DNA of 64,000 bases from Halohasta litorea. Its GTDB lineage: Archaea; Halobacteriota; Halobacteria; Halobacteriales; Haloferacaceae. The notes beneath the pieces are model-generated. The model searched no databases. It was not told where the DNA came from and saw nothing but the letters and a program-made list of their open reading frames with translations. Positions 1 through 64,000 of the stretch are shown piece by piece. How positions within the stretch are numbered: position 1 is the stretch's first letter; every line of letters starts with the position of its first letter. Made by a program: the position numbers and the translations under genes. The DNA lies in NCBI RefSeq assembly GCF_024494645.1, contig NZ_JANHDJ010000005.1:248001-312000 (forward strand), written 5' to 3'.

Positions 1-161
1 GATTTGCCAGCCGGATCAACGGCGAGTGGGTCATCCATCTCAACGCGAGTTCGGTCGACTACGAGTGTCCGAACTGTGAGACGATCATCGACTCACGGCG
101 GGATGGCTCGGAGCTAACGACCCGACACGAGGGGGGACTACAGTTCAGCAATGCTGACTGA
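1..161 (+). CDS. C-terminal fragment of an unidentified protein
   Basis: An open frame enters from the left edge (first full codon at base 3) and stops with TGA at 159-161, giving the last 52 residues of a protein. The fragment has one CPNC pair, which could be half of a zinc ribbon, followed by an acidic, polar tail typical of haloarchaea. Too little is present to name a family. The frame was read directly from the sequence because it is too short and too partial for standard ORF calling. It is followed after about 220 bases by a membrane-protein gene on the same strand. Confidence 0.5.
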   Translation, partial: FASRINGEWVIHLNASSVDYECPNCETIIDSRRDGSELTTRHEGGLQFSNAD

Positions 162-381
162 GCGTTGGTGTTTGTGGGACGGCTACGCCGAGCCGACCGA
201 CAGCAACGACGCCACGGAACGCTCCAGCAAGCCGTATATGCGTATTTTGAGCAAGAGCCGTGTCCAACTAACTTCGCGGGCGACTCCGTACAGACAGCGG
301 GCTCGGGAGTCGGGTTCTCTCGACATGAGAAACGGACGCTGTCTATATCTCGTTAGCAGACAATACTACAGCAGAGAAGCA

Positions 382-774
382 ATGACACTCAAACCACTCG
401 TTTACGCGCTTGCAGCCGGTCTCGCAGTCTTCCTCGCCGTCGGCGTGGCTGTCACCGAACTCGCCAGCGCGTGGATCGAGTTCTCGCTGTTCGTCGGTCT
501 CCCCGCGGGGATCGTCGCCGGTACGGCCGCCGCGGCAGCGGTGACGTTCGGACTGAGCGGGGGAGCCGACCGGCGACTGCGTCACATCGCCAGCGGGCTG
601 GCTGGCTTCGGAGTCGGCTTCCTCCTCGCCGTCATCGGCCTTGGGGCTCTCGGCGTCGGCGTCGTCCTCAGCATGGGCGTCGCCGTGGTCGTCGGTCTCG
701 TGGCCGCGGTCGTGGGGTACCTCCGTGGACCGACCACGCTCGACCCCACTACGGCCACATCCGAAATCAACTGA
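382..774 (+). CDS. Small haloarchaeal membrane protein, unknown function
   Basis: 130 residues, almost entirely hydrophobic, with about four predicted membrane helices separated by short loops. One loop is basic (near residues 65-70, with RRLR) and the C-terminal tail is polar. I chose the ATG at 382 because the longer in-frame extension back to 151 is low-complexity and basic, unlike a haloarchaeal protein. Nothing in it suggests a catalytic site. It ends 17 bases before the stop of the convergent Nudix gene. Function is unknown; I infer only an integral membrane location. Confidence 0.7.
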   Translation: MTLKPLVYALAAGLAVFLAVGVAVTELASAWIEFSLFVGLPAGIVAGTAAAAAVTFGLSGGADRRLRHIASGLAGFGVGFLLAVIGLGALGVGVVLSMGVAVVVGLVAAVVGYLRGPTTLDPTTATSEIN

Positions 775-790
775 TGGGCCGGTCGACAGG

Positions 791-1291
791 TTACAAATCC
801 GCCTCAACGACCGCCGCAATCGCCTCACAGCCGATCTCAACCGTATCCGAATCGATCTCACTCGCCCGCAGTTCGTCGGCGGTATACCACTCCCAGACAG
901 CCGCCGCTGCTTCGCCGTCGGCGGGGTCGATGGCGCGACTGTCGACTGCCGCAAAATAGACGTGGTCGATGTGCTGGTGGCCCACGGTCCCGTCAGTGTG
1001 AATATTGATATCGTACAGCATCATGTGGGCGGGCTGCGGCAGCACCTCGCCAGCCGGGGCGTCGATGGCTGCGGTCTCCCGCAGGAGGCTCGGTTCGAGG
1101 CCGGTTTCCTCCTGGACCTCGCGGATGCCAGCCTCGTGTGGGAGTTCGTCGCGGTCGACGTGGCCGCCGGGCGGAACCCGAATGCCGAGCCGATCGTGGT
1201 GGTGGAGCGCAGTCGCACCCCTGTTGACGATATACACCGTCGACGTGAAATGGCGGGTCGTCTCCATACGAGCCGTAGCGGGACGGCTCAT
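791..1291 (-). CDS. Nudix hydrolase
   Basis: 166 residues with a complete Nudix box at about residues 42-64: G-x5-E, then REVQEETGL, which provides the Mg-binding glutamates. Enzymes of this fold cleave nucleoside diphosphates linked to another moiety (NDP-sugars, oxidised nucleotides, cofactors). The sequence does not show which substrate is used. A second in-frame ATG at 1267 (METTRHF) is nearly as good a start. A T-rich TTTTTTAAGG element lies on this strand about 40-50 bases upstream and could be the TATA box. The gene is monocistronic and convergent with the membrane protein before it. Confidence 0.87.
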   Translation of the reverse strand: MSRPATARMETTRHFTSTVYIVNRGATALHHHDRLGIRVPPGGHVDRDELPHEAGIREVQEETGLEPSLLRETAAIDAPAGEVLPQPAHMMLYDINIHTDGTVGHQHIDHVYFAAVDSRAIDPADGEAAAAVWEWYTADELRASEIDSDTVEIGCEAIAAVVEADL

Positions 1292-1555
1292 TCAAAGCTA
1301 CCTATTCGGCTATCACACGGTCACGGGAGCCTTAAAAAAGAGTAGCGGCTGCGATATCGTCGTAGTCAGGCAGGTAGTTCGTCGGCGGCGTCCGCCATCG
1401 CTGTCCTCGGCGAGCACTGCGAACTGATTTTTGACCTCTCCGATTGTCTGTCGGGGTGTTCTGTCCAAACCGGATCGTAGCCCTGACAAAGATTTAGGCC
1501 GCTCTACGCGTAGTTTATCCCTATCGCTCCGAGCCTGTTCGATGTCCTGCCGCTG

Positions 1556-2146
1556 GTGGTCGTCATGGTCGCCGGGCCCCAGATCCTGAGTGCGATCTTT
1601 CTGTCGACCGGCGAGGACTGGCGGCGCAACTCCGCGGCGTTCGTCGCCGGGGCCGGGCTCTCAATCGCGCTTGTGGTTACGATCGCCTACGTCCTCGGCA
1701 TTGAGGCCATTGGACTGGGTGCGTCGAACACGACACTCAACGCGATCATCCTCGTCGTGTTGCTGGTTGCGATGGTCGACACCTACCGGACCAGACATGA
1801 AGCCGAACCGCCCGAGTGGATGGGCAAATTGGGAACTGCTAGCCCGCGGTTTTCCGTCCGCCTCGGGTTTCTCTTGTTGGGCTTTTTTCCAACCAATCTG
1901 CTCACATCGGTTGCTGTCGGCTCCTATCTCGCCGCCACCGGTGCACCGTGGGTCGACGCCCTGCCGTTCGTCTTCCTCACGCTCCTTGTCTTGGCACTCC
2001 CCGCGCTCGTCCTCGTAGCCTTCGGTGAGCGCGCCGAGGCGTTCCTTCCGGAGGTCCGCAACTGGATGACGACGAACGCGTGGGTCGTCAACGAAGTCGT
2101 GATCGTCTTCTTTATCGGGCTGGTACTCAGCAATCTGCTGGGGTGA
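1556..2146 (+). CDS. GAP-family (SfLAP-like) integral membrane protein
   Basis: 196 residues with about six membrane helices and the motif VAGPQIxSAIFLxT near the N-terminus, followed by WRRNSAAF. These match the GAP / sulfolipid-1-addressing (Sap) family, inner-membrane proteins thought to help move lipids or small molecules; the haloarchaeal members have no assigned substrate. The start is uncertain. GTG at 1556 is the first standard start codon, but open frame continues upstream to a TAG at 1511-1513, and that upstream stretch (encoding PSLFDVLPL) looks like the missing start of the first helix. It contains no ATG, GTG or TTG, only ATC and CTG codons. Confidence 0.75.
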   Translation: MVVMVAGPQILSAIFLSTGEDWRRNSAAFVAGAGLSIALVVTIAYVLGIEAIGLGASNTTLNAIILVVLLVAMVDTYRTRHEAEPPEWMGKLGTASPRFSVRLGFLLLGFFPTNLLTSVAVGSYLAATGAPWVDALPFVFLTLLVLALPALVLVAFGERAEAFLPEVRNWMTTNAWVVNEVVIVFFIGLVLSNLLG

Positions 2147-2220
2147 CTCCAGTCACCCGGATACTCCGTCGGCTGTGAAGAGACGGTTAATACCGCTGAC
2201 AGCGTACTACCTAATTGATT

Positions 2221-2625
2221 ATGAAGATTAACTGGTCGGCCGTCCTCATCGGCTTCGTTGTAACGCTCGCCCTCGGGTTCATCAGCGGTCTCCTGTACAC
2301 GGGATCGGCGGCCACTGGCGCGCTCAGCTACTGGGGTGTGATCGGGATTCTCGGCGGCCTCGCTGCCGGATACATCGTTGGTGGGAAGATCGGATCGGGC
2401 GCGATCCACGGCGGGCTCGCAACCGTCTTGGGATCGGTCGTCCTGCTCGCGGTCGCTACGGTCACGACCCTGCTGTTCGGCGGCGTGGTGCTGTCGCTCG
2501 GCGTGCTCGGCTTCGGCGTCCTCATGGTCGCCTTCCACGCCATCCCCGGCGCACTCGGTGGTGCGCTCGGCTCGTGGCTGAAGGACCGACGGACTGCCCC
2601 CGAATCTGTGGGCACGCGGGCGTAG
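2221..2625 (+). CDS. Small four-helix membrane protein, DUF5518-like
   Basis: 134 residues starting MKINWSAVLIGF, then four hydrophobic segments rich in Gly and Ala, and a short basic/polar C-terminus (WLKDRR). This layout resembles the DUF5518 proteins common in Halobacteria, which have no known function. The ATG at 2221 is preferred over the TTG two codons earlier. The gene is 75 bases downstream of the GAP-family gene on the same strand, so co-transcription is possible. The family assignment rests on pattern recognition only. Confidence 0.7.
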   Translation: MKINWSAVLIGFVVTLALGFISGLLYTGSAATGALSYWGVIGILGGLAAGYIVGGKIGSGAIHGGLATVLGSVVLLAVATVTTLLFGGVVLSLGVLGFGVLMVAFHAIPGALGGALGSWLKDRRTAPESVGTRA

Positions 2626-2811
2626 ATCCACCGTTGTCGTACCGTCTGTTGTTCCATCACAATCAGTTCCGTCCCTTATTCTATCGGCAGACTGTCGACA
2701 CAGTCGCCAACTACCCCCTTGCCGCTCCACGCCCAATGTCGTCCCGATGATAGTACGGAGTCGACCCTCGGCGCATTGCTTGGGACTCACTGAGCGGAGT
2801 CTCACCACACG

Positions 2812-3933
2812 ATGAGCACTGATGCGAGGCGTTCGCGTCGGTTTCTGCTCGTCGTCGGACTGCTCGCCGGAGCAGTCTCTGCGCTGATCGTCCTCCCATT
2901 TCTCAACTGGATTCTCGTCGCTGTGGTCCTCGCCTATGTGCTCGCGCCGCTGGATCGGCGACTCTCTCGGCGACTCCCGCCCAGCTTCTCGGCGGGGATT
3001 TCGATCACTATCGGCCTGTTCGCGATCGTGCTTCCGGTGCTCGTGGTCCTCGGTGTCGCCGCCAACCAGACGCGCCGACTCATTGCCGGGTTCGACCCGC
3101 AGATCGTCTTCCGGATCGACGACCTGATCGCCGACCGCTTTGGCCTGATGGTCGACGTAACGGACCTCCAGGAGACGCTGTCGGGAGCGATTTCGTCGGG
3201 TGCGCAGGGCGTCGTCGGCAACGTCTTCAGTATTGTCGGTGGGCTTCCGGAACTCTTCATCGGGATCACGGTGATGTTTTTCGTCGTCTACTATCTGCTC
3301 AAGGACGGCGACCGGACGGTGGCGTGGCTCCGCACCGTACTCCCGCTTACCCCCGAAATCAGAGAGGAGTTATTTGACGAAATCAACCTACTGCTCTACA
3401 ACTCGCTGGTCGGGACGGTGGCGGTCGCCGGGGTGCAGGCGATCCTCCTCGGGATCGTGTTCGTCCTCCTCGGGATTCAGAACGTCGTCTTCTGGACGGT
3501 CGTGACGTTCGTCGCGGCCCTGCTGCCGCTCGTCGGGGCCTCGATCATCTGGCTTCCGGCCGTGGTCTATTTCCTCATCGTCGATCGGCTCGTGGCCGCC
3601 GTCGCGCTGTTGGTCTTCGGCGCGGTCGTCATCAGCACGGTCGACAACATCCTCCGACCGATGGTCATGCGACGTGGGGCCCAACTCAGTCCCGTCTTGA
3701 CGATCCTCGGTATCTTCGGCGGGATCGCGCTGTTCGGGTTCGTCGGCCTCTTTGTCGGCCCGATCGTCCTCGGCGTGACCAAACTCCTCGTCGAGATGTT
3801 GGTCCGGGAGTCCTCCGAGACACCTGCGGCCGACGAGCCCCGAGACGAGAACGGTAGCTCACAACCCCCCGCTGTCGACGTTGATGTCGACGACGGTGAT
3901 CCTGGAGCCACCCACAGCGATCCGGAGCCGTGA
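2812..3933 (+). CDS. AI-2E family transporter (PerM-like), first of two
   Basis: 373 residues with the layout of the AI-2E exporter family: N-terminal helix pair (about residues 10-50), a soluble middle part, then a long C-terminal membrane domain with the VVYYLLKDG and FVGPIVLG segments near its two ends. Relatives export autoinducer-2 (TqsA) or act as Na+/H+ antiporters; the substrate in haloarchaea is unknown. A polar, acidic tail of about 40 residues follows the last helix. A second member of the family lies at 15946-16950. A near-perfect palindrome follows the stop codon. Confidence 0.85.
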   Translation: MSTDARRSRRFLLVVGLLAGAVSALIVLPFLNWILVAVVLAYVLAPLDRRLSRRLPPSFSAGISITIGLFAIVLPVLVVLGVAANQTRRLIAGFDPQIVFRIDDLIADRFGLMVDVTDLQETLSGAISSGAQGVVGNVFSIVGGLPELFIGITVMFFVVYYLLKDGDRTVAWLRTVLPLTPEIREELFDEINLLLYNSLVGTVAVAGVQAILLGIVFVLLGIQNVVFWTVVTFVAALLPLVGASIIWLPAVVYFLIVDRLVAAVALLVFGAVVISTVDNILRPMVMRRGAQLSPVLTILGIFGGIALFGFVGLFVGPIVLGVTKLLVEMLVRESSETPAADEPRDENGSSQPPAVDVDVDDGDPGATHSDPEP

Positions 3934-3938
3934 TCGCA

Positions 3939-3955
3939 TGGCTACGACGTAGCCA
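3939..3955. repeat. 17-base palindrome (8-base arms, single central base)
   Basis: TGGCTACG-A-CGTAGCCA reads as an exact inverted repeat with one unpaired centre base. It sits six bases after the stop of the AI-2E transporter gene and about 160 bases beyond the stop of the convergent TFB gene. The one-base centre makes it a poor terminator hairpin, because the loop would have to open by two pairs. A protein-binding site is as likely. Function unknown. Confidence 0.6.
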
Positions 3956-4115
3956 GCGCGTACAACCGCAAGCCAGTAGCAGGGAGATCAATCACGGAAC
4001 ACGGAGTGTCCTCGAATCGCCCGAACAGAGAGTCGACGAGGTGCTGTTCGAGGAGATCGGGGTGGTCGTCACTGCCACAGGATTACTGGCGGACTCGCAG
4101 AAACGAAAAACCGCG

Positions 4116-5102
4116 TTAGGCGACCGACTGCGTCCCCTGATCGGCTTCGAGCAGTTCGTGGTAGCGGTTGCGGATCGTGACCTCGGAGATGTTGGCGACC
4201 TCGCTGACCTGACTCTGGGTGACCTTCTGGTTGGTCAACAGTGAGGCCGCATACACCCCGGCGGCGGCGAGGCCGACCGGCGACTTCCCGCTGTGGACGC
4301 CCTGGGCTTTGGCGGTCGACAGCAGTTCGCGAGCGCGACGCTCGGCCTCGTCGCTCAGTTCGAGATCCGAGGCGAACCGCGGGACGTACTGCTCGGGGTC
4401 GGCTGGCTTGATTTCGAGGGAGAGCTCGCGGGCGATATACCGGTAGGTGCGGGCGATCTCGTCTTTGTCGACCCGCGAGACACTCGTTACTTCGTCGAGA
4501 CTTCGCGGGGTGCCTGCCTGCCGGGCCGCCGCGTACAGCGATGCCGTCGAGACGCCCTCGATGGAGCGACCCGGCAGTAAATCCTCGTCGAGTGCCCGAC
4601 GATAGATTACGGAGGCGGTCTCCCGGACGTTGTCCGGGAGTCCAAGGGCGCTTGCCATCCGGTCGATCTCGCCGAGGGCCTGCTTGAGATTGCGCTCTTT
4701 CGAGTCGCGGGTGCGGAACCGCTCGTTCCAGGTGCGGAGCCGCTGCATCTTCTGTCGCTGCCGCGACGACAGGGATTTGCCGTAGGCATCCCGATCCTGC
4801 CAGCCGATGTTCGTACTCAGGCCCTTGTCGTGCATCATGTTGGTCGTCGGCGCGCCGACACGGGACTTCTGGTCCTTCTCGTTGCTATCGAAGGCACGCC
4901 ACTCGGGGCCGTGATCTATCTCGTCCTCCTCGACGACGAGCCCACAGTCTGCACACACCGTCTCACCGTGTTCGGTGTCGGTCGTGAGGTGGCCCTCACA
5001 TTCCGGACAGCGAAGCGTCTCCTCGGAGTCGGCCGACCGTTCGGTCGATCGGTCGCGCTGTCGGGTGTGCTCGTCGGTAAACGTACGGACGTTATCAGTC
5101 AT
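4116..5102 (-). CDS. tfb: Transcription initiation factor IIB (TFB)
   Basis: 328 residues. An N-terminal zinc ribbon (CPEC...CADC, about residues 25-45) is followed by the B-reader/linker region and two cyclin-like repeats; the segment VTIRNRYHEL near the C-terminus is the recognition helix of the second repeat. TFB bridges TBP on the TATA box/BRE to RNA polymerase and sets the start site. Haloarchaea carry several tfb paralogues that give promoter selectivity; which paralogue this is cannot be told here. I chose the ATG at 5102 (MTDNVRTF); the frame stays open to 5156, but the extra 18 residues are atypical. Confidence 0.95.
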   Translation of the reverse strand: MTDNVRTFTDEHTRQRDRSTERSADSEETLRCPECEGHLTTDTEHGETVCADCGLVVEEDEIDHGPEWRAFDSNEKDQKSRVGAPTTNMMHDKGLSTNIGWQDRDAYGKSLSSRQRQKMQRLRTWNERFRTRDSKERNLKQALGEIDRMASALGLPDNVRETASVIYRRALDEDLLPGRSIEGVSTASLYAAARQAGTPRSLDEVTSVSRVDKDEIARTYRYIARELSLEIKPADPEQYVPRFASDLELSDEAERRARELLSTAKAQGVHSGKSPVGLAAAGVYAASLLTNQKVTQSQVSEVANISEVTIRNRYHELLEADQGTQSVA

Positions 5103-5172
5103 GATTTGATTGATCGTGGGACAGATGGGTCTCCCCCACAGGTCGTTCTGCATCAATATTCACGCACTGAAA

Positions 5173-5190
5173 TAACTTAAAACTACCTTA
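5173..5190 (-). promoter_or_regulatory. Probable tfb core promoter (AT-rich TATA/BRE region)
   Basis: On the minus strand this reads TAAGGTAGTTTTAAGTTA, a TATA-like element within a purine/T-rich stretch, about 75 bases before the tfb start codon. That predicts a transcript start near 5150 and a leader of roughly 50 bases. A second A/T run lies just upstream. Assignment is by position and composition only. Confidence 0.4.
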
Positions 5191-5447
5191 AAAAACCACC
5201 TCCAAAGATTGCGAAAATAGCACGACAGCGCCGGGGTATAGATCATTAACAATACCCCCGATTGCTGCGGGCGGTTTTACGTTCGGCTACCGGCGTCTTG
5301 GTTTGATTGTTGCGCCCAGCCGATCGGGGTGGTACCAGCGCACATATTCTCCGTCAATACACTCTCGATCCGACCAGTAAGCGAGAGTCGTCGGCTGTCG
5401 CGAGAGGGACCGAAACCCTTACTCACGGGCCGCGGTTCGGGGTAAAT

Positions 5448-5726
5448 ATGAGCGATTCGCCCGTCGACCCCGAGGAGGTACGGCACGTCGCCGACCTCGC
5501 TCGGGTCGACCTCGACGATGCGGAACTGGCGGAGTTCAGCGAGCAGTTCGCCGACATCCTGGACTACTTCGAGGCCCTCGACGAGGTGCCCGAAATAGAC
5601 TCCGAGCCCGAACTCGTCAACGTGATGCGGCCCGACGAGGTCCACGACGGGCTCACACAGGAGGAGGCCCTTCGAAACGCCCCCGAAACCGAGGACGGGT
5701 TCTTCAAAGGACCGACCGTCTCATGA
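5448..5726 (+). CDS. gatC: Asp-tRNA(Asn)/Glu-tRNA(Gln) amidotransferase subunit C
   Basis: 92 residues, the usual GatC length, with the conserved core VRHVADLARVDL near the N-terminus and the RPDEV motif about two thirds along. GatC wraps around GatA and stabilises the GatCAB transamidase, which converts misacylated Asp-tRNA(Asn) (and Glu-tRNA(Gln) in some lineages) to the correct amide. The ATG at 5448 starts the conserved region; the longer open frame from 5307 is unsupported. Its TGA overlaps the gatA ATG by four bases (ATGA at 5723-5726), so the two genes are translationally coupled. Confidence 0.92.
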   Translation: MSDSPVDPEEVRHVADLARVDLDDAELAEFSEQFADILDYFEALDEVPEIDSEPELVNVMRPDEVHDGLTQEEALRNAPETEDGFFKGPTVS

Positions 5727-7048
5727 GCAGCGACCACAGCAGTCCCACCGACGACGCGCACGACGGCCCTAGCGACGACACCCACAACGCTTTCATCACC
5801 GACGCCAGCGTCGAGGGAGACGGCGAGGGGCCCCTCGCGGGCAAGACGGTCGCCATCAAGGACAACATCTCGACCGACGGTGTCCGGACGACCTGCGGCT
5901 CGGCGATGCTCGCCGACTACGTCCCGCCGTACAACGCGACCGTGGTCGACCGGGTCCTGGAGGCGGGCGGCACCCTCAACGGCAAGACCAATATGGACGA
6001 GTTCGGGATGGGCGGCACCACCGAAACCTCGGCGTTCGGCCCCGTCGAGAACCCGGTCGATACCGACCACGTTCCCGGTGGGTCCTCGGGTGGCTCGGCC
6101 GCCGCCGTCGCCGCTGGTGAGGCCGACCTCGCACTCGGGACGGATACGGGTGGCTCGGTCCGCAACCCCGCGGCGTTCTGCGGCGTCGTCGGCATCAAAC
6201 CGACCTACGGGCTGGTCTCACGGTACGGGATCGTCGCCTACGCCAACAGCTTAGAGCAGGTCGGCCCGCTGGCAACGACGGTCGAAGACGCCGCCCTGCT
6301 GCTCGATGTGATTTCGGGCCCCGACGACCGCGATGCGACGACTAACGACGGCGGCGCGGATTCAGACTACGCCGCGGCCGCCCACGGCGATGTCGACGGG
6401 CTCACTGTCGGCATCATCACCGACCTCATCGAGGGAGCCGACGACGATGTCGTCGAGACCTTCGAGGCGTCACTCGACGAACTCGAAGCCCAAGGCGCGG
6501 AGATCACCGAAGTTTCGCTGGACTCGCTGGAACACGCCGTTCAGGCCTACTACGTGATCGCCATGTCGGAAGCCTCCTCGAACCTCGCGCGGTTCGACGG
6601 CGTTCGCTACGGTCCCGAGGGCGACCACGAGGGCAACTGGAACGACGCCTTTGCGGCGGTCCGTGAGGAAGGCTTCGGCCCCGAAGTCAAACGCCGCATC
6701 CTCCTCGGCACCTACGCGCTCTCGGCAGGCTACCACGACAAATACTATAAAAAGGCCCAGGACGCCCGAGCGTGGGTCAAACAGGACTTCGACGAGGCCT
6801 TCGAGGATGTCGACGTTCTCGCGTCGCCAACGATGCCCGTCACACCGCCAACCCTCGGTGAGAGTCTCGACGACCCCTTGCAGCTCTACCTGATGGACGC
6901 CAACACGGTGCCGGTCAACCTCGCCAATCTGCCCGCGATCTCGGTCCCGGCGGGCGAGGTCGACGGACTGCCGGTCGGCCTGCAGCTCATCGGCCCCAAA
7001 TTCGGCGAGGAGACGATCATCCGCGCGGCGAGTGCAGCAGAACAGTAA
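5723..7048 (+). CDS. gatA: Asp-tRNA(Asn)/Glu-tRNA(Gln) amidotransferase subunit A
   Basis: 441 residues of the amidase-signature family. The catalytic Lys is in VAIKDNI (residue 47), and the cis-Ser/Ser pair is in the PGGSSGGSAAAVAAG and GTDTGGSVR segments (about residues 118-145). GatA hydrolyses glutamine and passes ammonia to GatB, which amidates the tRNA-bound Asp or Glu. The N-terminal 20 residues are acidic and variable. It overlaps gatC by four bases. gatB is not in the window, so it must be encoded elsewhere. Confidence 0.95.
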   Translation: MSSDHSSPTDDAHDGPSDDTHNAFITDASVEGDGEGPLAGKTVAIKDNISTDGVRTTCGSAMLADYVPPYNATVVDRVLEAGGTLNGKTNMDEFGMGGTTETSAFGPVENPVDTDHVPGGSSGGSAAAVAAGEADLALGTDTGGSVRNPAAFCGVVGIKPTYGLVSRYGIVAYANSLEQVGPLATTVEDAALLLDVISGPDDRDATTNDGGADSDYAAAAHGDVDGLTVGIITDLIEGADDDVVETFEASLDELEAQGAEITEVSLDSLEHAVQAYYVIAMSEASSNLARFDGVRYGPEGDHEGNWNDAFAAVREEGFGPEVKRRILLGTYALSAGYHDKYYKKAQDARAWVKQDFDEAFEDVDVLASPTMPVTPPTLGESLDDPLQLYLMDANTVPVNLANLPAISVPAGEVDGLPVGLQLIGPKFGEETIIRAASAAEQ

Positions 7049-7190
7049 CAGATAGCATTCGTTCACGCAGTCGGCTGCTTTTCTCGATCCCACTGCTCCA
7101 ACAGCAGTGCTCGCCCTAATCCCACAGTGGTTTCAGTACCGCCGCCTAAATCAAGTATAATTGAATTAGTCCAACCTAATTGGGTAAGCT

Positions 7191-7198
7191 TTATTAGG
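7191..7198 (+). promoter_or_regulatory. Probable TATA box of the nrdR-nrdA-nrdB operon
   Basis: TTATTAGG lies in an AT-rich stretch after gatA. An initiation site about 25 bases downstream would fall near 7218, giving a leader of about 66 bases before the nrdR ATG at 7284. The predicted start lies inside the NrdR-box-like element listed next. Confidence 0.4.
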
Positions 7199-7207
7199 GA
7201 ATCCTGA

Positions 7208-7252
7208 ACACCACATATTGGGTTCCACTACCCAAGCCCCCATATACAGGGG
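7208..7252 (+). promoter_or_regulatory. Two NrdR-box-like sites in the nrd leader
   Basis: The first site, 7208-7223 (ACACCACATATTGGGT), agrees with the bacterial NrdR-box consensus ACACWATATATWGTGT at 13 of 16 positions. The second, 7237-7252 (CCCCCATATACAGGGG), agrees at 10 of 16. Their starts are 29 bases apart, close to three helical turns; bacterial NrdR boxes also occur as pairs in helical phase. The region also holds a TTGGGT/ACCCAA inverted repeat (7218-7223 with 7230-7235). Position over the predicted start site suggests repression by the adjacent nrdR product. The consensus is quoted from established work on bacteria; use in haloarchaea is my inference. Confidence 0.5.
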
Positions 7253-7283
7253 TGACAAGCTGGAGGGTCGACGAGTGACATCT

Positions 7284-7775
7284 ATGCACTGCCCCGACTG
7301 TGGTCACGAGCACACGCACGTCATCGACACCGAACCGCACGAATCCGACCTGTCTGTTCGGCGGCGACGCGAGTGCCAACGGTGTTCATTCCGATTTACG
7401 ACGTACGAACGCCCCATGTGGGACGCCCTCCAGGTCAAGAAACGCGACGGCAGCATCGAGCCGTTCAGCCGCGAGAAGCTCCGCGGCGGGATCGAGCGAG
7501 CAGTCGAAAAACGCCCCGTCGACGAGTCGGCCGTCTCCGAGATCGTCGACGCGACCGAAGCCGAACTCCAGGAGCGAAACACACAGATCGTCGCCTCCGA
7601 GCTGATCGGCGATCTCGTCTCCGAGCGACTCAGAGCGGTCGACGGCGTCGCCTACATCCGGTTCGTATCCGTTTATAAGGCGTTCTCGGAGCCCGAGGAG
7701 TTTCGCCGCGAACTGGACGCGGTGCTCGATGCCGAACTCGACGATCACGGTGGACCCGAGACGAACACATCATGA
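7284..7775 (+). CDS. nrdR: Transcriptional repressor NrdR
   Basis: 163 residues. A four-cysteine zinc ribbon at the N-terminus (MHCPDC then CQRC near residue 33) is followed by an ATP-cone domain from about residue 48 (VKKRDGSIEPFSREKL). NrdR senses ATP/dATP through the cone and represses ribonucleotide reductase genes when dATP is high. The ATG at 7284 begins the zinc ribbon exactly as in the family; upstream in-frame residues are not family-like. Its stop overlaps the nrdA start by four bases (ATGA at 7772-7775), so regulator and target are one transcription unit and probably autoregulated. Confidence 0.93.
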   Translation: MHCPDCGHEHTHVIDTEPHESDLSVRRRRECQRCSFRFTTYERPMWDALQVKKRDGSIEPFSREKLRGGIERAVEKRPVDESAVSEIVDATEAELQERNTQIVASELIGDLVSERLRAVDGVAYIRFVSVYKAFSEPEEFRRELDAVLDAELDDHGGPETNTS

Positions 7776-10204
7776 CTCAGAACGCTACGACGACAGCCCC
7801 GGCCGTGCGGTCGATTCTCGACCGCGCCTGTACAGACACCGACCCGCTCGTCTCCGACGAGGAGCGCGAAACGCTTACGACCGAAATCAACCGCACGCTC
7901 TACGACGGCGCGACAGCCGACGAGACCTATCAGGCGGTCATCCAGGCACTCACCGCCCGCGTCGAACGCGACCCCGGCTTCAAACGACTGGCCGCGGCGG
8001 TCTTCCGCCAGCGCTACCAGTACGAACTGTTCGGCGAGGAACTGACCGGCTACGAGTTGGACCGCCGCTACAGGGAGACGTTCGTCGACAACCTCGAACG
8101 AGCGGTCGACCTGGAGCTGCTCGACGAGCGCCTCCTCGATCAGTTCGACCTCGGTGCCCTCGCCGACTACCTCGAACCGGACCGGGACGAAAAATTCGAG
8201 TATATGGCGATGGAGACGCTCTATCAGCGGTACTTCCTCAAAACCGAGGAAAACGGCGAGCATCTCGAACTCCCGCAGGCCTTCTGGATGCGCGTGGCGA
8301 TGGGCCTCGCGCTGAACGAGGACGACCCCCAGCGGCGCGCCAAAGAGTTCTACGACGTGCTCTCGAAACTGGAGTTTACGCCCTCGACGCCCACGCTGTT
8401 CCACAGCGGATCGACCCACCCACAGCTGTCGTCGTGTTACCTGACGACCGCTCAAGACGACCTCGAAGACATCTTCGACTCGTACAAACACCACGCCCAG
8501 CTCTCGAAGTGGAGCGGTGGCCTCGGTAACGACTGGACGAACCTCCGGGCCTCCGGCGCGCTGATCGAGTCGACCGGCGTCGAGTCCACCGGGGTGGTTC
8601 CGTTCCTCCGGATCAGCAACGACGTGACTGCCGCGATCAACCGCTCGGGGAAGCGTCGTGGGGCGGCGTGTGCGTATCTCGCCTGCTGGCATCTCGACTA
8701 CCCGGCGTTTATCGATCTCAAGCGCAACACGGGCGATGAGCGCCGCCGAACCCCGGATATGAACATCGCCTCCTGGATTCCGGATCTCTTTATGAAGCGC
8801 GTCGAGGCGGGCGAGGAGTGGACGCTGTTTAGTCCCGACGAGGTCCCCGAACTCCACGAGCTGTCGGGATCGGCCTTCGAGGAGCAGTACTGCGAGTACG
8901 AGCGACAGGCCGACAACGGCGACCTGCGGCAGTACGAACGCGTCGATGCTGCCGATCTCTGGCGGCAGATGTTGACACGGCTCTTCGAGACGGGCCACCC
9001 ATGGCTGACGTTCAAAGACCCCTGCAACATCCGGTCACCACAGGACCACGTCGGGACGGTCCACTCCTCGAACCTCTGTACGGAGATCACGCTCAACACG
9101 AGTCAGGACGAACACGCCGTCTGCAACCTCGGCAGCGTCAATCTCGCGACCCACACCGAGGACGGCCAGCTGAATCGGGACCACCTCGCCGAGACGATCG
9201 AAACGGCGATGCGGATGCTCGACAACGTCGTCGACCTCTGTTTCTATCCGACCGACGAGGCCGAAGCCTCGAACCGCCAACACCGGCCGATCGGGCTCGG
9301 TGTCATGGGCTTCCACGACGCGCTTATGCAGCAGGGTGTCCCGATGGACTCCGAGCAAGCCATTGAAAAGGCCAACCGATGGCAGGAGTTCGTCTCCTAC
9401 CACGCGATCCTCAACTCCTCGAAACTCGCCGCCGAGCGGGGTGCCTACCCCTCCTACGAGGGATCGAAGTGGGATCGCGGACTGCTCCCACAGGACACGG
9501 TCGACCGGCTCGAAGCCGAACGCGACCGCGAGATCCCGACCGACCGCGAGGAAACCCTCGATTGGTACGTCGTCCGCGAGCAGATCGCCGAGCACGGCAT
9601 GCGGAACTCGAATACGATGGCTATCGCGCCGACCGCAACGATCTCGACGATCAACGGGACGACACCCTCCATCGAGCCGATCTACTCGAACCTCTATGTC
9701 AAATCCAACATGTCCGGCGAGTTCACGATCATCAACGACCAGCTGGTCGAAGCCCTCCAGGACCTCGACCTCTGGGACGACGAGCTGGTCGACCGGATCA
9801 AGTACCACGACGGCTCGATCCAGGAGATCGACGAGATCCCCGACGAAATCAAGCGGCTGTACCGCGGGGCCTTCGAGATCGACCCGCGCCACCAACTGCG
9901 GCTGACCGCCCACCGACAGACGTGGATCGACCAGTCGGTCTCGCATAACGTCTTTTTCCCCTCGACCGACGGATCGCTCCTGGACGACGTCTATACAACG
10001 GCGTGGCGACTCGGCCTGAAGACGACCTACTACCTGCGGACGCTCGGAGCCTCACAGATCGAGAAATCGACGCTGGATATGGCCGAATACGGCAAGACCC
10101 AGCATCGAGACGACGACCAGTCGGGCGAGGCCGCCGCAGACGGTGGCGTCGCCGACGACGAACTCTGTCGCGTCGACGATCCGACCTGCGAGGCCTGCCA
10201 GTAA
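7772..10204 (+). CDS. nrdA: Class I ribonucleotide reductase, large (alpha) subunit
   Basis: 810 residues. It reduces ribonucleoside diphosphates to deoxy forms using a thiyl radical. Cysteines matching the E. coli active-site set are present: C222 (SSCYL), the radical Cys C436 in NLCTE with E438, and C451. A YY pair for radical transfer (KTTYYLRTLGA) and a C-terminal CEAC shuttle pair complete the machinery. The N-terminus lacks the KRDG strand of an ATP-cone; only the later helical part is recognisable, so overall-activity control by dATP is probably weak or absent. It is co-transcribed with nrdR (overlap) and nrdB (49-base gap). Confidence 0.95.
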   Translation: MTQNATTTAPAVRSILDRACTDTDPLVSDEERETLTTEINRTLYDGATADETYQAVIQALTARVERDPGFKRLAAAVFRQRYQYELFGEELTGYELDRRYRETFVDNLERAVDLELLDERLLDQFDLGALADYLEPDRDEKFEYMAMETLYQRYFLKTEENGEHLELPQAFWMRVAMGLALNEDDPQRRAKEFYDVLSKLEFTPSTPTLFHSGSTHPQLSSCYLTTAQDDLEDIFDSYKHHAQLSKWSGGLGNDWTNLRASGALIESTGVESTGVVPFLRISNDVTAAINRSGKRRGAACAYLACWHLDYPAFIDLKRNTGDERRRTPDMNIASWIPDLFMKRVEAGEEWTLFSPDEVPELHELSGSAFEEQYCEYERQADNGDLRQYERVDAADLWRQMLTRLFETGHPWLTFKDPCNIRSPQDHVGTVHSSNLCTEITLNTSQDEHAVCNLGSVNLATHTEDGQLNRDHLAETIETAMRMLDNVVDLCFYPTDEAEASNRQHRPIGLGVMGFHDALMQQGVPMDSEQAIEKANRWQEFVSYHAILNSSKLAAERGAYPSYEGSKWDRGLLPQDTVDRLEAERDREIPTDREETLDWYVVREQIAEHGMRNSNTMAIAPTATISTINGTTPSIEPIYSNLYVKSNMSGEFTIINDQLVEALQDLDLWDDELVDRIKYHDGSIQEIDEIPDEIKRLYRGAFEIDPRHQLRLTAHRQTWIDQSVSHNVFFPSTDGSLLDDVYTTAWRLGLKTTYYLRTLGASQIEKSTLDMAEYGKTQHRDDDQSGEAAADGGVADDELCRVDDPTCEACQ

Positions 10205-10253
10205 CGCTGTCGACCACGACCGAAATCACATCATCACAGCAACCACCAGATCC

Positions 10254-11246
10254 ATGCCAATTCTCAACACCGACGCCGAACACGACCCGAACAAGATCCT
10301 CCCGATCGACTACGACTGGGCCCGCGAGTACTACACGGCGGGCGTCAACAACAACTGGGTACCCGAGGAGATCCCCATGCAGGACGACATCAGCCAGTGG
10401 GAGGGCGAGGCGCTCTCGGCGGCCGAACGCCAGCTCATCGAGTGGAACCTCGGGTTCTTTTCGACCGCTGAGTCGCTGACGGCCAACAACATCGTGTTGG
10501 CACTCTACGAGTACGTCACCGCCCCGGAGTGTCGGCAGTACCTCCTGCGACAGGCCTACGAGGAGGCGATCCACACGGATACGTTCATCTACTGCTGTGA
10601 TTCCCTCGGCTTCGACCCCGACTACCTCTATGGGATGTACGACCGCGTGCCGTCCATCGAGGAGAAAGACGAGTTCGTCGTCGATCTCACGCGGGCGATC
10701 AACCGCCCCGACTTCACTATCGACACGGGCGACGACGTGCGGGCGTTGCTCCGCGATCTCGTCGGTTTCTACGTGATTATGGAGGGAATCTTCTTCTATG
10801 CGGGCTTCGCGATGATGCTCGCGCTGAAACGCCAACAGAAGATGGTCGGCATTGGCCAGCAGTTCGAGTACATCATGCGGGACGAATCGCTCCACGTCGG
10901 CTTCGGCGTCGATCTCATCAACCAGATCCGAACCGAACAGCCGGGTGTCTGGACCGACGAGTTCGGCCAGGAAGTCATCGACCTGATCACCGAGGCTGTG
11001 GAACTGGAGAAGGTCTATGCCTACGAGGCCTGTCCCGACGATATTCTCGGGATGAACCCCGAACAGTTCGCCGAGTACGTCGAACACATCGCCGACCGCC
11101 GACTCGGCCAGCTTGAGCTGCCCGAACAGTACGGCCGCGAGAACCCATTCCCGTGGCTCTCCGAACAGGTCGACCTCAACAAGGAGAAGAACTTCTTCGA
11201 GACGCAGGTCACCGAGTACCAAAGCGGCGGGAGTCTCGACTGGTAG
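10254..11246 (+). CDS. nrdB: Ribonucleotide reductase small (beta) subunit, class Ic (R2c) type
   Basis: 330 residues, ferritin-like. Metal ligands by spacing are E73, E104, H107, E177, E211 and H214. The intervals (31, 3, 73, 107 and 110 residues from the second ligand or to it) equal those of Chlamydia trachomatis R2c. The radical tyrosine position, seven residues after E104, is F111 (in HTDTFIY). The first ligand is Glu rather than Asp, also as in R2c. Class Ic proteins store the oxidising equivalent in a Mn(IV)/Fe(III) centre instead of a tyrosyl radical. ATG at 10254 starts the conserved region. It is the last gene of the nrd operon. Confidence 0.93.
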   Translation: MPILNTDAEHDPNKILPIDYDWAREYYTAGVNNNWVPEEIPMQDDISQWEGEALSAAERQLIEWNLGFFSTAESLTANNIVLALYEYVTAPECRQYLLRQAYEEAIHTDTFIYCCDSLGFDPDYLYGMYDRVPSIEEKDEFVVDLTRAINRPDFTIDTGDDVRALLRDLVGFYVIMEGIFFYAGFAMMLALKRQQKMVGIGQQFEYIMRDESLHVGFGVDLINQIRTEQPGVWTDEFGQEVIDLITEAVELEKVYAYEACPDDILGMNPEQFAEYVEHIADRRLGQLELPEQYGRENPFPWLSEQVDLNKEKNFFETQVTEYQSGGSLDW

Positions 11247-11267
11247 CCTCGGCAGCCATCGCTGCTC

Positions 11268-12605
11268 TCAGAGTTTTGCGGTCGTTTCCTCGATGGCCTC
11301 GGCGTCGACGAAGACGACGACGTGATCGCCGGGGTGGATCTCCGTATCTCCGCGGGGCGTCACGAACCTGTTTTTCCGCGTGATTGCGCCGATGACGACC
11401 CCATCGGGGAGGTCAGCCGCCGACTCACGGATCGGTCGGCCAGCCAGGACGCTGTCGTCGTCGATCTCGACCTCGATGACTTCGGCCTTGTCGGTCTCGA
11501 TGAGGGCGACGTTTTCGGCCTTGCTGGACTGTGTCAGTCGGGTGATCTCCTCGGCGACGACCACACGCGGATTGATCGCCACGTCGATGCCGACCGTTTC
11601 GAACAGTTCGACGTAGGATGGGGTGTCGATAATGGCGACAGTCCGGTCGGTGCCGAGCCGCTGGGCCAGAAGCGACACCAGGAGGTTCTTCTCATCGCTT
11701 TCGAGTGCGGCGACGACGATATCCGCATCGCCGATGTGTTCGCGTTCTAGGAACTCGATGTCGGTCGCATCCGATTCCATGACGGTCGTTTTCGGGAGTT
11801 CTTCGGCGAGTTCGCGGGCCCGGCTGGGGTCCTGTTCGATCAGCCGCGGGCGGAAGCCACGCTCGCCCAGCAGGCGGGCGACGTGGTAGCCGATCTCGCT
11901 GCCGCCGATGATGGCGACCTCCTCGTCGCTGCCTGTCGAATGGTTCGGGGCCAGCGCATCGGCGAAGTTGTGGACGCTCTGGGGGCTCCCGATGACGACC
12001 ACCCGGTCGCCAGCCTCGATAACAGTTGTCCCATCGGGGACGACAACGTCGTCGTCGCGGATCAGCGCCGCGAACGTCAGCGAGTCGTAACGGTCGGCCT
12101 CCTGGATCGTCTGGTCGGCGACCGGACACGCCTCGCTGATCTCGAATTCGGCCATCTGGACCCGCCCTCCGGCGAAGGGGTCGACGTCCACCGCGGCGGG
12201 CAGCCCGACTACGCGGACGATCGACTGGGCAGTCAGCAGGTTCGTACAGACCATGTAGTCGACGCCGAAGGCCCGTTCGGATCGCTCCCAGGTGTCGAGA
12301 TATTTGGTCTGTTTGATCCGGGCGATGGTGAACGCATCGCCGAGTGCGGCGGCGGTCGAACAGACGACGATGTTGGTCTCGTCGTCGTCGGTGCTGGCGA
12401 TCACCATGTCTGCGTCTTCGATCCCGGCCTCTTCGAGCACGCTCGTTTCGGTGCCGTCACCGGCGACTGTCAGCACGTCGTAGGAAAACGCGAGCTCTTC
12501 GGCGCGGTCCTGCCGCGCGTCGACGACGGTTACGTCGTGGCTCCCGGCCAGATCCGCGGCAATACTCTCGCCGACCTGCCCTGCGCCCACGATGAGGACT
12601 CTCAC
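11268..12605 (-). CDS. trkA: TrkA-type K+ transport regulator with two RCK modules
   Basis: 445 residues built as a tandem repeat: two Rossmann TrkA-N domains, each followed by a TrkA-C domain. The first begins VRVLIVGAGQVGESIA; the second has VAIIGGSEIGYHVARLL near residue 230. Such proteins sit on the cytoplasmic face of TrkH/KtrB channels and gate K+ uptake with NAD(H)/ATP, vital for salt-in osmoadaptation. I chose the GTG at 12605 because family members start at (M/V)RVxIVG; ATGs at 12632 and 12668 are in frame and possible. No TrkH gene is nearby. The gene is convergent with nrdB. Confidence 0.9.
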   Translation of the reverse strand: MRVLIVGAGQVGESIAADLAGSHDVTVVDARQDRAEELAFSYDVLTVAGDGTETSVLEEAGIEDADMVIASTDDDETNIVVCSTAAALGDAFTIARIKQTKYLDTWERSERAFGVDYMVCTNLLTAQSIVRVVGLPAAVDVDPFAGGRVQMAEFEISEACPVADQTIQEADRYDSLTFAALIRDDDVVVPDGTTVIEAGDRVVVIGSPQSVHNFADALAPNHSTGSDEEVAIIGGSEIGYHVARLLGERGFRPRLIEQDPSRARELAEELPKTTVMESDATDIEFLEREHIGDADIVVAALESDEKNLLVSLLAQRLGTDRTVAIIDTPSYVELFETVGIDVAINPRVVVAEEITRLTQSSKAENVALIETDKAEVIEVEIDDDSVLAGRPIRESAADLPDGVVIGAITRKNRFVTPRGDTEIHPGDHVVVFVDAEAIEETTAKL

Positions 12606-12819
12606 AACACCATCCCTCTCATAGGGCCGCATTGCTTCCCGTCCGGTATATTGTTTCGCATCGCTCATGGGGCGGTGTCCAGATGGGGAGGAAACGCGAG
12701 TCGCTCTTTCTGATTTGTGGGAGCGAACCATCTCTGAACGACCAGTCGGAGACACCGGCACGACCGGCCCGAACCGATGAACATAACAGTCGTTCACACG
12801 AACCTGAGAGCCAACTCAC

Positions 12820-13455
12820 ATGACCAATAATGATACATCCCACCTCACTGCGAGCGATGTGGCCGAAACGAGGATCGACACCGACCTGCTGATCACGGTC
12901 TCGGGGCCGCCGGGCTGTGGGGCGACGACACTGTGTAATCGGCTCGCCGCGGCGCTGGACTGCCCCTACGTGTCGGGCGGCGATATCTTCCGGGAACTCG
13001 CCGACGAAAAGGGGTTCAGCCTCAACCAACAGATCGCCGAGGCCGATACGTCGGATTCGATCGACCGCGCCCTCGACGAGCGGCTCCAGTCGATCGCCGA
13101 AAAGTGGGGCCAAGCCGACAAACCGTTCATTCTCGAATCGCGCTTAGCGGGCTGGCTCGCCGGAGAACACGCCGATCTTCGGCTCTGGCTCGATGCGCCC
13201 GAATCGGTCCGGCTCGAACGGATCGACGGCCGGATCGAGACCGAAGCCGAAATGCGGGTCCGGGAGGTCAGTGAGGCCGGTCGCTACCAGTCGTACTACG
13301 ATATCGACGTCGACGACCGGGAGTTCTACGATCTCCAGATCAACACCGCCCGCTGGGACAAGGAGGGCGTCTTCCAGCTCGTCCGGGCCGCGATCGAAAC
13401 CTACGACCGCGAGACCGACGAAGGGGCCTTCGATACGCCCCCGGTCGACGTCTAA
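12820..13455 (+). CDS. Cytidylate-kinase-like protein lacking the P-loop lysine
   Basis: 211 residues. It keeps most features of archaeal cytidylate kinase: a glycine-rich loop (SGPPGCGATT, residues 28-37), the YVSGGDIFRELA substrate motif, ESRLAGWLAGE, and a LID/C-terminal part (YYDIDVDDREFYDL). The invariant Walker A lysine is replaced by Ala35 (GCGATT instead of GxGKST). Either another residue supplies the charge, or the protein binds nucleotide without normal kinase activity. The canonical haloarchaeal cmk usually sits in a ribosomal-protein region, so this is probably a paralogue. It starts divergently from trkA about 210 bases away. Confidence 0.75.
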   Translation: MTNNDTSHLTASDVAETRIDTDLLITVSGPPGCGATTLCNRLAAALDCPYVSGGDIFRELADEKGFSLNQQIAEADTSDSIDRALDERLQSIAEKWGQADKPFILESRLAGWLAGEHADLRLWLDAPESVRLERIDGRIETEAEMRVREVSEAGRYQSYYDIDVDDREFYDLQINTARWDKEGVFQLVRAAIETYDRETDEGAFDTPPVDV

Positions 13456-13503
13456 AGCACCGACTACTGGTCTCACAGAGTGAGCGGTCGCAGTAGCCGC
13501 CGA

Positions 13504-15045
13504 CTACCGCGACCGAACGGTCGCCTCGTCCCACTCGGCGAACGGTGTCCCCGTCGCCGACAACGCGGCGTAAGTCTGCTGCATCTCGCGGACGGCCTCG
13601 GGGAACGACGCCCCGCCCGCAATCGAGGACCGAACCTGATCGAGTTTCCACCCGCTGGGCGTCCGTCGCTGGCCCCATCGCGCCTCAATCGGGCCGAGAT
13701 ACCGCTCGATCACCGACTCACTGACTCCCTGTTCGCGGAGTCCGCGGCGGGCATACTCGAAGACTTCTTTATAAATCGTCGCCGAATCGGTCGTCTCCTC
13801 GCCGTCGGCAGTGATCCACGCCAACTCCGCGTCGATTCCCTCCCTCACGGCGTTATAAAAGGCCGTTTCGGCGGTCGACTGATCGAGCGTTTTGGCAGGG
13901 TGATCGGTCACGAGGAGGCCACGGACGAGCCCCGTCACGAGACACTGGAGGCCGACGATGTCGTCGACGGTCGGCTGGGTCGGGATCGGGCGGTACTCGA
14001 TGCGGAGCGACCGTTCGTCGCCGTCGCCGACCGGCTGGCCGCCGGTCACCGCCCGAAGCCACCGCCAGTAGGTCCCCCGTTTGTGGTCGAGTTCCCAGTA
14101 GTCGTCGGCGAACGTCTCCCGTGGCCCGTCGGCCAGCCACTCCCGGAGGAACGGTGCGACGGTCGGATCGTCCACGAGGAAGTCGACGACATCGGTCGGT
14201 TCACCGAGCTTGTCGGGGAACCGGACCTTCTCCCAGGCCCCATTAATCGACTGCTCGAAGACGTCGATCCGGAGCTCGTGGTGCGTTTCGTCGAGGAGCG
14301 CCTCGGGGTCGTCGACGTCGTAGCAGTCGACCGGCAGCAGCGGTGAGTTGGTCGACAGCGCGAGCACCGGTCCGAGGGTGGCAATGGCAGCGTTGTAGGC
14401 CTCCGGGAACGTCGCCGTGTCGGGAACCTGGAGGTGGGGCTGGATCGAACTCGTGAGCGATTCGACGAGGATCGTCGGGACCGACACCTCGGCTCCAGGA
14501 ACCGACAGCGAGACGCTGCCGCCGCACTCCTCTAAGATTTCGGTGTCGATCGCGCTGTAGCGCGGGGAGTGGGCCATGTTGTTCGCAATGAGAACGCCGT
14601 CTTCGCGGTCGATGTCGTCGAAGTACGCGTGGGTCCCCTCGGCGGGCGGCACCGACCACATCGCATCCAGGACGATCTCGCAGTTCTCCTCGCGGGCAGC
14701 CTCCCGCGTCGACGCGACGCTCGCCCGGAGTTGCTCGGCCTGCGATTCGATCCCGGCCTCCGTCAGGCGGTCGGGTGAGGTGTTGAGTTCGGCGTTGTGG
14801 AGCCCGAGTTCCTTCTCGCAGTCGGCCTCGAAGACGGATTTCGGGAGCCGAGTGAGGGTTCCCTCCTCGTCGGTGGCGTACACTTCGAGTTCCATGCCGA
14901 TCCCGAAATCGGGCGAATCGAGATCGCCGTCGGTGATCGCCGCACGCAACCGCTCGGCCTGCTCGTCGACCCGCCGTTCGAACTCGGCGGCCGTCTCCGC
15001 CGACAGCGATTTCCGCACGAGATCGAGAAACGTCGATTGCGTCAT
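13504..15045 (-). CDS. Glutamate-cysteine ligase 2-like protein (long form)
   Basis: 513 residues. The segment GMELEVYA (about residue 50) followed by HNAELNTSP (about residue 83) matches the glutamate- and metal-binding strands of the GCS2 carboxylate-amine ligase fold. SLRIEYRPIPTQPTVDD in the C-terminal half fits the closing strand of the same fold. GshA of haloarchaea, which makes gamma-glutamylcysteine, is shorter (about 360 residues). This longer paralogue could ligate another amine to glutamate; substrate unknown. It begins at the ATG at 15045 and is convergent with the cytidylate-kinase-like gene (48 bases between stops). Confidence 0.65.
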   Translation of the reverse strand: MTQSTFLDLVRKSLSAETAAEFERRVDEQAERLRAAITDGDLDSPDFGIGMELEVYATDEEGTLTRLPKSVFEADCEKELGLHNAELNTSPDRLTEAGIESQAEQLRASVASTREAAREENCEIVLDAMWSVPPAEGTHAYFDDIDREDGVLIANNMAHSPRYSAIDTEILEECGGSVSLSVPGAEVSVPTILVESLTSSIQPHLQVPDTATFPEAYNAAIATLGPVLALSTNSPLLPVDCYDVDDPEALLDETHHELRIDVFEQSINGAWEKVRFPDKLGEPTDVVDFLVDDPTVAPFLREWLADGPRETFADDYWELDHKRGTYWRWLRAVTGGQPVGDGDERSLRIEYRPIPTQPTVDDIVGLQCLVTGLVRGLLVTDHPAKTLDQSTAETAFYNAVREGIDAELAWITADGEETTDSATIYKEVFEYARRGLREQGVSESVIERYLGPIEARWGQRRTPSGWKLDQVRSSIAGGASFPEAVREMQQTYAALSATGTPFAEWDEATVRSR

Positions 15046-15178
15046 TTCCCTGACGGTCGCAATCCAGTTAGATAGACCTGTCGGGGGCGGCAGTCGATGA
15101 GTTCGTCGGGCCGGGTAGTCACCGCCTACGGAGCCGCGAAGCGAGTGTAGGCGACGGCTACCACCGGATGGACACGGA

Positions 15179-15184
15179 TTTATT
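15179..15184 (+). promoter_or_regulatory. TATA box of a probably leaderless transcript (DUF2797 gene)
   Basis: TTTATT is centred about 25 bases before the GTG at 15206, the spacing that places transcription start at or next to the start codon. This leaderless arrangement supports the GTG start. Confidence 0.5.
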
Positions 15185-15205
15185 CGCCCGCCGTGTAGGA
15201 GACGT

Positions 15206-15949
15206 GTGCAGATCGTGGGCTACGATTCGGCAGAGGGCGGGCTACTGCTGAGCGACAGCGAGGGGCTCAGCTACCGCGACCTCGAATCGGGGAGCGAACT
15301 CGAATACACTCTCGGCAGGCGGCACTGCGCGGGAACGATCCACGACGACACCCACATCGTCTGCGAGAACCCGACTGCGCCCTACTGCCCGGACCACCAG
15401 CATACGTGGGTCTGTGCCCGGTGTACCGGAACCTGTCTCAAAGACGAGATGGACTGTTTCGACGATCACGCGGTTTATCTCGCCGCCTTCGCGCCCGATC
15501 AGTTCAAAGTCGGCGTCACCAAGGAATGGCGGCTTGACACCCGGCTCCGCGAACAGGGCGCGGATCGAGCCGCCCACATCCGAACCGTCGACGACGGGCG
15601 GATCGCCCGCCGCCTGGAGGCCGAGATCGCCGAGGAAATTCCGGATCGGGTACGCGTGCCGACCAAGCTATCGGGACTCGGCCAGTCGGTCGACACTGAC
15701 GCATGGGAGGCCCTCCTGGATGAATTTGAACCACTCGAGACGTTCAGTTTCGACTACGGGCTCGCTCTCGACAGCCAGCCGGTCGACGAGACGATGGCGA
15801 CCGGGACCGTTCGGGGAACGAAGGGGCGGCTGTTGGTGTTGGATCGCGGCGGCTCGACGTACGCGGTCGATCTGCGGGAACTGGTCGGCTACGAGGTCAC
15901 CGAGGACCGACAGCGGCGCGAACTCCAGTCCAGCCTCGGCTCTTTTTAA
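15206..15949 (+). CDS. DUF2797 family protein
   Basis: 247 residues. A Cys/His-rich N-terminal half contains HCAG, CENPTAPYCPDH and CARCTGTCLKDEMDC (about residues 33-88), likely one or two zinc sites. It is followed by YLAAFAPDQFKVGVTKEWRLDTRLREQGA, which resembles a GIY-YIG-like core (VGVT...R...QGA), and a C-terminal beta-rich part. These features match DUF2797, a haloarchaeal/actinobacterial family of unknown function. The GTG at 15206 is supported by the TATA spacing. Its TAA overlaps the stop codon of the convergent AI-2E gene by four bases. Confidence 0.8.
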   Translation: MQIVGYDSAEGGLLLSDSEGLSYRDLESGSELEYTLGRRHCAGTIHDDTHIVCENPTAPYCPDHQHTWVCARCTGTCLKDEMDCFDDHAVYLAAFAPDQFKVGVTKEWRLDTRLREQGADRAAHIRTVDDGRIARRLEAEIAEEIPDRVRVPTKLSGLGQSVDTDAWEALLDEFEPLETFSFDYGLALDSQPVDETMATGTVRGTKGRLLVLDRGGSTYAVDLRELVGYEVTEDRQRRELQSSLGSF

Positions 15950-16950
15950 AGACGGTCGTACTGTTCGTCGAACACCTCAAGGGAGGCTTTGAGCGCGCCG
16001 ACGATGATCGGGCCGATGAACAGCCCCATCACACCGAACGCCGAGAGGCCACCGATGACGCCGATGACGATCACCGCCGGGCTGATGTTCGCATACCGGT
16101 CGACGATCACCGGCCGGAGATATTCGTCGGAGACGCCGACGACGATCGTGCCGTAAATGAACAAAAATACGCCAGCGAGGGTCTGACCGGTCGAGACGAG
16201 CCAAACGGCGGCCGGACCCCAGACTAAGAATGCCCCGATGAACGGCAGCAGCGCCAGGAGGATCATGATGACTGTCCAGAACAGGACGTTGGAGATGCCG
16301 ACGACCAGCAGCCCGAGCCCCGCGATCCCGCCCTGAATGATGGCGACGAGCACGTGGCCCAGCAGGACCGCCCGCGTCATGCTGTCGAGCCGGGCATAGA
16401 GGGTCTCCTGGACCGACTGGGGCAGCGGGGTGATCGCCTGGAGCCACTCGACCAGCCGGTTGCCGTCCCGGAGCAGATAGAACAACAGAAACACCGAAAG
16501 TCCGAGGCCGATCGTGAGGTGGGTCAGCGAGGCGACCAGATCCGGTGCGGTGCCGAGGACCGTCTCGCCGAGGCCCTCCAGTCGGGCGGCGATCTCCGCC
16601 GAGAGGTCGATGTCCCGAGCGAGCCGCTCGTTGAGCCACGCCTCCGGCGCTTGGAGTCCGGCGGCCACGTCGTCGGCGGCGAGCTCCCGCGCGATCGTTA
16701 CCGCCTCACCGGCGACCCGAACGGAGAGCCCGACGAACGGGACCAAGAGCGCCAGCGTCACCGCGACCACCAGGAGGGCGGCAGCAGTCGTCGACCGGAC
16801 TCGGGCTTCGAGCCGCGTCTGCAGCGGGGCGAGCACGTAGGCGAGCAACACGGCCCCGATGACAAAGGAGAGATACGGCTGTACCAGTTGAAACGAGAGG
16901 AACAACAGGGCAGCGATCAACAGCAGCAGGACGCCGCGTTGGGCGTTCAT
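15946..16950 (-). CDS. AI-2E family transporter, second copy
   Basis: 334 residues with the same family layout as the protein at 2812-3933: N-terminal helix pair ending VLAYVLAPLQTRLE, a soluble middle, and a C-terminal membrane domain with FYLLRDGNRLVEWL and LFIGPIIVG. It lacks the polar C-terminal extension of the other copy. Substrate unknown. The ATG at 16950 (MNAQRG) is favoured over 16986: a TTTATGC element on this strand at 16977-16983 lies about 30 bases upstream of 16950, consistent with a leaderless message. The two copies are diverged paralogues, not a recent duplication. Confidence 0.85.
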   Translation of the reverse strand: MNAQRGVLLLLIAALLFLSFQLVQPYLSFVIGAVLLAYVLAPLQTRLEARVRSTTAAALLVVAVTLALLVPFVGLSVRVAGEAVTIARELAADDVAAGLQAPEAWLNERLARDIDLSAEIAARLEGLGETVLGTAPDLVASLTHLTIGLGLSVFLLFYLLRDGNRLVEWLQAITPLPQSVQETLYARLDSMTRAVLLGHVLVAIIQGGIAGLGLLVVGISNVLFWTVIMILLALLPFIGAFLVWGPAAVWLVSTGQTLAGVFLFIYGTIVVGVSDEYLRPVIVDRYANISPAVIVIGVIGGLSAFGVMGLFIGPIIVGALKASLEVFDEQYDRL

Positions 16951-17030
16951 GGAGTGGCTAGTCGGTGGGTCATTGCATAAAGCCACGAATAGCCACGCCT
17001 ACGGACCAAACGGGAGCGATATATAACCGG

Positions 17031-17906
17031 TCAGGGCAGTCGGTCGACGACCCGCGGGAGACAGCCCTCCTCGGGCTGGAAGTACGAGTAGTGATCCGGC
17101 ACCTGCTCAGTTACGTTGACGTCCTCGTAGCCCTCCGGCGCGTCAGCCGAGTCGGCGAGTCCCGTCTGGCCGACTGCCTGGGTGCGATCCGAGAGCCGGT
17201 AGATCCAGCCGAGCACGCGGTCGTCGGCGTTGTGGAAGTTCGTTACGGGGATATCAAGCGTGTGGATCGCCTCGCCGTACTGCGTGTCGCGCCCGACGCT
17301 GTCGTTCGGGATCGCTCCACCGAGCAGCGACACCGACGCGACGGCGTCGCCGCGGCCACGCATGGCCAGGGCGAACAGCGCCCCGCAGGTGACACGAGCC
17401 CCCAGCGAGTAGCCCACGACGTGGACCGGGCGGCCATCGGAGTCGGCCCAGTCTACCAGCCAGTCGGCCAGCGGCTCGGCGTTGGCGTCGGCCATCTCTT
17501 TAGCGGGTCCCCACTCGAGATCGGAGTCCCAGCTGAAGGGGACCACCGGCGTGAGCCGGAGCGATTCGAGGCCGGTCTCCATCGCGGCGGCCTGGTCGCG
17601 GGCGGTGGTGTCGTCGGTTTCGAAGCCGTGGACGAACAGGAACAGATCGTCGGCCTCCTCGAAGGCCCACTCGCCGTCGACTTCGGCGCTCGCCGTTTCC
17701 TCGGATTCGGGGTCGACTCGCCCGCGGGTGGTGACCGCCGGAGCCGAATCGGCCGCGGTGTAGTTGCCGAAATCGCCCTGGAGCTCGCTGGCGACGTACA
17801 GCCCGCCAGCGCCGAGACCGCCGACTATGCCACCTGCACCGATCAGCAGCCGCCGACGCGTTAGCCGCGACCGGCCGCTCTCGCCTGAAGAGTCTGTGAT
17901 AGACAC
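17031..17906 (-). CDS. Tat-exported alpha/beta hydrolase, DUF900-like
   Basis: About 291 residues from the GTG at 17906. LTRRRLLIGAGG near the N-terminus is a twin-arginine signal followed by a hydrophobic core, so export in the folded state is likely. The mature part has the alpha/beta hydrolase features LFLFVHGFET (oxyanion strand), GYSLGAR (nucleophile elbow, Ser) and a C-terminal DHYSYF segment that can supply the His. DUF900 esterases are the closest pattern I recognise; substrate unknown. No ATG is available in frame near the signal peptide. A TATTTATC element at 17924-17931 on this strand fits a leaderless or very short leader. Confidence 0.75.
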   Translation of the reverse strand: MSITDSSGESGRSRLTRRRLLIGAGGIVGGLGAGGLYVASELQGDFGNYTAADSAPAVTTRGRVDPESEETASAEVDGEWAFEEADDLFLFVHGFETDDTTARDQAAAMETGLESLRLTPVVPFSWDSDLEWGPAKEMADANAEPLADWLVDWADSDGRPVHVVGYSLGARVTCGALFALAMRGRGDAVASVSLLGGAIPNDSVGRDTQYGEAIHTLDIPVTNFHNADDRVLGWIYRLSDRTQAVGQTGLADSADAPEGYEDVNVTEQVPDHYSYFQPEEGCLPRVVDRLP

Positions 17907-18018
17907 CCATACAGTCGAATCTGATAAATATCCACTGTTTCGGCCAGTCACACCACTCGGGGTTCCCTCACGGGTTGCTGCCGACCATTTTTAAACACCG
18001 GGTGACGACGGGTCCTGT

Positions 18019-18762
18019 ATGTTCAGTGACTCACTCGATGGACAGACGGCGATCGTCACCGGTGCGAGCGCGGGAATCGGCGCAGCGACCTGTCGGCAGC
18101 TCGCGGCGGCGGGGGCGAACGTCGTGCTCGCGGCTCGACGCGAGGCGGAGCTGGCGGCGGTCGCCGACGGAATCGAGTCCGACTACGGCGTCGAGACGCT
18201 GACCGTCCCCACCGACGTCCGGAAGGAGTACGCCGTCGATGCCCTGATTTCGGAGACGCTCAACGCTTTCGACGGTATCGATATCCTGGTGAACAACGCT
18301 GGGCTCGCCCGGGGGAGCGATGTCGAAACGTTGTCGACCGAGGAGTACGAGGCTATCCAGGAGACCAACGTCGACGGCGTCTTTTATTTGACGCGAGCGG
18401 CGATCCCGCACATCCGCGAGCGCGAAGGCCACCTGGTCTTTCTCGGGAGCTTCGCCGGGCAGTACCCACGGTCGTTCAATCCGGTGTATGCGGCCTCGAA
18501 GTGGTGGGTCCGGGGGTTCGCGAAAAGCGTTGCCGCACAGGTCGGCGACGACGGGGTCGGCGTCACGGTCATCAATCCCTCGGAGGTCCGCTCGGAGTTC
18601 GAGGCCACCGACGGCCGGACGTTCGCCGAGGTCTTCGACGAAAGCGAGGCCACCGAACCCGAAGAAGTCGCCGATGCTATTGTTTTCGCGGCCACGCGCG
18701 AGCAGTCGAGCCTGAGCGAGATCGATATCAACCGCCGCGACAAGTTCGCCGACAACTTCTGA
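18019..18762 (+). CDS. Short-chain dehydrogenase/reductase (classical SDR)
   Basis: 247 residues with the Rossmann cofactor motif TGASAGIG (about residues 14-21), NNAGLA, and the catalytic tyrosine/lysine in YAASKWW. The missing negative charge after beta-2 (AARREAEL) suggests NADP(H). The closest pattern is the YdfG/serine-3-dehydrogenase group, but substrate cannot be read from the sequence. A TTTTTAAA element about 28 bases before the ATG at 18019 indicates a leaderless message. It is convergent with the serine hydrolase gene downstream. Confidence 0.88.
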   Translation: MFSDSLDGQTAIVTGASAGIGAATCRQLAAAGANVVLAARREAELAAVADGIESDYGVETLTVPTDVRKEYAVDALISETLNAFDGIDILVNNAGLARGSDVETLSTEEYEAIQETNVDGVFYLTRAAIPHIREREGHLVFLGSFAGQYPRSFNPVYAASKWWVRGFAKSVAAQVGDDGVGVTVINPSEVRSEFEATDGRTFAEVFDESEATEPEEVADAIVFAATREQSSLSEIDINRRDKFADNF

Positions 18763-18793
18763 GTAGCCGATTCACAGCCACCGGTATCGCAGG

Positions 18794-19930
18794 TTAGCCG
18801 TAGACCTGATAGACGGCGTCGGCGAGCTGGTTGACGCGGGCGGCGTGTTCGTAGGACTCCTCACGGACCCCGTTGCAGACGTAGGCGAAGGCGAGATCGG
18901 CCGTCGGATCGGCCCACGCGACGATACTGCCGAGACCGACGTGGCCGAAGGTTTCGGGCGACGAGAGCGTGCCGAACAGATCCGACACCGCGCCGCCGCG
19001 CCAGTAGCCCATCGCATACCGCATCGGCCGAGAGAGCGTGCCGTCGTCGTCGGTCTCGATCTGGAGGCCGGTCGCCGCGTCGACCGTCTCGGGCTCCAGG
19101 AGCCGCGTGCCGTCGAGCGCGCCGCCGTTGGCCATCGCGGCGACGAATTTCCCGAGATCGCGGGCTGTACTGATCCCGTTCGCCGCGGGGACGACCGCCT
19201 GCAGGACTCCTGGACTGTTGCCGAGTTGGGCGGCCGCCGACGGCGTGAGGTCGGCCAGCCCCTCTTCGGGGTCCGCACACCGATCGAACACGTCGAAGCC
19301 CGCCACGTCGGCGACCGCCTCGGGGTTGCCATCACGGACGCCGATACTCGTCTGGTCCAATCCGAGCGGTTCGAAGACGTTCTCGGCGGCATACTCGTCG
19401 ATCGGTTGGCCGGAGATCCGCCGGACGAGTTCGCCGACGAGCCAGCCGTAGCTCATGGTGTGGTAGGCCGCGGTGGTCCCCGGCTCGTCGTCGAGCGACT
19501 GGGTTTCCATCGTCTCGACGATGCCCTCCCAGTCACCCCACTGCGAGGGGTCGCCGTCCAACTCGCTCGTTGGCATTCCGGTCTGGTGGCTCAGGACGTG
19601 ACGAACGGTCACCGATTCCTTGCGGTCGTCGCCGCGGGCGAACGACGGCCAGTGGTCGACTACCGGATCGTCGTAGGCAACCTGGCCGTCCTCGGCGAGC
19701 TGGTGGAGACACGTACCCGCGAGGGGTTTGGTACACGACCAGATGAGGTGTTTCGTTTCGGGAGTCGTTTCGTCTCCATCGGGGCCGGTCGTCCCACCAG
19801 CGAGGTCGAGGACGCGCTCGGTGCCGTCGTAGACAACCAGTTGTGCGCCGTGAGTGAGGCCGACAGCCAATTGTCGATCGAACAGTGCTCGGATACCGTC
19901 CGTGCCATGTGTGTTAGTAACCGACTCCAT
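18794..19930 (-). CDS. Beta-lactamase-fold serine hydrolase
   Basis: 378 residues of the class C beta-lactamase / penicillin-binding-like family. The catalytic S-x-x-K is SCTK (about residue 65) and a Y-x-S-like segment (YHTMSYGW) follows about 100 residues later; HQTGMP is the usual strand after the second helix. There is no signal peptide, so it is cytoplasmic. Members with this arrangement are esterases or D-amino peptidases (EstB-like) more often than true beta-lactamases. Archaea have no murein, so a role in antibiotic resistance is unlikely. It lies between two SDR genes. Confidence 0.85.
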   Translation of the reverse strand: MESVTNTHGTDGIRALFDRQLAVGLTHGAQLVVYDGTERVLDLAGGTTGPDGDETTPETKHLIWSCTKPLAGTCLHQLAEDGQVAYDDPVVDHWPSFARGDDRKESVTVRHVLSHQTGMPTSELDGDPSQWGDWEGIVETMETQSLDDEPGTTAAYHTMSYGWLVGELVRRISGQPIDEYAAENVFEPLGLDQTSIGVRDGNPEAVADVAGFDVFDRCADPEEGLADLTPSAAAQLGNSPGVLQAVVPAANGISTARDLGKFVAAMANGGALDGTRLLEPETVDAATGLQIETDDDGTLSRPMRYAMGYWRGGAVSDLFGTLSSPETFGHVGLGSIVAWADPTADLAFAYVCNGVREESYEHAARVNQLADAVYQVYG

Positions 19931-20056
19931 GAGTGGTACTCACAAAGCAGACGGAAAACGTTTGGTGCTCAGTTATCGACATAGAAATAAACTGGTATAA
20001 ACTGGTAACGCGTGTATCTGTGACACATCTATCGTCGACGCGCCCCTGTAGACGGT

Positions 20057-20755
20057 ATGGACGGTCCACTGTACGAGAGCCTCGACGGACAGGTCGCACT
20101 GGTGACCGGCGCGACACGCGGAATCGGCAAACGGATCGCCGACGGCCTCGTCGACCTCGGCGCAACCGTCTACGCGGGGGCTCGGGATACCGCAGATATC
20201 ACAACTGCCGACTGGCGGGCGATCGAACTCGACATGACCAGCCCTGAGCAGCGTGCAGCCGCTGTCGGCCGGATCGCCGACGAGACGGGACGGTTGGATA
20301 TCCTCGTCAACAATGCCGGGGTGATGGACAGCCGCGGGCCGCTCGACGAGATGGCCGCCGAGACGGTCGACCGGACGCTGGATACCAACCTCCGTGGCCC
20401 AATCCACCTGACGAAGCAGGCACTCGACCTCCTGTTGGAGCGGCGGGGCGGTCGCGTAGTCAACGTCTCCTCGGGTCTCGGCGCGATCACCCAACCGCAG
20501 TCCGGTGGGATGGCGGCCTACCGAATCTCGAAAACGGGGCTCAACGGGTTGACTTGCTATCTTGACGGCGAGTACAGTGATAGGTGGTTGTTGGCGAACT
20601 CGGTGTGTCCAGGATACGTCCGGACCGACATGACCGACGGCAGCGCGCCCCGGACCCCTGAAAAGGGGGCCGAAACCCCGGTCTGGCTCGCCCGGTTCCG
20701 GCCCGATTCGCCGAGCGGCGGGTTCTGGCGGGATACAAGCCGAAAAGAGTGGTGA
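20057..20755 (+). CDS. Carbonyl-reductase-like short-chain dehydrogenase
   Basis: 232 residues. TGATRGIG at about residue 18, NNAGVMD, and YRISKTGLN (catalytic Tyr and Lys) define an SDR. The C-terminal part (CPGYVRTDMTDGSAPRTPEKGAETPVWLA...GFWRD) closely follows the plant/animal carbonyl reductase pattern, so reduction of small aldehydes or ketones with NADPH is likely. The protein is complete, ending in W like its relatives. Codon use slips toward lower GC around 20560-20600, but the frame is intact. Confidence 0.88.
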   Translation: MDGPLYESLDGQVALVTGATRGIGKRIADGLVDLGATVYAGARDTADITTADWRAIELDMTSPEQRAAAVGRIADETGRLDILVNNAGVMDSRGPLDEMAAETVDRTLDTNLRGPIHLTKQALDLLLERRGGRVVNVSSGLGAITQPQSGGMAAYRISKTGLNGLTCYLDGEYSDRWLLANSVCPGYVRTDMTDGSAPRTPEKGAETPVWLARFRPDSPSGGFWRDTSRKEW

Positions 20756-21108
20756 GCCAGTGCAGTCGTCTTGGCGACCGGAGCCACCTGACTCGGGGGC
20801 CCTTCGAGACGACCACCGTGAACGATCGGCAGCGATTGTTTGAACTTATACATATATCTATCGACAGTTTTTCGCATTCGGGAATCGTTACCGTTGCTCA
20901 AATACCCGCATACTAAATGGTGAGGAAAGGATGGAGTCGAGTTATAGTATGAGTGAAACAAAACAGTCCATCAGAGAGATTACCGCCGTGAGGCGGCGTG
21001 TCGATGGGACGGCGTCACTCGATACGGTCAGTGTGCTGGGAGACAACCGAACCGAGAGGAGTCGAACGACTCCGTCCGACAGTGGCCGACGATCCAGGGG
21101 AGAGACCG
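20756..21108 (+). other. Intergenic region before the lactate permease gene
   Basis: 353 bases without a confident gene. An AT-rich element (CTTATACATATATC) at 20846-20860 is the best promoter candidate and would give a leader of over 200 bases. An open frame from the ATG at 20949 (or 20931) runs to TGA at 21114-21116 and overlaps the permease start (ATGGTTGA at 21109-21116). Its codon use is not clearly coding, but the overlap would allow translational coupling. Confidence 0.4.
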
Positions 21109-22857
21109 ATGGTTGAAACACTGCTTGCGGTGGTGCCGCTCTTGATCGTGGCGGTCCTGCTCGTCGGATTGCTGTGGCCCGCCGTCCGCGTCATGCCGGT
21201 CGCGTGGGCCGCGGCTGCAGTGATCGCCTTCACCGTCTGGGAGATGCCAGCCTCGTATGTCGCGGCGGCCAGTCTCAGCGGGGTGATGGCGGCGGTCGAG
21301 ATCCTCTGGATCGTCTTCGGCGCGCTCGTGCTGTTATATACGCTGATGCGCTCGGGAGCGGTCGACCGGATCAACGCTGGCTTCGCGACGATCAGCGACG
21401 ACCGCCGCGTCCAGGTGATCCTCTTGGGCTTCTTCCTGGCGACGTTCATCGAGGGCGTCGCCGGATTCGGCACGCCCGCCGCGGTCGTTGCGCCCCTCCT
21501 TCTTGCCTTGGGCTTTCCGGCGCTGGCGGCGGTCGTCGCCGCGCTCATCGGCCACGCGATCGCCACCGTCTTCGGCGCGGTCGGGACGCCGATCATCGTC
21601 GGCTTCGAGACCCCACTGGCCGCAGTCGAAGGCGAGATCGCCGCCGGAACCGGGATGAGCGTCGCCCAGTACTCCGCGGAGGCGGCGATCTACGCGGGGC
21701 TTTTCAACGGCATACTCGGGATCTTCATGCCGCTGATCGCGGTGGCGATGGTCGTCTACTTCTTCGGCGAGGAGCGGACGCTGGCTCCCGTCCGAGAGGT
21801 CGTTCCGCTGGCGATCGTCGCCGGGTTCGCCTTCGCGATTCCGTACGCGGGCGCGGCCTACCTCATCGGCCCGGAGCTCCCCTCACTGTTCGCCTCGATG
21901 ATCGGGGCAGGCATCGTCGTCGGGCTGCTCAAGGCGGGGCTGTTCGAACCCGACACCCACTGGGACTTCCCACCGCGCGAGGAGTGGCCCGACCACTGGG
22001 TCGGCGAGATCGAACCCGGCGGCGACGACGTCGGGTCGACCGCTGGAACAGGAGCGGGAACGGCCGCCGACGGCGGCACCGAAACGGCCGCCCCGTCGGT
22101 CGAGACACCCTCGATGGGGCTGCTCCGGGCGTGGTCGCCGTACCTCGTCCTCGTCGTGTTGCTGATCGGGACACGCGTTATTGATCCCGTTGCGACGTTC
22201 CTGCAGAACGGCCCGCTGATGGCCATCCAGTGGGACATCTTCGGCACGGGAATCGAGGGCGCGATCGGCTGGGCCTACGTCCCCGGCACGTGGCTCCTGG
22301 TCAGCGCACTCATCGCCATCCCGATCTTCGGGATGTCGGGCCAGCAGGTCAAGGGCGCGTGGCGGGAGGCCTTCGGCAAGATCATCTCACCAGCTGTCGT
22401 GTTGGTGTTCGTCATCGGCATGGTCGAGGTCATGCTGTCGACCAATGCCCACGGGGGCGCGCCGGTCGACGGGAGCATGATCGTCGTCCTCGCCGACGGA
22501 ACGGCCGCGGCGGTCGGCGGGGCCTACCCGCTTGTCGCGCCCGTGGTCGGGTTGATCGGCTCGTTCGTCGCCGGATCGATCACGGTCAGCAACATCACCT
22601 TCAGCGCTTTTCAGTTCGAGATCGGCACCGCACTCGGGATGCCAACGACCGTCCTGCTCGCGGCCCAGACGATCGGTGCGGCGGTCGGCAACACGATCGC
22701 CATCCACAACGTGATCGCGGCGCTGGCGACCGTCGGGCTGGTGGGATCGACCGGCCGGGTGATTCGGCTGAATCTGCTCCCGGTCGCCTATTACATTGTG
22801 GGGGGTGGACTCCTGACGGCCCTCGGCGTCTACGTCGTCTTCCCGACAGTGTTCTAA
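21109..22857 (+). CDS. lctP: L-lactate permease family transporter
   Basis: 582 residues, 12 or more membrane helices, matching the LctP family (lactate/glycolate:H+ symport). Recognisable segments are [14 protein letters not shown] (about residue 120), [14 protein letters not shown], and [12 protein letters not shown] / [12 protein letters not shown] in the C-terminal half. A polar, Gly/Thr-rich loop at about residues 305-330 is a haloarchaeal insertion. The ATG at 21109 begins right at the first helix. The FAD/Fe-S dehydrogenase gene starts 45 bases downstream on the same strand, so uptake and oxidation of lactate (or glycolate) appear to be one operon. Confidence 0.9.
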
Positions 22858-22902
22858 GACGACGGTGCCGTATTATTTGGCAATCACCTTCCAATCCTAC
22901 CC

Positions 22903-25900
22903 ATGAGCAAACCAACACAGGGGTCGACGCCCGTCGATCCAGCGACCGACGCACGAAGCAACTACGACTACCGAAGCCCGGACGTCGAAGAGCCGGGCCT
23001 CGTCGACGATCTCGAAGCCCTGGTCGACGGCGAGGTCCGCTTCGACAGCTACACGCGCAACCTGTATGCGACCGACGCCAGCGCCTACCACCAGCTCCCG
23101 GTGGGCGTCGTTGTTCCTACCTCGACCGACGACGTACAGGCAGTTATGCAGTACTGCGCCGAGGAGGAGATTCCGGTGCTACCGCGCGGCGGCGGCACCA
23201 GCCTCGCGGGCCAGACGGTCAACGAGGCGGTCGTCCTGGATTTCAAAAAGGAGTTCAACGATGTCATCGCGGTCGACCCCGAGGCAGCGACGGTGACCGC
23301 CGAGCCGGGGATCACCCTCGCGCGGCTGAACGGCCGTCTCGAAGAACACGGCCTCAAATACGCCCCCGATCCGGCGTGGGGCGACAAGAGCGTCCTCGGC
23401 GGCTGTATCGGCAACAACACCACGGGGGCCCACTCGCTGAAATACGAGAAGGCCGACGGCTATCTCGAATCGGTGGAAGTCGTCCTCGCGGACGGCACGG
23501 TCACCACCTTCGACTGGATGACTGTCGACGAACTCCACGAGCGGGCCGAGGAAGCCGAGGCAGTCGACGAACCGGGAATCGAACAGCAGGTGTACGCGGT
23601 CGTATCCGACATACTCCGCAACCAACGCGGGGAGATCAAAGACCGCTACCCGGATCTGATGCGAAACGTCTCGGGGTACAACTTCGACAAACTCCTCGAG
23701 GACGCCGAGGAACGCGGCGAGGTCAACGTCGGTCGGCTGATGGCCGGGAGTGAAGGGACCCTCGGCATCGTCACCGAGGCGACCGTCTCGTTGGAACCGA
23801 TCCCCAACGAAACCTCGGTCGTCCTGCTGACCTACGACGACGTACTCTCGGCGATGCACGACGTCGCGCCGATCCTGGAACACGATCCGGCCGCCGTCGA
23901 GGTGATGGACGACGTGCTGCTCGATTTGGCCCGCGAAACGCCGGAGTTCAAAGAGGCCGTGGGGACGCTCCCCGACGACACCGATTCGACGCTGTTGGTC
24001 GAGTTCTACGCCGACTCGGTCGCAGAGGGCAAACAGAAGGTCGCCGATCTGCTGGCCGACCGGCTCCCCTCTTATAAAACAGCTGTCGACCCCAGCGAGG
24101 GCGCAAGCGAGACGACTGCCGACGAGCTGCAGGCCGTCGATGCGCTGGAAGCCTACGACGACGACCGCCAGGCCAAGTTCTGGAAGATGCGGAAGGCCGG
24201 ACTCCCGATTCTCCTGTCGCGGACTGGCGACGAGAAACACTGGCCGTTCGTCGAGGACACGGCGGTCCCGGCCGCAAACCTCCCGGAGTACGTTGAAGAT
24301 ATCCAGGAACTCTTCGACGAGTACGACACCTTCGCCTCCTACTACGCCCACGCCGGGCCCGGCGTCCTGCACATTCGGCCGCTGATCAACCTCAAGGCCG
24401 AGGACGGCATCGAGACGATGTTCGAGATCTCCGATGCCGTCACCGATCTGGTCATCGAATACGGCGGCTCGGTCTCCGGCGAACACGGCGACGGCCGGGC
24501 GCGGTCGACGTGGAACCGGAAGCTGTACGGCGAGGAGATCTGGAACGCGTTTAAACGGGTCAAAACCGCGTTCGATCCCCAAGGCCTGTTGAATCCGGGC
24601 AACGTCTGCGGCGATTCGGACCCCCGAGAGAACCTCCGGTACGACGCCGACTACGAGTTCGACGCCGGGTTCGAGCCGGAATTGCAGTGGGCCAACGAGA
24701 ACGGCTTCCAGGGGATGGCCGAACTCTGTCATGGCTGTGCGGGCTGTACCGGCCATCAGGAAACGACCGGCTCGATCATGTGTCCGACCTACCGGGCGAC
24801 CGAAAACGAGGAGATCACCTCCACGCGCGGCCGGGCGAACATGCTCCGCCGGGCGATGAGCGGCGACCTCCCGGACGACGTGTTCAGCGAGGAGTTCACC
24901 ACCGAGGTGCTCGATCTCTGTATCGGCTGCAAGGGCTGCAAGCGGGACTGTCCCAGCGGCGTCGACATGGCGAAGCTCAAAACGGAGGTCAAACATGAAC
25001 ACCACAATCGGGAGGGCATCCCGCTCCGTGATCGGCTGTTCGCCAACGTCGAGACGCTCTATAGCCTCGGCAGCACGTTCGCGCCAGTGTCGAACCTCGC
25101 AGCCAAACTCCCCGGCAGCGGGCTCCTGCTGGAGAAAACGCTGGGGATCGCCCGTGAGCGCGAGCTCCCGACATTTAAACGGGAAACCCTACAGAAGTGG
25201 GACGAAACGCGGCTTCCGGCGCTCTCCGAGGCCGAGGCCGACCGGAAGGCGCTGCTGATCGCCGACCCATACACGAACTACACCCAGCCCGAGGTCGGCA
25301 AGGCAGCCGTCCGAACGCTGGAGGCCGCCGGTGTCTACGTCGAGATTCCCGAGGATGTGACCGACAGCGGCCGACCGGCCCACTCGAAGAGCCTCCTGGA
25401 CCAGTCGAAAGCCACCGCGGAGGCAAACGTCGAGGCGCTCGCGCCGCGGGTCGAGGAGGGCTGGGACGTCGTCAGCGTCGAACCCTCGGATGCGGTAATG
25501 TATCAGGAAGACTACCTCGACCTACTGGCAGGCGAGGACGTGGAGGCGGTCGCCGCCAACAGCTACAGCGTGATGGAGTATCTCGATACGTTCCGGCTGG
25601 ACGAAGCACTCAACACCGAGGGCGAGGGGCTGCTCTCGTACCACGGCCACTGCCACCAGACGGCCGCCAGCCGGGACCACCACGCGGTGGGTGTCCTCCG
25701 GCGGGCGGGCTACGAAGTCGATGTCCTGGATACGACCTGCTGTGGCATGGCGGGTTCGTTCGGCTACGAGGCCGAACACTACTCGATGAGCCAGGCGATC
25801 GGTCGGCTGCTGTTCGACGCCGCCGACGATTCGGCCGCCGAGGAGATCGTCGCCCCCGGGACGTCGTGTCGTTCACAGCTCGACGATTACGAGGGCATCG

Positions 25901-25953
25901 ACGGGAAACCGCCGCATCCGATCGAGAAGCTGGCGGCTGCGGTCTCGCTGTAG
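22903..25953 (+). CDS. dld: FAD/Fe-S D-lactate (or 2-hydroxyacid) dehydrogenase
   Basis: 1016 residues, three modules. A PCMH-type FAD domain (about 60-240; PRGGGTSLAGQ and GGCIGNNTTGAHS) is followed by a FAD-oxidase C-terminal domain (to about 590; GEHGDGRARS). An Fe-S region of about 606-690 has one canonical CxxCxxCxxxCP (CIGCKGCKRDCP) and one unusual set (CHGCAGC...CP with a 12-residue gap). A single CCG-type domain (about 910-960; GHCHQ, TCCGMAG) ends the protein. Such enzymes oxidise D-lactate or glycolate and pass electrons to the respiratory chain. The adjacent permease supports lactate as substrate; glycolate remains possible. Confidence 0.88.
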   Translation: MSKPTQGSTPVDPATDARSNYDYRSPDVEEPGLVDDLEALVDGEVRFDSYTRNLYATDASAYHQLPVGVVVPTSTDDVQAVMQYCAEEEIPVLPRGGGTSLAGQTVNEAVVLDFKKEFNDVIAVDPEAATVTAEPGITLARLNGRLEEHGLKYAPDPAWGDKSVLGGCIGNNTTGAHSLKYEKADGYLESVEVVLADGTVTTFDWMTVDELHERAEEAEAVDEPGIEQQVYAVVSDILRNQRGEIKDRYPDLMRNVSGYNFDKLLEDAEERGEVNVGRLMAGSEGTLGIVTEATVSLEPIPNETSVVLLTYDDVLSAMHDVAPILEHDPAAVEVMDDVLLDLARETPEFKEAVGTLPDDTDSTLLVEFYADSVAEGKQKVADLLADRLPSYKTAVDPSEGASETTADELQAVDALEAYDDDRQAKFWKMRKAGLPILLSRTGDEKHWPFVEDTAVPAANLPEYVEDIQELFDEYDTFASYYAHAGPGVLHIRPLINLKAEDGIETMFEISDAVTDLVIEYGGSVSGEHGDGRARSTWNRKLYGEEIWNAFKRVKTAFDPQGLLNPGNVCGDSDPRENLRYDADYEFDAGFEPELQWANENGFQGMAELCHGCAGCTGHQETTGSIMCPTYRATENEEITSTRGRANMLRRAMSGDLPDDVFSEEFTTEVLDLCIGCKGCKRDCPSGVDMAKLKTEVKHEHHNREGIPLRDRLFANVETLYSLGSTFAPVSNLAAKLPGSGLLLEKTLGIARERELPTFKRETLQKWDETRLPALSEAEADRKALLIADPYTNYTQPEVGKAAVRTLEAAGVYVEIPEDVTDSGRPAHSKSLLDQSKATAEANVEALAPRVEEGWDVVSVEPSDAVMYQEDYLDLLAGEDVEAVAANSYSVMEYLDTFRLDEALNTEGEGLLSYHGHCHQTAASRDHHAVGVLRRAGYEVDVLDTTCCGMAGSFGYEAEHYSMSQAIGRLLFDAADDSAAEEIVAPGTSCRSQLDDYEGIDGKPPHPIEKLAAAVSL

Positions 25954-26018
25954 CGTCGAAGGTGAGAAAACGAGCGAGATGCCTTTTTCCTCGCGGCACG
26001 AAGCTCGATACAGCACGA

Positions 26019-26609
26019 ATGATTTCCGACGCACTGCCCGTGCTCCGCGAGGACCCCGTGATGGCCCGGCTGATCGAAACACACGACCCGTATGCGGAGC
26101 CCGACTGGGACGAGTACGAGCGGCTCTGTATCTCGATTATCAACCAACAGCTCTCGACGGCGAGTGCAAGCGCGATCCGCGAGCGCGTCTTCGAGCTGGT
26201 CGACGGCGAACTCACACCGGAGGCGATCCTGGAGGCCGAGGACGAAGCCCTTCGGGCGGCCGGGCTCTCCGGACAGAAGATCGAATATCTGCGAAACGCT
26301 GGCCGGGCGTTTCAAACGGGCGATTACACGCGGTCGGGGTTGGCCGACTGTTCGAACGCGGAGGTCGTAGACCGGCTGACGGAAATCAAGGGGATCGGCG
26401 AGTGGACTGCACGGATGTATCTGCTGTTCGTCCTTCGACGGCCCGACATCCTGCCGCTCGGCGACCTCGCCGTTCGGCGCGGGATCGAGCAGCTGTACGC
26501 CGACGGCGAGGAGTTAACCCGCGCGGAGATGCGTTCGATCGCCGAACAGTGGCGACCGTATCGGAGCGTTGCCACCCGATACATTTGGGCCGACTACGAG
26601 TCGGATTGA
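26019..26609 (+). CDS. DNA-3-methyladenine glycosylase II (AlkA-type HhH-GPD)
   Basis: 196 residues. The helix-hairpin-helix LTEIKGIGEWTARM (about residues 120-135) is followed by LPLGDLAVRRG, whose Asp is the catalytic residue of the HhH-GPD superfamily. No Fe-S cluster cysteines follow, which separates it from Nth/MutY and fits AlkA-type enzymes that excise alkylated purines. It lacks the N-terminal beta domain of E. coli AlkA, as is normal for short archaeal and bacterial forms. The ATG at 26019 is the conserved start; the KptA gene begins 26 bases after its stop. Confidence 0.9.
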   Translation: MISDALPVLREDPVMARLIETHDPYAEPDWDEYERLCISIINQQLSTASASAIRERVFELVDGELTPEAILEAEDEALRAAGLSGQKIEYLRNAGRAFQTGDYTRSGLADCSNAEVVDRLTEIKGIGEWTARMYLLFVLRRPDILPLGDLAVRRGIEQLYADGEELTRAEMRSIAEQWRPYRSVATRYIWADYESD

Positions 26610-26634
26610 TAGGGGGCCGACAGTAAGACCAGCC

Positions 26635-27264
26635 ATGAGCGAGATCCGAACCTGCGACGACCACGGAATCTTCGAAGGCGCACGGTGTCCGGTCTGTGAG
26701 ACGGCGGGCACCCAAGTCGTCTCGGCAGCGAACCGTACCCGTGCCTCGAAGTTCCTCAGCGGCGCGTTGCGCCACTTCCCGGACGACGTCGGCCTCGATC
26801 TCGATGCGGCAGGCTGGGCCGACTTCGAGAGGGTCGTTCAGCGAACCCTCGACAAATACGACTGGCTCGACGAGGCGGCGATCAAGGCGATCGTCCGGAC
26901 CGATCCGAAAGGGCGCTTTGAGGTCGACGGCAACCGGATTCGGGCGGCCTACGGCCACTCGGTCGATGTCTCGCTGGAGTCCAGCGATACGCCCGTTCCC
27001 GACGTGCTTTACCACGGCACCGCACCCGAGGCGCTCCCGGCGATTCGCCAGGAGGGACTCAAACCGATGGCCCGACAGCACGTCCATCTCAGCGGCTCGG
27101 TTGCGGCCGCCCGCGAGGTCGGACGCCGTCACGCCAGCAAGCCGGTGATTTTGGCGGTCGACGCCGCGGCACTGGAGGCCGACAGCAACGAGATCACCAA
27201 ACGCGGCCGGGAGGTCTATACGACCGACCACGTGCCGCCGACGTACATCAGTCGCCACGAGTGA
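26635..27264 (+). CDS. kptA: RNA 2'-phosphotransferase (Tpt1/KptA)
   Basis: 209 residues. A short N-terminal zinc ribbon (CDDH...CPVC, residues 7-22) precedes the KptA fold: SKFLSGALRH near residue 38, YHGT at about 125, and GLKPMARQHVHLS at about 140, which together form the RNA/NAD+ site. The enzyme removes an internal 2'-phosphate from RNA using NAD+, releasing ADP-ribose 1'',2''-cyclic phosphate. In fungi this finishes tRNA splicing, but archaeal splicing leaves no 2'-phosphate, so the physiological RNA here is unknown. Likely co-transcribed with the glycosylase gene upstream. Confidence 0.9.
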   Translation: MSEIRTCDDHGIFEGARCPVCETAGTQVVSAANRTRASKFLSGALRHFPDDVGLDLDAAGWADFERVVQRTLDKYDWLDEAAIKAIVRTDPKGRFEVDGNRIRAAYGHSVDVSLESSDTPVPDVLYHGTAPEALPAIRQEGLKPMARQHVHLSGSVAAAREVGRRHASKPVILAVDAAALEADSNEITKRGREVYTTDHVPPTYISRHE

Positions 27265-27401
27265 TCGGCCCCAGAGGTCGACCGCTCGACTGGGATGGTG
27301 TCTCCCGAGGCCCGCCCGAAGGGACGTGGTAGCCGTCGCCTATCGAATTTGGTCGAGGAATCCAGGACACCACAGACTGCCGACGGTATCGGTAGGGAGA
27401 G

Positions 27402-27409
27402 TATAATAT
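27402..27409 (+). promoter_or_regulatory. TATA box of the UDP-sugar dehydrogenase gene
   Basis: TATAATAT is centred about 30 bases before the GTG at 27435, again the spacing of a leaderless haloarchaeal transcript. It opens the glycan island. Confidence 0.5.
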
Positions 27410-27434
27410 TGTAGGTTCGTGGTGGGTATCCGGT

Positions 27435-28715
27435 GTGCATATTACAGTAATCGGCAGCGGCTACGTCGGGACGACGCTCTCGGCGTGTCTTGCAGCCCTC
27501 GGCCACGAAGTGACGGCCATCGACATCGATACGGAAATCGTCGAGACGATCAACAGGGGCCGCTCGCCGGTCTCCGAGCCGGGACTCGACGAGCTGGTGG
27601 CGACCCACAGCGGCGACCGGCTCCGCGCGACGACCGACTACGGGGCCGTCGAGGAAAGCGACGTGACCTTCCTTGCGATCGGCACGCCGTCGTATGCCGA
27701 CGGCCGTATCGATCTGGGTGGAATTACTTCCGCGGCGGAGGCACTCGGCGAATCGCTTGCAGAGATCGACGCCGACGACCGACCGCTTATCGCCGTCAAA
27801 TCGACGATCACGCCACCGGGGATCTCCGAGGTTCGGTCGGCGTTGGAGGCGGGGCTCGGCGACGGCGAGGTCGAACTAGCGACCAACCCCGAGTTCCTCC
27901 GGGAGGGGTCGGCCGTTTCGGATTTCCAACAGCCCGACAAGCTCGTCTTCGGCACCGACTCGGCGTGGGCCACCGAGAGGCTCCAGGAGCTCTACGAGCC
28001 ACTCGCCGCCGACGTGCCGACCATCGAGACCGATCCCGAGACGGCGATGATGATCAAATACGCCAACAACGCCTTTCTGGCGACGAAGATCTCGCTGGTC
28101 AACGATCTCGGGAACATCTGCAAGGAGTTCGGCCTCGATGCCTACGAGGTGATGGACGCCATCGGGCTCGACGATCGGATCAGCGAGCGGTTCCTCCGGT
28201 CGGGTGTCGGCTGGGGCGGGTCGTGTTTCCCGAAGGACGTCGATGCACTGATCGCCGCCGCGCGCGGCGAAAAGTACACCCCACGGATCCTGGAGGCCGC
28301 CGTCGATGTGAACGACCGCCAACCCAAGCGACTGCTCGACCTGCTCGACGAACACGTCGATGTCGCCGACAAACGCATCGCCGTCCTCGGGCTGAGCTTC
28401 AAACCCCGGACCGACGACGTCAGGAACTCGCGGGCGATCCCGGTCATCACCGGCCTGCTTGAACGGGGGGCACGTGTCGTCGGCTACGATCCGGTCGCCA
28501 CCGAGAGTATGCGCGAGCGGATTCCGGAGATCGAGTATGCCGACAGCGCCGCCGAGGCCCTCGACGGTGCCGCGGGAGCCGTCGTCGTCACCGACTGGGA
28601 GGAGTTTGCGAGCCTTGATTCCGAGTTCGAGGCGATGGCCGAGCCGATCGTCGTCGACGGCCGCCGCATTGTCGAGCCGACCGACGAACTCACTTACGAG
28701 GGGCTCACGTGGTGA
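27435..28715 (+). CDS. UDP-glucose/UDP-sugar 6-dehydrogenase (AglM-like)
   Basis: 426 residues of the UDP-glucose/GDP-mannose dehydrogenase family. IGSGYVG is the NAD-binding motif, [15 protein letters not shown] the dimer helix, and the catalytic cysteine lies in GGSCFPKD (about residue 263). [13 protein letters not shown] marks the C-terminal UDP-binding domain. It oxidises a UDP-sugar to the uronic acid; in Haloferax volcanii the relative AglM makes UDP-glucuronate for N-glycosylation. The GTG start at 27435 is supported by the TATA spacing. Its stop is 22 bases from that of the convergent epimerase gene. Confidence 0.9.
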
Positions 28716-28737
28716 CGACAGCCGGGAACCGACCGCC

Positions 28738-29676
28738 CTACGAGTCGGACGATTGCCGCGAGGAGACGAGCTGCGAGAGCCCGTCTTCGACAGTCACCGT
28801 CGGCCTGTAGCCGAGCCCCTCACGGGCCTTCGAGATGTCGGCTTCGCTCCGGTCGATGTCCCCGGGCCGCGGATCGGTGTGGACGATCTCACTTTCGGTG
28901 TCGGTGACGCGTTGGACTGTTTCTGCCAGCTCCCGAATCGTGATGTTGGAGCCGGTGCCGATGTTGTAGCTGGTCCCGGTCCTGTCGGCTGTCGCCGCCC
29001 TGAGGTTGGCCTGGACGACGTCTTCGACGTGGACGAAATCGCGGGTCTGCTCGCCGTCGCCCTCGACCGTAATAGGCTCACCAGCGCGGGCCTGGTCGAG
29101 GAACGTGCTGATGACACCGCTGTACTGACCGCCGGTCTGCCGGGGGCCGTAGACGTTGAAATATCGGAGGTTGACCGTCTCAAGCCCGTATCGGTCGGCG
29201 TAGATCCGGGTGTAGTAGTCGGCAGTGAGCTTTTCGAGCCCGTAGGGTGAGGCGGGCCGTTTCGGGGCGGCTTCGGCGATCGGTAGCTCGTCGGGATGGC
29301 CGTAGATCGCCGCACTCGAAGCAAAGATGACGCGGCTGTCGTTGGCTCTGGCGGCTTCCAGGAGCTTCAACGTCGCGGTGCCATTGATGTCGTGGCAGGC
29401 TGTCGGCTGTTCGACGGAGGCTGGCACACTCACCATCGCGGCCTTGTGGAAGACGATGTCGACGCCCTCCATCGCCGCATCGAGCGTCTCCTCATCACGG
29501 ATATCGCCCTCGATCAGTCGGGCATCGGGGTGGAGGTTCTCCCGTGAGCCGGTCGACAGCGAATCCAGGACGCGCACGTCGTTTCGATCCACCACAGCGT
29601 CGACGATGTGGCTCCCAATAAATCCCGCACCGCCCGTGACGAGAATCGTCCTGCCGTCGGGTTCGTAGTCGGACAT
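28738..29676 (-). CDS. NAD-dependent nucleotide-sugar epimerase
   Basis: 312 residues, extended SDR. It has TGGAGFIGSH at the N-terminus, SSAAIYG, catalytic Ser/Tyr/Lys with YGLEK, and RYFNVYGPRQ. The overall pattern is UDP-glucose 4-epimerase-like (GalE/WbpP group). It probably interconverts UDP-hexoses or UDP-HexNAc for the glycosyltransferases of this island. The second epimerase, at 49121-50104, is only distantly similar, so the two likely act on different sugars. Start at ATG 29676 (MSDYEPDG). Confidence 0.88.
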   Translation of the reverse strand: MSDYEPDGRTILVTGGAGFIGSHIVDAVVDRNDVRVLDSLSTGSRENLHPDARLIEGDIRDEETLDAAMEGVDIVFHKAAMVSVPASVEQPTACHDINGTATLKLLEAARANDSRVIFASSAAIYGHPDELPIAEAAPKRPASPYGLEKLTADYYTRIYADRYGLETVNLRYFNVYGPRQTGGQYSGVISTFLDQARAGEPITVEGDGEQTRDFVHVEDVVQANLRAATADRTGTSYNIGTGSNITIRELAETVQRVTDTESEIVHTDPRPGDIDRSEADISKAREGLGYRPTVTVEDGLSQLVSSRQSSDS

Positions 29677-30199
29677 TGGAACAGCAGATCAGGCCACGAT
29701 ATAATGTAATGAACCAGCAACCGATCTCCGCGGAGAGACGTCGAATAGAAACAGTCCAGTATTTAATTCGTGTTTTTTAGACAGAAATTAAAAACAATAT
29801 ACTGCTGGTCGACCAACGGCACGCAATCGGTTATTCGGTGTGTAACTGCGGTCACACGCGGGCTGGAGCTGGCGAGACCAACGAGGGGTAGCATGCCCAT
29901 GCCACCGAATATAGTACGCGTTACTGTGATCGTAATCGAGTATCCAGCGAAGTAAGGAGATCATACTAACCACAGTCCGTGATTCAGACCCGCTGCAAAC
30001 AGCGGTAGTATCCCGATTCACCAATATAAATACGGATGCGTACTAGATCGGGTTATATAGTATAAAGATTGTTCTATCTTACTTGTTCAATTGCTGTTTT
30101 TTAATTATATAATACCAATAATTTTAGAAGTTTTAAATATGGCTGGTAAAACCTACTGTCGTGTCGGGTCGCGACCCGATCAGCAACCAAGAGTAATCT
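29677..30199. other. AT-rich intergenic region, promoter side of the CBM gene
   Basis: 523 bases between divergent genes, visibly poorer in G+C than the coding sequence around it. TATA-like elements on the plus strand occur at about 30050 (GTTATATAGTATAAAG) and 30131 (TTTTAAATATGG). The latter would give a leader of about 43 bases to the ATG at 30200. Several small open frames occur but none has coding character. I see no repeat, RNA gene or element ends. Confidence 0.5.
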
Positions 30200-31888
30200 A
30201 TGCCTACTACAAACGAATTCAACAGACGGTCGTATCTGAAACTCGCTGGCCTGTCGGTCGGCGGTGCCGTAACGGGAGCGCAGACCGGCGTCGTGAGCGC
30301 AGCAACGGACGTCGAACCGAGCGGCTATGGGCTCGGCGGCTACGGACTCGGTGCGTACGGGACGCCGAGCGTCGACGGCTCGATCGCAGTTAGCACGGGC
30401 AGTGCAACCGAAATCGGACAGACGAGTGCAAGGCTCGGGGGAACAGTCACCGATCTCGGCGGAGCCGACAGCGTCGGTGTAGTCTTCGAGTGGGGGGCAG
30501 TCAGCTCCGACCAACAACGGACAACAAGCAGACAGCAGGTGTCGGAGCCCGGTGACGTTACCGCAACTATCGACGAGCTGACGCCGGGGACGACCTACGT
30601 GTTCCGCCTCGTCGCGACCGATACCAACGGGCGCAACGATACCGGGACCGAACGACAGTTTACGACCCGAACGGCCACAGCCGGTCTCGGCGACGAGTCG
30701 ACGCTGTTGCCTCGGGATGGAACCATCGTCAACGCACCCTACGAGTCCGAACACGCGGGCTACACCGGCGACGGCTTCGTCAACTTCCGCGAGTCGGACA
30801 GTTACGTTCAGTGGGACGTTACGACCGAGACGAGCGCCGAGTTCGACCTCACCATCCGGTATGCGCTCGGCGCTGACGACCGGACCGGCCTGCTCACCGG
30901 CGGAGCGACCCGCCGCGAAATCACCGTCGAGTCGACCGGTGGGTGGACGAACTGGGAGACGACCACCGAGCGCGTGTCGCTTCCCGAGGGGGGTTCGACG
31001 ATCAGGATCGAGGCCATCGGCGAGGACTTCGGCAACGTCGATAGCGTCGCTCTCAGTCGGGTTTCAACCGACTCACCGACCGACGAAACGCCCGACGATA
31101 CACCCGACTCGCCGACGAGCAAAACGCTGTTGCCGAGGGATGGCGAGATCGGCAACGCGCTGTATCAGTCCGAACACGCGGGCTACACCGGCGACGGCTT
31201 CGTCAACTTCCGCGCATCCGACAGCTACGTCCAGTGGGACGTCGAGTCGGCGACGACCACCGACTACGACCTGACACTCCGATATGCGCTGGGCGCTGAC
31301 GACCGAACCGGCCGCCTCACCGCTGGCGGCAGCCAGCAGGCGGTGACCGTCCCCTCGACTGATGGGTGGACGAACTGGGAGACTACGACCCAGCGAGTCA
31401 CCCTCCCGGAAGGGAGTTCGACCCTCCGCATCGAAGCCACCGGCGAGGACTTCGGCAACGTCGATGCGGTCACGCTTACTCCTCGTGAGGAAACCGCAGA
31501 CGAGGGGTGGACCTCGATGCGGCTGCTGCCGCAGGATGCCGATCTCGGCAACGCGCTGTATCAGTCCGAACATGCGGGCTACACCGGCGACGGCTTCGTC
31601 AACTTCCGCGAATCGGACAGCTACGTTCAGTGGGACGTCGACACCGACGCAGCCAGCGAGTTCGATCTGACGATCCGGTACGCCCTGGGCGCTGCCGACC
31701 GGACCGGTCTGCTCACTGCTGGCGGCGCTCAGCGCGAGATCACTGTCGAGTCGACCGGTGCGTGGACAACGTGGGAGACGACCACCGAACGCATCAGCCT
31801 CCCCGAAGGGAGTTCGACGCTCCGCATCGAAGCCATCGGCGAGGACTTCGGCAACATCGACGCCCTCGAACTGGAGCGGGTCCAGTAG
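30200..31888 (+). CDS. Tat-exported protein with FN3-like domain and three CBM6-like modules
   Basis: 562 residues. A twin-arginine signal (NRRSYLKLAG, residues 8-17) precedes a Gly/Tyr-rich spacer (42-54), a fibronectin-III-like domain (about 62-157), and three tandem modules (about 167-297, 308-430, 437-562). Each module starts LLPxD and contains EHAGYTGDGFVNFR, SYVQWDV, a Trp pair in TNWETTT (TTWETTT in the third) and IEAxGEDFGN. That pattern matches carbohydrate-binding module family 6. There is no catalytic domain, so binding to a polysaccharide, perhaps the cell's own surface glycan, is the likely role. The repeats are nearly identical in DNA over about 70 bases. Confidence 0.82.
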   Translation: MPTTNEFNRRSYLKLAGLSVGGAVTGAQTGVVSAATDVEPSGYGLGGYGLGAYGTPSVDGSIAVSTGSATEIGQTSARLGGTVTDLGGADSVGVVFEWGAVSSDQQRTTSRQQVSEPGDVTATIDELTPGTTYVFRLVATDTNGRNDTGTERQFTTRTATAGLGDESTLLPRDGTIVNAPYESEHAGYTGDGFVNFRESDSYVQWDVTTETSAEFDLTIRYALGADDRTGLLTGGATRREITVESTGGWTNWETTTERVSLPEGGSTIRIEAIGEDFGNVDSVALSRVSTDSPTDETPDDTPDSPTSKTLLPRDGEIGNALYQSEHAGYTGDGFVNFRASDSYVQWDVESATTTDYDLTLRYALGADDRTGRLTAGGSQQAVTVPSTDGWTNWETTTQRVTLPEGSSTLRIEATGEDFGNVDAVTLTPREETADEGWTSMRLLPQDADLGNALYQSEHAGYTGDGFVNFRESDSYVQWDVDTDAASEFDLTIRYALGAADRTGLLTAGGAQREITVESTGAWTTWETTTERISLPEGSSTLRIEAIGEDFGNIDALELERVQ

Positions 31889-31941
31889 CGGCTTCGATCG
31901 GAGTAAGCAGCTCCTACTCGCCGGTAGGACAGTCCTACCAC

Positions 31942-32937
31942 CTACTGCGTCGGTTCGGCCTGCGGTTCCTCGGTGGCGTGTTCGAGCGTCTCCTCGGAGA
32001 CGATCACCTGGTCGAGATACCGGATGAGATGCGTACCCGGATCGAACTCACCGCGTGAGTCGACCGTCTCACCGACGGCATCACGGATCAGCAGATCGAG
32101 TTCGTCGACGCCCGCAGCGACGGTCAGACACGCCGTCGAGGAAAACCGCGGGTTGATTTCGATGGTGTAGGCCGTCCCGTCGTCGAGGATCTGTTGGACG
32201 TTGATCGGTCCGGCCGGGGCGAGCGTCTCGGAGATCGCACGGCACGACTCCTGGACGGCTGGCTCCGCACGGGTGACACCGCGGACCGTCGAGCCCTGCT
32301 TCTCGATGGCTTCCTTGGGGACCGTCCCGAGCAGGCGATTGTCACCGGTCGCCACAACGCTCGTCGTGTACTCCGTGCCGTCGATTCGCTCCTGGAGGAC
32401 GACCTGTTCCGGATCATCAACTTCGGCCACGAATCCAGGAAGCTCGGCGGCCGAATCGAGCCGTTCGATCCCCCGGCTCCCACGACCGGCTCGGGGCTTT
32501 CCGATCAGCGGATAGGCGTCGTCGGGGATCTCCTCGGCGGCTGTCCCGAGCCACGTCCGTGGAACCGCGTGGCCAGCGGCCTCAAGCACGCGGCTGGTGC
32601 GGTATTTGTCGCGTGCGACCGCGACGACCGCCTGCCGTGGGGCCACGATTCCGACCTCCGGGAGTGCCGACCGGAGTTCGGGGAGCCGAGGGATCTCCTC
32701 GTCGACCGTCGGGACGATAACGTCGACATCGTGCCGGGTGGCGATCCGTACCATTGCCTCGACCCAGTCATCAGCGGTGGCTGGAGGCACTGTCGCCGCA
32801 GCGTCAGCCATGAAGAGTCCGGCGGCCTCGGGGTCCATGTCGACGCCGATCAGTTCGTGGTCGGTGGTCCGACGAAGCGATCCTATTGCGCCGATCCCAG
32901 CCGCACCGCCAACACCGGTGAGCAGAACGGTTACCAT
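31942..32937 (-). CDS. ATP-grasp ligase (carbamoyl-phosphate-synthase-like)
   Basis: 331 residues. The N-terminal Rossmann-like lobe begins VLLTGVGGAAGIGAIGSL. The ATP-grasp core has PLIGKPRAGRGSRGI (phosphate-binding loop, about residue 140), the hinge VVLQERIDGTEYT (EYT), and the Mg-binding YTIEINPRFS near residue 268. Such proteins occur in many polysaccharide loci and are thought to link an amino or carboxyl group through an acyl-phosphate, for example adding an amino acid to a sugar. The exact reaction is unknown. It is not carbamoyl-phosphate synthase, being one third of the length and away from carA. Confidence 0.8.
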   Translation of the reverse strand: MVTVLLTGVGGAAGIGAIGSLRRTTDHELIGVDMDPEAAGLFMADAAATVPPATADDWVEAMVRIATRHDVDVIVPTVDEEIPRLPELRSALPEVGIVAPRQAVVAVARDKYRTSRVLEAAGHAVPRTWLGTAAEEIPDDAYPLIGKPRAGRGSRGIERLDSAAELPGFVAEVDDPEQVVLQERIDGTEYTTSVVATGDNRLLGTVPKEAIEKQGSTVRGVTRAEPAVQESCRAISETLAPAGPINVQQILDDGTAYTIEINPRFSSTACLTVAAGVDELDLLIRDAVGETVDSRGEFDPGTHLIRYLDQVIVSEETLEHATEEPQAEPTQ

Positions 32938-33123
32938 ATACTGGTGTTTTAAATAGGATCGTAAAGTTGTGCGCCGCCTACCATGCGAACTGGGCCGCTC
33001 TCGCGTTTTCCGATGCCGAACCGGATGTGAGGTCGACAGTCTCTGTGCGATTCGGAACGTCCTGGATCGAAAACAGGCCGATAGTTGATCGGATCGACTA
33101 TTCTGTGGGAGCGAGAGGGTTGC

Positions 33124-34983
33124 TTACTCCTCGGGGTCGACGTACCAGACCGTGTAGCCGCCGTTCGCATAGATCCTGTCGGCACCCCTGTCGGTACCCA
33201 GTCGCTGGAGGTCTTCCTCGTAGTAGGCCGTGTGTTTCTCTCGAACCGAGGGGTCGAGGAATTTCGGAACCGTCGTATCATACGGTTTGGTCGCGATATA
33301 CGTCTCGTAGCCGTCGACGGCCGTCCCGACCGACTCATGGTCCGCGTAGCCGAAGCGCTTGTCGAGCGTCGCGGACTCGCTGCCGAACTCGCGGAACTTC
33401 GAGGTTCCGAAATCACCACCCACGCTGTACTCCCGCATTTTGTAGCTTACGTCGGCGGCAGCACCCACCGCCTCGTCGGAGCGATAGTCGAAGTACCAGT
33501 CTGTCCCCCGATCTTCGGCGTGGGTCAGATGGTAGTTGTCGTTGTAGGAGGTCATCACCGACAGCCCCGCCGTCGAGAGCAGCAAGACCACGAGCACGAC
33601 CTGCACGGCTTTCCCCGTTCCCGGCGACCACGACAGCCGGTCGGTGAGCGATCGATAGAGGAGCAGCCCCGCGAGCAGCGTCGCAAACAGGAGCATATAC
33701 CGTGCATTGCGGATCGGGTTGGACGCGACAATATAAAAGAAGATGCCGACGAACGTGAGCCCGACCCCGGCCCCGAACTGGAAGGTGAGCCACGTATCCT
33801 CGCCCCTGAGTTCTCGTGTCGAGAGATACCACCCTATTGCACCGAGGACGGCCACTCCTGCAAGCGCCGAGACGACGAACTGCGTCCCGTAGTTCGTGAT
33901 GAACCCCGTTACCAGTTGTTCGATGCCCCCCACGTCCTGGAGACGACCGAGAAGACTGGAGGCAACGGGCTCGGTCCCGTCGGTCTCGCCGCCGCTGCCG
34001 CTGTCACTGTTGGAGCTCAGTACGCGCCCGGCGAACACTTGGATCTGTGTGAACTGGAAGAACCACGCGACCCAGCCAGCGGCCAGCCCGAACGCAAATA
34101 CCGGCTCCAAGGAGTACTGCAGCTCGTGATCGGTGAGTCGACTGTAGACGACACGGGCCACGAGCGACACCAACAGCATCCCGATCAAATAGAGGGTCGT
34201 AATCGGATGGAAGAACAACAGTGTCAGCCCGAGGACGGCGAGGAACGCGACGTGTGAGCGCCGCCGGTCGCTGTTGTACGCACCGACGAGCAGCGCCGCA
34301 AAGACGGGCAACAGCAGGAACGAAAAGATCGCCGGATGCAGCGAATGGTGATACTCTCGGAAGACGAGCGGCACACTCCAGACCAACACGGCGAGCCCGG
34401 CTTTCCGTCCGCCCAAGATGCTCCGGCCGAGGAGGTACATCGAGACGATATACAGTGGCGTAAAAATCGCCGACAGGACCGACGACGAGGCCTGCAGCGG
34501 GAGTCCGAAGGCGGTGAGTCCGGCGATCAGGACGTGGACCGAGGGATACCAGTCGTGGGCGGGAATCGCCCCCGTTTCGAGAATCTGCTTGGCGGTTCCG
34601 AGGTGGGCCAACGCGTCGGCACTGCCACGGCCGTACATCGCCCAGCCGCGGAACAACGGGAGGAGATGAAAGAGCACGTACAACGAACAGATGAATGCGA
34701 GTCCGTAGATCCAGGAGCGATCGCCCACCACCGCCGAGCGGAGCACAAGCAGAATCGCAGCCGAGAGGCCGAGCAAGAATACGGCCCAGAGCGTGGTCGG
34801 ATAGGCCGCGTAGATCGACCCCTCGTAACCTGTTGCGGGCGGGGTGATGGCCAGCCAGACGGCGACGGTACCGTTACAGACGCCGGTGACGAGCAACAGC
34901 AGGGTTCGAAACGCGGTGGTGCTGCCCGTAGAGAGGGCGGTGAGTTGCTTACGCAGACTCGATTGTGATGTGGGCTGTGTCAT
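33124..34983 (-). CDS. Large polytopic membrane protein, GT-C glycosyltransferase-like
   Basis: 619 residues. About 12 membrane helices are followed by a soluble C-terminal domain of about 140 residues (from DNYHLTHAEDR). The first long outer loop contains GRGSADALAHL, an Asp/His-bearing motif in the place where GT-C enzymes keep their catalytic Asp; WYPSVHVLIAGL follows. The layout suggests transfer of a lipid-linked sugar on the outer face of the membrane. The WWDYG motif of oligosaccharyltransferase AglB is absent. The identification is structural inference, not a recognised family hit. Confidence 0.6.
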   Translation of the reverse strand: MTQPTSQSSLRKQLTALSTGSTTAFRTLLLLVTGVCNGTVAVWLAITPPATGYEGSIYAAYPTTLWAVFLLGLSAAILLVLRSAVVGDRSWIYGLAFICSLYVLFHLLPLFRGWAMYGRGSADALAHLGTAKQILETGAIPAHDWYPSVHVLIAGLTAFGLPLQASSSVLSAIFTPLYIVSMYLLGRSILGGRKAGLAVLVWSVPLVFREYHHSLHPAIFSFLLLPVFAALLVGAYNSDRRRSHVAFLAVLGLTLLFFHPITTLYLIGMLLVSLVARVVYSRLTDHELQYSLEPVFAFGLAAGWVAWFFQFTQIQVFAGRVLSSNSDSGSGGETDGTEPVASSLLGRLQDVGGIEQLVTGFITNYGTQFVVSALAGVAVLGAIGWYLSTRELRGEDTWLTFQFGAGVGLTFVGIFFYIVASNPIRNARYMLLFATLLAGLLLYRSLTDRLSWSPGTGKAVQVVLVVLLLSTAGLSVMTSYNDNYHLTHAEDRGTDWYFDYRSDEAVGAAADVSYKMREYSVGGDFGTSKFREFGSESATLDKRFGYADHESVGTAVDGYETYIATKPYDTTVPKFLDPSVREKHTAYYEEDLQRLGTDRGADRIYANGGYTVWYVDPEE

Positions 34984-35211
34984 AGTCGTGAGTCGAGAGG
35001 GTTAGCTACGCTGGAGTATCGGATACACAAGCAAAGTTAGCCACCCATTGTCCGGTAATAAACTGGGAAAAGGTCGACTACGAACCTGCGTGTGAGCACG
35101 AAAGGGTGACAAATACCGGGGAGGCGGCTGGAAACGGCCGATACGTCGCGATCTCGGCCAACGCCAAGTAGGAAACGGGTAACGAAAGCCGTTGGGACGT
35201 CCGACTAGCCA

Positions 35212-36384
35212 ATGACTACGTCCGATTCGCTCGACGTGTGTTTCCTCATCAACCACCTCGATGCTGGCGGGGCCCAGACGCTCCTCAGGAATATCGTCGC
35301 GTTGGACGACCGACCCCATGTCAGCTACACCGTCTGTTATGCCGGTGGTCCCAACGAGTTCGGCTCCGAGTTCGAGGCGCTGGGCGTCGACGTCGTCGAC
35401 TTGGGCGCGCGGACGGACCCACCACAGTTCGACCCGCGTGCGGTCGCCCGGACGCTCCAGTATTTCGGAACCCACGATGTCGATGTCGTCCACGGTCACC
35501 TCCCGTATGGGGCAGTGCTCGGGCGGATCGCCGGCCGGAGAGCGGATGCGGCAGTTGTCACCACCCACCACAGCGTCCGGCAGAACTACCACCCCATCGA
35601 GCGGACGCTCGAACGAGCCACCCGGCGGTACGACGACGCGACGGTGTTCGTCTCGGATGCGGTCGCCGGGTCATTCGACGGCCCGACTGACGACACGCTG
35701 GTGGAGACTATTTACAACGGAATCGACGTCGCGGGGTTTCGGGAGCAGCTCCAGTCGGCTGCTGCTGATCAGGTGCGGGCCGATCTCGGTGTGGCCGACG
35801 AGCTGCTGGTGTTGCAGGTCGGCCGCTGTATCGAGGCCAAGCGACAGCTCGATCTGGTTCGGGCCGTCGACCGGCTGACCCACCGCCTAGGCGATCCAGG
35901 TGTGCACGTCGCGATCGTCGGCGATGGACCACAGCGATCCGAACTGGAAGCGGCGGTTCGGGATCGCGGGCTCGATGCCCACGTGTCGATCGTCGGTCGC
36001 GTGTCGCCATCGCGGATTCACGACTACTACGCCGCCGCCGACGCCTACGCACAGGTCTCGGCCTACGAGGGGATGCCGATGACGCTGCTCGAAGCGATGG
36101 CGTCGGGACTGCCGTTGGTCGGCACCGAGGTTCCTGGAATCGCCGAGTTCATCGACAGTGAGACCGGGCTTCTCGTGCCGCCGGAATCACCACCGGAACT
36201 CGCTGATGCGATGGCCGCACTGAGAGCTGTCGATCACAGAACACAGCTCGGCCGAGCGTCTCTAACCCGTGTGGCCGAACGGTACGAAATCGACCGGACG
36301 GTCGAGGCCTACCACGAGATCTACGAGCAGGTCACAGCAGGGAGGATGTCAGCAGCGCCCGAAGCGACTATGCGCTCTCATTGA
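35212..36384 (+). CDS. GT4 family glycosyltransferase (1)
   Basis: 390 residues, GT-B fold. The N-terminal NHLDAGGAQTLLRN loop binds the acceptor side. The C-terminal nucleotide-sugar site has VGRCIEAKRQLDLV (with the Lys) and the E-x7-E motif YEGMPMTLLEAMASGLP. It is cytoplasmic and transfers a sugar from an NDP donor to a growing glycan, probably on dolichol phosphate. Its last 17 bases overlap the end of the convergent DUF1616 gene. The sugar specificity cannot be read from the sequence. Confidence 0.88.
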   Translation: MTTSDSLDVCFLINHLDAGGAQTLLRNIVALDDRPHVSYTVCYAGGPNEFGSEFEALGVDVVDLGARTDPPQFDPRAVARTLQYFGTHDVDVVHGHLPYGAVLGRIAGRRADAAVVTTHHSVRQNYHPIERTLERATRRYDDATVFVSDAVAGSFDGPTDDTLVETIYNGIDVAGFREQLQSAAADQVRADLGVADELLVLQVGRCIEAKRQLDLVRAVDRLTHRLGDPGVHVAIVGDGPQRSELEAAVRDRGLDAHVSIVGRVSPSRIHDYYAAADAYAQVSAYEGMPMTLLEAMASGLPLVGTEVPGIAEFIDSETGLLVPPESPPELADAMAALRAVDHRTQLGRASLTRVAERYEIDRTVEAYHEIYEQVTAGRMSAAPEATMRSH

Positions 36385-37906
36385 TCGGTTGCGAACTCTC
36401 ATCGTCCGACGCTGTGGTCTCGTCATCCGATCCCGTACTCGCATCGTCATCGGCTGCTGTACTCCCATCGTCTAACTCCGTACTCTCGTCATCAGACCCC
36501 GTGCTCCCGTCGTCCGACTCTGTACTTTCGTCATCAGATTCTGTACTCTCGCCATCCGATTCCGTACTCTCGCCATCCGATTCCGTACTCTCGCCATCCG
36601 ATTCCGTACTCTCGCCATCCGATTCCGTACTTCCGTCATCCGATTCCGTACTTCCGTCATCTGATTCCGTACTTCCGTCATCTGATTCCGTACTTCCGTC
36701 ATCCGATTCCGTACTTTCATCAGTTGCTTGTTCGTCATCACTGTCCGAAGGGTCTTCCTCAGTACTCGACTCCGTCGTATCGCTGCTCGATTCTGATGGG
36801 TCGCCGTCCGATTCCCCCGGCTCGTCGGCCGATCCGACGCTTACAGTATCCAGGGAAGTCCCCTCGGTTGTCGTCTGTACCGTCCCGTCATCCGAGAGCT
36901 GGAGGTAGGTAACGCGGTAGGCATCCTCGGCAGTCGGGTCGGAAGGCGCATCACCACGGTAGAGGTAGTGTGTCAGCCGGAGGTTCGACCCCGAGAGCTG
37001 GGGGTCGGCCTCGTAGGACTGCCGCCACCACTGGTTGGGGGCCAGCGTTTTCGAAAAGCGGTCGACTTCGGACTGCTCGATGACGACCGAGCTGTTGTCG
37101 GTGGTCACGACGCGGTCGATCGTGACAACGACCGTAAACCGCTGTTCGACTCCTTCGTAGTTCCGAACGCCGAACCGGAGGGTTTGTGGCTCGTCCGTTC
37201 CCAGCGTGGAGGGGTAGCCGCTGGCGGTCAACTCTCCGGTCTCGTTTTCGGTCAGCAGATACAGTTCGGTCGGCGTTTCGCCCTGTTGGGGAACCGACAC
37301 GGCGTATGCGACGCTTCCCAGCGAGATCAGGAGGCTCGCAATGACGACCAGCCGGACCAGTCCGCCGATGGGACCGCCTCGGCCGAGCGAGCGACTCGCC
37401 CCGACGAGACGGCTCCCGACAGCGGGCGCATACCGGATCTCGGGGTCGAGGGGTGCTCGGCGGGCGAGTGCGACGAGTGCGGCGAGGGCAGTGATACTCG
37501 TTAGCCCGACGGCGAACTGACTGGTTGTGAAGCCGATGGTCGTTCCGAGAGCGATCCCCACGAGACTCGAAACGGCGATACTGGCGACCACCGACAGTGT
37601 GAGACGGACGAGCGTCCTGGATTCGTCGGATCGATCGTCCGGCTCCCGTCCGAAAAACGTCGACTGCGAGTCCGGCGAGCGTGCGATGATCGGCCGCGAT
37701 CGTGGGAACAGCGCCGCGACCAGCGCGTATCCGGGCAGCAAAAACAGCAACGGAAACCCACTCAGCGTGCGGATTGGGTCGGGGACTGGGAGCAGCGACG
37801 TCTGTATCGCGCCGATCGTTACTGCGAGTCCCGCCACGACGGCGAGGTCGCTCCCCAACCGTCCGAACCGGTGCCACGGCCGTGTGTCGTCGACAGACGC
37901 ATCCAT
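36368..37906 (-). CDS. DUF1616 membrane protein with a mucin-like Ser/Thr/Asp/Glu repeat stalk
   Basis: 512 residues. Four N-terminal helices and the SGFPLLFLLPGYALVAALFP segment match DUF1616. A fifth helix (about residue 190) leads into an outer beta domain (about 215-345). From about residue 395 the protein becomes a tail of roughly 15 heptad units of the form STESDDG / STESDGE, ending DESSQPINESA. Such an acidic, Ser/Thr-rich tail is likely extracellular and could be O-glycosylated. Other haloarchaeal DUF1616 genes also sit in glycan loci, but their function is not known. Confidence 0.82.
   Translation of the reverse strand: MDASVDDTRPWHRFGRLGSDLAVVAGLAVTIGAIQTSLLPVPDPIRTLSGFPLLFLLPGYALVAALFPRSRPIIARSPDSQSTFFGREPDDRSDESRTLVRLTLSVVASIAVSSLVGIALGTTIGFTTSQFAVGLTSITALAALVALARRAPLDPEIRYAPAVGSRLVGASRSLGRGGPIGGLVRLVVIASLLISLGSVAYAVSVPQQGETPTELYLLTENETGELTASGYPSTLGTDEPQTLRFGVRNYEGVEQRFTVVVTIDRVVTTDNSSVVIEQSEVDRFSKTLAPNQWWRQSYEADPQLSGSNLRLTHYLYRGDAPSDPTAEDAYRVTYLQLSDDGTVQTTTEGTSLDTVSVGSADEPGESDGDPSESSSDTTESSTEEDPSDSDDEQATDESTESDDGSTESDDGSTESDDGSTESDDGSTESDGESTESDGESTESDGESTESDGESTESDDESTESDDGSTGSDDESTELDDGSTAADDDASTGSDDETTASDDESSQPINESA
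36475..36725 (-). repeat. 21-base tandem repeats inside the DUF1616 gene
   Basis: About eleven adjacent 21-base units, of which those from about 36540 to 36715 are nearly identical (core CCGATTCCGTACTTCCGTCAT or a CTCGCCATCCGATTCCGTACT variant on the plus strand). The period equals seven codons, so gain or loss of units keeps the frame and only changes stalk length. No spacers are present, so it is not a CRISPR array. Confidence 0.85.
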
Positions 37907-38362
37907 CGATCACAGACCTCGCTACCATGCTCAATAAGTATAGATCGCCTTCTGGTCACGATGCCAGTGATATCCCGGAAGTAGATGCCATGTAGCGAGC
38001 GACTGCTGTGAACTCGCTTTTGATGGCTAAAACGTCCACAGACCGACTTAGTTGGCGTAAAATACCAGAATAGCCAGCGGCGTTTGGGAGGACTTACTCC
38101 GAGTAGTCGATCTATTCTTTAGTTAGTGGTTGGTGTACGACGCCTCGATGGACTGTCACGAGTTGTTCACAACACCGGCTACCGGGAGTTCTCTGCGCAG
38201 GTGTGTTGGACGGTCGACGGGTGCTGCTTGCGGGCGTCGGCCGCAGAGTGGATCGACCCACCAGCCGCCATCGGTGCGTGAGCAGCGTCGCATACATCGG
38301 TTGCATATCGCTCGACCACGAGGTCGAGGAACGAACGCGGAGTATCGGGGAAGGAGCCAGTA
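37907..38362. other. Intergenic region between divergent DUF1616 and ABC exporter genes
   Basis: 456 bases. An A/T-rich segment (GTAAAATACC) at about 38056 and CTATTCTTTAG at about 38111 are possible promoters for the ABC gene at 38363. Short open frames in 38130-38360 run in several phases with no consistent coding signal. It may include decayed coding sequence, but I cannot identify a source. Confidence 0.4.
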
Positions 38363-40159
38363 ATGTCGGAGTCGGATATCTCACTTCGAGAGAAGTTCCA
38401 CGCGCTCCGGATCATCGCCTCGTACGATCCGAAACTCGTCTCGCTGATCGTCGTCTTCGGATTCGTGACGGCGATCTTCGAAGGCATCGGGATAAGCCTC
38501 ATCCTGCCGGTCATCGAAGTCGCCCAAAACGGGCCACCGTCGGGTGATCCATCAGGAATCTTAGGCGCATTTATTACGATGTACGACCTGTTCGGCGTCC
38601 CGTTCACCCTCGAATACATCGTTGCCGGGCTGACAGCCGTCATCACGGTTCGGTACGGGACGAGCTTCGTCGTCGCCTATCTCCGGGAGTCACTCCGGAC
38701 GCAGTACATCCGTGAACTCCAGCGGTCGGCCTACGACGCCGCCCTCGACGCCCGGATCGGATTTTTCGACACACGAGGCTCCGACGAGATCCTCAACGCG
38801 ATCATCACTCAGACGTTCTACGCCGGACGGTCGATCAAACGGATCGTCCAGATGTTTCAGCAGGTGTTGCTCTCGGCGATGTATCTGGGGATCGCGTTCT
38901 ATATCGCACCGACGTTGACGGTACTGGCGGCCGTGTTGCTCGGCGGGATGACCTACCTCGTCCGGAACGTCATCGAGCCCGGCTACGACATCGGCGATCG
39001 CGTCGCCGAGGCCAACGAACGCATTCAGGAGACTGTCCAAGCCGGAACACAGGGGATCAGGGCCGTGAAGCTGTTCGGCCTCCGCGAGCGCTTCTTCGAT
39101 TCCTTCGAGGACGCGGTGAACAACTTCACCCACGCGTCGATCAAACTCCGCCGTAACGACGCGCTGATCACGAACGTCTACAACTGGCTGAGCGCCGTCA
39201 CCGTTTTCGTCCTGGTCTATGTCGCGATCACGGTCATCTCGCTGTCCCTCAGCAACCTCGCGTTGTTCTTCTTCGCCATGTTCCGGCTGGCACCGCGAGT
39301 GAGCACGCTCAACCAGCGGCTCTACCAGATCGAAGGTGACCTCCCGCACGTCATCAGAACCCAGCGGTTCATCGACGAGCTGTCGGCCGAACGTGAGGAA
39401 GTCGGCGGCGACCGTCCGGTCCCCTCGCCCATCAAAGACATCGAGTATCAGGATATCACCTTCACCTATGACGGCAACGAGACCGTGCTCGACGATTTCT
39501 CGGTGACGATCGACGAGGACGAGTTCGTGGCCTTCGTCGGCACCTCCGGCAGCGGCAAGTCGACGCTCGTCTCGATACTGCTTGGGATGTATCCCGTCGA
39601 CGACGGACGGATCGAGGTCGGTGGCGTCCCGCTCGACGAACTCGATATCGGCGAGTGGCGGTCGAACGTTGCGGTCGTCCGGCAGAACCCCTACATCTTC
39701 GACGATACCCTCGAATTCAACATCACCTTCGATCGGGACGACGTCTCGCAGGCCGAACTGGAGGAAGTCTGCCGGATCGCCAAAATCGACGAGTTCTTCG
39801 ACGAGATGCCCGACGGGTTCGACAGCGTCCTCGGCGACGACGGCGTCCAGCTCTCCGGCGGACAGAAACAGCGTGTTGCACTCGCACGGGCACTGCTGAA
39901 AGACGCGGACGTGCTCGTTCTCGACGAGGCCACAAGCAACCTCGATACCAACCTCGAACGGGAGGTCCAACGCGAGATCGAGGCGATGGAACAGGAGTAC
40001 ACCGTGATCGCCATCGCCCACCGACTGTCGACGGTCGAGAACGCCGACTGTATCTACACGATCGAGGACGGCCGGATCGAAGAGTCCGGCCATCACGGCG
40101 AACTCCTCGATCAGGACGGTCAGTACGCGAGCCTCTACCAGACACAGGTCGGCCGGTAG
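38363..40159 (+). CDS. ABC exporter, possible glycolipid flippase (PglK/MsbA type)
   Basis: 598 residues, a fused half-transporter. Six membrane helices (about 25-310) carry typical long cytoplasmic loops, followed by an ATPase domain with Walker A GTSGSGKST (about 391-399), Q-loop VRQNPYIF, signature LSGGQKQR (about 496), Walker B VLVLDEATS and the H-loop IAHR. The position among glycosyltransferases suggests flipping of a lipid-linked oligosaccharide, as PglK does in Campylobacter N-glycosylation. Haloferax instead implicates AglR, a Wzx-like protein, and none is seen here. Drug or lipid export is the alternative. Confidence 0.85.
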   Translation: MSESDISLREKFHALRIIASYDPKLVSLIVVFGFVTAIFEGIGISLILPVIEVAQNGPPSGDPSGILGAFITMYDLFGVPFTLEYIVAGLTAVITVRYGTSFVVAYLRESLRTQYIRELQRSAYDAALDARIGFFDTRGSDEILNAIITQTFYAGRSIKRIVQMFQQVLLSAMYLGIAFYIAPTLTVLAAVLLGGMTYLVRNVIEPGYDIGDRVAEANERIQETVQAGTQGIRAVKLFGLRERFFDSFEDAVNNFTHASIKLRRNDALITNVYNWLSAVTVFVLVYVAITVISLSLSNLALFFFAMFRLAPRVSTLNQRLYQIEGDLPHVIRTQRFIDELSAEREEVGGDRPVPSPIKDIEYQDITFTYDGNETVLDDFSVTIDEDEFVAFVGTSGSGKSTLVSILLGMYPVDDGRIEVGGVPLDELDIGEWRSNVAVVRQNPYIFDDTLEFNITFDRDDVSQAELEEVCRIAKIDEFFDEMPDGFDSVLGDDGVQLSGGQKQRVALARALLKDADVLVLDEATSNLDTNLEREVQREIEAMEQEYTVIAIAHRLSTVENADCIYTIEDGRIEESGHHGELLDQDGQYASLYQTQVGR

Positions 40160-40296
40160 GTAGCGACTGTCGGAGCCGCCGACATTGGGAACCGAACAGT
40201 AGCCCACTGGCGCGGTCCGATACAGTAAACCTCAATTGACACTCCGGTAGGACGTTACTAACTAACCGGTTACTACGGTTTGAATACCAACAGCGC

Positions 40297-41142
40297 ATGG
40301 CATTACGGAACACCCGACAGTCCGGGAACCCCTCCCTCCCCGAGCGAGCGTTCGACGTATACGATCGTACCGGGATCGGTGGGGTCCTCAGAAAGACGGT
40401 TTCGTACGTTCTATTTAAAAACAGATACGTTGGACAGATACACCATCGAGGAGATACACTACTCCACAGCTACCGGCATTACCGACACCCGTATAAATAC
40501 AGTGATGCAGACCCATACAAAATAATATACGTCGATCCCGAACGGATCGAGTACAAGCTCCGGTTGGAGGACCCCGATCGGGATGTCGGCTACTTTTATT
40601 GGTGGGACGAACGGAACCGGGTGTATGATGGGCCGTGGGACCGCCAGCGAGCCGATTTCCTGGAGTTCCACAACACTCTCTACGACTGCTTCGAATCCCA
40701 CTTCGTAGACGGAGTTCCGTGGGAAGAGACGACGTTCATTCAGCAGCAGTTCGAGCTGGTCGACCGGGGCGAAACAACGTGGCACAGCTGTTCGTCCCGC
40801 CAGGACGTGCGTGACCGCTGTGGCCGACTCGATCGGGTCTGGAACGACATCACAACCAACGGCTATCGTCGGCAGGCCGTCGTGAACGACGTCCCGGACT
40901 GGCGGAAGGATTTCGCGGAGGTGATGGTCAACGTCGGGCGTGACGGGGAGCTGTTACAGAACTCGGATGGCAAACACCGACTCATGATGGCGAAGCTCGC
41001 CGGGATCGATGAGATTCCGGTGTATGTCATCGTTCGCCACAAACAGTGGCAGCAGCTTCGGAACGCGATCCGTGATGGCGGGGTCGACGACTACCCCGCA
41101 CACCCCGATCTAGCGGATCTCACGGACGGAGCCGAACGCTAA
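40297..41142 (+). CDS. Conserved glycan-locus protein with ParB/sulfiredoxin-like motif
   Basis: 281 residues, soluble, rich in aromatic residues and Arg in the first half. The C-terminal part contains NSDGKHRLMMAKLAGIDEIP (about residues 223-242), then VYVIVRHKQWQ. A D/N-G-x-HR motif followed by an IPV strand is the core of the ParB/Srx fold, where it binds nucleotide in some enzymes. Proteins of this kind recur in haloarchaeal polysaccharide loci but have no assigned role. DNA partitioning is unlikely: there is no ParA and no HTH. I infer an enzyme, perhaps a kinase or nucleotide-dependent modifier. Confidence 0.6.
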   Translation: MALRNTRQSGNPSLPERAFDVYDRTGIGGVLRKTVSYVLFKNRYVGQIHHRGDTLLHSYRHYRHPYKYSDADPYKIIYVDPERIEYKLRLEDPDRDVGYFYWWDERNRVYDGPWDRQRADFLEFHNTLYDCFESHFVDGVPWEETTFIQQQFELVDRGETTWHSCSSRQDVRDRCGRLDRVWNDITTNGYRRQAVVNDVPDWRKDFAEVMVNVGRDGELLQNSDGKHRLMMAKLAGIDEIPVYVIVRHKQWQQLRNAIRDGGVDDYPAHPDLADLTDGAER

Positions 41143-41218
41143 GGCAAGAACACGATAAGTCGCATCCTGTCGGCTGCTCGTCTTCGTGTCCCGGCAGTGG
41201 ACGATTGCTCTCTGGGCC

Positions 41219-41878
41219 CTATTTTATCGCGCCCGTCTTTCGCAGCACCGAGAGGAGATAAAACCGCCAGCTCAGGACATCCCTGTCTTTGTAGCTGTCT
41301 ATGCGTTTTTGAAAATACCAGTTGTAGAACTCATCGAAGTGGTCCCCATCGACGTTCTCGTGGCCGTAGCCCTCCAGGAACCGATCGAAACAGCGGTCGA
41401 ACAGCCGCCAGCGCCACGGCTGTTTGATCTTGAACACCTCGATGCCGACCTTCGGGGAGACGAGGTCGTGGATGGGCTCGCGCTCGTCGAGATAGCCCAG
41501 ATCAGTTAGATAGAACGTCTCCCCGTCGTACAGGACATCGTTGAACTGCAGTTCACTATGGGTGTGGCCGTGCTGATGGAGCTTCCGCAACCGGCTGCCG
41601 AACTGCTCGTAGGCCTCGGGCGAGAGGAAATCCAACAGGCTTTCGGCGTCGACGTACTCGGTGATGAGATACTGGTCGGAGACGTCGACCGGCCTGATAA
41701 ATTCCAGCCCGTCGATTGTCGGGATGTCGTTGGCTCGCTGGAGATTTTTGAACTCCTTGGTCAGAATCTCCGTCTCGCCAGCCACCCGTTTTTTGAAATA
41801 CTGGTCGTCCTCCGAGATGAAAAACTGTGCCGTCCCTACCTTGTCGATCCGTTCGAAATCGAGATCCGTCTGTTCCAT
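41219..41878 (-). CDS. Small kinase-fold protein, WaaP/Kdo-kinase-like
   Basis: 219 residues with a compact protein-kinase fold. An N-terminal glycine-poor loop with YFKKRVAGE (candidate Lys at 29/30), a hinge YLITEYVDAESLLDF, a catalytic-loop-like HTHSELQFNDVLY (residues 105-117) and a metal-binding DLG at 126-128. The HxD catalytic aspartate is replaced by Glu109 (HSEL). Similar short kinases phosphorylate lipopolysaccharide core sugars in bacteria. In this locus the substrate could be a glycolipid sugar. The E for D change leaves activity uncertain. Confidence 0.65.
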   Translation of the reverse strand: MEQTDLDFERIDKVGTAQFFISEDDQYFKKRVAGETEILTKEFKNLQRANDIPTIDGLEFIRPVDVSDQYLITEYVDAESLLDFLSPEAYEQFGSRLRKLHQHGHTHSELQFNDVLYDGETFYLTDLGYLDEREPIHDLVSPKVGIEVFKIKQPWRWRLFDRCFDRFLEGYGHENVDGDHFDEFYNWYFQKRIDSYKDRDVLSWRFYLLSVLRKTGAIK

Positions 41879-42067
41879 CGTACTCCCGGAAACGGAGGCG
41901 ATCAGGGCAGTTAGTTACACTCCGGCTTTCGGTCGCCCACAAGACTGTTAGGGAGGTGTTGTCATCCGATCAGTCCATCGAATACGGTCTTGTCGCTGCC
42001 AAATACCGCCGAAAACGGTTGTGGTGCCGCTGCAGCCGACCGAATTCGGTCGGCCTCGTAGACGGGG

Positions 42068-43267
42068 CTAGGTCGATTTGATCGTCATCTCGACGAACCC
42101 GGTTCCGTCATGATAGTAGACGCCAACCGGGCCCCACTCCGAGGAATCCGTGTCGTCCGAGTTCTCGGACGTCCCGTACTCGTAGGCGCCCAGATCCGGC
42201 GCGTCTCCGCTATAATCTACGGCTTCGAGGGGCCTCCCGGCGTCTATGGCCGGGCTGTCGTCCCGCAGCCGAAGGAAATCGGAGTCCGATCGATCGGTCG
42301 AGACGAATCCTGGATCAGTACTGTCGAGATCCCACAGGTTCGACTCGCTTGTAACGCCGTCGTGGAGTGTTTCCTCTCCCCCATTGTTCCCGTAGCTGAG
42401 ACAGTTGTAGACCTCGTGGTCCCCGCCGAACGCCCCGGCGATACCGTAGCCGTCGTTGTTGTAGGCCGTACAGTTGATGAGCGTATCACCCTCGGGCGAG
42501 TAGAAGCGGAACCCCTTCGTACTGTTGCCGTAGGTCACACAGCGAATGAAGGTGTTGCCACCACCGCTGTCGGTGTTGGCCGACTTGATACCGTTGCCGT
42601 CACCGTTGCTGTCGTACCCGTTGTCATAACAGACGGTATCGCGAATGACGATGTTGGTCGACGTCCACAGATCGACACCGTCGTCGGAGTTGTTGTAACA
42701 CTCACAGTCGACGATCCGGCCGTTGTTCACGCCGGACAGAACGATCCCGTCGGCGTCTTCCCCGCCGGTCGCCGGATCGTGATTGTTGTAGGAAGCGACG
42801 TTCCGTATTTCGACGTTTTCGCCGTCGCTGATGTGGATTCCGGAGTTGCCGTTATCGTGGAGATCGAGGTTGCGGAAGGTGAAATTCCCGCCAGTATGCG
42901 AGCGGATCGCCACCGACGAACACTCCGAAATTTCGAGGTTTTCGACGACCCAGTGTTCCGGTGCGGCGTCTTCGAGGAAGTGAAGCCCGCCCGTGATCTC
43001 CCACTCGGAGCTTCCTCCCTCCCACTGGAGGCGTGGGCGATCGTTGGGATCTCCCGAAATCGTGATCGGATCGGCCTCCGACCCGGAGGTTTCGATTTCG
43101 ACGGGGGTGCCGTTTTCGTACTGGTACTCGCCCCCGTGGATGTAGATGCTCTCACCGGCCTCGACGCGGCTCACCGCTTCGTGAACCGTCGCCAGCGGCG
43201 CGCTTTCGCTCCCGTCGTTCGAATCATCGCCGTCGGTGGAGACGACGTACTCTGCGGTGTCAATCAT
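42068..43267 (-). CDS. Right-handed parallel beta-helix protein (pectate-lyase/tailspike-like)
   Basis: 399 residues. About ten coils of a right-handed beta-helix are marked by repeated N-rich turns (NLEIS, NLDLHDNGNSGIHI, NVASYNN, CYNNSDDGVDL, CVTYGNSTKGFRF, CTAYNNDGYGI). The N-terminal YVVSTDGDDSNDGSESAPLATVHEAV is the start seen in PL9-like lyases. There is no signal peptide. It overlaps the small upstream gene by four bases (ATGA at 43264-43267), so the two are coupled. Such helices cleave or bind acidic polysaccharides; here it may act on the cell's own glycan or be the blade of a tailspike-like structure. Confidence 0.8.
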   Translation of the reverse strand: MIDTAEYVVSTDGDDSNDGSESAPLATVHEAVSRVEAGESIYIHGGEYQYENGTPVEIETSGSEADPITISGDPNDRPRLQWEGGSSEWEITGGLHFLEDAAPEHWVVENLEISECSSVAIRSHTGGNFTFRNLDLHDNGNSGIHISDGENVEIRNVASYNNHDPATGGEDADGIVLSGVNNGRIVDCECYNNSDDGVDLWTSTNIVIRDTVCYDNGYDSNGDGNGIKSANTDSGGGNTFIRCVTYGNSTKGFRFYSPEGDTLINCTAYNNDGYGIAGAFGGDHEVYNCLSYGNNGGEETLHDGVTSESNLWDLDSTDPGFVSTDRSDSDFLRLRDDSPAIDAGRPLEAVDYSGDAPDLGAYEYGTSENSDDTDSSEWGPVGVYYHDGTGFVEMTIKST

Positions 43268-43572
43268 TGTTCGCTCGTGTCAAACCAGATATCTCCCTCT
43301 TGGCCGTCGGGTTCGGTCTCCTGGACGTATACCTGCCCGGAGAACCCGCCGAGTCTGGCAAAGGGTTCCCAGGCATCGCCGCTGCCCAGATAGATGCGCT
43401 TGGTGTCGGTCGCAAGGTACTTCGCGCCCGATTTCGGTTCGTAGTCGCCCTTGTTGGCGTCGACGTCCCGAATCTCGACATCCGTATCGAGTTTCTCGAA
43501 GTTGTCGTTCAGTGGGGTATGCCAGTCGGTTGCCCCTTGGTCCGGTATGTTGTAATCGTTGTTTTCGGTCAT
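43264..43572 (-). CDS. Small tail-fibre-like protein coupled to the beta-helix protein
   Basis: 102 residues from the ATG at 43572. It begins MTENNDYNIPDQGATDWHTPLNDNFEKLDTD..., a pattern (short polar lead, WHTPLNDNF, then an ID/LD coil) I associate with virion-attachment or tail-fibre N-terminal segments. Later it has YEPKSGAKYLATDTKRIYLGSGDAW, like the small beta-structures in phage fibre and collagen-like proteins, and ends EGDIWFDTSEQ. No signal peptide or membrane helix. It is translationally coupled to the beta-helix gene, which suggests the two products form one particle or complex. Confidence 0.65.
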   Translation of the reverse strand: MTENNDYNIPDQGATDWHTPLNDNFEKLDTDVEIRDVDANKGDYEPKSGAKYLATDTKRIYLGSGDAWEPFARLGGFSGQVYVQETEPDGQEGDIWFDTSEQ

Positions 43573-43991
43573 AGTGTGTCTTGTTGCCCGGTGTACCGGA
43601 TCACGAAGGCACACCTTGTTTAGCAGTAAGGTGCCCGTACCGTGATCCTGTTCGACGTGTATCTGAGAATTTGTATAAGAGTTCTTACTATGATAATATT
43701 CTGATAGTCAAACATAGCTAAACGAAATTAGCAGAGATATATTGAGTTGTGAAACAGTGTAGACTGGTATGTAACTGAGGCTTATATCGAACAACAGCCG
43801 TAATCTAGTCCTACTAACCGCTCAAAACGCGTCATAGAGATGCATGCACTCTACAACTGTGATGGAAGGGATGCATATCCGCGACCCTCGTCGTCATTGT
43901 CATATACTCTCTGTATTGTAACAGTATTCATAATTTGTAACTGAGCTATAACTAAGCAGCCATCCGCACTCCGTTTTCGAAGCGACCACTC
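43573..43991. other. AT-rich intergenic region
   Basis: 419 bases between divergent genes, clearly lower in G+C than its neighbours (for example TATGATAATATTCTGATAG at 43689-43707). TATA-like elements for the plus-strand GT4 gene occur near 43948 (CTATAACTAAG). No gene-like open frame, RNA or repeat is visible. The composition fits long promoter regions in haloarchaeal surface-glycan loci. Confidence 0.5.
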
Positions 43992-45230
43992 ATGAAACGG
44001 GTTTCACCGACCGACCGACGCGACGAGAGCGAACAGTATGGGGGGTCCACGGGCGACTCCCTCCGGATTCTCCGGGTCGCCAGCGATATCTATCCCGATG
44101 TCAGCGGTGGGTTGGGACTCCACGTCCACCACCTTTCGCGCGAGCAGGGCGAGCGTGGCCACGACGTCCACGTGCTCGCCGCCGAAAGGGAGGGCGGCGG
44201 GAGAGGGCGACGCGAGGACCGCGACGGCTACACCGTTCACTACCACCCGGAGCTCGCGGCCCCGTTCGGCAACAGCCTCTGTCCGTCGATCGGCCGAAGC
44301 CTCTATGAACACCTCGCGGAGTTCGACGTACTTCATGCCCACTCACATCTGTTTTTCTCGACGAACATGGCGGCAGTCGCCGGGCGGCTCACCGAGACGC
44401 CGTTCGTACTCACGAACCACGGGCTCCGCTCCCAGACCGCACCGCCGTGGCTCCAGGACCTGTATCTCCCGACTGTCGGCCGGTTCACCTTCGAGGCCGC
44501 CGATAGCATCCTCTGTTATACCGACACCGACAGCCGCCGACTCGACGAACTCGGTGTCGATACCCGCAGACGCGTCATCCACAACGGCATCGACTGTTCG
44601 GTGTTCCGGCCCGTCGAGACCGAGCGGTCGGACCGACAGCTGCTGTACGTGGGGCGGCTGACGGAGGCGAAAGGCGTTCAACTGTTGATTCGGGCGGTCG
44701 CTCACCTCGACGCCGAGTTCCCCGACCTCTCGCTGATCGTGGTGGGTGAGGGGCCGAACCGGGGCCATCTCGACGCACTCGTCGACGAGTTGGGGCTCGA
44801 AGAGACGGTCACGTTTGTCGGTCGCCTCCCCAACGAGCAGCTACCCGAACTGTACAGCGAGAGCACGCTGTTCGTCCTGCCGAGCCGGAACGAGGGGATG
44901 CCACGGACCGTTCTCGAAGCGCTGGCCTGCGAAACGCCGGGCGTGACGACACCCCTCCCACAACTCACAACGGTACTGTCCGACGGCGGCCTGACTGTCG
45001 ACGACCGCGAGCCGTCAGCCTTCGCCCGGGCGATCGCGGAACTCCTGGAAGCCCCCGACCGTCGGCGGGCGATGGGCCGGGCGGGCAGACGCCGGGTTGT
45101 CGAGCACCACTCCTGGGAAACGACCGTCGAGGAGACGCTTGCGGAGTATTACGCGCTGCTCGATGACCAGCCGACGACCACGGCGACACACGAGCGGAGA
45201 GCAGACGTACCGCGGGGTGTTGACCAATGA
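43992..45230 (+). CDS. GT4 family glycosyltransferase (2)
   Basis: 412 residues, GT-B fold. The N-terminus has an extra polar lead of about 25 residues, then RVASDIYPDVSGGLGLHVHHL. The donor site has VGRLTEAKGVQLLIRAV and E-x7-E in NEGMPRTVLEALACETP. It transfers an NDP-sugar to a lipid-linked or protein-linked acceptor at the inner membrane face. Its stop overlaps the next glycosyltransferase start by four bases (ATGA at 45227-45230), so the pair is likely to act in consecutive steps. Confidence 0.88.
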   Translation: MKRVSPTDRRDESEQYGGSTGDSLRILRVASDIYPDVSGGLGLHVHHLSREQGERGHDVHVLAAEREGGGRGRREDRDGYTVHYHPELAAPFGNSLCPSIGRSLYEHLAEFDVLHAHSHLFFSTNMAAVAGRLTETPFVLTNHGLRSQTAPPWLQDLYLPTVGRFTFEAADSILCYTDTDSRRLDELGVDTRRRVIHNGIDCSVFRPVETERSDRQLLYVGRLTEAKGVQLLIRAVAHLDAEFPDLSLIVVGEGPNRGHLDALVDELGLEETVTFVGRLPNEQLPELYSESTLFVLPSRNEGMPRTVLEALACETPGVTTPLPQLTTVLSDGGLTVDDREPSAFARAIAELLEAPDRRRAMGRAGRRRVVEHHSWETTVEETLAEYYALLDDQPTTTATHERRADVPRGVDQ

Positions 45231-46360
45231 CCGACCGAACCGGCGAACTGCTAACTGAGGCTGACAATCCGGCCGAGACATCACAAAGCGAACAAACTCG
45301 GGTCTTCTGGCCGTTTTTCATCGGAACCGACAACCCGATCTCCTACCTCTACCAGCAGATCGCCCCGAAATTCGACGCGGGGGAGTTCGACATTACCGTT
45401 TTGGCCTCGGGCGGAGACGGACAGCTCGAAGCCGACAACGTGCGGACGATCCCGGCAGCGGAGTTCTACACGTGGGCGGGGCGGCTCACACTCGCTCGCC
45501 ACGCCATCGAGTCGTACGACCTACTCCATACGGGTGGGATTCCGGCACTCCATTATCCGGTTGCACTGCTCGCCCGGCTTCGAAACCCGACCGCAACCCA
45601 TGTCCACACCTACCGGATCGACGCCGACCCGGATTCCGACCGGACGCCGACAGCCCTCAGGCGACGACTCGGACGACGGGCCACGATTACGACCGCGGTT
45701 AGCGAACACACGGCTGGCACCGTACGGTCGACGTTCGGCCTCGATCCGGTCGTCATCTACAACGCCGTCGATACGGCCCAGTTTCACCCGGACTACGAGC
45801 GGACACCGCTGCTGGAGCGATACGGGGCCGACCGCCCGGTGTTCGTCTTCGTCGGGAGCTTCGAGCGACGGAAACACCCACTGGACGTGATCAGTGTCGC
45901 CAAGCAGGTTCCGGAGGCGACGTTTCTGCTGATCGGCGGGGGCGGGACACAGGATCGGGACGAACTCGTCGCCGACCGGGCGGCCAACGTCGACAACGCA
46001 CACGTCGTCGGTCGCGTCCCGAAGGATCGACTCCCGGCAGTCTATGCGAACGCCGACGGACTGCTGTTCCCCTCGACGATGGAGGGTTGTCCGAACGTCG
46101 TCCTGGAGGCCTTCGCCTCCGGCACACCCGTCGTTGGCTACAACGCGACATCAATGCCCGAGTTGGTCGTCGACGGCCAGCGGGGCTACCTGGCCGACAG
46201 CGGCGACGTACGCGGACTGATCGATGGTGTCCGATCGGTGATCGCCGACTCGACGAACCGATTAGGCGACAACGCGAGAGGGTACGTCCACCGAAACCAC
46301 ACCTTCGAGACCGTCGCCCAACAGTACGCCGACGTCTACCGCACCGCACTGGGCGACTAG
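45227..46360 (+). CDS. GT4 family glycosyltransferase (3)
   Basis: 377 residues, GT-B fold. The donor-site strand VGSFERRKHPLDVISVAKQV and the E-x7-E motif MEGCPNVVLEAFASGTP are intact. It starts inside the stop of the preceding GT4 gene, so it is translationally coupled to it. It faces a further GT4 gene that runs in the opposite direction (29 bases between stops). Sugar donor and acceptor are not predictable. Confidence 0.88.
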   Translation: MTDRTGELLTEADNPAETSQSEQTRVFWPFFIGTDNPISYLYQQIAPKFDAGEFDITVLASGGDGQLEADNVRTIPAAEFYTWAGRLTLARHAIESYDLLHTGGIPALHYPVALLARLRNPTATHVHTYRIDADPDSDRTPTALRRRLGRRATITTAVSEHTAGTVRSTFGLDPVVIYNAVDTAQFHPDYERTPLLERYGADRPVFVFVGSFERRKHPLDVISVAKQVPEATFLLIGGGGTQDRDELVADRAANVDNAHVVGRVPKDRLPAVYANADGLLFPSTMEGCPNVVLEAFASGTPVVGYNATSMPELVVDGQRGYLADSGDVRGLIDGVRSVIADSTNRLGDNARGYVHRNHTFETVAQQYADVYRTALGD

Positions 46361-46389
46361 CGCTGTAGACGTCCACCAGTCGGCCCGAC

Positions 46390-47505
46390 TCACTCATCCG
46401 AACACTGCCGAAGGACATCGCCGTAGGCCTGGGCGACAGCACTAATTTCGAACTGTGTTTCGAAGAGCCGCTGGCCGGTGGTACCGAGATTCTTGCGGGC
46501 TGTGTCGTCGGTCGCAAGGAGTGACACCGTGTCGACGAGCGTGTCGAAATCACCCTCAGCGAAGCCGCCGACCGACTGGTCGCCCGCGATACGCCCCGGA
46601 TCGACCGCCAAACTCACGACGGGCGTGCCGACCCGCCAGGCCTCCAGGAAGGTGTTGGGGAACCCCTCGTAGGCGGACGTCGAGACGAGACAGGTCGCCG
46701 ACCGATAGTACTCGTGGATCGCATCCGGGTCGACGACCCCCTCGTAGTGGAGGTTGTCGAGGGAGTCGATCCGCCGACGCAGCCGCTGGTGGTAGCTGTC
46801 GTCGCTGCCCGCGGGGCCGACCAGCCGGAACTCGATGTCGGGCAGCGCCGCTGCGAGGTCGACAAACAGGTGGGGGCGTTTCTGGTCCTGGTCGAGCCGC
46901 CCGACCCATAGCACGTACTCACGATCGTGATAGGGCCTGGTGGAATCGGCGAGCGGATAACCGTTGGGAACGACCGCTGGCTCCCTGCCGTACTGCCGTC
47001 GAACCAGCCGCGACTGTTTCGGCGTCTGTGCGATAATCGCCGCCGCCCGGTCCATTCCCCGTTCGAACAACCGGCGTTTGACCGCGCCGAGCTCGGCCGG
47101 GCGGTCGGTGATGTTGGCGTCGTTCGCCACGTTGTACACCCACGGCGTCCCGAGGACATCGGCGAGTGTGGCCACCACCGCCGCGAAGGCTGGCGTGCCA
47201 CGGTGGACGAACACGTCGGGGTCGATCCGGTGCATCGTGGCGGCCAGATCGGCCAGCCGCCCGAGCTGATCGGTCGCCGAGGCCTCCGAGTGTGGATCGT
47301 AGGTTCGGTGGAGGACGACCCCGTTGCGGATCTCTTTGAGGGGCTGCCCGTAGTCGGCGACGATCACGTGGACGTCGAACGCGTCGGTCAGCTCCGCGGC
47401 GAGCAACGAGAGTTGGCGCTCGGCGCCGCCGCCGGTCACCCCCTGTCCGTCGACGAAGTAGCCATACGAGTCGAGCGAGACGAGACAGACGCTCGGCGTT
47501 CCCAT
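46390..47505 (-). CDS. GT4 family glycosyltransferase (4)
   Basis: 371 residues from the ATG at 47505 (MGTPSVCLVSLDSYGYF), GT-B fold. VTGGGAERQLSLLA is the acceptor-side loop, WVGRLDQDQKRPHLFVDLA the donor-side Lys region, and YEGFPNTFLEAWRVGTP the E-x7-E motif. A GTG at 47541 would add 12 residues without family support. It likely adds one sugar of the same glycan as its convergent neighbours. Confidence 0.86.
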   Translation of the reverse strand: MGTPSVCLVSLDSYGYFVDGQGVTGGGAERQLSLLAAELTDAFDVHVIVADYGQPLKEIRNGVVLHRTYDPHSEASATDQLGRLADLAATMHRIDPDVFVHRGTPAFAAVVATLADVLGTPWVYNVANDANITDRPAELGAVKRRLFERGMDRAAAIIAQTPKQSRLVRRQYGREPAVVPNGYPLADSTRPYHDREYVLWVGRLDQDQKRPHLFVDLAAALPDIEFRLVGPAGSDDSYHQRLRRRIDSLDNLHYEGVVDPDAIHEYYRSATCLVSTSAYEGFPNTFLEAWRVGTPVVSLAVDPGRIAGDQSVGGFAEGDFDTLVDTVSLLATDDTARKNLGTTGQRLFETQFEISAVAQAYGDVLRQCSDE

Positions 47506-47716
47506 TGGCGGCTGATCGACCCTCGCTCGGTTAGTTACCACCCGCCTTCCCCGATGGGGCGACAGCTGTGCCGAGAGCTGGCTCCGAGGCAGTCACTGGC
47601 CACTGGCGGCTGACCACTGGTGGCTGGCGTAGTGTCCGGATACTATCCGGTAGGCACTCGATACAAGCGTCGGACGCGGCTACTGTAGCCGATCGGTTCC
47701 GCTCGGCGCAGGGCGA

Positions 47717-48517
47717 TCAGAACAGTTTCAGTTGGAGTCGCCACAGATACCGCGAAACCAAAAGCAGCGTCAACATAGGGACGAACGACCGGTATTCGAT
47801 GCCGCTTTCCTCCTCGCCGTAGTGGGCTGTCGTCGGGACATCCAGAATGTTGACGTCGTTGACGTTGAGGTGGACGAGCATATCGTTGAGGAACCCATAC
47901 CCGTCATAGAGGCGGTCGATCTCCAGCTCCTGGAGGGCTGCCGTGCTGATGGCGGTGTAACCGTTCTGTGGGTCGGTCATCCCCCAGTAGCCGCTGGCGA
48001 TGCGTGTCAACCCCGTCAATAAGGCGTTTCCGAACAGCCGCCACGACGACATCTGGGCCCGCTGTGTCGGGTTGTCGAGTCGGTTTCCCTTCGTGTAGGC
48101 TGCCTCGCCAGCCACGATCGGATCGAGGAACCGATCCAGGATGGTCGGATCCATCTGGCCGTCGCCGTCGATGACCGCAACGAGATCCATCCCGGCGTCG
48201 ATGGCCGCGTTGTATCCCGTTTTTACTGCGCCGCCGCGGCCCGTGTTGGTGTCGTGGCGGATCGGCACGACCGCCGTCTCCCGCCCCCCGTCGGATGTCA
48301 GCTCCGACTCGACGCCGCGGGAGTCCGTCGTCGTACTCGGGGCCGACTCGATGCGGGAGACGTATCGTTGGATCTCGGTCCACGTCTCGTCGGTCGAACA
48401 GTCATCGACCGGATAGATCCGGTCGACGTAGCTCGGGACCGCTTCGAGCACGTCCCCGATGAACTGTGCCTCGTTGTACACCGGGATGACGACGGCGACA
48501 GCGTGGTCCCGGTACAT
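47717..48517 (-). CDS. GT2 glycosyltransferase, dolichol-phosphate-sugar synthase-like
   Basis: 266 residues from the ATG at 48517 (MYRDHAVAVVIPVYNEA). GT-A features are PVYNEA, DDCSTDETW, and DGDGQMDP, the metal-binding DxD region. The C-terminus ends in a short amphipathic stretch without a clear membrane anchor. The pattern fits DPM1-like enzymes such as the haloarchaeal AglJ, which charge dolichol phosphate with the first hexose. An insertion of about 35 Ser/Thr/Arg-rich residues (around 60-90) is unusual. Start at ATG 48544 would add nine residues. Confidence 0.83.
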   Translation of the reverse strand: MYRDHAVAVVIPVYNEAQFIGDVLEAVPSYVDRIYPVDDCSTDETWTEIQRYVSRIESAPSTTTDSRGVESELTSDGGRETAVVPIRHDTNTGRGGAVKTGYNAAIDAGMDLVAVIDGDGQMDPTILDRFLDPIVAGEAAYTKGNRLDNPTQRAQMSSWRLFGNALLTGLTRIASGYWGMTDPQNGYTAISTAALQELEIDRLYDGYGFLNDMLVHLNVNDVNILDVPTTAHYGEEESGIEYRSFVPMLTLLLVSRYLWRLQLKLF

Positions 48518-49120
48518 CTCACACACCACCGCAAACAGCAGCACAGTTCACCGTACTGCAGGGCCAGTGCGGTCCTGCTGGTCCGAGATGACGCTGCCGA
48601 TTGCCGCTGTTCTGCGGCCGGAGGGCGAGGGTTGGCTGCTCGCTGTCACGTGGGTTGGACGAACACCGATTGCCCGCAGACGGGATGACAGGTGGTATAA
48701 AGCGGGACGGGCCGACCCGAGAGGTGGTCATATGGCCGACCCGACACGAACCATCCGTATTGTAATGTCTTGTCTGTGAACCGTCGCTGTGGATAACAAC
48801 TAACTACTACACTGGGCCAGCTGGCGGTAGCTATATATTATACATATATGTTCATCGAGATGCCATACAACAGCAGTTTCTCACCTGTTTGGCCCCTATT
48901 TGCACTAGCGAGCTGCACTCTGTATGATAAACATCTGATATTCGGATTGGATTTTTGATAGTAACCGGTATGGATTGGATAACTAAGCAGTTCGCTTCGG
49001 ACGGTCTGTGTAGATGTCAGACAATTATCTCACGGCCCCAACTCGGACGGCGCGACAGTTGTGCCCGGGGACAAAGAGAGCCGAGCGCTCGACCACGGCC
49101 AGCCGACAGGGGAGGACCGC
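48518..49120. other. Intergenic region between divergent GT2 and epimerase genes
   Basis: 603 bases. The centre (48780-49000) is AT-rich, with GTAGCTATATATTATACATATATG at about 48827-48850 as a strong TATA-like block. It could serve either direction. No open frame here has coding composition and no RNA or repeat is evident. With 29677-30199 and 43573-43991 it is one of three long AT-rich gaps in the island. Confidence 0.5.
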
Positions 49121-50104
49121 ATGAGCGTTCTCGTCACCGGCGGCGCGGGATTCATCGGCTCCCACATTACCGAGGCACTGTTGCAACGCGGCCACGAGGT
49201 CGTTGTCCTGGATAACCTCGATCCCTACTACGACGTCGACATCAAACGGCAGAACATCGAACGGTGTCGGGAAATCGAAACCGGCCGCTTCGAGTTCGTC
49301 GAGGGGTCGATCACCGACGAACGACTCGTCGAGGAGGTCTTTTCGACGTACGATGTCGAGTTCGTCTACCACGAGGCCGCCCGCGCGGGCGTCCGAACGA
49401 GTGTCGAACAGCCGCTGTTCTACGAACGGAACAACGTCGGCGGCCTGCTAACGCTGCTCGAAGCCGCGACCGACCACGGCGTCGAGCGGTTCGTCAACGC
49501 CTCCTCGTCGTCGGTGTACGGTCGGCCCGACTATCTGCCGTACGACGAGGCCCATCCGAACTACCCGAAAAGCCCCTACGGGACGACGAAGCTCGCGGCC
49601 GAACACTACTGTAAGGTCTGGCAGTCGGTCCACGGCCTCCCGACGGTGAGCCTCCGGTATTTCACCGTCTACGGGCCGCGGATGCGACCGAACATGGCGA
49701 TCTCGAATTTCGTCTCACGCGGTCTCAACGGTGAACCGCCGGTGATCTACGGCGACGGCGAACAGACCCGAGACTTCACGTATATCGACGACGTGGTCGC
49801 GGCGAACCTCCGGCTCCTGGAGACCGACGCCGCCGACGGCGAGGTGTTGAACATCGGCTCGACGGACAACATTACGATCACCGAACTCGCCGATCACGTC
49901 ATTTCGCAGGTCGACAGCGAGCTCGAACCGATCTATGAGGCCGAACAGCAAGCCGACGCACGCCACACCCACGCCGACGTCTCGAAAGCACGCGATCTGA
50001 TTGGGTATGCTCCGTCGACTGATATCCGCGAGGGAGTGGGTGAATTCATCGAGTGGTACCGGCAGAACCGCGAGTGGTACGAACCCCTCGTCGTGAGCTC
50101 CTGA
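49121..50104 (+). CDS. NAD-dependent epimerase, UDP-glucuronate-epimerase-like
   Basis: 327 residues, extended SDR: TGGAGFIGSHI at the N-terminus, SSSSVYG, YGTTKLAAE (catalytic Tyr and Lys), RYFTVYGPRMRP, and GDGEQTRDFTYIDDVV. The YYDVDIKRQNIE segment after beta-2 is typical of UDP-glucuronate 4-epimerase relatives. With UDP-glucuronate supplied by the dehydrogenase at 27435 it could make UDP-galacturonate, a step known for hexuronic-acid-rich haloarchaeal glycans. The ATG at 49121 directly precedes the Rossmann strand. Confidence 0.87.
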   Translation: MSVLVTGGAGFIGSHITEALLQRGHEVVVLDNLDPYYDVDIKRQNIERCREIETGRFEFVEGSITDERLVEEVFSTYDVEFVYHEAARAGVRTSVEQPLFYERNNVGGLLTLLEAATDHGVERFVNASSSSVYGRPDYLPYDEAHPNYPKSPYGTTKLAAEHYCKVWQSVHGLPTVSLRYFTVYGPRMRPNMAISNFVSRGLNGEPPVIYGDGEQTRDFTYIDDVVAANLRLLETDAADGEVLNIGSTDNITITELADHVISQVDSELEPIYEAEQQADARHTHADVSKARDLIGYAPSTDIREGVGEFIEWYRQNREWYEPLVVSS

Positions 50105-50349
50105 TCGGGCGGTCAGCCTGGGTAGTAGGGGCCGTCTACCCCGTATTCAGGGGCGTATACCGAGAATAACCCCGCTCGGCTCCGGTTTTTCGAAACACAG
50201 CGACCACAGGCAGAGAGATCACTCCACACAGGGCGACGCTCCGAACGCAGTCTGTGGGTCCGGAGGGGGCTGAGTGGAGTATCCTGAACGAATACGGTGT
50301 AATTCTGAGAGTAACTAAGCCGGTAGCTGTGGATACGTTGACTGTCATA

Positions 50350-50994
50350 ATGAACGTGATCGCAATCGGGGCGCATCCGGACGACATCGAAATCGGGGCT
50401 GGTGGATCAATCGCACTCCATCGGGCGCGCGGCGACTCGGTTCGGTTTCTCATCCTCACACGCGGCGGCGAGCTCTCGCCGCCCGCAAAACGGGAGACCG
50501 AAGCCAGAGAGGCAGCCGACGTCCTCGACGTCGACGACATCCACGTGATGGGGTACGACGACACGAAAGTTCCCTACGACAACGAGATCGTCAAACGGAT
50601 CGATGACCACCTCACGGAGATCGACGTCGACCGCGCCTACATCCACACCGAAGAGGACACCCACCAGGATCACCGACACGCCGCGCTCGCCTCGATCGCC
50701 GCTGGCCGGAACACCGACGAGGTGCTGGCCTTCGAGTCGCCGTCGACGCGGTCGTCGTTCGATCCACAGTACTACAACTCCCTGAGCGAGGAGTTCCTCG
50801 AACGGAAAATAGACGCCATCAGGACCCACAAGAGCCAGCGCGAAAAGAAGTACCTAGAAGCTGAGGCGATGAAAGGACTCGCTCGGTTCCGCGGTCGGCA
50901 GGCGAACACCCGGTACGCGGAGGCCTTTCAGGTGATTCGCATCAGAGAAGACCAGACCGCGACCCACGAGCTGACGACCGAAATGTTGGACTGA
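50350..50994 (+). CDS. PIG-L family N-acetyl-sugar deacetylase
   Basis: 214 residues. The zinc site is made of AHPDD (residues 8-12) and HQDHRHAA (about 104), the signature of LmbE/PIG-L enzymes that remove the acetyl group from N-acetylglucosaminyl lipids or GlcNAc-mycothiol precursors. Here it could de-acetylate a lipid-linked HexNAc and leave a free amine on the glycan. The ATG at 50350 fits the family; the extended frame from 50254 does not. It is 245 bases from the epimerase upstream. Confidence 0.85.
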   Translation: MNVIAIGAHPDDIEIGAGGSIALHRARGDSVRFLILTRGGELSPPAKRETEAREAADVLDVDDIHVMGYDDTKVPYDNEIVKRIDDHLTEIDVDRAYIHTEEDTHQDHRHAALASIAAGRNTDEVLAFESPSTRSSFDPQYYNSLSEEFLERKIDAIRTHKSQREKKYLEAEAMKGLARFRGRQANTRYAEAFQVIRIREDQTATHELTTEMLD

Positions 50995-51076
50995 TCGGTC
51001 ACTCCCTGTTTCTGCGATCCAATAAAAAGCGATTGTGGCACAGCCTGTCGAGTTTCGGCCGGTAGACGGCAGCTAC

Positions 51077-51811
51077 TCAGTCGTCGGCGACGACCGTGTC
51101 TTGCGATTCGAGGCGCTGTTCGGCCTCGTCTCGGTCTTCAGGATAGCCGATATCGATCCGCCAGCCGTCGATCGGAATGGCGTCGATCGTCCGGCCGCTG
51201 CGGATCAACAGATCGATCGCCTCGCTGATCTCGTACTCGCCGCGGTTCGACGGCTGGACGAGCCGACAGGCCGGGAAGATCGCCGGTGAGAACGTATAAA
51301 AGCCGGTCATCACGAGGTTCGAGTTCGGGTCGTCGGGTTTTTCGACGACGTCGGTGATCTCGCCGTAGGGGTTCGTCTCACAGACCCCGTAGCGGTCGGC
51401 GTTTTCCCATGGGACTTCCTCGACGAGGAAGGCGGCGTCCGCGCGGTCTTCCCGTTGTCGACGGATGACGTCCTGGAGGTTCGCGTTGAAGATGTTGTCG
51501 CCCAACATGAGCATGAAGTCGTCGTCGACGTACTCCTCGACGGTCAGCAATGCGTGGGCGAGTCCCTTCTGTTCTCGTTGGTGGGTGTAGGTGATCGGAA
51601 TGCCCTCGAAGGCGTCGCCGTAGTGCTCGATGATCTCCTCTTTCATGTAGCCCACGACGAGGATGAACTCGTCGGTCCCCAGCTCGGCGAGCTGTTCGAG
51701 ACAGTGGGTGATGATCGGCTGGCCGTCGACTTCGACCATCCCTTTGGGCTTGTCTTCGGTGAGCGGGCGGAGTCGTGTCCCCTCACCGGCAGCGAGGATA
51801 ACTGATTTCAT
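51077..51811 (-). CDS. Sugar-1-phosphate nucleotidyltransferase (AglF-like)
   Basis: 244 residues. LAAGEGTRLRPLTEDKPKGM is the pyrophosphorylase signature, followed by GDNIF, VVEKPDDP and WRIDIGYPEDRDEAE. It activates a sugar 1-phosphate with UTP or dTTP. In Haloferax volcanii the relative AglF supplies UDP-glucose for AglM. With the dehydrogenase at 27435, a UDP-glucose to UDP-glucuronate route is complete within the island. It ends the recognised glycan region. Confidence 0.88.
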   Translation of the reverse strand: MKSVILAAGEGTRLRPLTEDKPKGMVEVDGQPIITHCLEQLAELGTDEFILVVGYMKEEIIEHYGDAFEGIPITYTHQREQKGLAHALLTVEEYVDDDFMLMLGDNIFNANLQDVIRRQREDRADAAFLVEEVPWENADRYGVCETNPYGEITDVVEKPDDPNSNLVMTGFYTFSPAIFPACRLVQPSNRGEYEISEAIDLLIRSGRTIDAIPIDGWRIDIGYPEDRDEAEQRLESQDTVVADD

Positions 51812-52121
51812 GGATCCACCGCCACCGGTGTCGCGACATGGAGGGTTGCTGTGTAGTGCATCACCTCCCTTCTTTTGAAGACTCGATAATTGTTATAGAC
51901 GGAATACGAACGTACTGGATGGTAATAGGAGACAAACAGCCTGTGAGTGTCTGGTAAGTAGTTTATAACTACACAATAACTCCCCTCTCGGAGTGTCGTT
52001 GTCACTGCAAGCGCGAGCAGACGACCACTGGCCGATGAGGGGCTCCTCGGGACGAGTGATCGATTCCCAAATACTGAGATTCTGGGACTATCATAACTTC
52101 CAGGACACCGAACGAGGAGGT
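51812..52121. other. Intergenic region at the right edge of the glycan island
   Basis: 310 bases between the divergent AglF-like and GNAT genes. An AT-rich centre (about 51880-51990, for example GTTTATAACTACACAATAAC at 51960-51979) is the likely promoter area. No gene, repeat or mobile-element end is visible here, so the island border is set by gene content rather than by a sharp junction. Confidence 0.5.
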
Positions 52122-52712
52122 ATGAGCGAACCGTCCGAGGCTGGCTGTGGCGGTTGGAACAGTTCCGGGTGTACGGGCACGCAGTACTGTCCGCCCCGCT
52201 GTCCACGGTTCGTCGACAAACAGGGTGCCCGCTGGACGATCCGCCCGGCCCAAGCGGGGGATGCCGACCGGCTCGAAGAGATGTACGACGCGTTCGGCCC
52301 GACCGACCGCGCACAGGGTATTCCACCCGCGACCGACCACGAGCGGGTCTCCTGGATCGAAATGCTGCTCTCGGAGGGCCACAACATCGTCGCCGAGGGG
52401 CCGAACGGGCTCGTTGGCCACGTCGCCTACACGCCAGTCGACGGCGACCGACCGGAATTGGCCGTCTTCGTCCACCCCGAGTATCACGACCGCGGCATCG
52501 GAACCGAGCTGTGTAAACACGCGGCGGCGGCCGCCGTCGAGGCTGGCTGTGAGGCCATCGAGCTGCACGTCGAGCGGCGCAACCGCGCCGCAATCACTGT
52601 CTACCGTCGGATCGGGTTCGAAGTCGTCGACGATGAGCTCGATATGCGAATGGTCCTCCCGCTGGACGATCCGATCGCATCAAGGGTCCGCGCCCCACCG
52701 GCCGAACGGTAG
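52122..52712 (+). CDS. GNAT acetyltransferase with a Cys-rich N-terminal segment
   Basis: 196 residues. The first 30 hold four cysteines (9, 17, 23, 27) with CPPRCP, likely a small zinc knuckle. The GNAT domain follows: WTIRPAQAGDADRLEEMY, VFVHPEYHDRGIGTEL (acetyl-CoA loop, about residue 130), and NRAAITVYRRIGFE near the C-terminus. It transfers an acetyl group from acetyl-CoA to an amine; target unknown. The start ATG at 52122 includes the cysteines. A PatZ-like fusion is not present, so lysine acetylation of proteins is only one possibility. Confidence 0.8.
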   Translation: MSEPSEAGCGGWNSSGCTGTQYCPPRCPRFVDKQGARWTIRPAQAGDADRLEEMYDAFGPTDRAQGIPPATDHERVSWIEMLLSEGHNIVAEGPNGLVGHVAYTPVDGDRPELAVFVHPEYHDRGIGTELCKHAAAAAVEAGCEAIELHVERRNRAAITVYRRIGFEVVDDELDMRMVLPLDDPIASRVRAPPAER

Positions 52713-52742
52713 CCAACACGACCCCATCCGTACCTGAATCAG

Positions 52743-52749
52743 TTTTTAA
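52743..52749 (+). promoter_or_regulatory. TATA box of the zinc-finger mini-protein gene
   Basis: TTTTTAA is centred about 29 bases before the ATG at 52775, so this small gene has its own promoter and is probably leaderless. Confidence 0.5.
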
Positions 52750-52774
52750 CTGGGCGCGGCAGAGACAGTCACAC

Positions 52775-52903
52775 ATGACCCACGATACGCCGAACGGAAC
52801 GAACGAGCGGCGGCTGTGGTGTGAGCACTGCGAGCTGAGCGTCAACCCGTCGACGGGGGAGAGCGGCCCCGAATGCCCTGCCTGTGGCACCGAACTCGCC
52901 TGA
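52775..52903 (+). CDS. 42-residue zinc-finger mini-protein
   Basis: Read directly from the sequence: ATG at 52775 to TGA at 52903. After a polar lead (MTHDTPNGTNERRL) come WCEHCELSV and, 13 residues on, ECPACGTEL, giving two C-x2-C pairs for one zinc. Acidic composition and C/G-rich third positions support coding. It belongs to the small CPxCG-type zinc-finger proteins known to be abundant in haloarchaea, several of which affect biofilm, swarming or metabolism; targets are mostly unknown. Own promoter upstream; 62 bases after the GNAT gene. Confidence 0.75.
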   Translation: MTHDTPNGTNERRLWCEHCELSVNPSTGESGPECPACGTELA

Positions 52904-53061
52904 CGGTTCCGTGAGGACGGCGTCGGTGGATCGTAGACTGCCTCTGTGAGTGACACAAATAGGAATTTCACTCTTCCAAAAAGGAAGGTCCCGGTAGCGT
53001 CGACGTCCGAGTGTCAGCAGCCCCACCGGAAGAGGTGGGACGACAGACGCTGGCGAAACCA

Positions 53062-54312
53062 ATGAAGACACGCACACTCATACTGATCGCGCTGGTGGTC
53101 GTCGGTGCCGTTGCCGCCACCGGTGTGATCTCTGCGACCACCCAGAGCAGTTCAACAACCACTGTCGCGGGCGACAGCGACGTTACCACGCCCGACGCCG
53201 ACAACTACACCCGGCTCTACGTCGAGGACGGCTATCGGAACGTCGAACTCAAACCCGGCGAGAGCGACACGGTGACGGTTTCGGTCGAGAACGGCGAAGA
53301 CGAGGCCGTCGAGCTCTCCCCGCGGATCGCAACGCCGCCGACCCGATCACAGCCGCCGGTCGAGTCGTCGTGGGTCTCGATCGAGTCCGACGACACCACT
53401 CTCGATGCTGGCGAGTCCCGAGAGTTCGAGATCTCCATCGACGTACCGGATGACGCCGAGATCGGCGATTACAGTAGTTTCATCGCCTTTACCGACGAGA
53501 CAATGCAGTATCCGGGGCGACCGCCGCAGCCGATCCACAGCGCCTCGATCCACGTCAACGTCTGGCAGGAGCCGACCGTCCAAGTCGAATCCGACACCCA
53601 CATCTACACGCACCTGAAGGCTGGCGAGACGATGACCCGCGAGATCTCCGTCTCGAACAACGGCGACCAAGCCGTTCCGGTCAACCCGCAGTTCAACGCC
53701 GAAAACAACCGCCGATATCGGCCGTCCAATCGTGACACGCTCGATCGGTCGTGGGTGAGCATCGACGCCCCCAGCGAGATCCCAGCGGGCGAGACCGAGA
53801 CCGTCGAGATCACCGTCGAACCGCCCGCGGATGCCGACCGCGGTGACTACAGTGCGACCGTCGACCTCGGGATTTCCGATCCCGCCCGCGCCGACGATCA
53901 GGGGTACTGGCAGCAGGTCGATCTCAGCTTCCAGCTGTGGACCGAACCCGACGACCCCTTCGAGACGAGCTTCAGCGTGAGCGAGTCGACGAGCAACGCG
54001 ACGCTGGAACTCAACACCAACCGATACCGAACCGCCGAGACCGGCCAGGACGCCGACTTTGAGGTGACGTTCGTTTCACCTGACGGCGAGGAGATTACAG
54101 CCGAACGGAGCCAACTGACCGACAGCGGTCAGGTCAATCTCGGCGCACAGCGAGATCCGACTCAGACCGGCGAAACGTACGCCGCCCAGGGCAGCCACCA
54201 GACGTTCACCTACGAGTTGGACGACCCGGCTGCCGGCGAGTGGTCGGTGCGCATCATGCCGACCAACACGATGAACTTCGAGTACGAAATCACTCGCTCG
54301 GAAGACACCTAA
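53062..54312 (+). CDS. Secreted or membrane-anchored protein with Ig-like (NEW3/CARDB-type) repeats
   Basis: 416 residues. An N-terminal hydrophobic helix (TLILIALVVVGAVAATGVI, residues 4-22) acts as signal peptide or anchor. Two similar beta domains follow (about 58-175 and 180-295): each has an extracellular-type turn in which a Gly-Glu pair opens a T/V-rich strand (KPGESDTVTVSV; KAGETMTREISV), then SSWVSIES / RSWVSIDA, and DAEIGDYSS / DADRGDYSA. A third region of about 115 residues is less clear. No catalytic signature. The likely role is structural or adhesive on the cell surface. ATG at 53062 just precedes the signal helix. Confidence 0.72.
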   Translation: MKTRTLILIALVVVGAVAATGVISATTQSSSTTTVAGDSDVTTPDADNYTRLYVEDGYRNVELKPGESDTVTVSVENGEDEAVELSPRIATPPTRSQPPVESSWVSIESDDTTLDAGESREFEISIDVPDDAEIGDYSSFIAFTDETMQYPGRPPQPIHSASIHVNVWQEPTVQVESDTHIYTHLKAGETMTREISVSNNGDQAVPVNPQFNAENNRRYRPSNRDTLDRSWVSIDAPSEIPAGETETVEITVEPPADADRGDYSATVDLGISDPARADDQGYWQQVDLSFQLWTEPDDPFETSFSVSESTSNATLELNTNRYRTAETGQDADFEVTFVSPDGEEITAERSQLTDSGQVNLGAQRDPTQTGETYAAQGSHQTFTYELDDPAAGEWSVRIMPTNTMNFEYEITRSEDT

Positions 54313-54370
54313 CGATCACGCGGTCGAACGAAGAGACAATTAGGCTGCTGTACGGAGGACGCCTACGGCG

Positions 54371-54790
54371 TTAGTCGAGGGGCGACTCCGACAGCGGTCC
54401 ATCGACGTTCAGCTGGCCGCGGGTTTCGCGGCCAGCCCGGTAGCGGTCGATCACGTCTTTCTCGTGGCTCTGACACCCGATGAGCGCGACGGCTCCCTGT
54501 CCGATCCGAACGATCGGATGCGTCGGCTGCCGGGAGGCCCGCCGACAGCCCGGACAGATGATCCCGCCAGCTGGTCGGTGGGACAGCAGCCGTGCCGGGT
54601 TCTCGGAGGTGAGTCCACAGACGAGCCGGAACTGTTCGAGATGCACCTCACAGCCGACCACTGGCAGGGTGAGCGAATCGACCAGGAGAAACGAGACGGC
54701 ATCGCGGCCGGTCGCCTCCAGGGCAGCCTGACAGTCCGGGCAGGATGGAACGGGGGCTTGCGGTGTCGCTTCTCTATTGTCCGATCCCAT
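54371..54790 (-). CDS. Haloarchaeal conserved protein with two CPxC motifs, unknown function
   Basis: 139 residues. A CPDC pair at about residue 17 and CPGC at about residue 79, with single cysteines between (GCEVH, VCGL) and after (GCQSH), suggest two zinc sites in a soluble protein. The recurring (V/I)xGCxxH strands look like an internal duplication. I know similar haloarchaeal proteins but no function for them. It faces the Ig-like protein gene (58 bases between stops). Coding assignment rests on the ordered cysteine pattern and composition. Confidence 0.65.
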   Translation of the reverse strand: MGSDNREATPQAPVPSCPDCQAALEATGRDAVSFLLVDSLTLPVVGCEVHLEQFRLVCGLTSENPARLLSHRPAGGIICPGCRRASRQPTHPIVRIGQGAVALIGCQSHEKDVIDRYRAGRETRGQLNVDGPLSESPLD

Positions 54791-54988
54791 ACCGTACCGG
54801 TCTCATCGGGTAGTCGATACGTAAGTGGTGGGGTTCACGGTGAGTAGCCCACACCATGAGGGTCGGTCCCCGGCGTCTGCGCTGCCGAGATTCTTACGAT
54901 ACGTACCGACAGCCATCTTCCGGATGCAGCAGGCTCTCCTGGAACTCCCGTCTCACTATCGACGGCTGTACCAAGCGAAAGGCCACCA

Positions 54989-55555
54989 TCACGGATTGAA
55001 AGGAGATATCTCCGAGTCGGCTGCTAGCTCACTCGACATCGATCCGTCAGTCGGCACTGGATCGTTCGATCGAGAGTAGACCGTCAAGAACACCACAACA
55101 CCGATCGCGATAAACGCGAGATTGGCACCAATGTCTTTCGCATACACGAGATTTAGCGAGTAGACCGAGTCGACCGGGACGAACGGACGGATACCCATCG
55201 GCGTGAGAACGTCGCCGATGAGGTGACTAACGATACCCCCTGCACCCACTGTGAATCCGAGTCCCGCCCGTCTGAGGCGATTCGTAGAAGTTGTGGGTTG
55301 GCTTCCCGATCCGACCGCGGTGACAGTGACAGCGACAATGACGCCGAGACAGATCGCAGCTACCAACGAGTGGGTCACTCCCCGGTGTGTGAACCACGGC
55401 AGGAAGAGATCGAAATCGGGGAGCAGCGTTACGACGAGGGCGATCCCGACCCATTGGGGAACGTCGTTCCGATAGCCCGAAGTCACGAGAACATTCGCGA
55501 GGGGTGCACAGAAAAGCAACGTTATTCCGAAATGACCTATGAGTATCACTGTCAA
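54989..55555 (-). CDS. DUF457/YdjM-like membrane-bound metal-dependent hydrolase
   Basis: 188 residues, about four to five helices. The motif LLPDFDLFLPWFTHRGVTHS (about residues 44-63) is the Asp/His signature of the YdjM family; HLIGDVLTPMG (about residue 111) supplies further polar residues inside the membrane. The family is annotated as metal-dependent hydrolases with unknown substrate. The start is uncertain: TTG at 55555 or GTG at 55549; no ATG is available. The TATA-like ATAATATC lies about 24-30 bases upstream of both. Confidence 0.75.
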   Translation of the reverse strand: MTVILIGHFGITLLFCAPLANVLVTSGYRNDVPQWVGIALVVTLLPDFDLFLPWFTHRGVTHSLVAAICLGVIVAVTVTAVGSGSQPTTSTNRLRRAGLGFTVGAGGIVSHLIGDVLTPMGIRPFVPVDSVYSLNLVYAKDIGANLAFIAIGVVVFLTVYSRSNDPVPTDGSMSSELAADSEISPFNP

Positions 55556-56062
55556 GACAGCCAGATGCTACGGATATTATTGTTTTGTTTTTATACATAC
55601 TAAATTTACTGGTATGTTTAGCTATATATAGATCTCAAAAGCAGGAATTCGAACCAAAAACTGTTTTGGACACGGAATGATTTAAATACTATTTAAACAA
55701 AACCCTGATATTGTGTGTCATATCTTTCGTCGGGTCGTCGAATGCGACTTGTCTAAAATAGTTGTTATATTGTGCGAAATATATGGAAAATGTTACACTA
55801 TTTCGATGTTCGTCAGGATAGACGAGCCCGTCGACGTCCTCGGGGATCACGCAGTAGTTGTAGGCGATCCCCAGCTCGTCGAGGGGCTGCCTCAATTGAG
55901 CACCAGGCTGAATAAACCGCGCGACTGGGCAGGGGTACATTCGAACACGAGATGGGGAATAAGTTCAGCGGGAGGATTTGAATGCTCAATTACGCCGAAA
56001 AGGCGGTATTGATGCCCCTAATTGTTGATCTAAATTTGCCCCGAAGAAGGTTTATTTCGGAT
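55556..56062. other. AT-rich region on the 3' side of tRNA-Arg
   Basis: 507 bases, low in G+C. A minus-strand open frame at 55689-55940 (83 residues, containing LDELGIAYNYCVIPEDVDG) is protein-like but matches nothing I know and may be a decayed remnant. The 10-mer AGGATTTGAA occurs at about 55973 and again inside the tRNA 3' half at about 56071, which could be a worn attachment-site copy. No integrase is present. Treat as possible debris of an old insertion. Confidence 0.35.
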
Positions 56063-56136
56063 GGGCGCTGCAGGATTTGAACCCGCGGCAACTTGGTCCG
56101 AAGCCAAGCACTCTGTCCAGGCTGAGCTAAGCGCCC
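56063..56136 (-). tRNA. tRNA-Arg (anticodon UCG)
   Basis: 74 bases on the minus strand. The 7-base acceptor stem GGGCGCU/AGCGCCC pairs fully. The anticodon stem CUUGG/CCAAG encloses the loop CUUCGGA, anticodon UCG (reads CGA and related Arg codons). The T arm contains GGUUCAAAUCC. No intron; CCA is not encoded, as usual in haloarchaea. Confidence 0.95.
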
Positions 56137-56232
56137 GCACCCGATTGTATCGAACCTGCCATAATAAGCGCGTCGGTCGACCAGCCGTCAGTCGACTGCT
56201 CACACACCACCCGCCAGTACACATCCACGTCC

Positions 56233-56238
56233 TTTATT
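56233..56238 (+). promoter_or_regulatory. TATA box of the UbiA-family gene
   Basis: TTTATT is centred about 27 bases before the ATG at 56263, consistent with a leaderless message. Confidence 0.5.
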
Positions 56239-56262
56239 CGGTGACACTCACGACCGAGAGGT

Positions 56263-57108
56263 ATGGGAACGTTGGTTGCCCGGGGGCGGGCCTGTCTCGA
56301 CCTCACGCGGCCAGGAAACGCGATATCGGCCGGGGCTCTCACCTTTACCGGCGCATTCGTCGCTGGCGGTATCACCACCGCACCGGCGGCCGTAGTGGCC
56401 GCAGTAGTGGCGACGATCACCGCAACCGGCGGCGGCAATGCGATCAACGACTACTTCGACAGGGAGATCGATGCGATCAATCAGCCAGAGCGACCTATTC
56501 CGCGCGGCGATATCTCCGCACGCGGCGCGCTGTGGTACAGCCTGCTGCTGTTTGCCATCGCAACCGGAGCCGCATTACTGCTGCCGACGGCTGCGATCGT
56601 GATTGCGCTGTTCAACTTCGTCGCACTCGTCGCCTACACGGAGCTATTCAAGGGATTACCAGGAGTCGGCAACGTGCTCGTTGGCTATCTCACCGGGAGC
56701 ACGTTTCTCTTCGGCGGCGCAGCAGTCGGCGAGCCGTTCGGCGCGGTCGCCCTCTTCGGGCTCGCAGCGATCGCCACGCTCACACGGGAGATCGTCAAAG
56801 ACGTCGAAGACATCGACGGCGACCGCGAGGAGGGACTCCGAACGCTCCCGATCGTGATCGGCGAACGGCGGGCGCTTTTCGTTGGAGTCGCAGTGATGGT
56901 TCTCGCGGTGGTCGCAAGCGGCTGGCCCTATCTCGCTGGTACGTTCGGCGTCGTGTATCTCGCAGTCGTGATTCCGGCCGATCTGGTAATGCTTGGGGCG
57001 ACGATTCGGGCGTTTTCCGATCCGCGGGCGGGCCAGCAGTGGCTCAAACGTGGGATGCTCTTGGCCGCCGTGGCGTTCGTTGCTGGGCGGACGATGGCGG
57101 TTCTCTGA
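56263..57108 (+). CDS. UbiA-family prenyltransferase, archaeal DGGGP synthase
   Basis: 281 residues with about eight membrane helices. The two Asp-rich motifs NAINDYFDREID (about residue 60) and DVEDIDGD (about residue 184) bind Mg-diphosphate. A UbiA protein of this length in an archaeon most likely makes digeranylgeranylglyceryl phosphate (second ether bond of the membrane lipid), transferring geranylgeranyl from its diphosphate to GGGP. Menaquinone-type UbiA members are the alternative. ATG at 56263 is supported by the TATA spacing. It is divergent from tRNA-Arg, 126 bases away. Confidence 0.87.
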   Translation: MGTLVARGRACLDLTRPGNAISAGALTFTGAFVAGGITTAPAAVVAAVVATITATGGGNAINDYFDREIDAINQPERPIPRGDISARGALWYSLLLFAIATGAALLLPTAAIVIALFNFVALVAYTELFKGLPGVGNVLVGYLTGSTFLFGGAAVGEPFGAVALFGLAAIATLTREIVKDVEDIDGDREEGLRTLPIVIGERRALFVGVAVMVLAVVASGWPYLAGTFGVVYLAVVIPADLVMLGATIRAFSDPRAGQQWLKRGMLLAAVAFVAGRTMAVL

Positions 57109-57266
57109 GTATACATTGGTAGTATTGCCGTCGAATCCAACTGGCATAATCAAAAAGAATATTACCCGCAACCGGTATGATCCATTCAGCCGATGATTCC
57201 CGGACTGTCGGACCGACATACGAGTAGGAGCCAGCCGAGCCGCCGCACCTCTCGGGAGCAGGGATA

Positions 57267-57875
57267 ATGTATGACCTCACTGCGGATCTCGATAAGGAAG
57301 TCCTACCGGGAACCAATATTCTCATCTCCGGACCCCCACTGACCGGCAAGCGATCACTCGCCCTCGACATCCTCGCAACGGGTGTCGAAAAGGGTGAGGG
57401 AGCGATTATCGTCACGACAAAGGACAGCGCGACGCGTGTCCTGGAGGATTTCGCTCGCCGCACCGAGTACGAGGGCCGACCCGTCGCGGTCGTCGACTGC
57501 GTCACCCGCCAGCAGGGCGTTGGTGAGGTACGGGAGGACAAACGGATCAAATACACCTCTTCGCCGGTCGATATGACCGGGATCGGGATCAAACTCTCCG
57601 AATTTCTCCAGGCATTCCACCAGGATCAGGGAATCAGTCACAACCGGATCATGGTCCACTCGCTGTCGACGCTGCTGATGTATGCGGATCTCCAGACGGT
57701 CTTCCGGTTCCTCCACGTCTTTACGGGCCGGATTCAGAGCGTCGACGGACTGGGCGTCTTCTGTATCGACTCGTCGTCCCACGACGACCAGGCGATGAAC
57801 ACCCTGACCCAGCTGTTCGACGGCGTTATTCGAATGTCCGAGGACGAACCGCCGGAAGTCCGCCTCCAGCAGTAG
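57267..57875 (+). CDS. RAD55/KaiC-like RecA-superfamily ATPase
   Basis: 202 residues. Walker A is GPPLTGKRS (about residues 22-30) and IIVTTKDSATRVLEDF follows it as in RAD55/KaiC proteins. The Walker B strand is GVFCIDSSSH (about residue 165). Only one RecA domain is present and no DNA-binding region is seen. Haloarchaea have many such proteins, some linked to bacteriorhodopsin or taxis loci as HTR-like proteins; this one has no such neighbour. Role unknown, perhaps regulatory. Confidence 0.8.
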   Translation: MYDLTADLDKEVLPGTNILISGPPLTGKRSLALDILATGVEKGEGAIIVTTKDSATRVLEDFARRTEYEGRPVAVVDCVTRQQGVGEVREDKRIKYTSSPVDMTGIGIKLSEFLQAFHQDQGISHNRIMVHSLSTLLMYADLQTVFRFLHVFTGRIQSVDGLGVFCIDSSSHDDQAMNTLTQLFDGVIRMSEDEPPEVRLQQ

Positions 57876-57916
57876 CCGACGAACGATTTTTGCGGTCGCC
57901 GCCCGAACCGTGAGCT

Positions 57917-58339
57917 ATGCCCCTCTCAGATGACGCCGCCGTTCGTGACCTCCTGGAGCTGAACCGAATCGCGGTCGTCGGCTGTTCGAGCAGCCCCGGC
58001 AAGGCGGCCCACGAGATCCCGGCGTACCTCCAGCGACAGGGGTACGAAATCATCCCAGTCAACCCCTTTGCCGACGAAATCCTCGGCAAACAGGCCGTCG
58101 ACTCGCTGGCCGAGATCGACGGCGAGATCGATCTCGTCGACGTCTTCCGGCCCAGCGAGGAGGTTGCGGGAATCGTCGACGACGCGATCGAGCGCAGAGA
58201 GACCGAAGGCGACGTCGAGGCGATCTGGCTCCAGTTGGGAATTCACGACGACGAGGCGGTCACCGAAGCCGAAGCCGCCGGGCTATCGGTCGTCGAAGAT
58301 CGCTGTATGAAGGTCGAACACCAGCGGTTAGTCGAGTGA
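57917..58339 (+). CDS. CoA-binding domain protein (YccU-like)
   Basis: 140 residues. VVGCSSSPGKAAHEIPAYLQRQGYEIIPVNP is the nucleotide-binding half of a Rossmann CoA_binding_2 domain; VDVFRPSEEVAGIVDD and IWLQLGIHDDEA follow as in YccU. A DRCMKVEH strand ends the protein. YccU-type proteins bind CoA (or a persulfide ligand) and their physiological role is unclear. It is on the same strand as the RAD55-like gene, 41 bases apart. Convergent with the coiled-coil gene. Confidence 0.88.
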   Translation: MPLSDDAAVRDLLELNRIAVVGCSSSPGKAAHEIPAYLQRQGYEIIPVNPFADEILGKQAVDSLAEIDGEIDLVDVFRPSEEVAGIVDDAIERRETEGDVEAIWLQLGIHDDEAVTEAEAAGLSVVEDRCMKVEHQRLVE

Positions 58340-58349
58340 GACGAGAGCG

Positions 58350-58673
58350 TTAGGCTTCGGCCCCAGAGTCGTCAGGTTCGGTGTCGGTGTCGTCGTCAGT
58401 CTCGGAGTCGGTGGCAGCTTCGGTCTCGGCATCGTTGATGTGGGCGTCCGCCGAGACCGCATCGAGGTCGATATCCAGGTCGGTCGCGATCGCCTCCAGG
58501 ATCGCCCGCTGTTCGACGATCTCGGTTTCGAGCTGTTGGACTCGATCGCCGGTGTCTTGAACCGTTGTCTGGGTTGTTTCGACCTGTTCGCGGACCTCGT
58601 TGAGCCGGTGGAACATCTTTTCGGCGGTATCAGCCAGCGTCTGGATCTTCTTTGTCGTGCTTCCAAGTCCCAT
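58350..58673 (-). CDS. Coiled-coil protein, DUF5798-like
   Basis: 107 residues. MGLGSTTKKIQTLADTAEKM begins a coiled coil (about residues 20-70, heptads with L/V/I at a/d), followed by an acidic, Ser/Thr/Asp-rich tail of about 30 residues. This layout matches DUF5798, a haloarchaea-only family with no known function. It is likely a homo-oligomer. Its ATG at 58673 sits 143 bases from the divergent surE start. Confidence 0.8.
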   Translation of the reverse strand: MGLGSTTKKIQTLADTAEKMFHRLNEVREQVETTQTTVQDTGDRVQQLETEIVEQRAILEAIATDLDIDLDAVSADAHINDAETEAATDSETDDDTDTEPDDSGAEA

Positions 58674-58784
58674 ACTACCGCTTGAGTGTCAGGCTTTGTG
58701 TCCTTTGTGGCTTGGCCGCGCGGCCGACTTGGGGGGCGACTGGGTAAACGAGACCCGAACCAAGCGGCCCGGACGGGAGCCGAG

Positions 58785-58792
58785 TACTTTTC
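58785..58792 (+). promoter_or_regulatory. TATA box of surE
   Basis: TACTTTTC is centred about 28 bases before the surE ATG at 58816. The short distance indicates a leaderless message and supports that ATG. Confidence 0.45.
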
Positions 58793-58815
58793 GTCCCGCC
58801 CGTGTTGGCCTCTGT

Positions 58816-59619
58816 ATGGACGAGCCACGGATCTTGTTGACCAACGACGACGGGATCGACAGCGTCGGGTTCCGGGCGCTCTACAAGGGGTTGTCGGACC
58901 TCGGCGAGGTAACCGCAGTCGCCCCGGCCGACGACCAGAGTTCGGTCGGCCGGGCGATCTCTCAGGCCGTCGACGTGCACGACCACGACCTCGGCTACGA
59001 GGTCGAAGGCACCCCAGTAGACTGCGTCATTGCGGGCCTCGGGACGCTGTGTCCCGATGCCGATCTCGTCGTCTCGGGCTGTAACAAGGGGGCCAATATC
59101 GGGGCCTACGTCCTCGGCCGCTCGGGAACCGTGAGTGCGGCCGTCGAGGCCGCCTTCTTCGAGGTTCCGGCGATCTCCGTCTCCCTGTATATCGATGGTG
59201 GCGATGACTGGGAACAGCTCGCCACGGAGATCGAAGATTTCCGCCATGCGACCGCTGCAACGCGGTATCTGGTCGACCGCGCGGGCGAGGCGGGCGTCTT
59301 CGAGGCCGCCGACTACCTGAACGTGAACGTCCCCTACATCGAGACCGACACCGGACTTGTCGAGCCGAGCGAAATGGTCGTCACCCATCCCTCGACGCGC
59401 TACGAGATGGGGGCCGAGCGGAATGGTGAGCAGGTCGACCTCCAGGACGGCATCTGGGAGCTCATGCGCTCGGGGTCGATCACCGATCCCGAAGGAACCG
59501 ACCGACGCGCCGTCGCCGAGGGACAGATCAGCGTCTCGCCGCTGACCGCACCCCACTCGACGGAACGTCACTCGGCGCTCGACCGGCTTGCAGACGAATT
59601 TCGTCTCGAAAAAATGTAG
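58816..59619 (+). CDS. surE: 5'/3'-nucleotidase SurE
   Basis: 267 residues. The N-terminal LLTNDDGID motif (Asp/Asp for the divalent metal) and APADDQSSVGRAIS, GTPVDCV and VSGCNKGANIG segments are the SurE active site. The enzyme removes phosphate from nucleoside 5'- and 3'-monophosphates and from short polyphosphate. The C-terminal half (about 190-250) is less conserved. It is convergent with the thioredoxin reductase gene. Confidence 0.93.
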   Translation: MDEPRILLTNDDGIDSVGFRALYKGLSDLGEVTAVAPADDQSSVGRAISQAVDVHDHDLGYEVEGTPVDCVIAGLGTLCPDADLVVSGCNKGANIGAYVLGRSGTVSAAVEAAFFEVPAISVSLYIDGGDDWEQLATEIEDFRHATAATRYLVDRAGEAGVFEAADYLNVNVPYIETDTGLVEPSEMVVTHPSTRYEMGAERNGEQVDLQDGIWELMRSGSITDPEGTDRRAVAEGQISVSPLTAPHSTERHSALDRLADEFRLEKM

Positions 59620-59630
59620 AGCGAAACGAG

Positions 59631-60716
59631 TTAGTCGTCGGATTCGGCCGCGGCGGTGTCGCCGCCCGTTGCGGCCGACCGAGCCCGTGTGCGTTCGAGT
59701 TCTTCGAGATAGGCGTCGGCGTCCATCGCGGCCTGACAGCCCATGCCTGCGGCGGTCACGGCCTGCTGGTAGTGGAAGTCGACCACGTCGCCCGCGCCGA
59801 ACAGCCCGTCGACGCCGGTCGCGGTCTGGTTGCCGCCCTCGCCGCCCTGTGTTTTTAGATATCCTTCCGCGTCAGTCTCGACGCCAGTGCCTTCGAGGTA
59901 GTCGGTGTTCGGCGTGTGGCCGATGGCGTAGAAGACTGCCCCCGCGTCGAACTCGAATTCTTCCGTCTCGGGATCGTCGAGTTTGTCGGTCGGGTGGCCC
60001 TCGGGATGCCGAACCATCGTCACCGAGTCGACGCCCTCCTCACGGCTGCCGTGGAGTTCGATAGCTTCGGTGTTGCGCATGATCTCGATCTCGCCCGCGT
60101 CGGCTTTGTCCATCACGCGCTCGATCCAGACGTCCTCGGCGCGGAACTCCTCGCGTCGGTGGACGATGTAGACCGTCGAGGCGAACTTCGTGAGGAAGTG
60201 GGCCTCCTCCATCGCGGCGTCGCCGCCGCCGATGACCACGATCTTCTCGTCGCGGAAGAACGCGCCGTCACAGGTCGCACACGTCGAGAGCCCATAGCCC
60301 ATGAGTTCGTCCTCGCCCGGAATGCCGAGCGTGCGGGCGCTCGCCCCCGAGGCGGCGATCACGGCGTCGGCGGTGTAGACGTCGCCGTTGGCGAGCGTGA
60401 TCCGGAACAGCCGGTCGGTGCCCTCGCCTTCGACGTCGACCGACTGGAGGACACCGTTTTTCGTGTCCGCGCCGAACTGGGTGGCTTGCTCTTTCATGTT
60501 GTTGATGAGCTCCGGCCCGGAGATGCCCTCCGGGAAGCCCGGATAGTTCTCGACATCGGTGGTGAGAGTGAGCTGGCCGCCCGGCTCGTCGCCCTCCAAG
60601 ACGAGCGGGTTGTTGTTCGATCGCGCGGCGTAGATCGCCGCCGAGAGCCCAGAAATCCCGGTTCCGGCGATGATCAATGGCCGGTGTTCGACGACCGTAT
60701 CGGAGTCTACTGACAT
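59631..60716 (-). CDS. trxB: Thioredoxin reductase (TrxB)
   Basis: 361 residues. FAD-binding GTGISGLSAAIYAARSN at the N-terminus (GxGxxG), the redox pair CATC (about residue 150) in the NAD(P)H domain, GGGDAAMEEA, and GAGDVVDFHYQQAVTAAGMG at the C-terminus identify a thioredoxin-reductase-like flavoprotein. The enzyme reduces thioredoxin-type proteins with NAD(P)H; haloarchaea rely on this and gamma-glutamylcysteine for thiol balance. The extreme C-terminus is a variable acidic tail. A second, more distant TrxR-like gene lies at 61558. Confidence 0.92.
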   Translation of the reverse strand: MSVDSDTVVEHRPLIIAGTGISGLSAAIYAARSNNNPLVLEGDEPGGQLTLTTDVENYPGFPEGISGPELINNMKEQATQFGADTKNGVLQSVDVEGEGTDRLFRITLANGDVYTADAVIAASGASARTLGIPGEDELMGYGLSTCATCDGAFFRDEKIVVIGGGDAAMEEAHFLTKFASTVYIVHRREEFRAEDVWIERVMDKADAGEIEIMRNTEAIELHGSREEGVDSVTMVRHPEGHPTDKLDDPETEEFEFDAGAVFYAIGHTPNTDYLEGTGVETDAEGYLKTQGGEGGNQTATGVDGLFGAGDVVDFHYQQAVTAAGMGCQAAMDADAYLEELERTRARSAATGGDTAAAESDD

Positions 60717-60832
60717 GGATAGGGGTAGGGAGACGAGTCGTATGTAGGTTATGCTGTGTCCCGAACGTGCCGGAATCTCCGAGCCGATGGCAAGCCACAG
60801 ACGCTTTTAGGTGTGGCCGCCGACGCAGTGGT

Positions 60833-61504
60833 ATGACTACTGGCGAACCGCCCGCTGAAGATCTGCAGGGCGTCTACGATCGGATCGCCGACCACTTTGC
60901 GAAGACACGAGAGTACGCGTGGCCGGAGGTGGAGTCGTTTATCAGCGACGAACTCGACCGCTGTGACTCCCTCGAACGCGCCCTCGATCTGGGGTGTGGT
61001 AATGGTCGCCACGCCCAAGCCCTCGCCGAAGCCGGAGCGGATGTCGTCGGCCTCGACGTGAGCCGCGGCCTCTTAACTGAAGCCCGCGAGCGAGCCACCG
61101 AGCGTGGATTCGTGGTCGACCTCGTCCACGGCGACGCCTCTCGGCTCCCGTTTTTGAACGATGCGTTCTCGCAGATCGTCTACGTGGCGACGCTCCACCA
61201 TCTCCGCACGCGTGAGGCCCGGCGGCAGAGTCTCTCGGCGGTCGGCCGCGTGTTGGCACCCGGCGGCCGTGGACTCGTTTCGGCGTGGAGCACGGCCCAC
61301 GACCGGTTCGACGCCGAGGAGGGGTTCGATACGACCGTCGACTGGACGCTGCCGGGCGGCGAGCAGGTCGGCCGCTACTACCACATTTACGATCCCGAAG
61401 AGTTCCGGGCGGACCTGGAGGCCGCTGCGGTCGAGGTGATCGACTGCCGCGTGTCGAGCGGGAACTGTTATGCCGTCGTTGCGCCGCCGGATGATGTATT
61501 GTAA
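60833..61504 (+). CDS. Trm9/ALKBH8-like tRNA wobble methyltransferase
   Basis: 223 residues. The N-terminal VYDRIADHFAKTREYAWPEVESF matches Trm9/ALKBH8 methyltransferases. The SAM site is LDLGCGNGRHAQALAEAGADVVGLDVS (about residues 44-70) and DASRLPFLNDAFSQIVYVATLHHL is motif IV. Eukaryotic homologues methylate 5-carboxymethyluridine at the tRNA wobble position with Trm112 as partner; an analogous haloarchaeal role is plausible but inferred. CTTTTAG at 60804-60810 lies about 26 bases before the ATG at 60833, so the message is likely leaderless. Divergent from trxB. Confidence 0.78.
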   Translation: MTTGEPPAEDLQGVYDRIADHFAKTREYAWPEVESFISDELDRCDSLERALDLGCGNGRHAQALAEAGADVVGLDVSRGLLTEARERATERGFVVDLVHGDASRLPFLNDAFSQIVYVATLHHLRTREARRQSLSAVGRVLAPGGRGLVSAWSTAHDRFDAEEGFDTTVDWTLPGGEQVGRYYHIYDPEEFRADLEAAAVEVIDCRVSSGNCYAVVAPPDDVL

Positions 61505-61528
61505 CCGGAGCGCACAACTGTGTAGTAC

Positions 61529-61536
61529 TTATTTAA
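61529..61536 (+). promoter_or_regulatory. TATA box of the second TrxR-like gene
   Basis: TTATTTAA is centred about 26 bases before the ATG at 61558, the position expected for a leaderless haloarchaeal transcript. Confidence 0.5.
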
Positions 61537-61557
61537 GTCGAGTTCGTAGGAAGGGTA

Positions 61558-62592
61558 ATGAGTGAGACAGCAGGTGCGGATGCGGAATCGGGCGTCGAAT
61601 CCTACGAGGTAGCAGTGGTTGGCGGGGGGCCGGCCGGACTGTCGACGGCGCTGTACACCACACGACTGGGGCACGATACGGTCGTCGTCGACCGCGGCGG
61701 CGGCCGCGCAGCGATGATGCTCGACACCCACAACGTGATCGGCGTCACCGAGGACGTCTCCGGCAACGAGTTCCTCGGCACGGCGACCGAGCAGGTCAAG
61801 GAGTACGGCGGCGACGTCGTCCGGGACTTCGTGACCGACATCGAACGCGAGCCAGACGGCCGCTTCCGCCTGCAGGGCAACGACACCGAAATCCTGGCCG
61901 ACCGCGTCGTCCTCGGCGTCGGCTTCTCCGACGAGCGGCCCGAGCCGCCGCTGCCGCGGACCGGCAAGGGGCTCCACTACTGTCTCCACTGTGATGCCTA
62001 CATGTTCATCGACGAGTCGGTGTACGTGATGGGGACCGGCGAGGCTGCCGCCCACGTCGCGATGATCATGCTCAACTTCACCGACGAGGTCGACATCCTC
62101 ACTCGTGGCGACGACATCGAGTGGAGCGACGAGACCCAGAAACTCGTGGAGGCCCACCCGGTCGATGTCATCCACGAGGATATCACAGGGATGAACAAAG
62201 CAGAGGATGGCTGGCTCGAAAGCTTCGAGTTCGAAGATGGGTCAGTACGCGAGTACAAGGGCGGCTTTGCGATGTACGGCTCGAACTACAACACCGAGTT
62301 GGCCGAGGCGTTGGGCTGTGATCTCAACGACGACGGGACGATCGTGGTCGACGACCACGGGAAGACGAGCGTCGACGGTGTCTACGCGGTCGGTGACATT
62401 ACACCGGGACACAATCAGGTCCCGGTGGCGATGGGCAAGGGCGCGAAGGCGGGTCTGGCAATCCACAAGGAGCTCCGGACGTTCCCCAAGTCACTCGAGG
62501 AGATCAAGGCCGAGGGGCCGATCACCGAAACCGAGGTGCCAGGGGTATCGGCCGAACTGCAGGCCGCCGCGCGGAGTTTCGGCGACGACTGA
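61558..62592 (+). CDS. Thioredoxin-reductase-like FAD/NAD(P)-dependent oxidoreductase
   Basis: 344 residues. VAVVGGGPAGLSTALYTTRLG is the FAD motif; a CLHC redox pair (in LHYCLHCDAY, about residue 142), MGTGEAAAHVAM for NAD(P)H, and VYAVGDITPGHNQVPVAMGKG at the C-terminus complete the TrxR-like layout. It is only distantly similar to the trxB product. Such paralogues can reduce ferredoxin, a dedicated thioredoxin or a quinone. The partner is not identifiable here. The gene is monocistronic with its own promoter. Confidence 0.85.
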   Translation: MSETAGADAESGVESYEVAVVGGGPAGLSTALYTTRLGHDTVVVDRGGGRAAMMLDTHNVIGVTEDVSGNEFLGTATEQVKEYGGDVVRDFVTDIEREPDGRFRLQGNDTEILADRVVLGVGFSDERPEPPLPRTGKGLHYCLHCDAYMFIDESVYVMGTGEAAAHVAMIMLNFTDEVDILTRGDDIEWSDETQKLVEAHPVDVIHEDITGMNKAEDGWLESFEFEDGSVREYKGGFAMYGSNYNTELAEALGCDLNDDGTIVVDDHGKTSVDGVYAVGDITPGHNQVPVAMGKGAKAGLAIHKELRTFPKSLEEIKAEGPITETEVPGVSAELQAAARSFGDD

Positions 62593-62706
62593 CGACAATC
62601 GAATCGCGGGACGAAACAGTAAGGTAATTAATGGCGAGTCCTGAATGAGGATGTACGTCGATACAGCGGCGTTGGAACGCGACGATTGCCGCGGTCGACG
62701 TCTTGC

Positions 62707-62777
62707 GTGCCGGTGGTCTAGTGGTAGGACCTGAGCCTTCCAAGCTCATGGCCCGGGTTCAAATCCCGGCCGGCACA
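62707..62777 (+). tRNA. tRNA-Gly (anticodon UCC)
   Basis: 71 bases. The acceptor stem GUGCCGG/CCGGCAC pairs over seven positions with discriminator A. The anticodon stem UGAGC/GCUCA encloses CUUCCAA, anticodon UCC (reads GGA/GGG). The T arm has GGUUCAAAUCC. No intron and no encoded CCA. Confidence 0.95.
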
Positions 62778-63101
62778 TTTTCTGTCGAGGACTACAACAG
62801 TGAGCGACCGTTGTGTCGCTCACTCTCCGTCCGAGGCTGCTTACTCCACGCCAGATTTGAATCCAATTAGTCGCGCACAGTGAACGACAGCACTGAAAAG
62901 GGACGTTCCGGAATGAGCGAGCACCTGCTGGTCCGCCCGAGACGCTCTGGAGCCTGGGCGACAACCAACCCGATTCGTGTTATTTAAAAAATGAAAGCTC
63001 ATGATCAAAGCAAATTATTGAAAAATTCAGCATTCAATATAATTTATTCAACTATTATGTGTGTCGAAACCTTAAACACTGAAACCGCCAAGTACGATAC
63101 T
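62778..63101 (+). other. Intergenic region between tRNA-Gly and the solute-binding protein gene
   Basis: 324 bases. The first part holds the hairpin described separately. The right part (62980-63080) is strongly AT-rich. CTTAAACAC at about 63071 is centred about 28 bases before the ATG at 63102 and is the best TATA candidate for the transporter operon. The open frame that extends the binding protein to 62991 has the wrong composition for coding. Confidence 0.45.
62799..62824. repeat. Perfect 10-base inverted repeat after tRNA-Gly
   Basis: AGTGAGCGAC and GTCGCTCACT are exact inverted copies separated by six bases (CGTTGT). A transcript would form a strong 10-bp hairpin 21 bases after the tRNA. 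No long T tract follows, so it is not a typical terminator. A protein-binding site or RNA-processing signal is possible. Confidence 0.65.
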
Positions 63102-63884
63102 ATGACACCCGATGCCAATATAGATCGACGGAGCTACCTCAAAGCGGTCGGGGCAGTCGGTGCGACCGGTTCGCTTGCAGGCTGTACGGGCGGCGACAGT
63201 GGCAGCGACACTGATGTCATCAACCCCGGGACAGCTCCCGGTTTTCCACCGTTCGAGTACACCGAAGACGGCGAACTCGTCGGCTTCGACGTCGACCTCG
63301 CGGAGGCGGCCATCGAGCGGGCAGGCTACGAGGTCGGCGAGTGGACCGAAATCGAGTTCGACTCGCTGATTCCCTCACTGACCCAGGGCAACATCGATCT
63401 GATCGCCGCGGCGATGACCATCGACGAGGAACGCCAGGAGACGATCGACTTCACCGACTCCTACTACGAGTCGGATCAGGCGGTTCTCGTGCGGGAAGAC
63501 GGCGAACTCAATCCGGAGAGCGTCGACGATCTTGCGGACCAACGTGTCGGAGCCCAGTCGGGGACGACCGGCCAGGACGAAGTCGAGGCGCTGGTCGACG
63601 ACGGAACCGTCAACGCCGATGATGTCCGGCAGTACGACAACTACACCCTCGGCGTCCAGGACCTCGAAAACGGGAACGTCGACGCGCTGATTATCGACAT
63701 CCCCGTGGCGCGGAACTTCGCCGACGGCCGAGCGGTCAGTATCGCCTTCACCATCGAGACCGGCGAGGTCTACGGGATGGGGATGCGACAGGACGACGAC
63801 CGACTCGCCGACATCAACGACGCGCTCGCCGAAATTCAGGAGGACGGCACCTACGACGAACTCGTCGCCGAGTGGTTCGAGTAG
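63102..63884 (+). CDS. Extracellular solute-binding protein of a polar amino-acid ABC transporter
   Basis: 260 residues, family 3 (Pfam SBP_bac_3). A Tat-type signal (DRRSYLKAVG, residues 8-17) ends in a lipobox LAGC, so Cys28 is probably lipidated and the protein anchored outside. The mature part has PPFEYTEDGELVGFDVDLAEA and QRVGAQSGTTGQDE, typical of binding proteins for polar amino acids (Glu, Gln, His, Arg, cystine). The exact ligand is unknown. The permease gene starts four bases after its stop, so the genes form an operon that continues beyond the window. Confidence 0.9.
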   Translation: MTPDANIDRRSYLKAVGAVGATGSLAGCTGGDSGSDTDVINPGTAPGFPPFEYTEDGELVGFDVDLAEAAIERAGYEVGEWTEIEFDSLIPSLTQGNIDLIAAAMTIDEERQETIDFTDSYYESDQAVLVREDGELNPESVDDLADQRVGAQSGTTGQDEVEALVDDGTVNADDVRQYDNYTLGVQDLENGNVDALIIDIPVARNFADGRAVSIAFTIETGEVYGMGMRQDDDRLADINDALAEIQEDGTYDELVAEWFE

Positions 63885-63888
63885 AGCG

Positions 63889-64000
63889 ATGGAGCCGGGA
63901 GTACTGCAGGCGAGCGACTGGGGATTCATCCTCGCCAACTGGGATACCCTCGTGTTGGGCGTCGTCGTCACCGTCCTCCTGACAGCGACGAGTCTCACCC
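63889..64000 (+). CDS. Amino-acid ABC transporter permease (N-terminal part, cut by window end)
   Basis: The ATG at 63889 follows the binding-protein stop by four bases. The visible 37 residues begin MEPGVLQASDWGFI and then enter a hydrophobic helix (LVLGVVVTVLLTATS), the start expected of a HisM/GlnP-type permease. The ORF is open at base 64000. Assignment rests on the position and this first helix. Confidence 0.7.
   Translation, partial: MEPGVLQASDWGFILANWDTLVLGVVVTVLLTATSLT

Follow-up and report, generated by a model that had tools for sequence, protein, structure and literature searches.

Our analysis favors, with some reserve, the explanation that a virus fibre-docking pair has been reused in haloarchaea as an adaptor for the export and display of a surface-glycan lyase, and that a 102-amino-acid (aa) protein encoded in the window (the whole 64,000-nucleotide stretch of DNA analyzed here) is the cellular version of a fibre-docking domain from tailed viruses. 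We named the haloarchaeal domain of this protein, which carries the box W..PLN.NF, ND. Its candidate counterpart is a short Gly-Tyr tag of the form GYGxxGYG, borne mostly by proteins with a Tat signal. The linkage between ND and the tag, and the occurrence of both in viruses, are well supported.

Two overlapping genes in a glycan gene cluster

The 102-aa protein (MTENNDYNIPDQGATDWHTPLNDNFEK...GSGDAW...GDIWFDTSEQ) and a 399-aa beta-helix protein are encoded on the minus strand by genes that share positions 43264 to 43267 (Table 1), and this 4-nt overlap suggests that their translation is coupled. An earlier note on this DNA had described the overlapping genes and the lack of a signal peptide in both products, and we confirmed each point: neither a hydrophobic nor a twin-arginine signal was found at the N terminus of either protein. 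Pfam searches with the 399-aa protein returned Beta_helix (5.6e-19), NosD, and DUF1565; the 102-aa protein had no Pfam or NCBIfam match. The flanking genes code for glycosyltransferases on either side, an ABC exporter, and a kinase-like protein. No phage gene adjoins the pair among its annotated neighbors, which are glycan-biosynthesis genes, and here too the earlier description was borne out. In the haloarchaeal source genome (3.81 Mb), the small ND gene is present once.

Table 1. Features of the window and their coordinates
Feature	Position	Strand	Remarks
ND protein gene, 102 aa, without signal peptide	43264..43572	-	Core residues 1-75 plus short C-terminal stretch VYVQETEPDGQEGDIWFDTS, common to the stand-alone class
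WHTPLNDNF box, residues 17-25	43498..43524	-	Most conserved part of ND; at start of predicted helix 18-31
ATGA stop/start overlap, 4 nt, of ND gene and beta-helix gene	43264..43267	-	
Beta-helix gene, 399 aa, PL9-type polysaccharide lyase without signal peptide	42068..43267	-	
Tat-signal protein (NRRSYLKLAG), 562 aa, CBM6/CBM35 modules	30200..31888	+	Sole GYG-tag protein of the source genome
GYG tag GYGLGGYGLGAYG, residues 42-54, just behind the Tat signal	30323..30361	+	
Glycan gene cluster around the pair, approximate extent	27435..51811	.	Glycosyltransferases, nucleotide-sugar enzymes, ABC exporter; part Pfam-tested

Distribution and architecture of ND

A profile search detected ND in 104 of 391 haloarchaeal genomes, representing 43 of 86 genera; in a set of 147 related genomes it was present in 36, from 21 of 59 genera. 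When one genome per species was scanned across 84,980 bacterial and archaeal species, matches to ND were obtained in haloarchaea only (78 loci). Within the ND core, residues P10, G13, W17, N22, N24, F25, D56, G65, and W68 are invariant in 40 sequences. No model for ND or for the tag exists in PHROGs, Pfam, or NCBIfam.

In most genomes ND is fused to its partner, which may be a beta-helix, a PL14-type lyase (PF21294, 1.5e-17), an S74 intramolecular chaperone (PF13884, up to 9e-18), or a part that belongs to no family; the two-gene form is the minority. Stand-alone ND proteins have a common ending similar to EGDIWIDT. In the loci inspected, a gene for a beta-helix protein of its own usually comes next, as seen in the window and at L052, L053, L054/L086, L083, L111, and L120. 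Because ND occurs in more than a quarter of the haloarchaeal genomes and the two-gene arrangement is repeated in at least six other loci, the pair is not a chance association; the earlier note was right to treat it as real, and its recurrence and its location in glycan loci were confirmed. That the two window proteins work together is supported by L137 and L138, where a PL9-like helix with 35-38% identity to the window helix is joined to ND in a single chain. At 12 further megaplasmid loci, nearly all ND genes lie, according to the annotation, among genes for glycosyltransferases, flippases, sulfatases, and DUF1616 proteins. Megaplasmids carry many ND copies, and in Haloarcula hispanica ND genes are present on pHH400.

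Several unusual arrangements were seen. At L122, L123, L124, L128, and L135, only the first third of ND is present, at the C-terminal end (YNTPxxGTxDWHVPLNENF) and followed by a short coiled-coil; this portion may be a minimal docking unit. In two of these loci (L122 and L123), a tag protein is encoded 4.4 kb from the partial-ND gene. In Haloarcula (L069, L084, and L091), one glycan cluster holds two convergent ND genes whose products differ in their beta-helix-like C termini; one of the two genes follows a tagged CBM6/35 protein, and a small membrane-type protein ending in GYGEDGYGEQGFGE is encoded about 7-8 kb away. A lone T4 gp19-like tail-tube gene (PF06841, 6.5e-29) is located directly upstream of an ND-S74 chaperone gene on a plasmid of Natronosalvus amylolyticus (L085, 14541-22512) and in genomes G100 (C22), G114 (C34), and G116 (C17), with no further tail genes annotated nearby. 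At L085, the ND-S74 gene is followed by a gene for a small Tat-signal GYG protein and then by one for a giant PQQ beta-propeller protein.

A tag on Tat-signal proteins is linked to ND

The gene beside ND very often codes for a Tat-signal protein ending in [DE][DE][FY]GxxGYGx(x)GYGG. In dozens of loci this tag makes up the last 9-16 residues of the Tat protein, and ND starts ~20 nt (about 13-23) downstream. We searched the genomes for the DNA pattern encoding GYGxxGYG without reference to their annotation. Among the 147 related genomes, the tag was found in 32, ND in 36, and both in 23 (p=5e-11), and 26 of the 31 tag sites in ND genomes lay within 25 kb of ND, compared with 0.76 expected. Since the motif had been noticed in this set, we repeated the search in 277 unused genomes; the regular expression itself came from earlier loci, and only the figures from the 277-genome set are independent of the discovery. 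Here, 74 genomes had ND, 69 had the tag, and 52 had both (p=5e-24). Of the 86 tag sites, 40 were situated 500 nt or less from ND and 68 no more than 25 kb away, against expected counts of 0.04 and 2.1, respectively. In all 391 genomes, both elements were present in 72, ND without an exact tag match in 32, the tag without ND in 23, and neither in 264 (Fisher 5e-33). The co-occurrence p-values are optimistic because the genomes are related, but the distances are independent of kinship. A reversed-pattern control gave roughly 0-2 chance matches per genome, and lone tag matches outside a Tat protein were for this reason not used as evidence.

The fetched loci contained 61 distinct tagged open reading frames (ORFs), and in 52 of them the tag lies within 20 residues of the C terminus. 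A twin-arginine signal is present in 57 of the 61, and 33 also have a lipobox-like Cys. Haloarchaea route 39-55% of their secretome via Tat, and most haloarchaeal lipoproteins use this pathway (PMC2945643); the frequency of Tat signals among the tagged ORFs exceeds that background (4e-11). Between the signal and the tag, the proteins carry LamG, CBM6, CBM35, or PPC domains and PT-rich linkers. In a second form, to which the CBM6/35 protein of the window belongs, the tag stands directly behind the signal. The tag site of this protein is the only one in the 3.8-Mb source genome and is found 13 kb from the sole ND gene, in the same cluster; we propose that the protein is the likely exported partner of the window ND. 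A GYG-tagged Tat partner, which the earlier note had overlooked, is also the likely exit route of the signal-less pair. A single chain carrying both the tag and ND was looked for and not found. One exception to the rule of exported partners was seen at L130 (6491-8194, genome G035), where a MinD/ParA-like ATPase without a Tat signal ends in the GYG tag DDYGEVGYGEGGYGGTV.

ND and the tag in tailed viruses

In a profile scan of IMG/VR we identified a 52.7-kb contig of a tailed halovirus (L146) on which ND forms the N terminus of a 383-aa fibre protein (8001-9152) and shares 57% identity with the window protein. The fibre gene is positioned between baseplate J, which matches its counterpart in HATV-2, a cultured myovirus, at 36% identity over 95%, and a baseplate protein. 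Two genes past the fibre, a baseplate protein (PHROG 1160, 3e-6) starts with MSHVGYGRGGYGSGTYGDGGY. A haloarchaeal provirus (L131, in G085) encodes major head and minor tail proteins; its fibre begins with the box, and two of its virion proteins contain internal tags. Weak IMG/VR matches (L072-L082) were left out, as only the C-terminal GDIW(F/I)DT stretch had matched, which corresponds to generic phage linkers.

Similar elements were seen in phages of other hosts. Among 120 test contigs picked only for three GYG units, 10 had a box resembling W..PLN.NF, compared with none of 120 control contigs picked for GDG (p=0.0016). On several triple-GYG contigs the fibre gene adjoins a tagged virion protein (PHROG 3287), and at L071 a tail protein ending in GYGSEGYGV is encoded immediately behind a WDVPLNDNF fibre. 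A tblastn search of 50,697 phage records with the window ND, the L146 ND, and the L146 tagged protein returned nothing, and the baseplate regions of the cultured haloviruses HATV-2, HRTV-27, HSTV-2, and HJTV-2 contain neither box nor tag.

Structure predictions were made for single chains only. In the PDB, the ND model (pLDDT 86) comes closest to the N-terminal regions of phage fibres and Mtd, and among viral models to fibre N termini, all with weak E-values (best PDB fold match, E 0.17); by sequence, ND has no match in the PDB. The model matches in fold the Mtd N-terminal domain (PF18454) and the tail-fibre hyaluronan lyase HylP1 (PDB 2c3f), with which it shares the motif G..(F/Y)..TDT...GDG..W at residues 49-68, but every Pfam and PDB score in this comparison falls below curated or significant thresholds. 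The Mtd_N match in the L146 fibre (0.0019; 18.5 bits) is below the PF18454 cut-off of 26.3 bits, and the window 102-aa protein has no PF18454 match. ND differs from Mtd_N in that the alignment includes neither the W..PLN.NF box nor helix 18-31; it is shared with phage fibres as an N-terminal domain, as in L146, but its cellular copies are located in glycan loci and not in tail operons. These fold matches, together with the identity to a tailed-halovirus fibre, uphold the earlier view of the small protein as tail-fibre-like, and the suspicion of a virus tail origin was correct. Because of the viral arrangement and the fold matches, ND and the tag resemble two halves of an interface for fibre docking.

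The provirus at L131 also encodes a small Tat-like protein with FGYGEGAYGEAGYGG (5866-6297) directly before its ND-type fibre, and viruses may therefore carry the cellular form of the tag partner as well.

The beta-helix protein resembles PL9 lyases

A profile built from five beta-helix sequences matched Pel9A (PDB 1ru4), of polysaccharide lyase family 9, at 5e-61 and a rhamnogalacturonan lyase at 4e-27. The structure model of the window protein (mean pLDDT 72, core 80-95) is closest in fold to 1ru4 as well (6e-17, TM 0.73), with tailspikes far weaker, near 1e-5. Residues D173, D195, D196, D199, and K228 of the window lyase align with Asp209, 233, 234, 237, and Lys273 of Pel9A, which we take to be its calcium-binding residues and its catalytic lysine, respectively. 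Since these residues align and Pel9A is the nearest relative, the window protein is probably an active lyase and not a tailspike. The earlier reading of the beta-helix as a phage tailspike is rejected on the same sequence and fold comparisons, and most relatives without ND are Tat-exported lipoproteins. Nor did we obtain evidence for a free particle such as the stand-alone polysaccharide-depolymerizing one that had been suggested. Unlike Pel9A, the window lyase lacks a signal peptide, is encoded behind ND, and has an additional C-terminal tail. It probably acts on an acidic glycan of haloarchaea and not on pectate.

Proposed export of ND proteins and rival explanations

ND-linked proteins have no export signal of their own. 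All eight C-terminal-ND proteins (L046, L047, L049, L122, L123, L124, L128, and L135) lack a signal at their free N terminus. Among PL9-like relatives, a Tat signal is present in none of the seven that are linked to ND versus four of the five that are not (p=0.01, few cases); those with the signal are ordinary Tat-exported lipoproteins, and the exception (L142) lacks both ND and a Tat signal and has no tag within 9 kb. Tat exports folded complexes in which one subunit alone bears the signal, which is known as hitchhiking (PMC10924467). Given the signal-less ND proteins and this property of Tat, the account needing the fewest assumptions is that ND docks on the tag and is carried along. In viruses, ND resides on the tail fibre, and the GYGxxGYG peptide belongs to a virion protein, of the baseplate or otherwise. 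Within the glycan clusters of haloarchaea, the peptide would have moved onto proteins exported by Tat, for the most part lipoproteins that contain LamG, CBM6, CBM35, or PPC domains, and ND would have been joined to signal-less proteins acting at the surface, such as PL9 and PL14 lyases, other beta-helices, and C1q-like and S74-chaperone heads. An ND protein would fold and assemble in the cytoplasm, dock on the GYG tag of its Tat partner, and cross the membrane in the folded state as a hitchhiker; the cargo would then remain on the surface, where it would act on the acidic glycan of the cell itself by trimming or binding it. For the window, the cargo would be the PL9-type lyase made from the separate, presumably translationally coupled gene, and the CBM6/35 protein would be the likely tagged partner. 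We infer in this scheme the binding of ND to the tag and to the lyase, the co-export, and the substrate. Against it stands the position of the tagged protein in the window, 12-13 kb from the pair and with its tag after the signal and not at the C terminus. Further points against it are the 32 ND genomes and the 23 tag genomes in which the other element was not matched, as well as L142 and the tagged ATPase at L130.

The strongest rival, which we nevertheless consider unlikely, is display without co-export: ND and the tag would bind outside the cell, and the ND protein would exit by lysis, in vesicles, or through an unknown transporter, for example the neighboring ABC exporter, which lies 2 kb from the pair. 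The linkage data speak for functional coupling and are silent on the place of binding, and the lipidated partners, which have PT-rich linkers along with carbohydrate-binding domains, do resemble surface anchors. However, in dozens of loci the tagged partner and the ND gene are translationally close, nearly every tag partner is a Tat substrate and hence exported folded, and no transporter gene recurs beside ND in the annotated loci. Much less probable is an ordinary cytosolic enzyme with an accessory subunit that processes glycan precursors ahead of their export. PL9 lyases have polymers as substrates, most relatives without ND are lipoproteins that leave the cell, and the linkage to exported tagged proteins would be left unexplained, even though the missing signal peptides and the location among glycosyltransferases would agree with a cytosolic role.

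Two further explanations start from the viral ancestry of ND. The pair could be the fibre of a contractile injection system, with ND docking on its baseplate, as the source genome does encode a sheath, two gp19 tubes, and two baseplate J-like proteins (G000 C28:326000-349000; L498 and L499), and the lone gp19-like gene directly beside the ND-S74 gene in G100, G114, G116, and Natronosalvus L085 would also fit. But the C28 locus is on a separate contig and has no GYG tag and no ND box, ND genes are located in glycan clusters instead, and in 147 genomes ND showed no association with gp19 (p=0.09, or p=0.39 when the three cases beside ND are left out). We rejected this explanation on position and co-occurrence and give it only a very small chance. 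A slighter chance still is left to a provirus remnant, or an actively exchanged viral fibre gene, without a cellular role. The presence of ND in a halovirus and a provirus and its many megaplasmid copies point that way; intact ND reading frames in half of the genera surveyed, its association with Tat partners and glycan enzymes, the absence of further virus genes beside it in the annotated glycan loci, and the intact active-site residues of the cargo all argue against it.

Relation to known systems and significance

Hitchhiking on a tagged Tat partner, the explanation we prefer, has its nearest parallel in the Tat hitchhikers among hydrogenases and formate dehydrogenases (PMC10924467), in which a signal-less subunit beside a Tat-signal subunit is exported folded. 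Likewise, a signal-less ND protein is encoded with a Tat-signal protein in dozens of relatives. The ND system differs in that its short tag and its domain are portable and occur in viruses too, and in the many unrelated cargoes that the two would serve and co-export. It also differs from tailocins and contractile injection systems, in which cells likewise reuse virus tail parts, since the window ND is not encoded together with a sheath, tube, or baseplate and only the fibre-docking part was taken. Cohesin and dockerin form a small docking pair for the display of glycan-active modules, and ND and its tag would similarly place varied modules of this kind on a surface scaffold. No sequence relation to cohesin-dockerin was found, however, and the haloarchaeal system is virus-related, with a Gly-Tyr tag of 10-20 residues.

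The ND/tag pair is undescribed in the literature searched, a scope that excludes bioRxiv preprints and most subscription papers. Going beyond the window, we put forward more tentatively, and with somewhat more doubt than confidence, that the captured docking pair of tailed viruses serves as a general "ticket and hook" by which signal-less lyases, lectin-like proteins, and fibre-like proteins leave via Tat, in an undescribed system of export and display, and that the pair of peptide and box may also be a widespread unrecognized fibre interface in bacterial tailed phages. If true, this would explain the exit of a whole class of signal-less haloarchaeal surface enzymes and would mean that single virus tail parts, not whole particles, are reused. 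It would further provide a portable tag and adaptor usable for displaying folded proteins at high salt, as well as a candidate peptide interface for holding fibres in many archaeal and bacterial tailed viruses. "Hypothetical protein" genes in the glycan clusters of dozens of genera would become a testable system.

The glycan cluster around the pair

Lyases within bacterial exopolysaccharide operons trim or release the cell's own polysaccharide. By analogy, the combination of a glycan cluster, a PL9-type lyase, and a CBM6/35 surface protein would fit a role in trimming the acidic polysaccharide of the cell itself or in setting it free. A small Bud32/RIO-like kinase is encoded beside the pair (41219-41878; NCBIfam 1.9e-8, below cut-off), as is a 281-aa protein without a Pfam match (40297-41142), and these two products may modify the glycan. 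The cluster also codes for a membrane protein of 512 aa whose tail is a long Ser/Thr-Glu-Ser-Asp-Asp-Gly repeat (36368-37906); the start of this putative DUF1616-like protein resembles the DUF1616 proteins that recur in such clusters.
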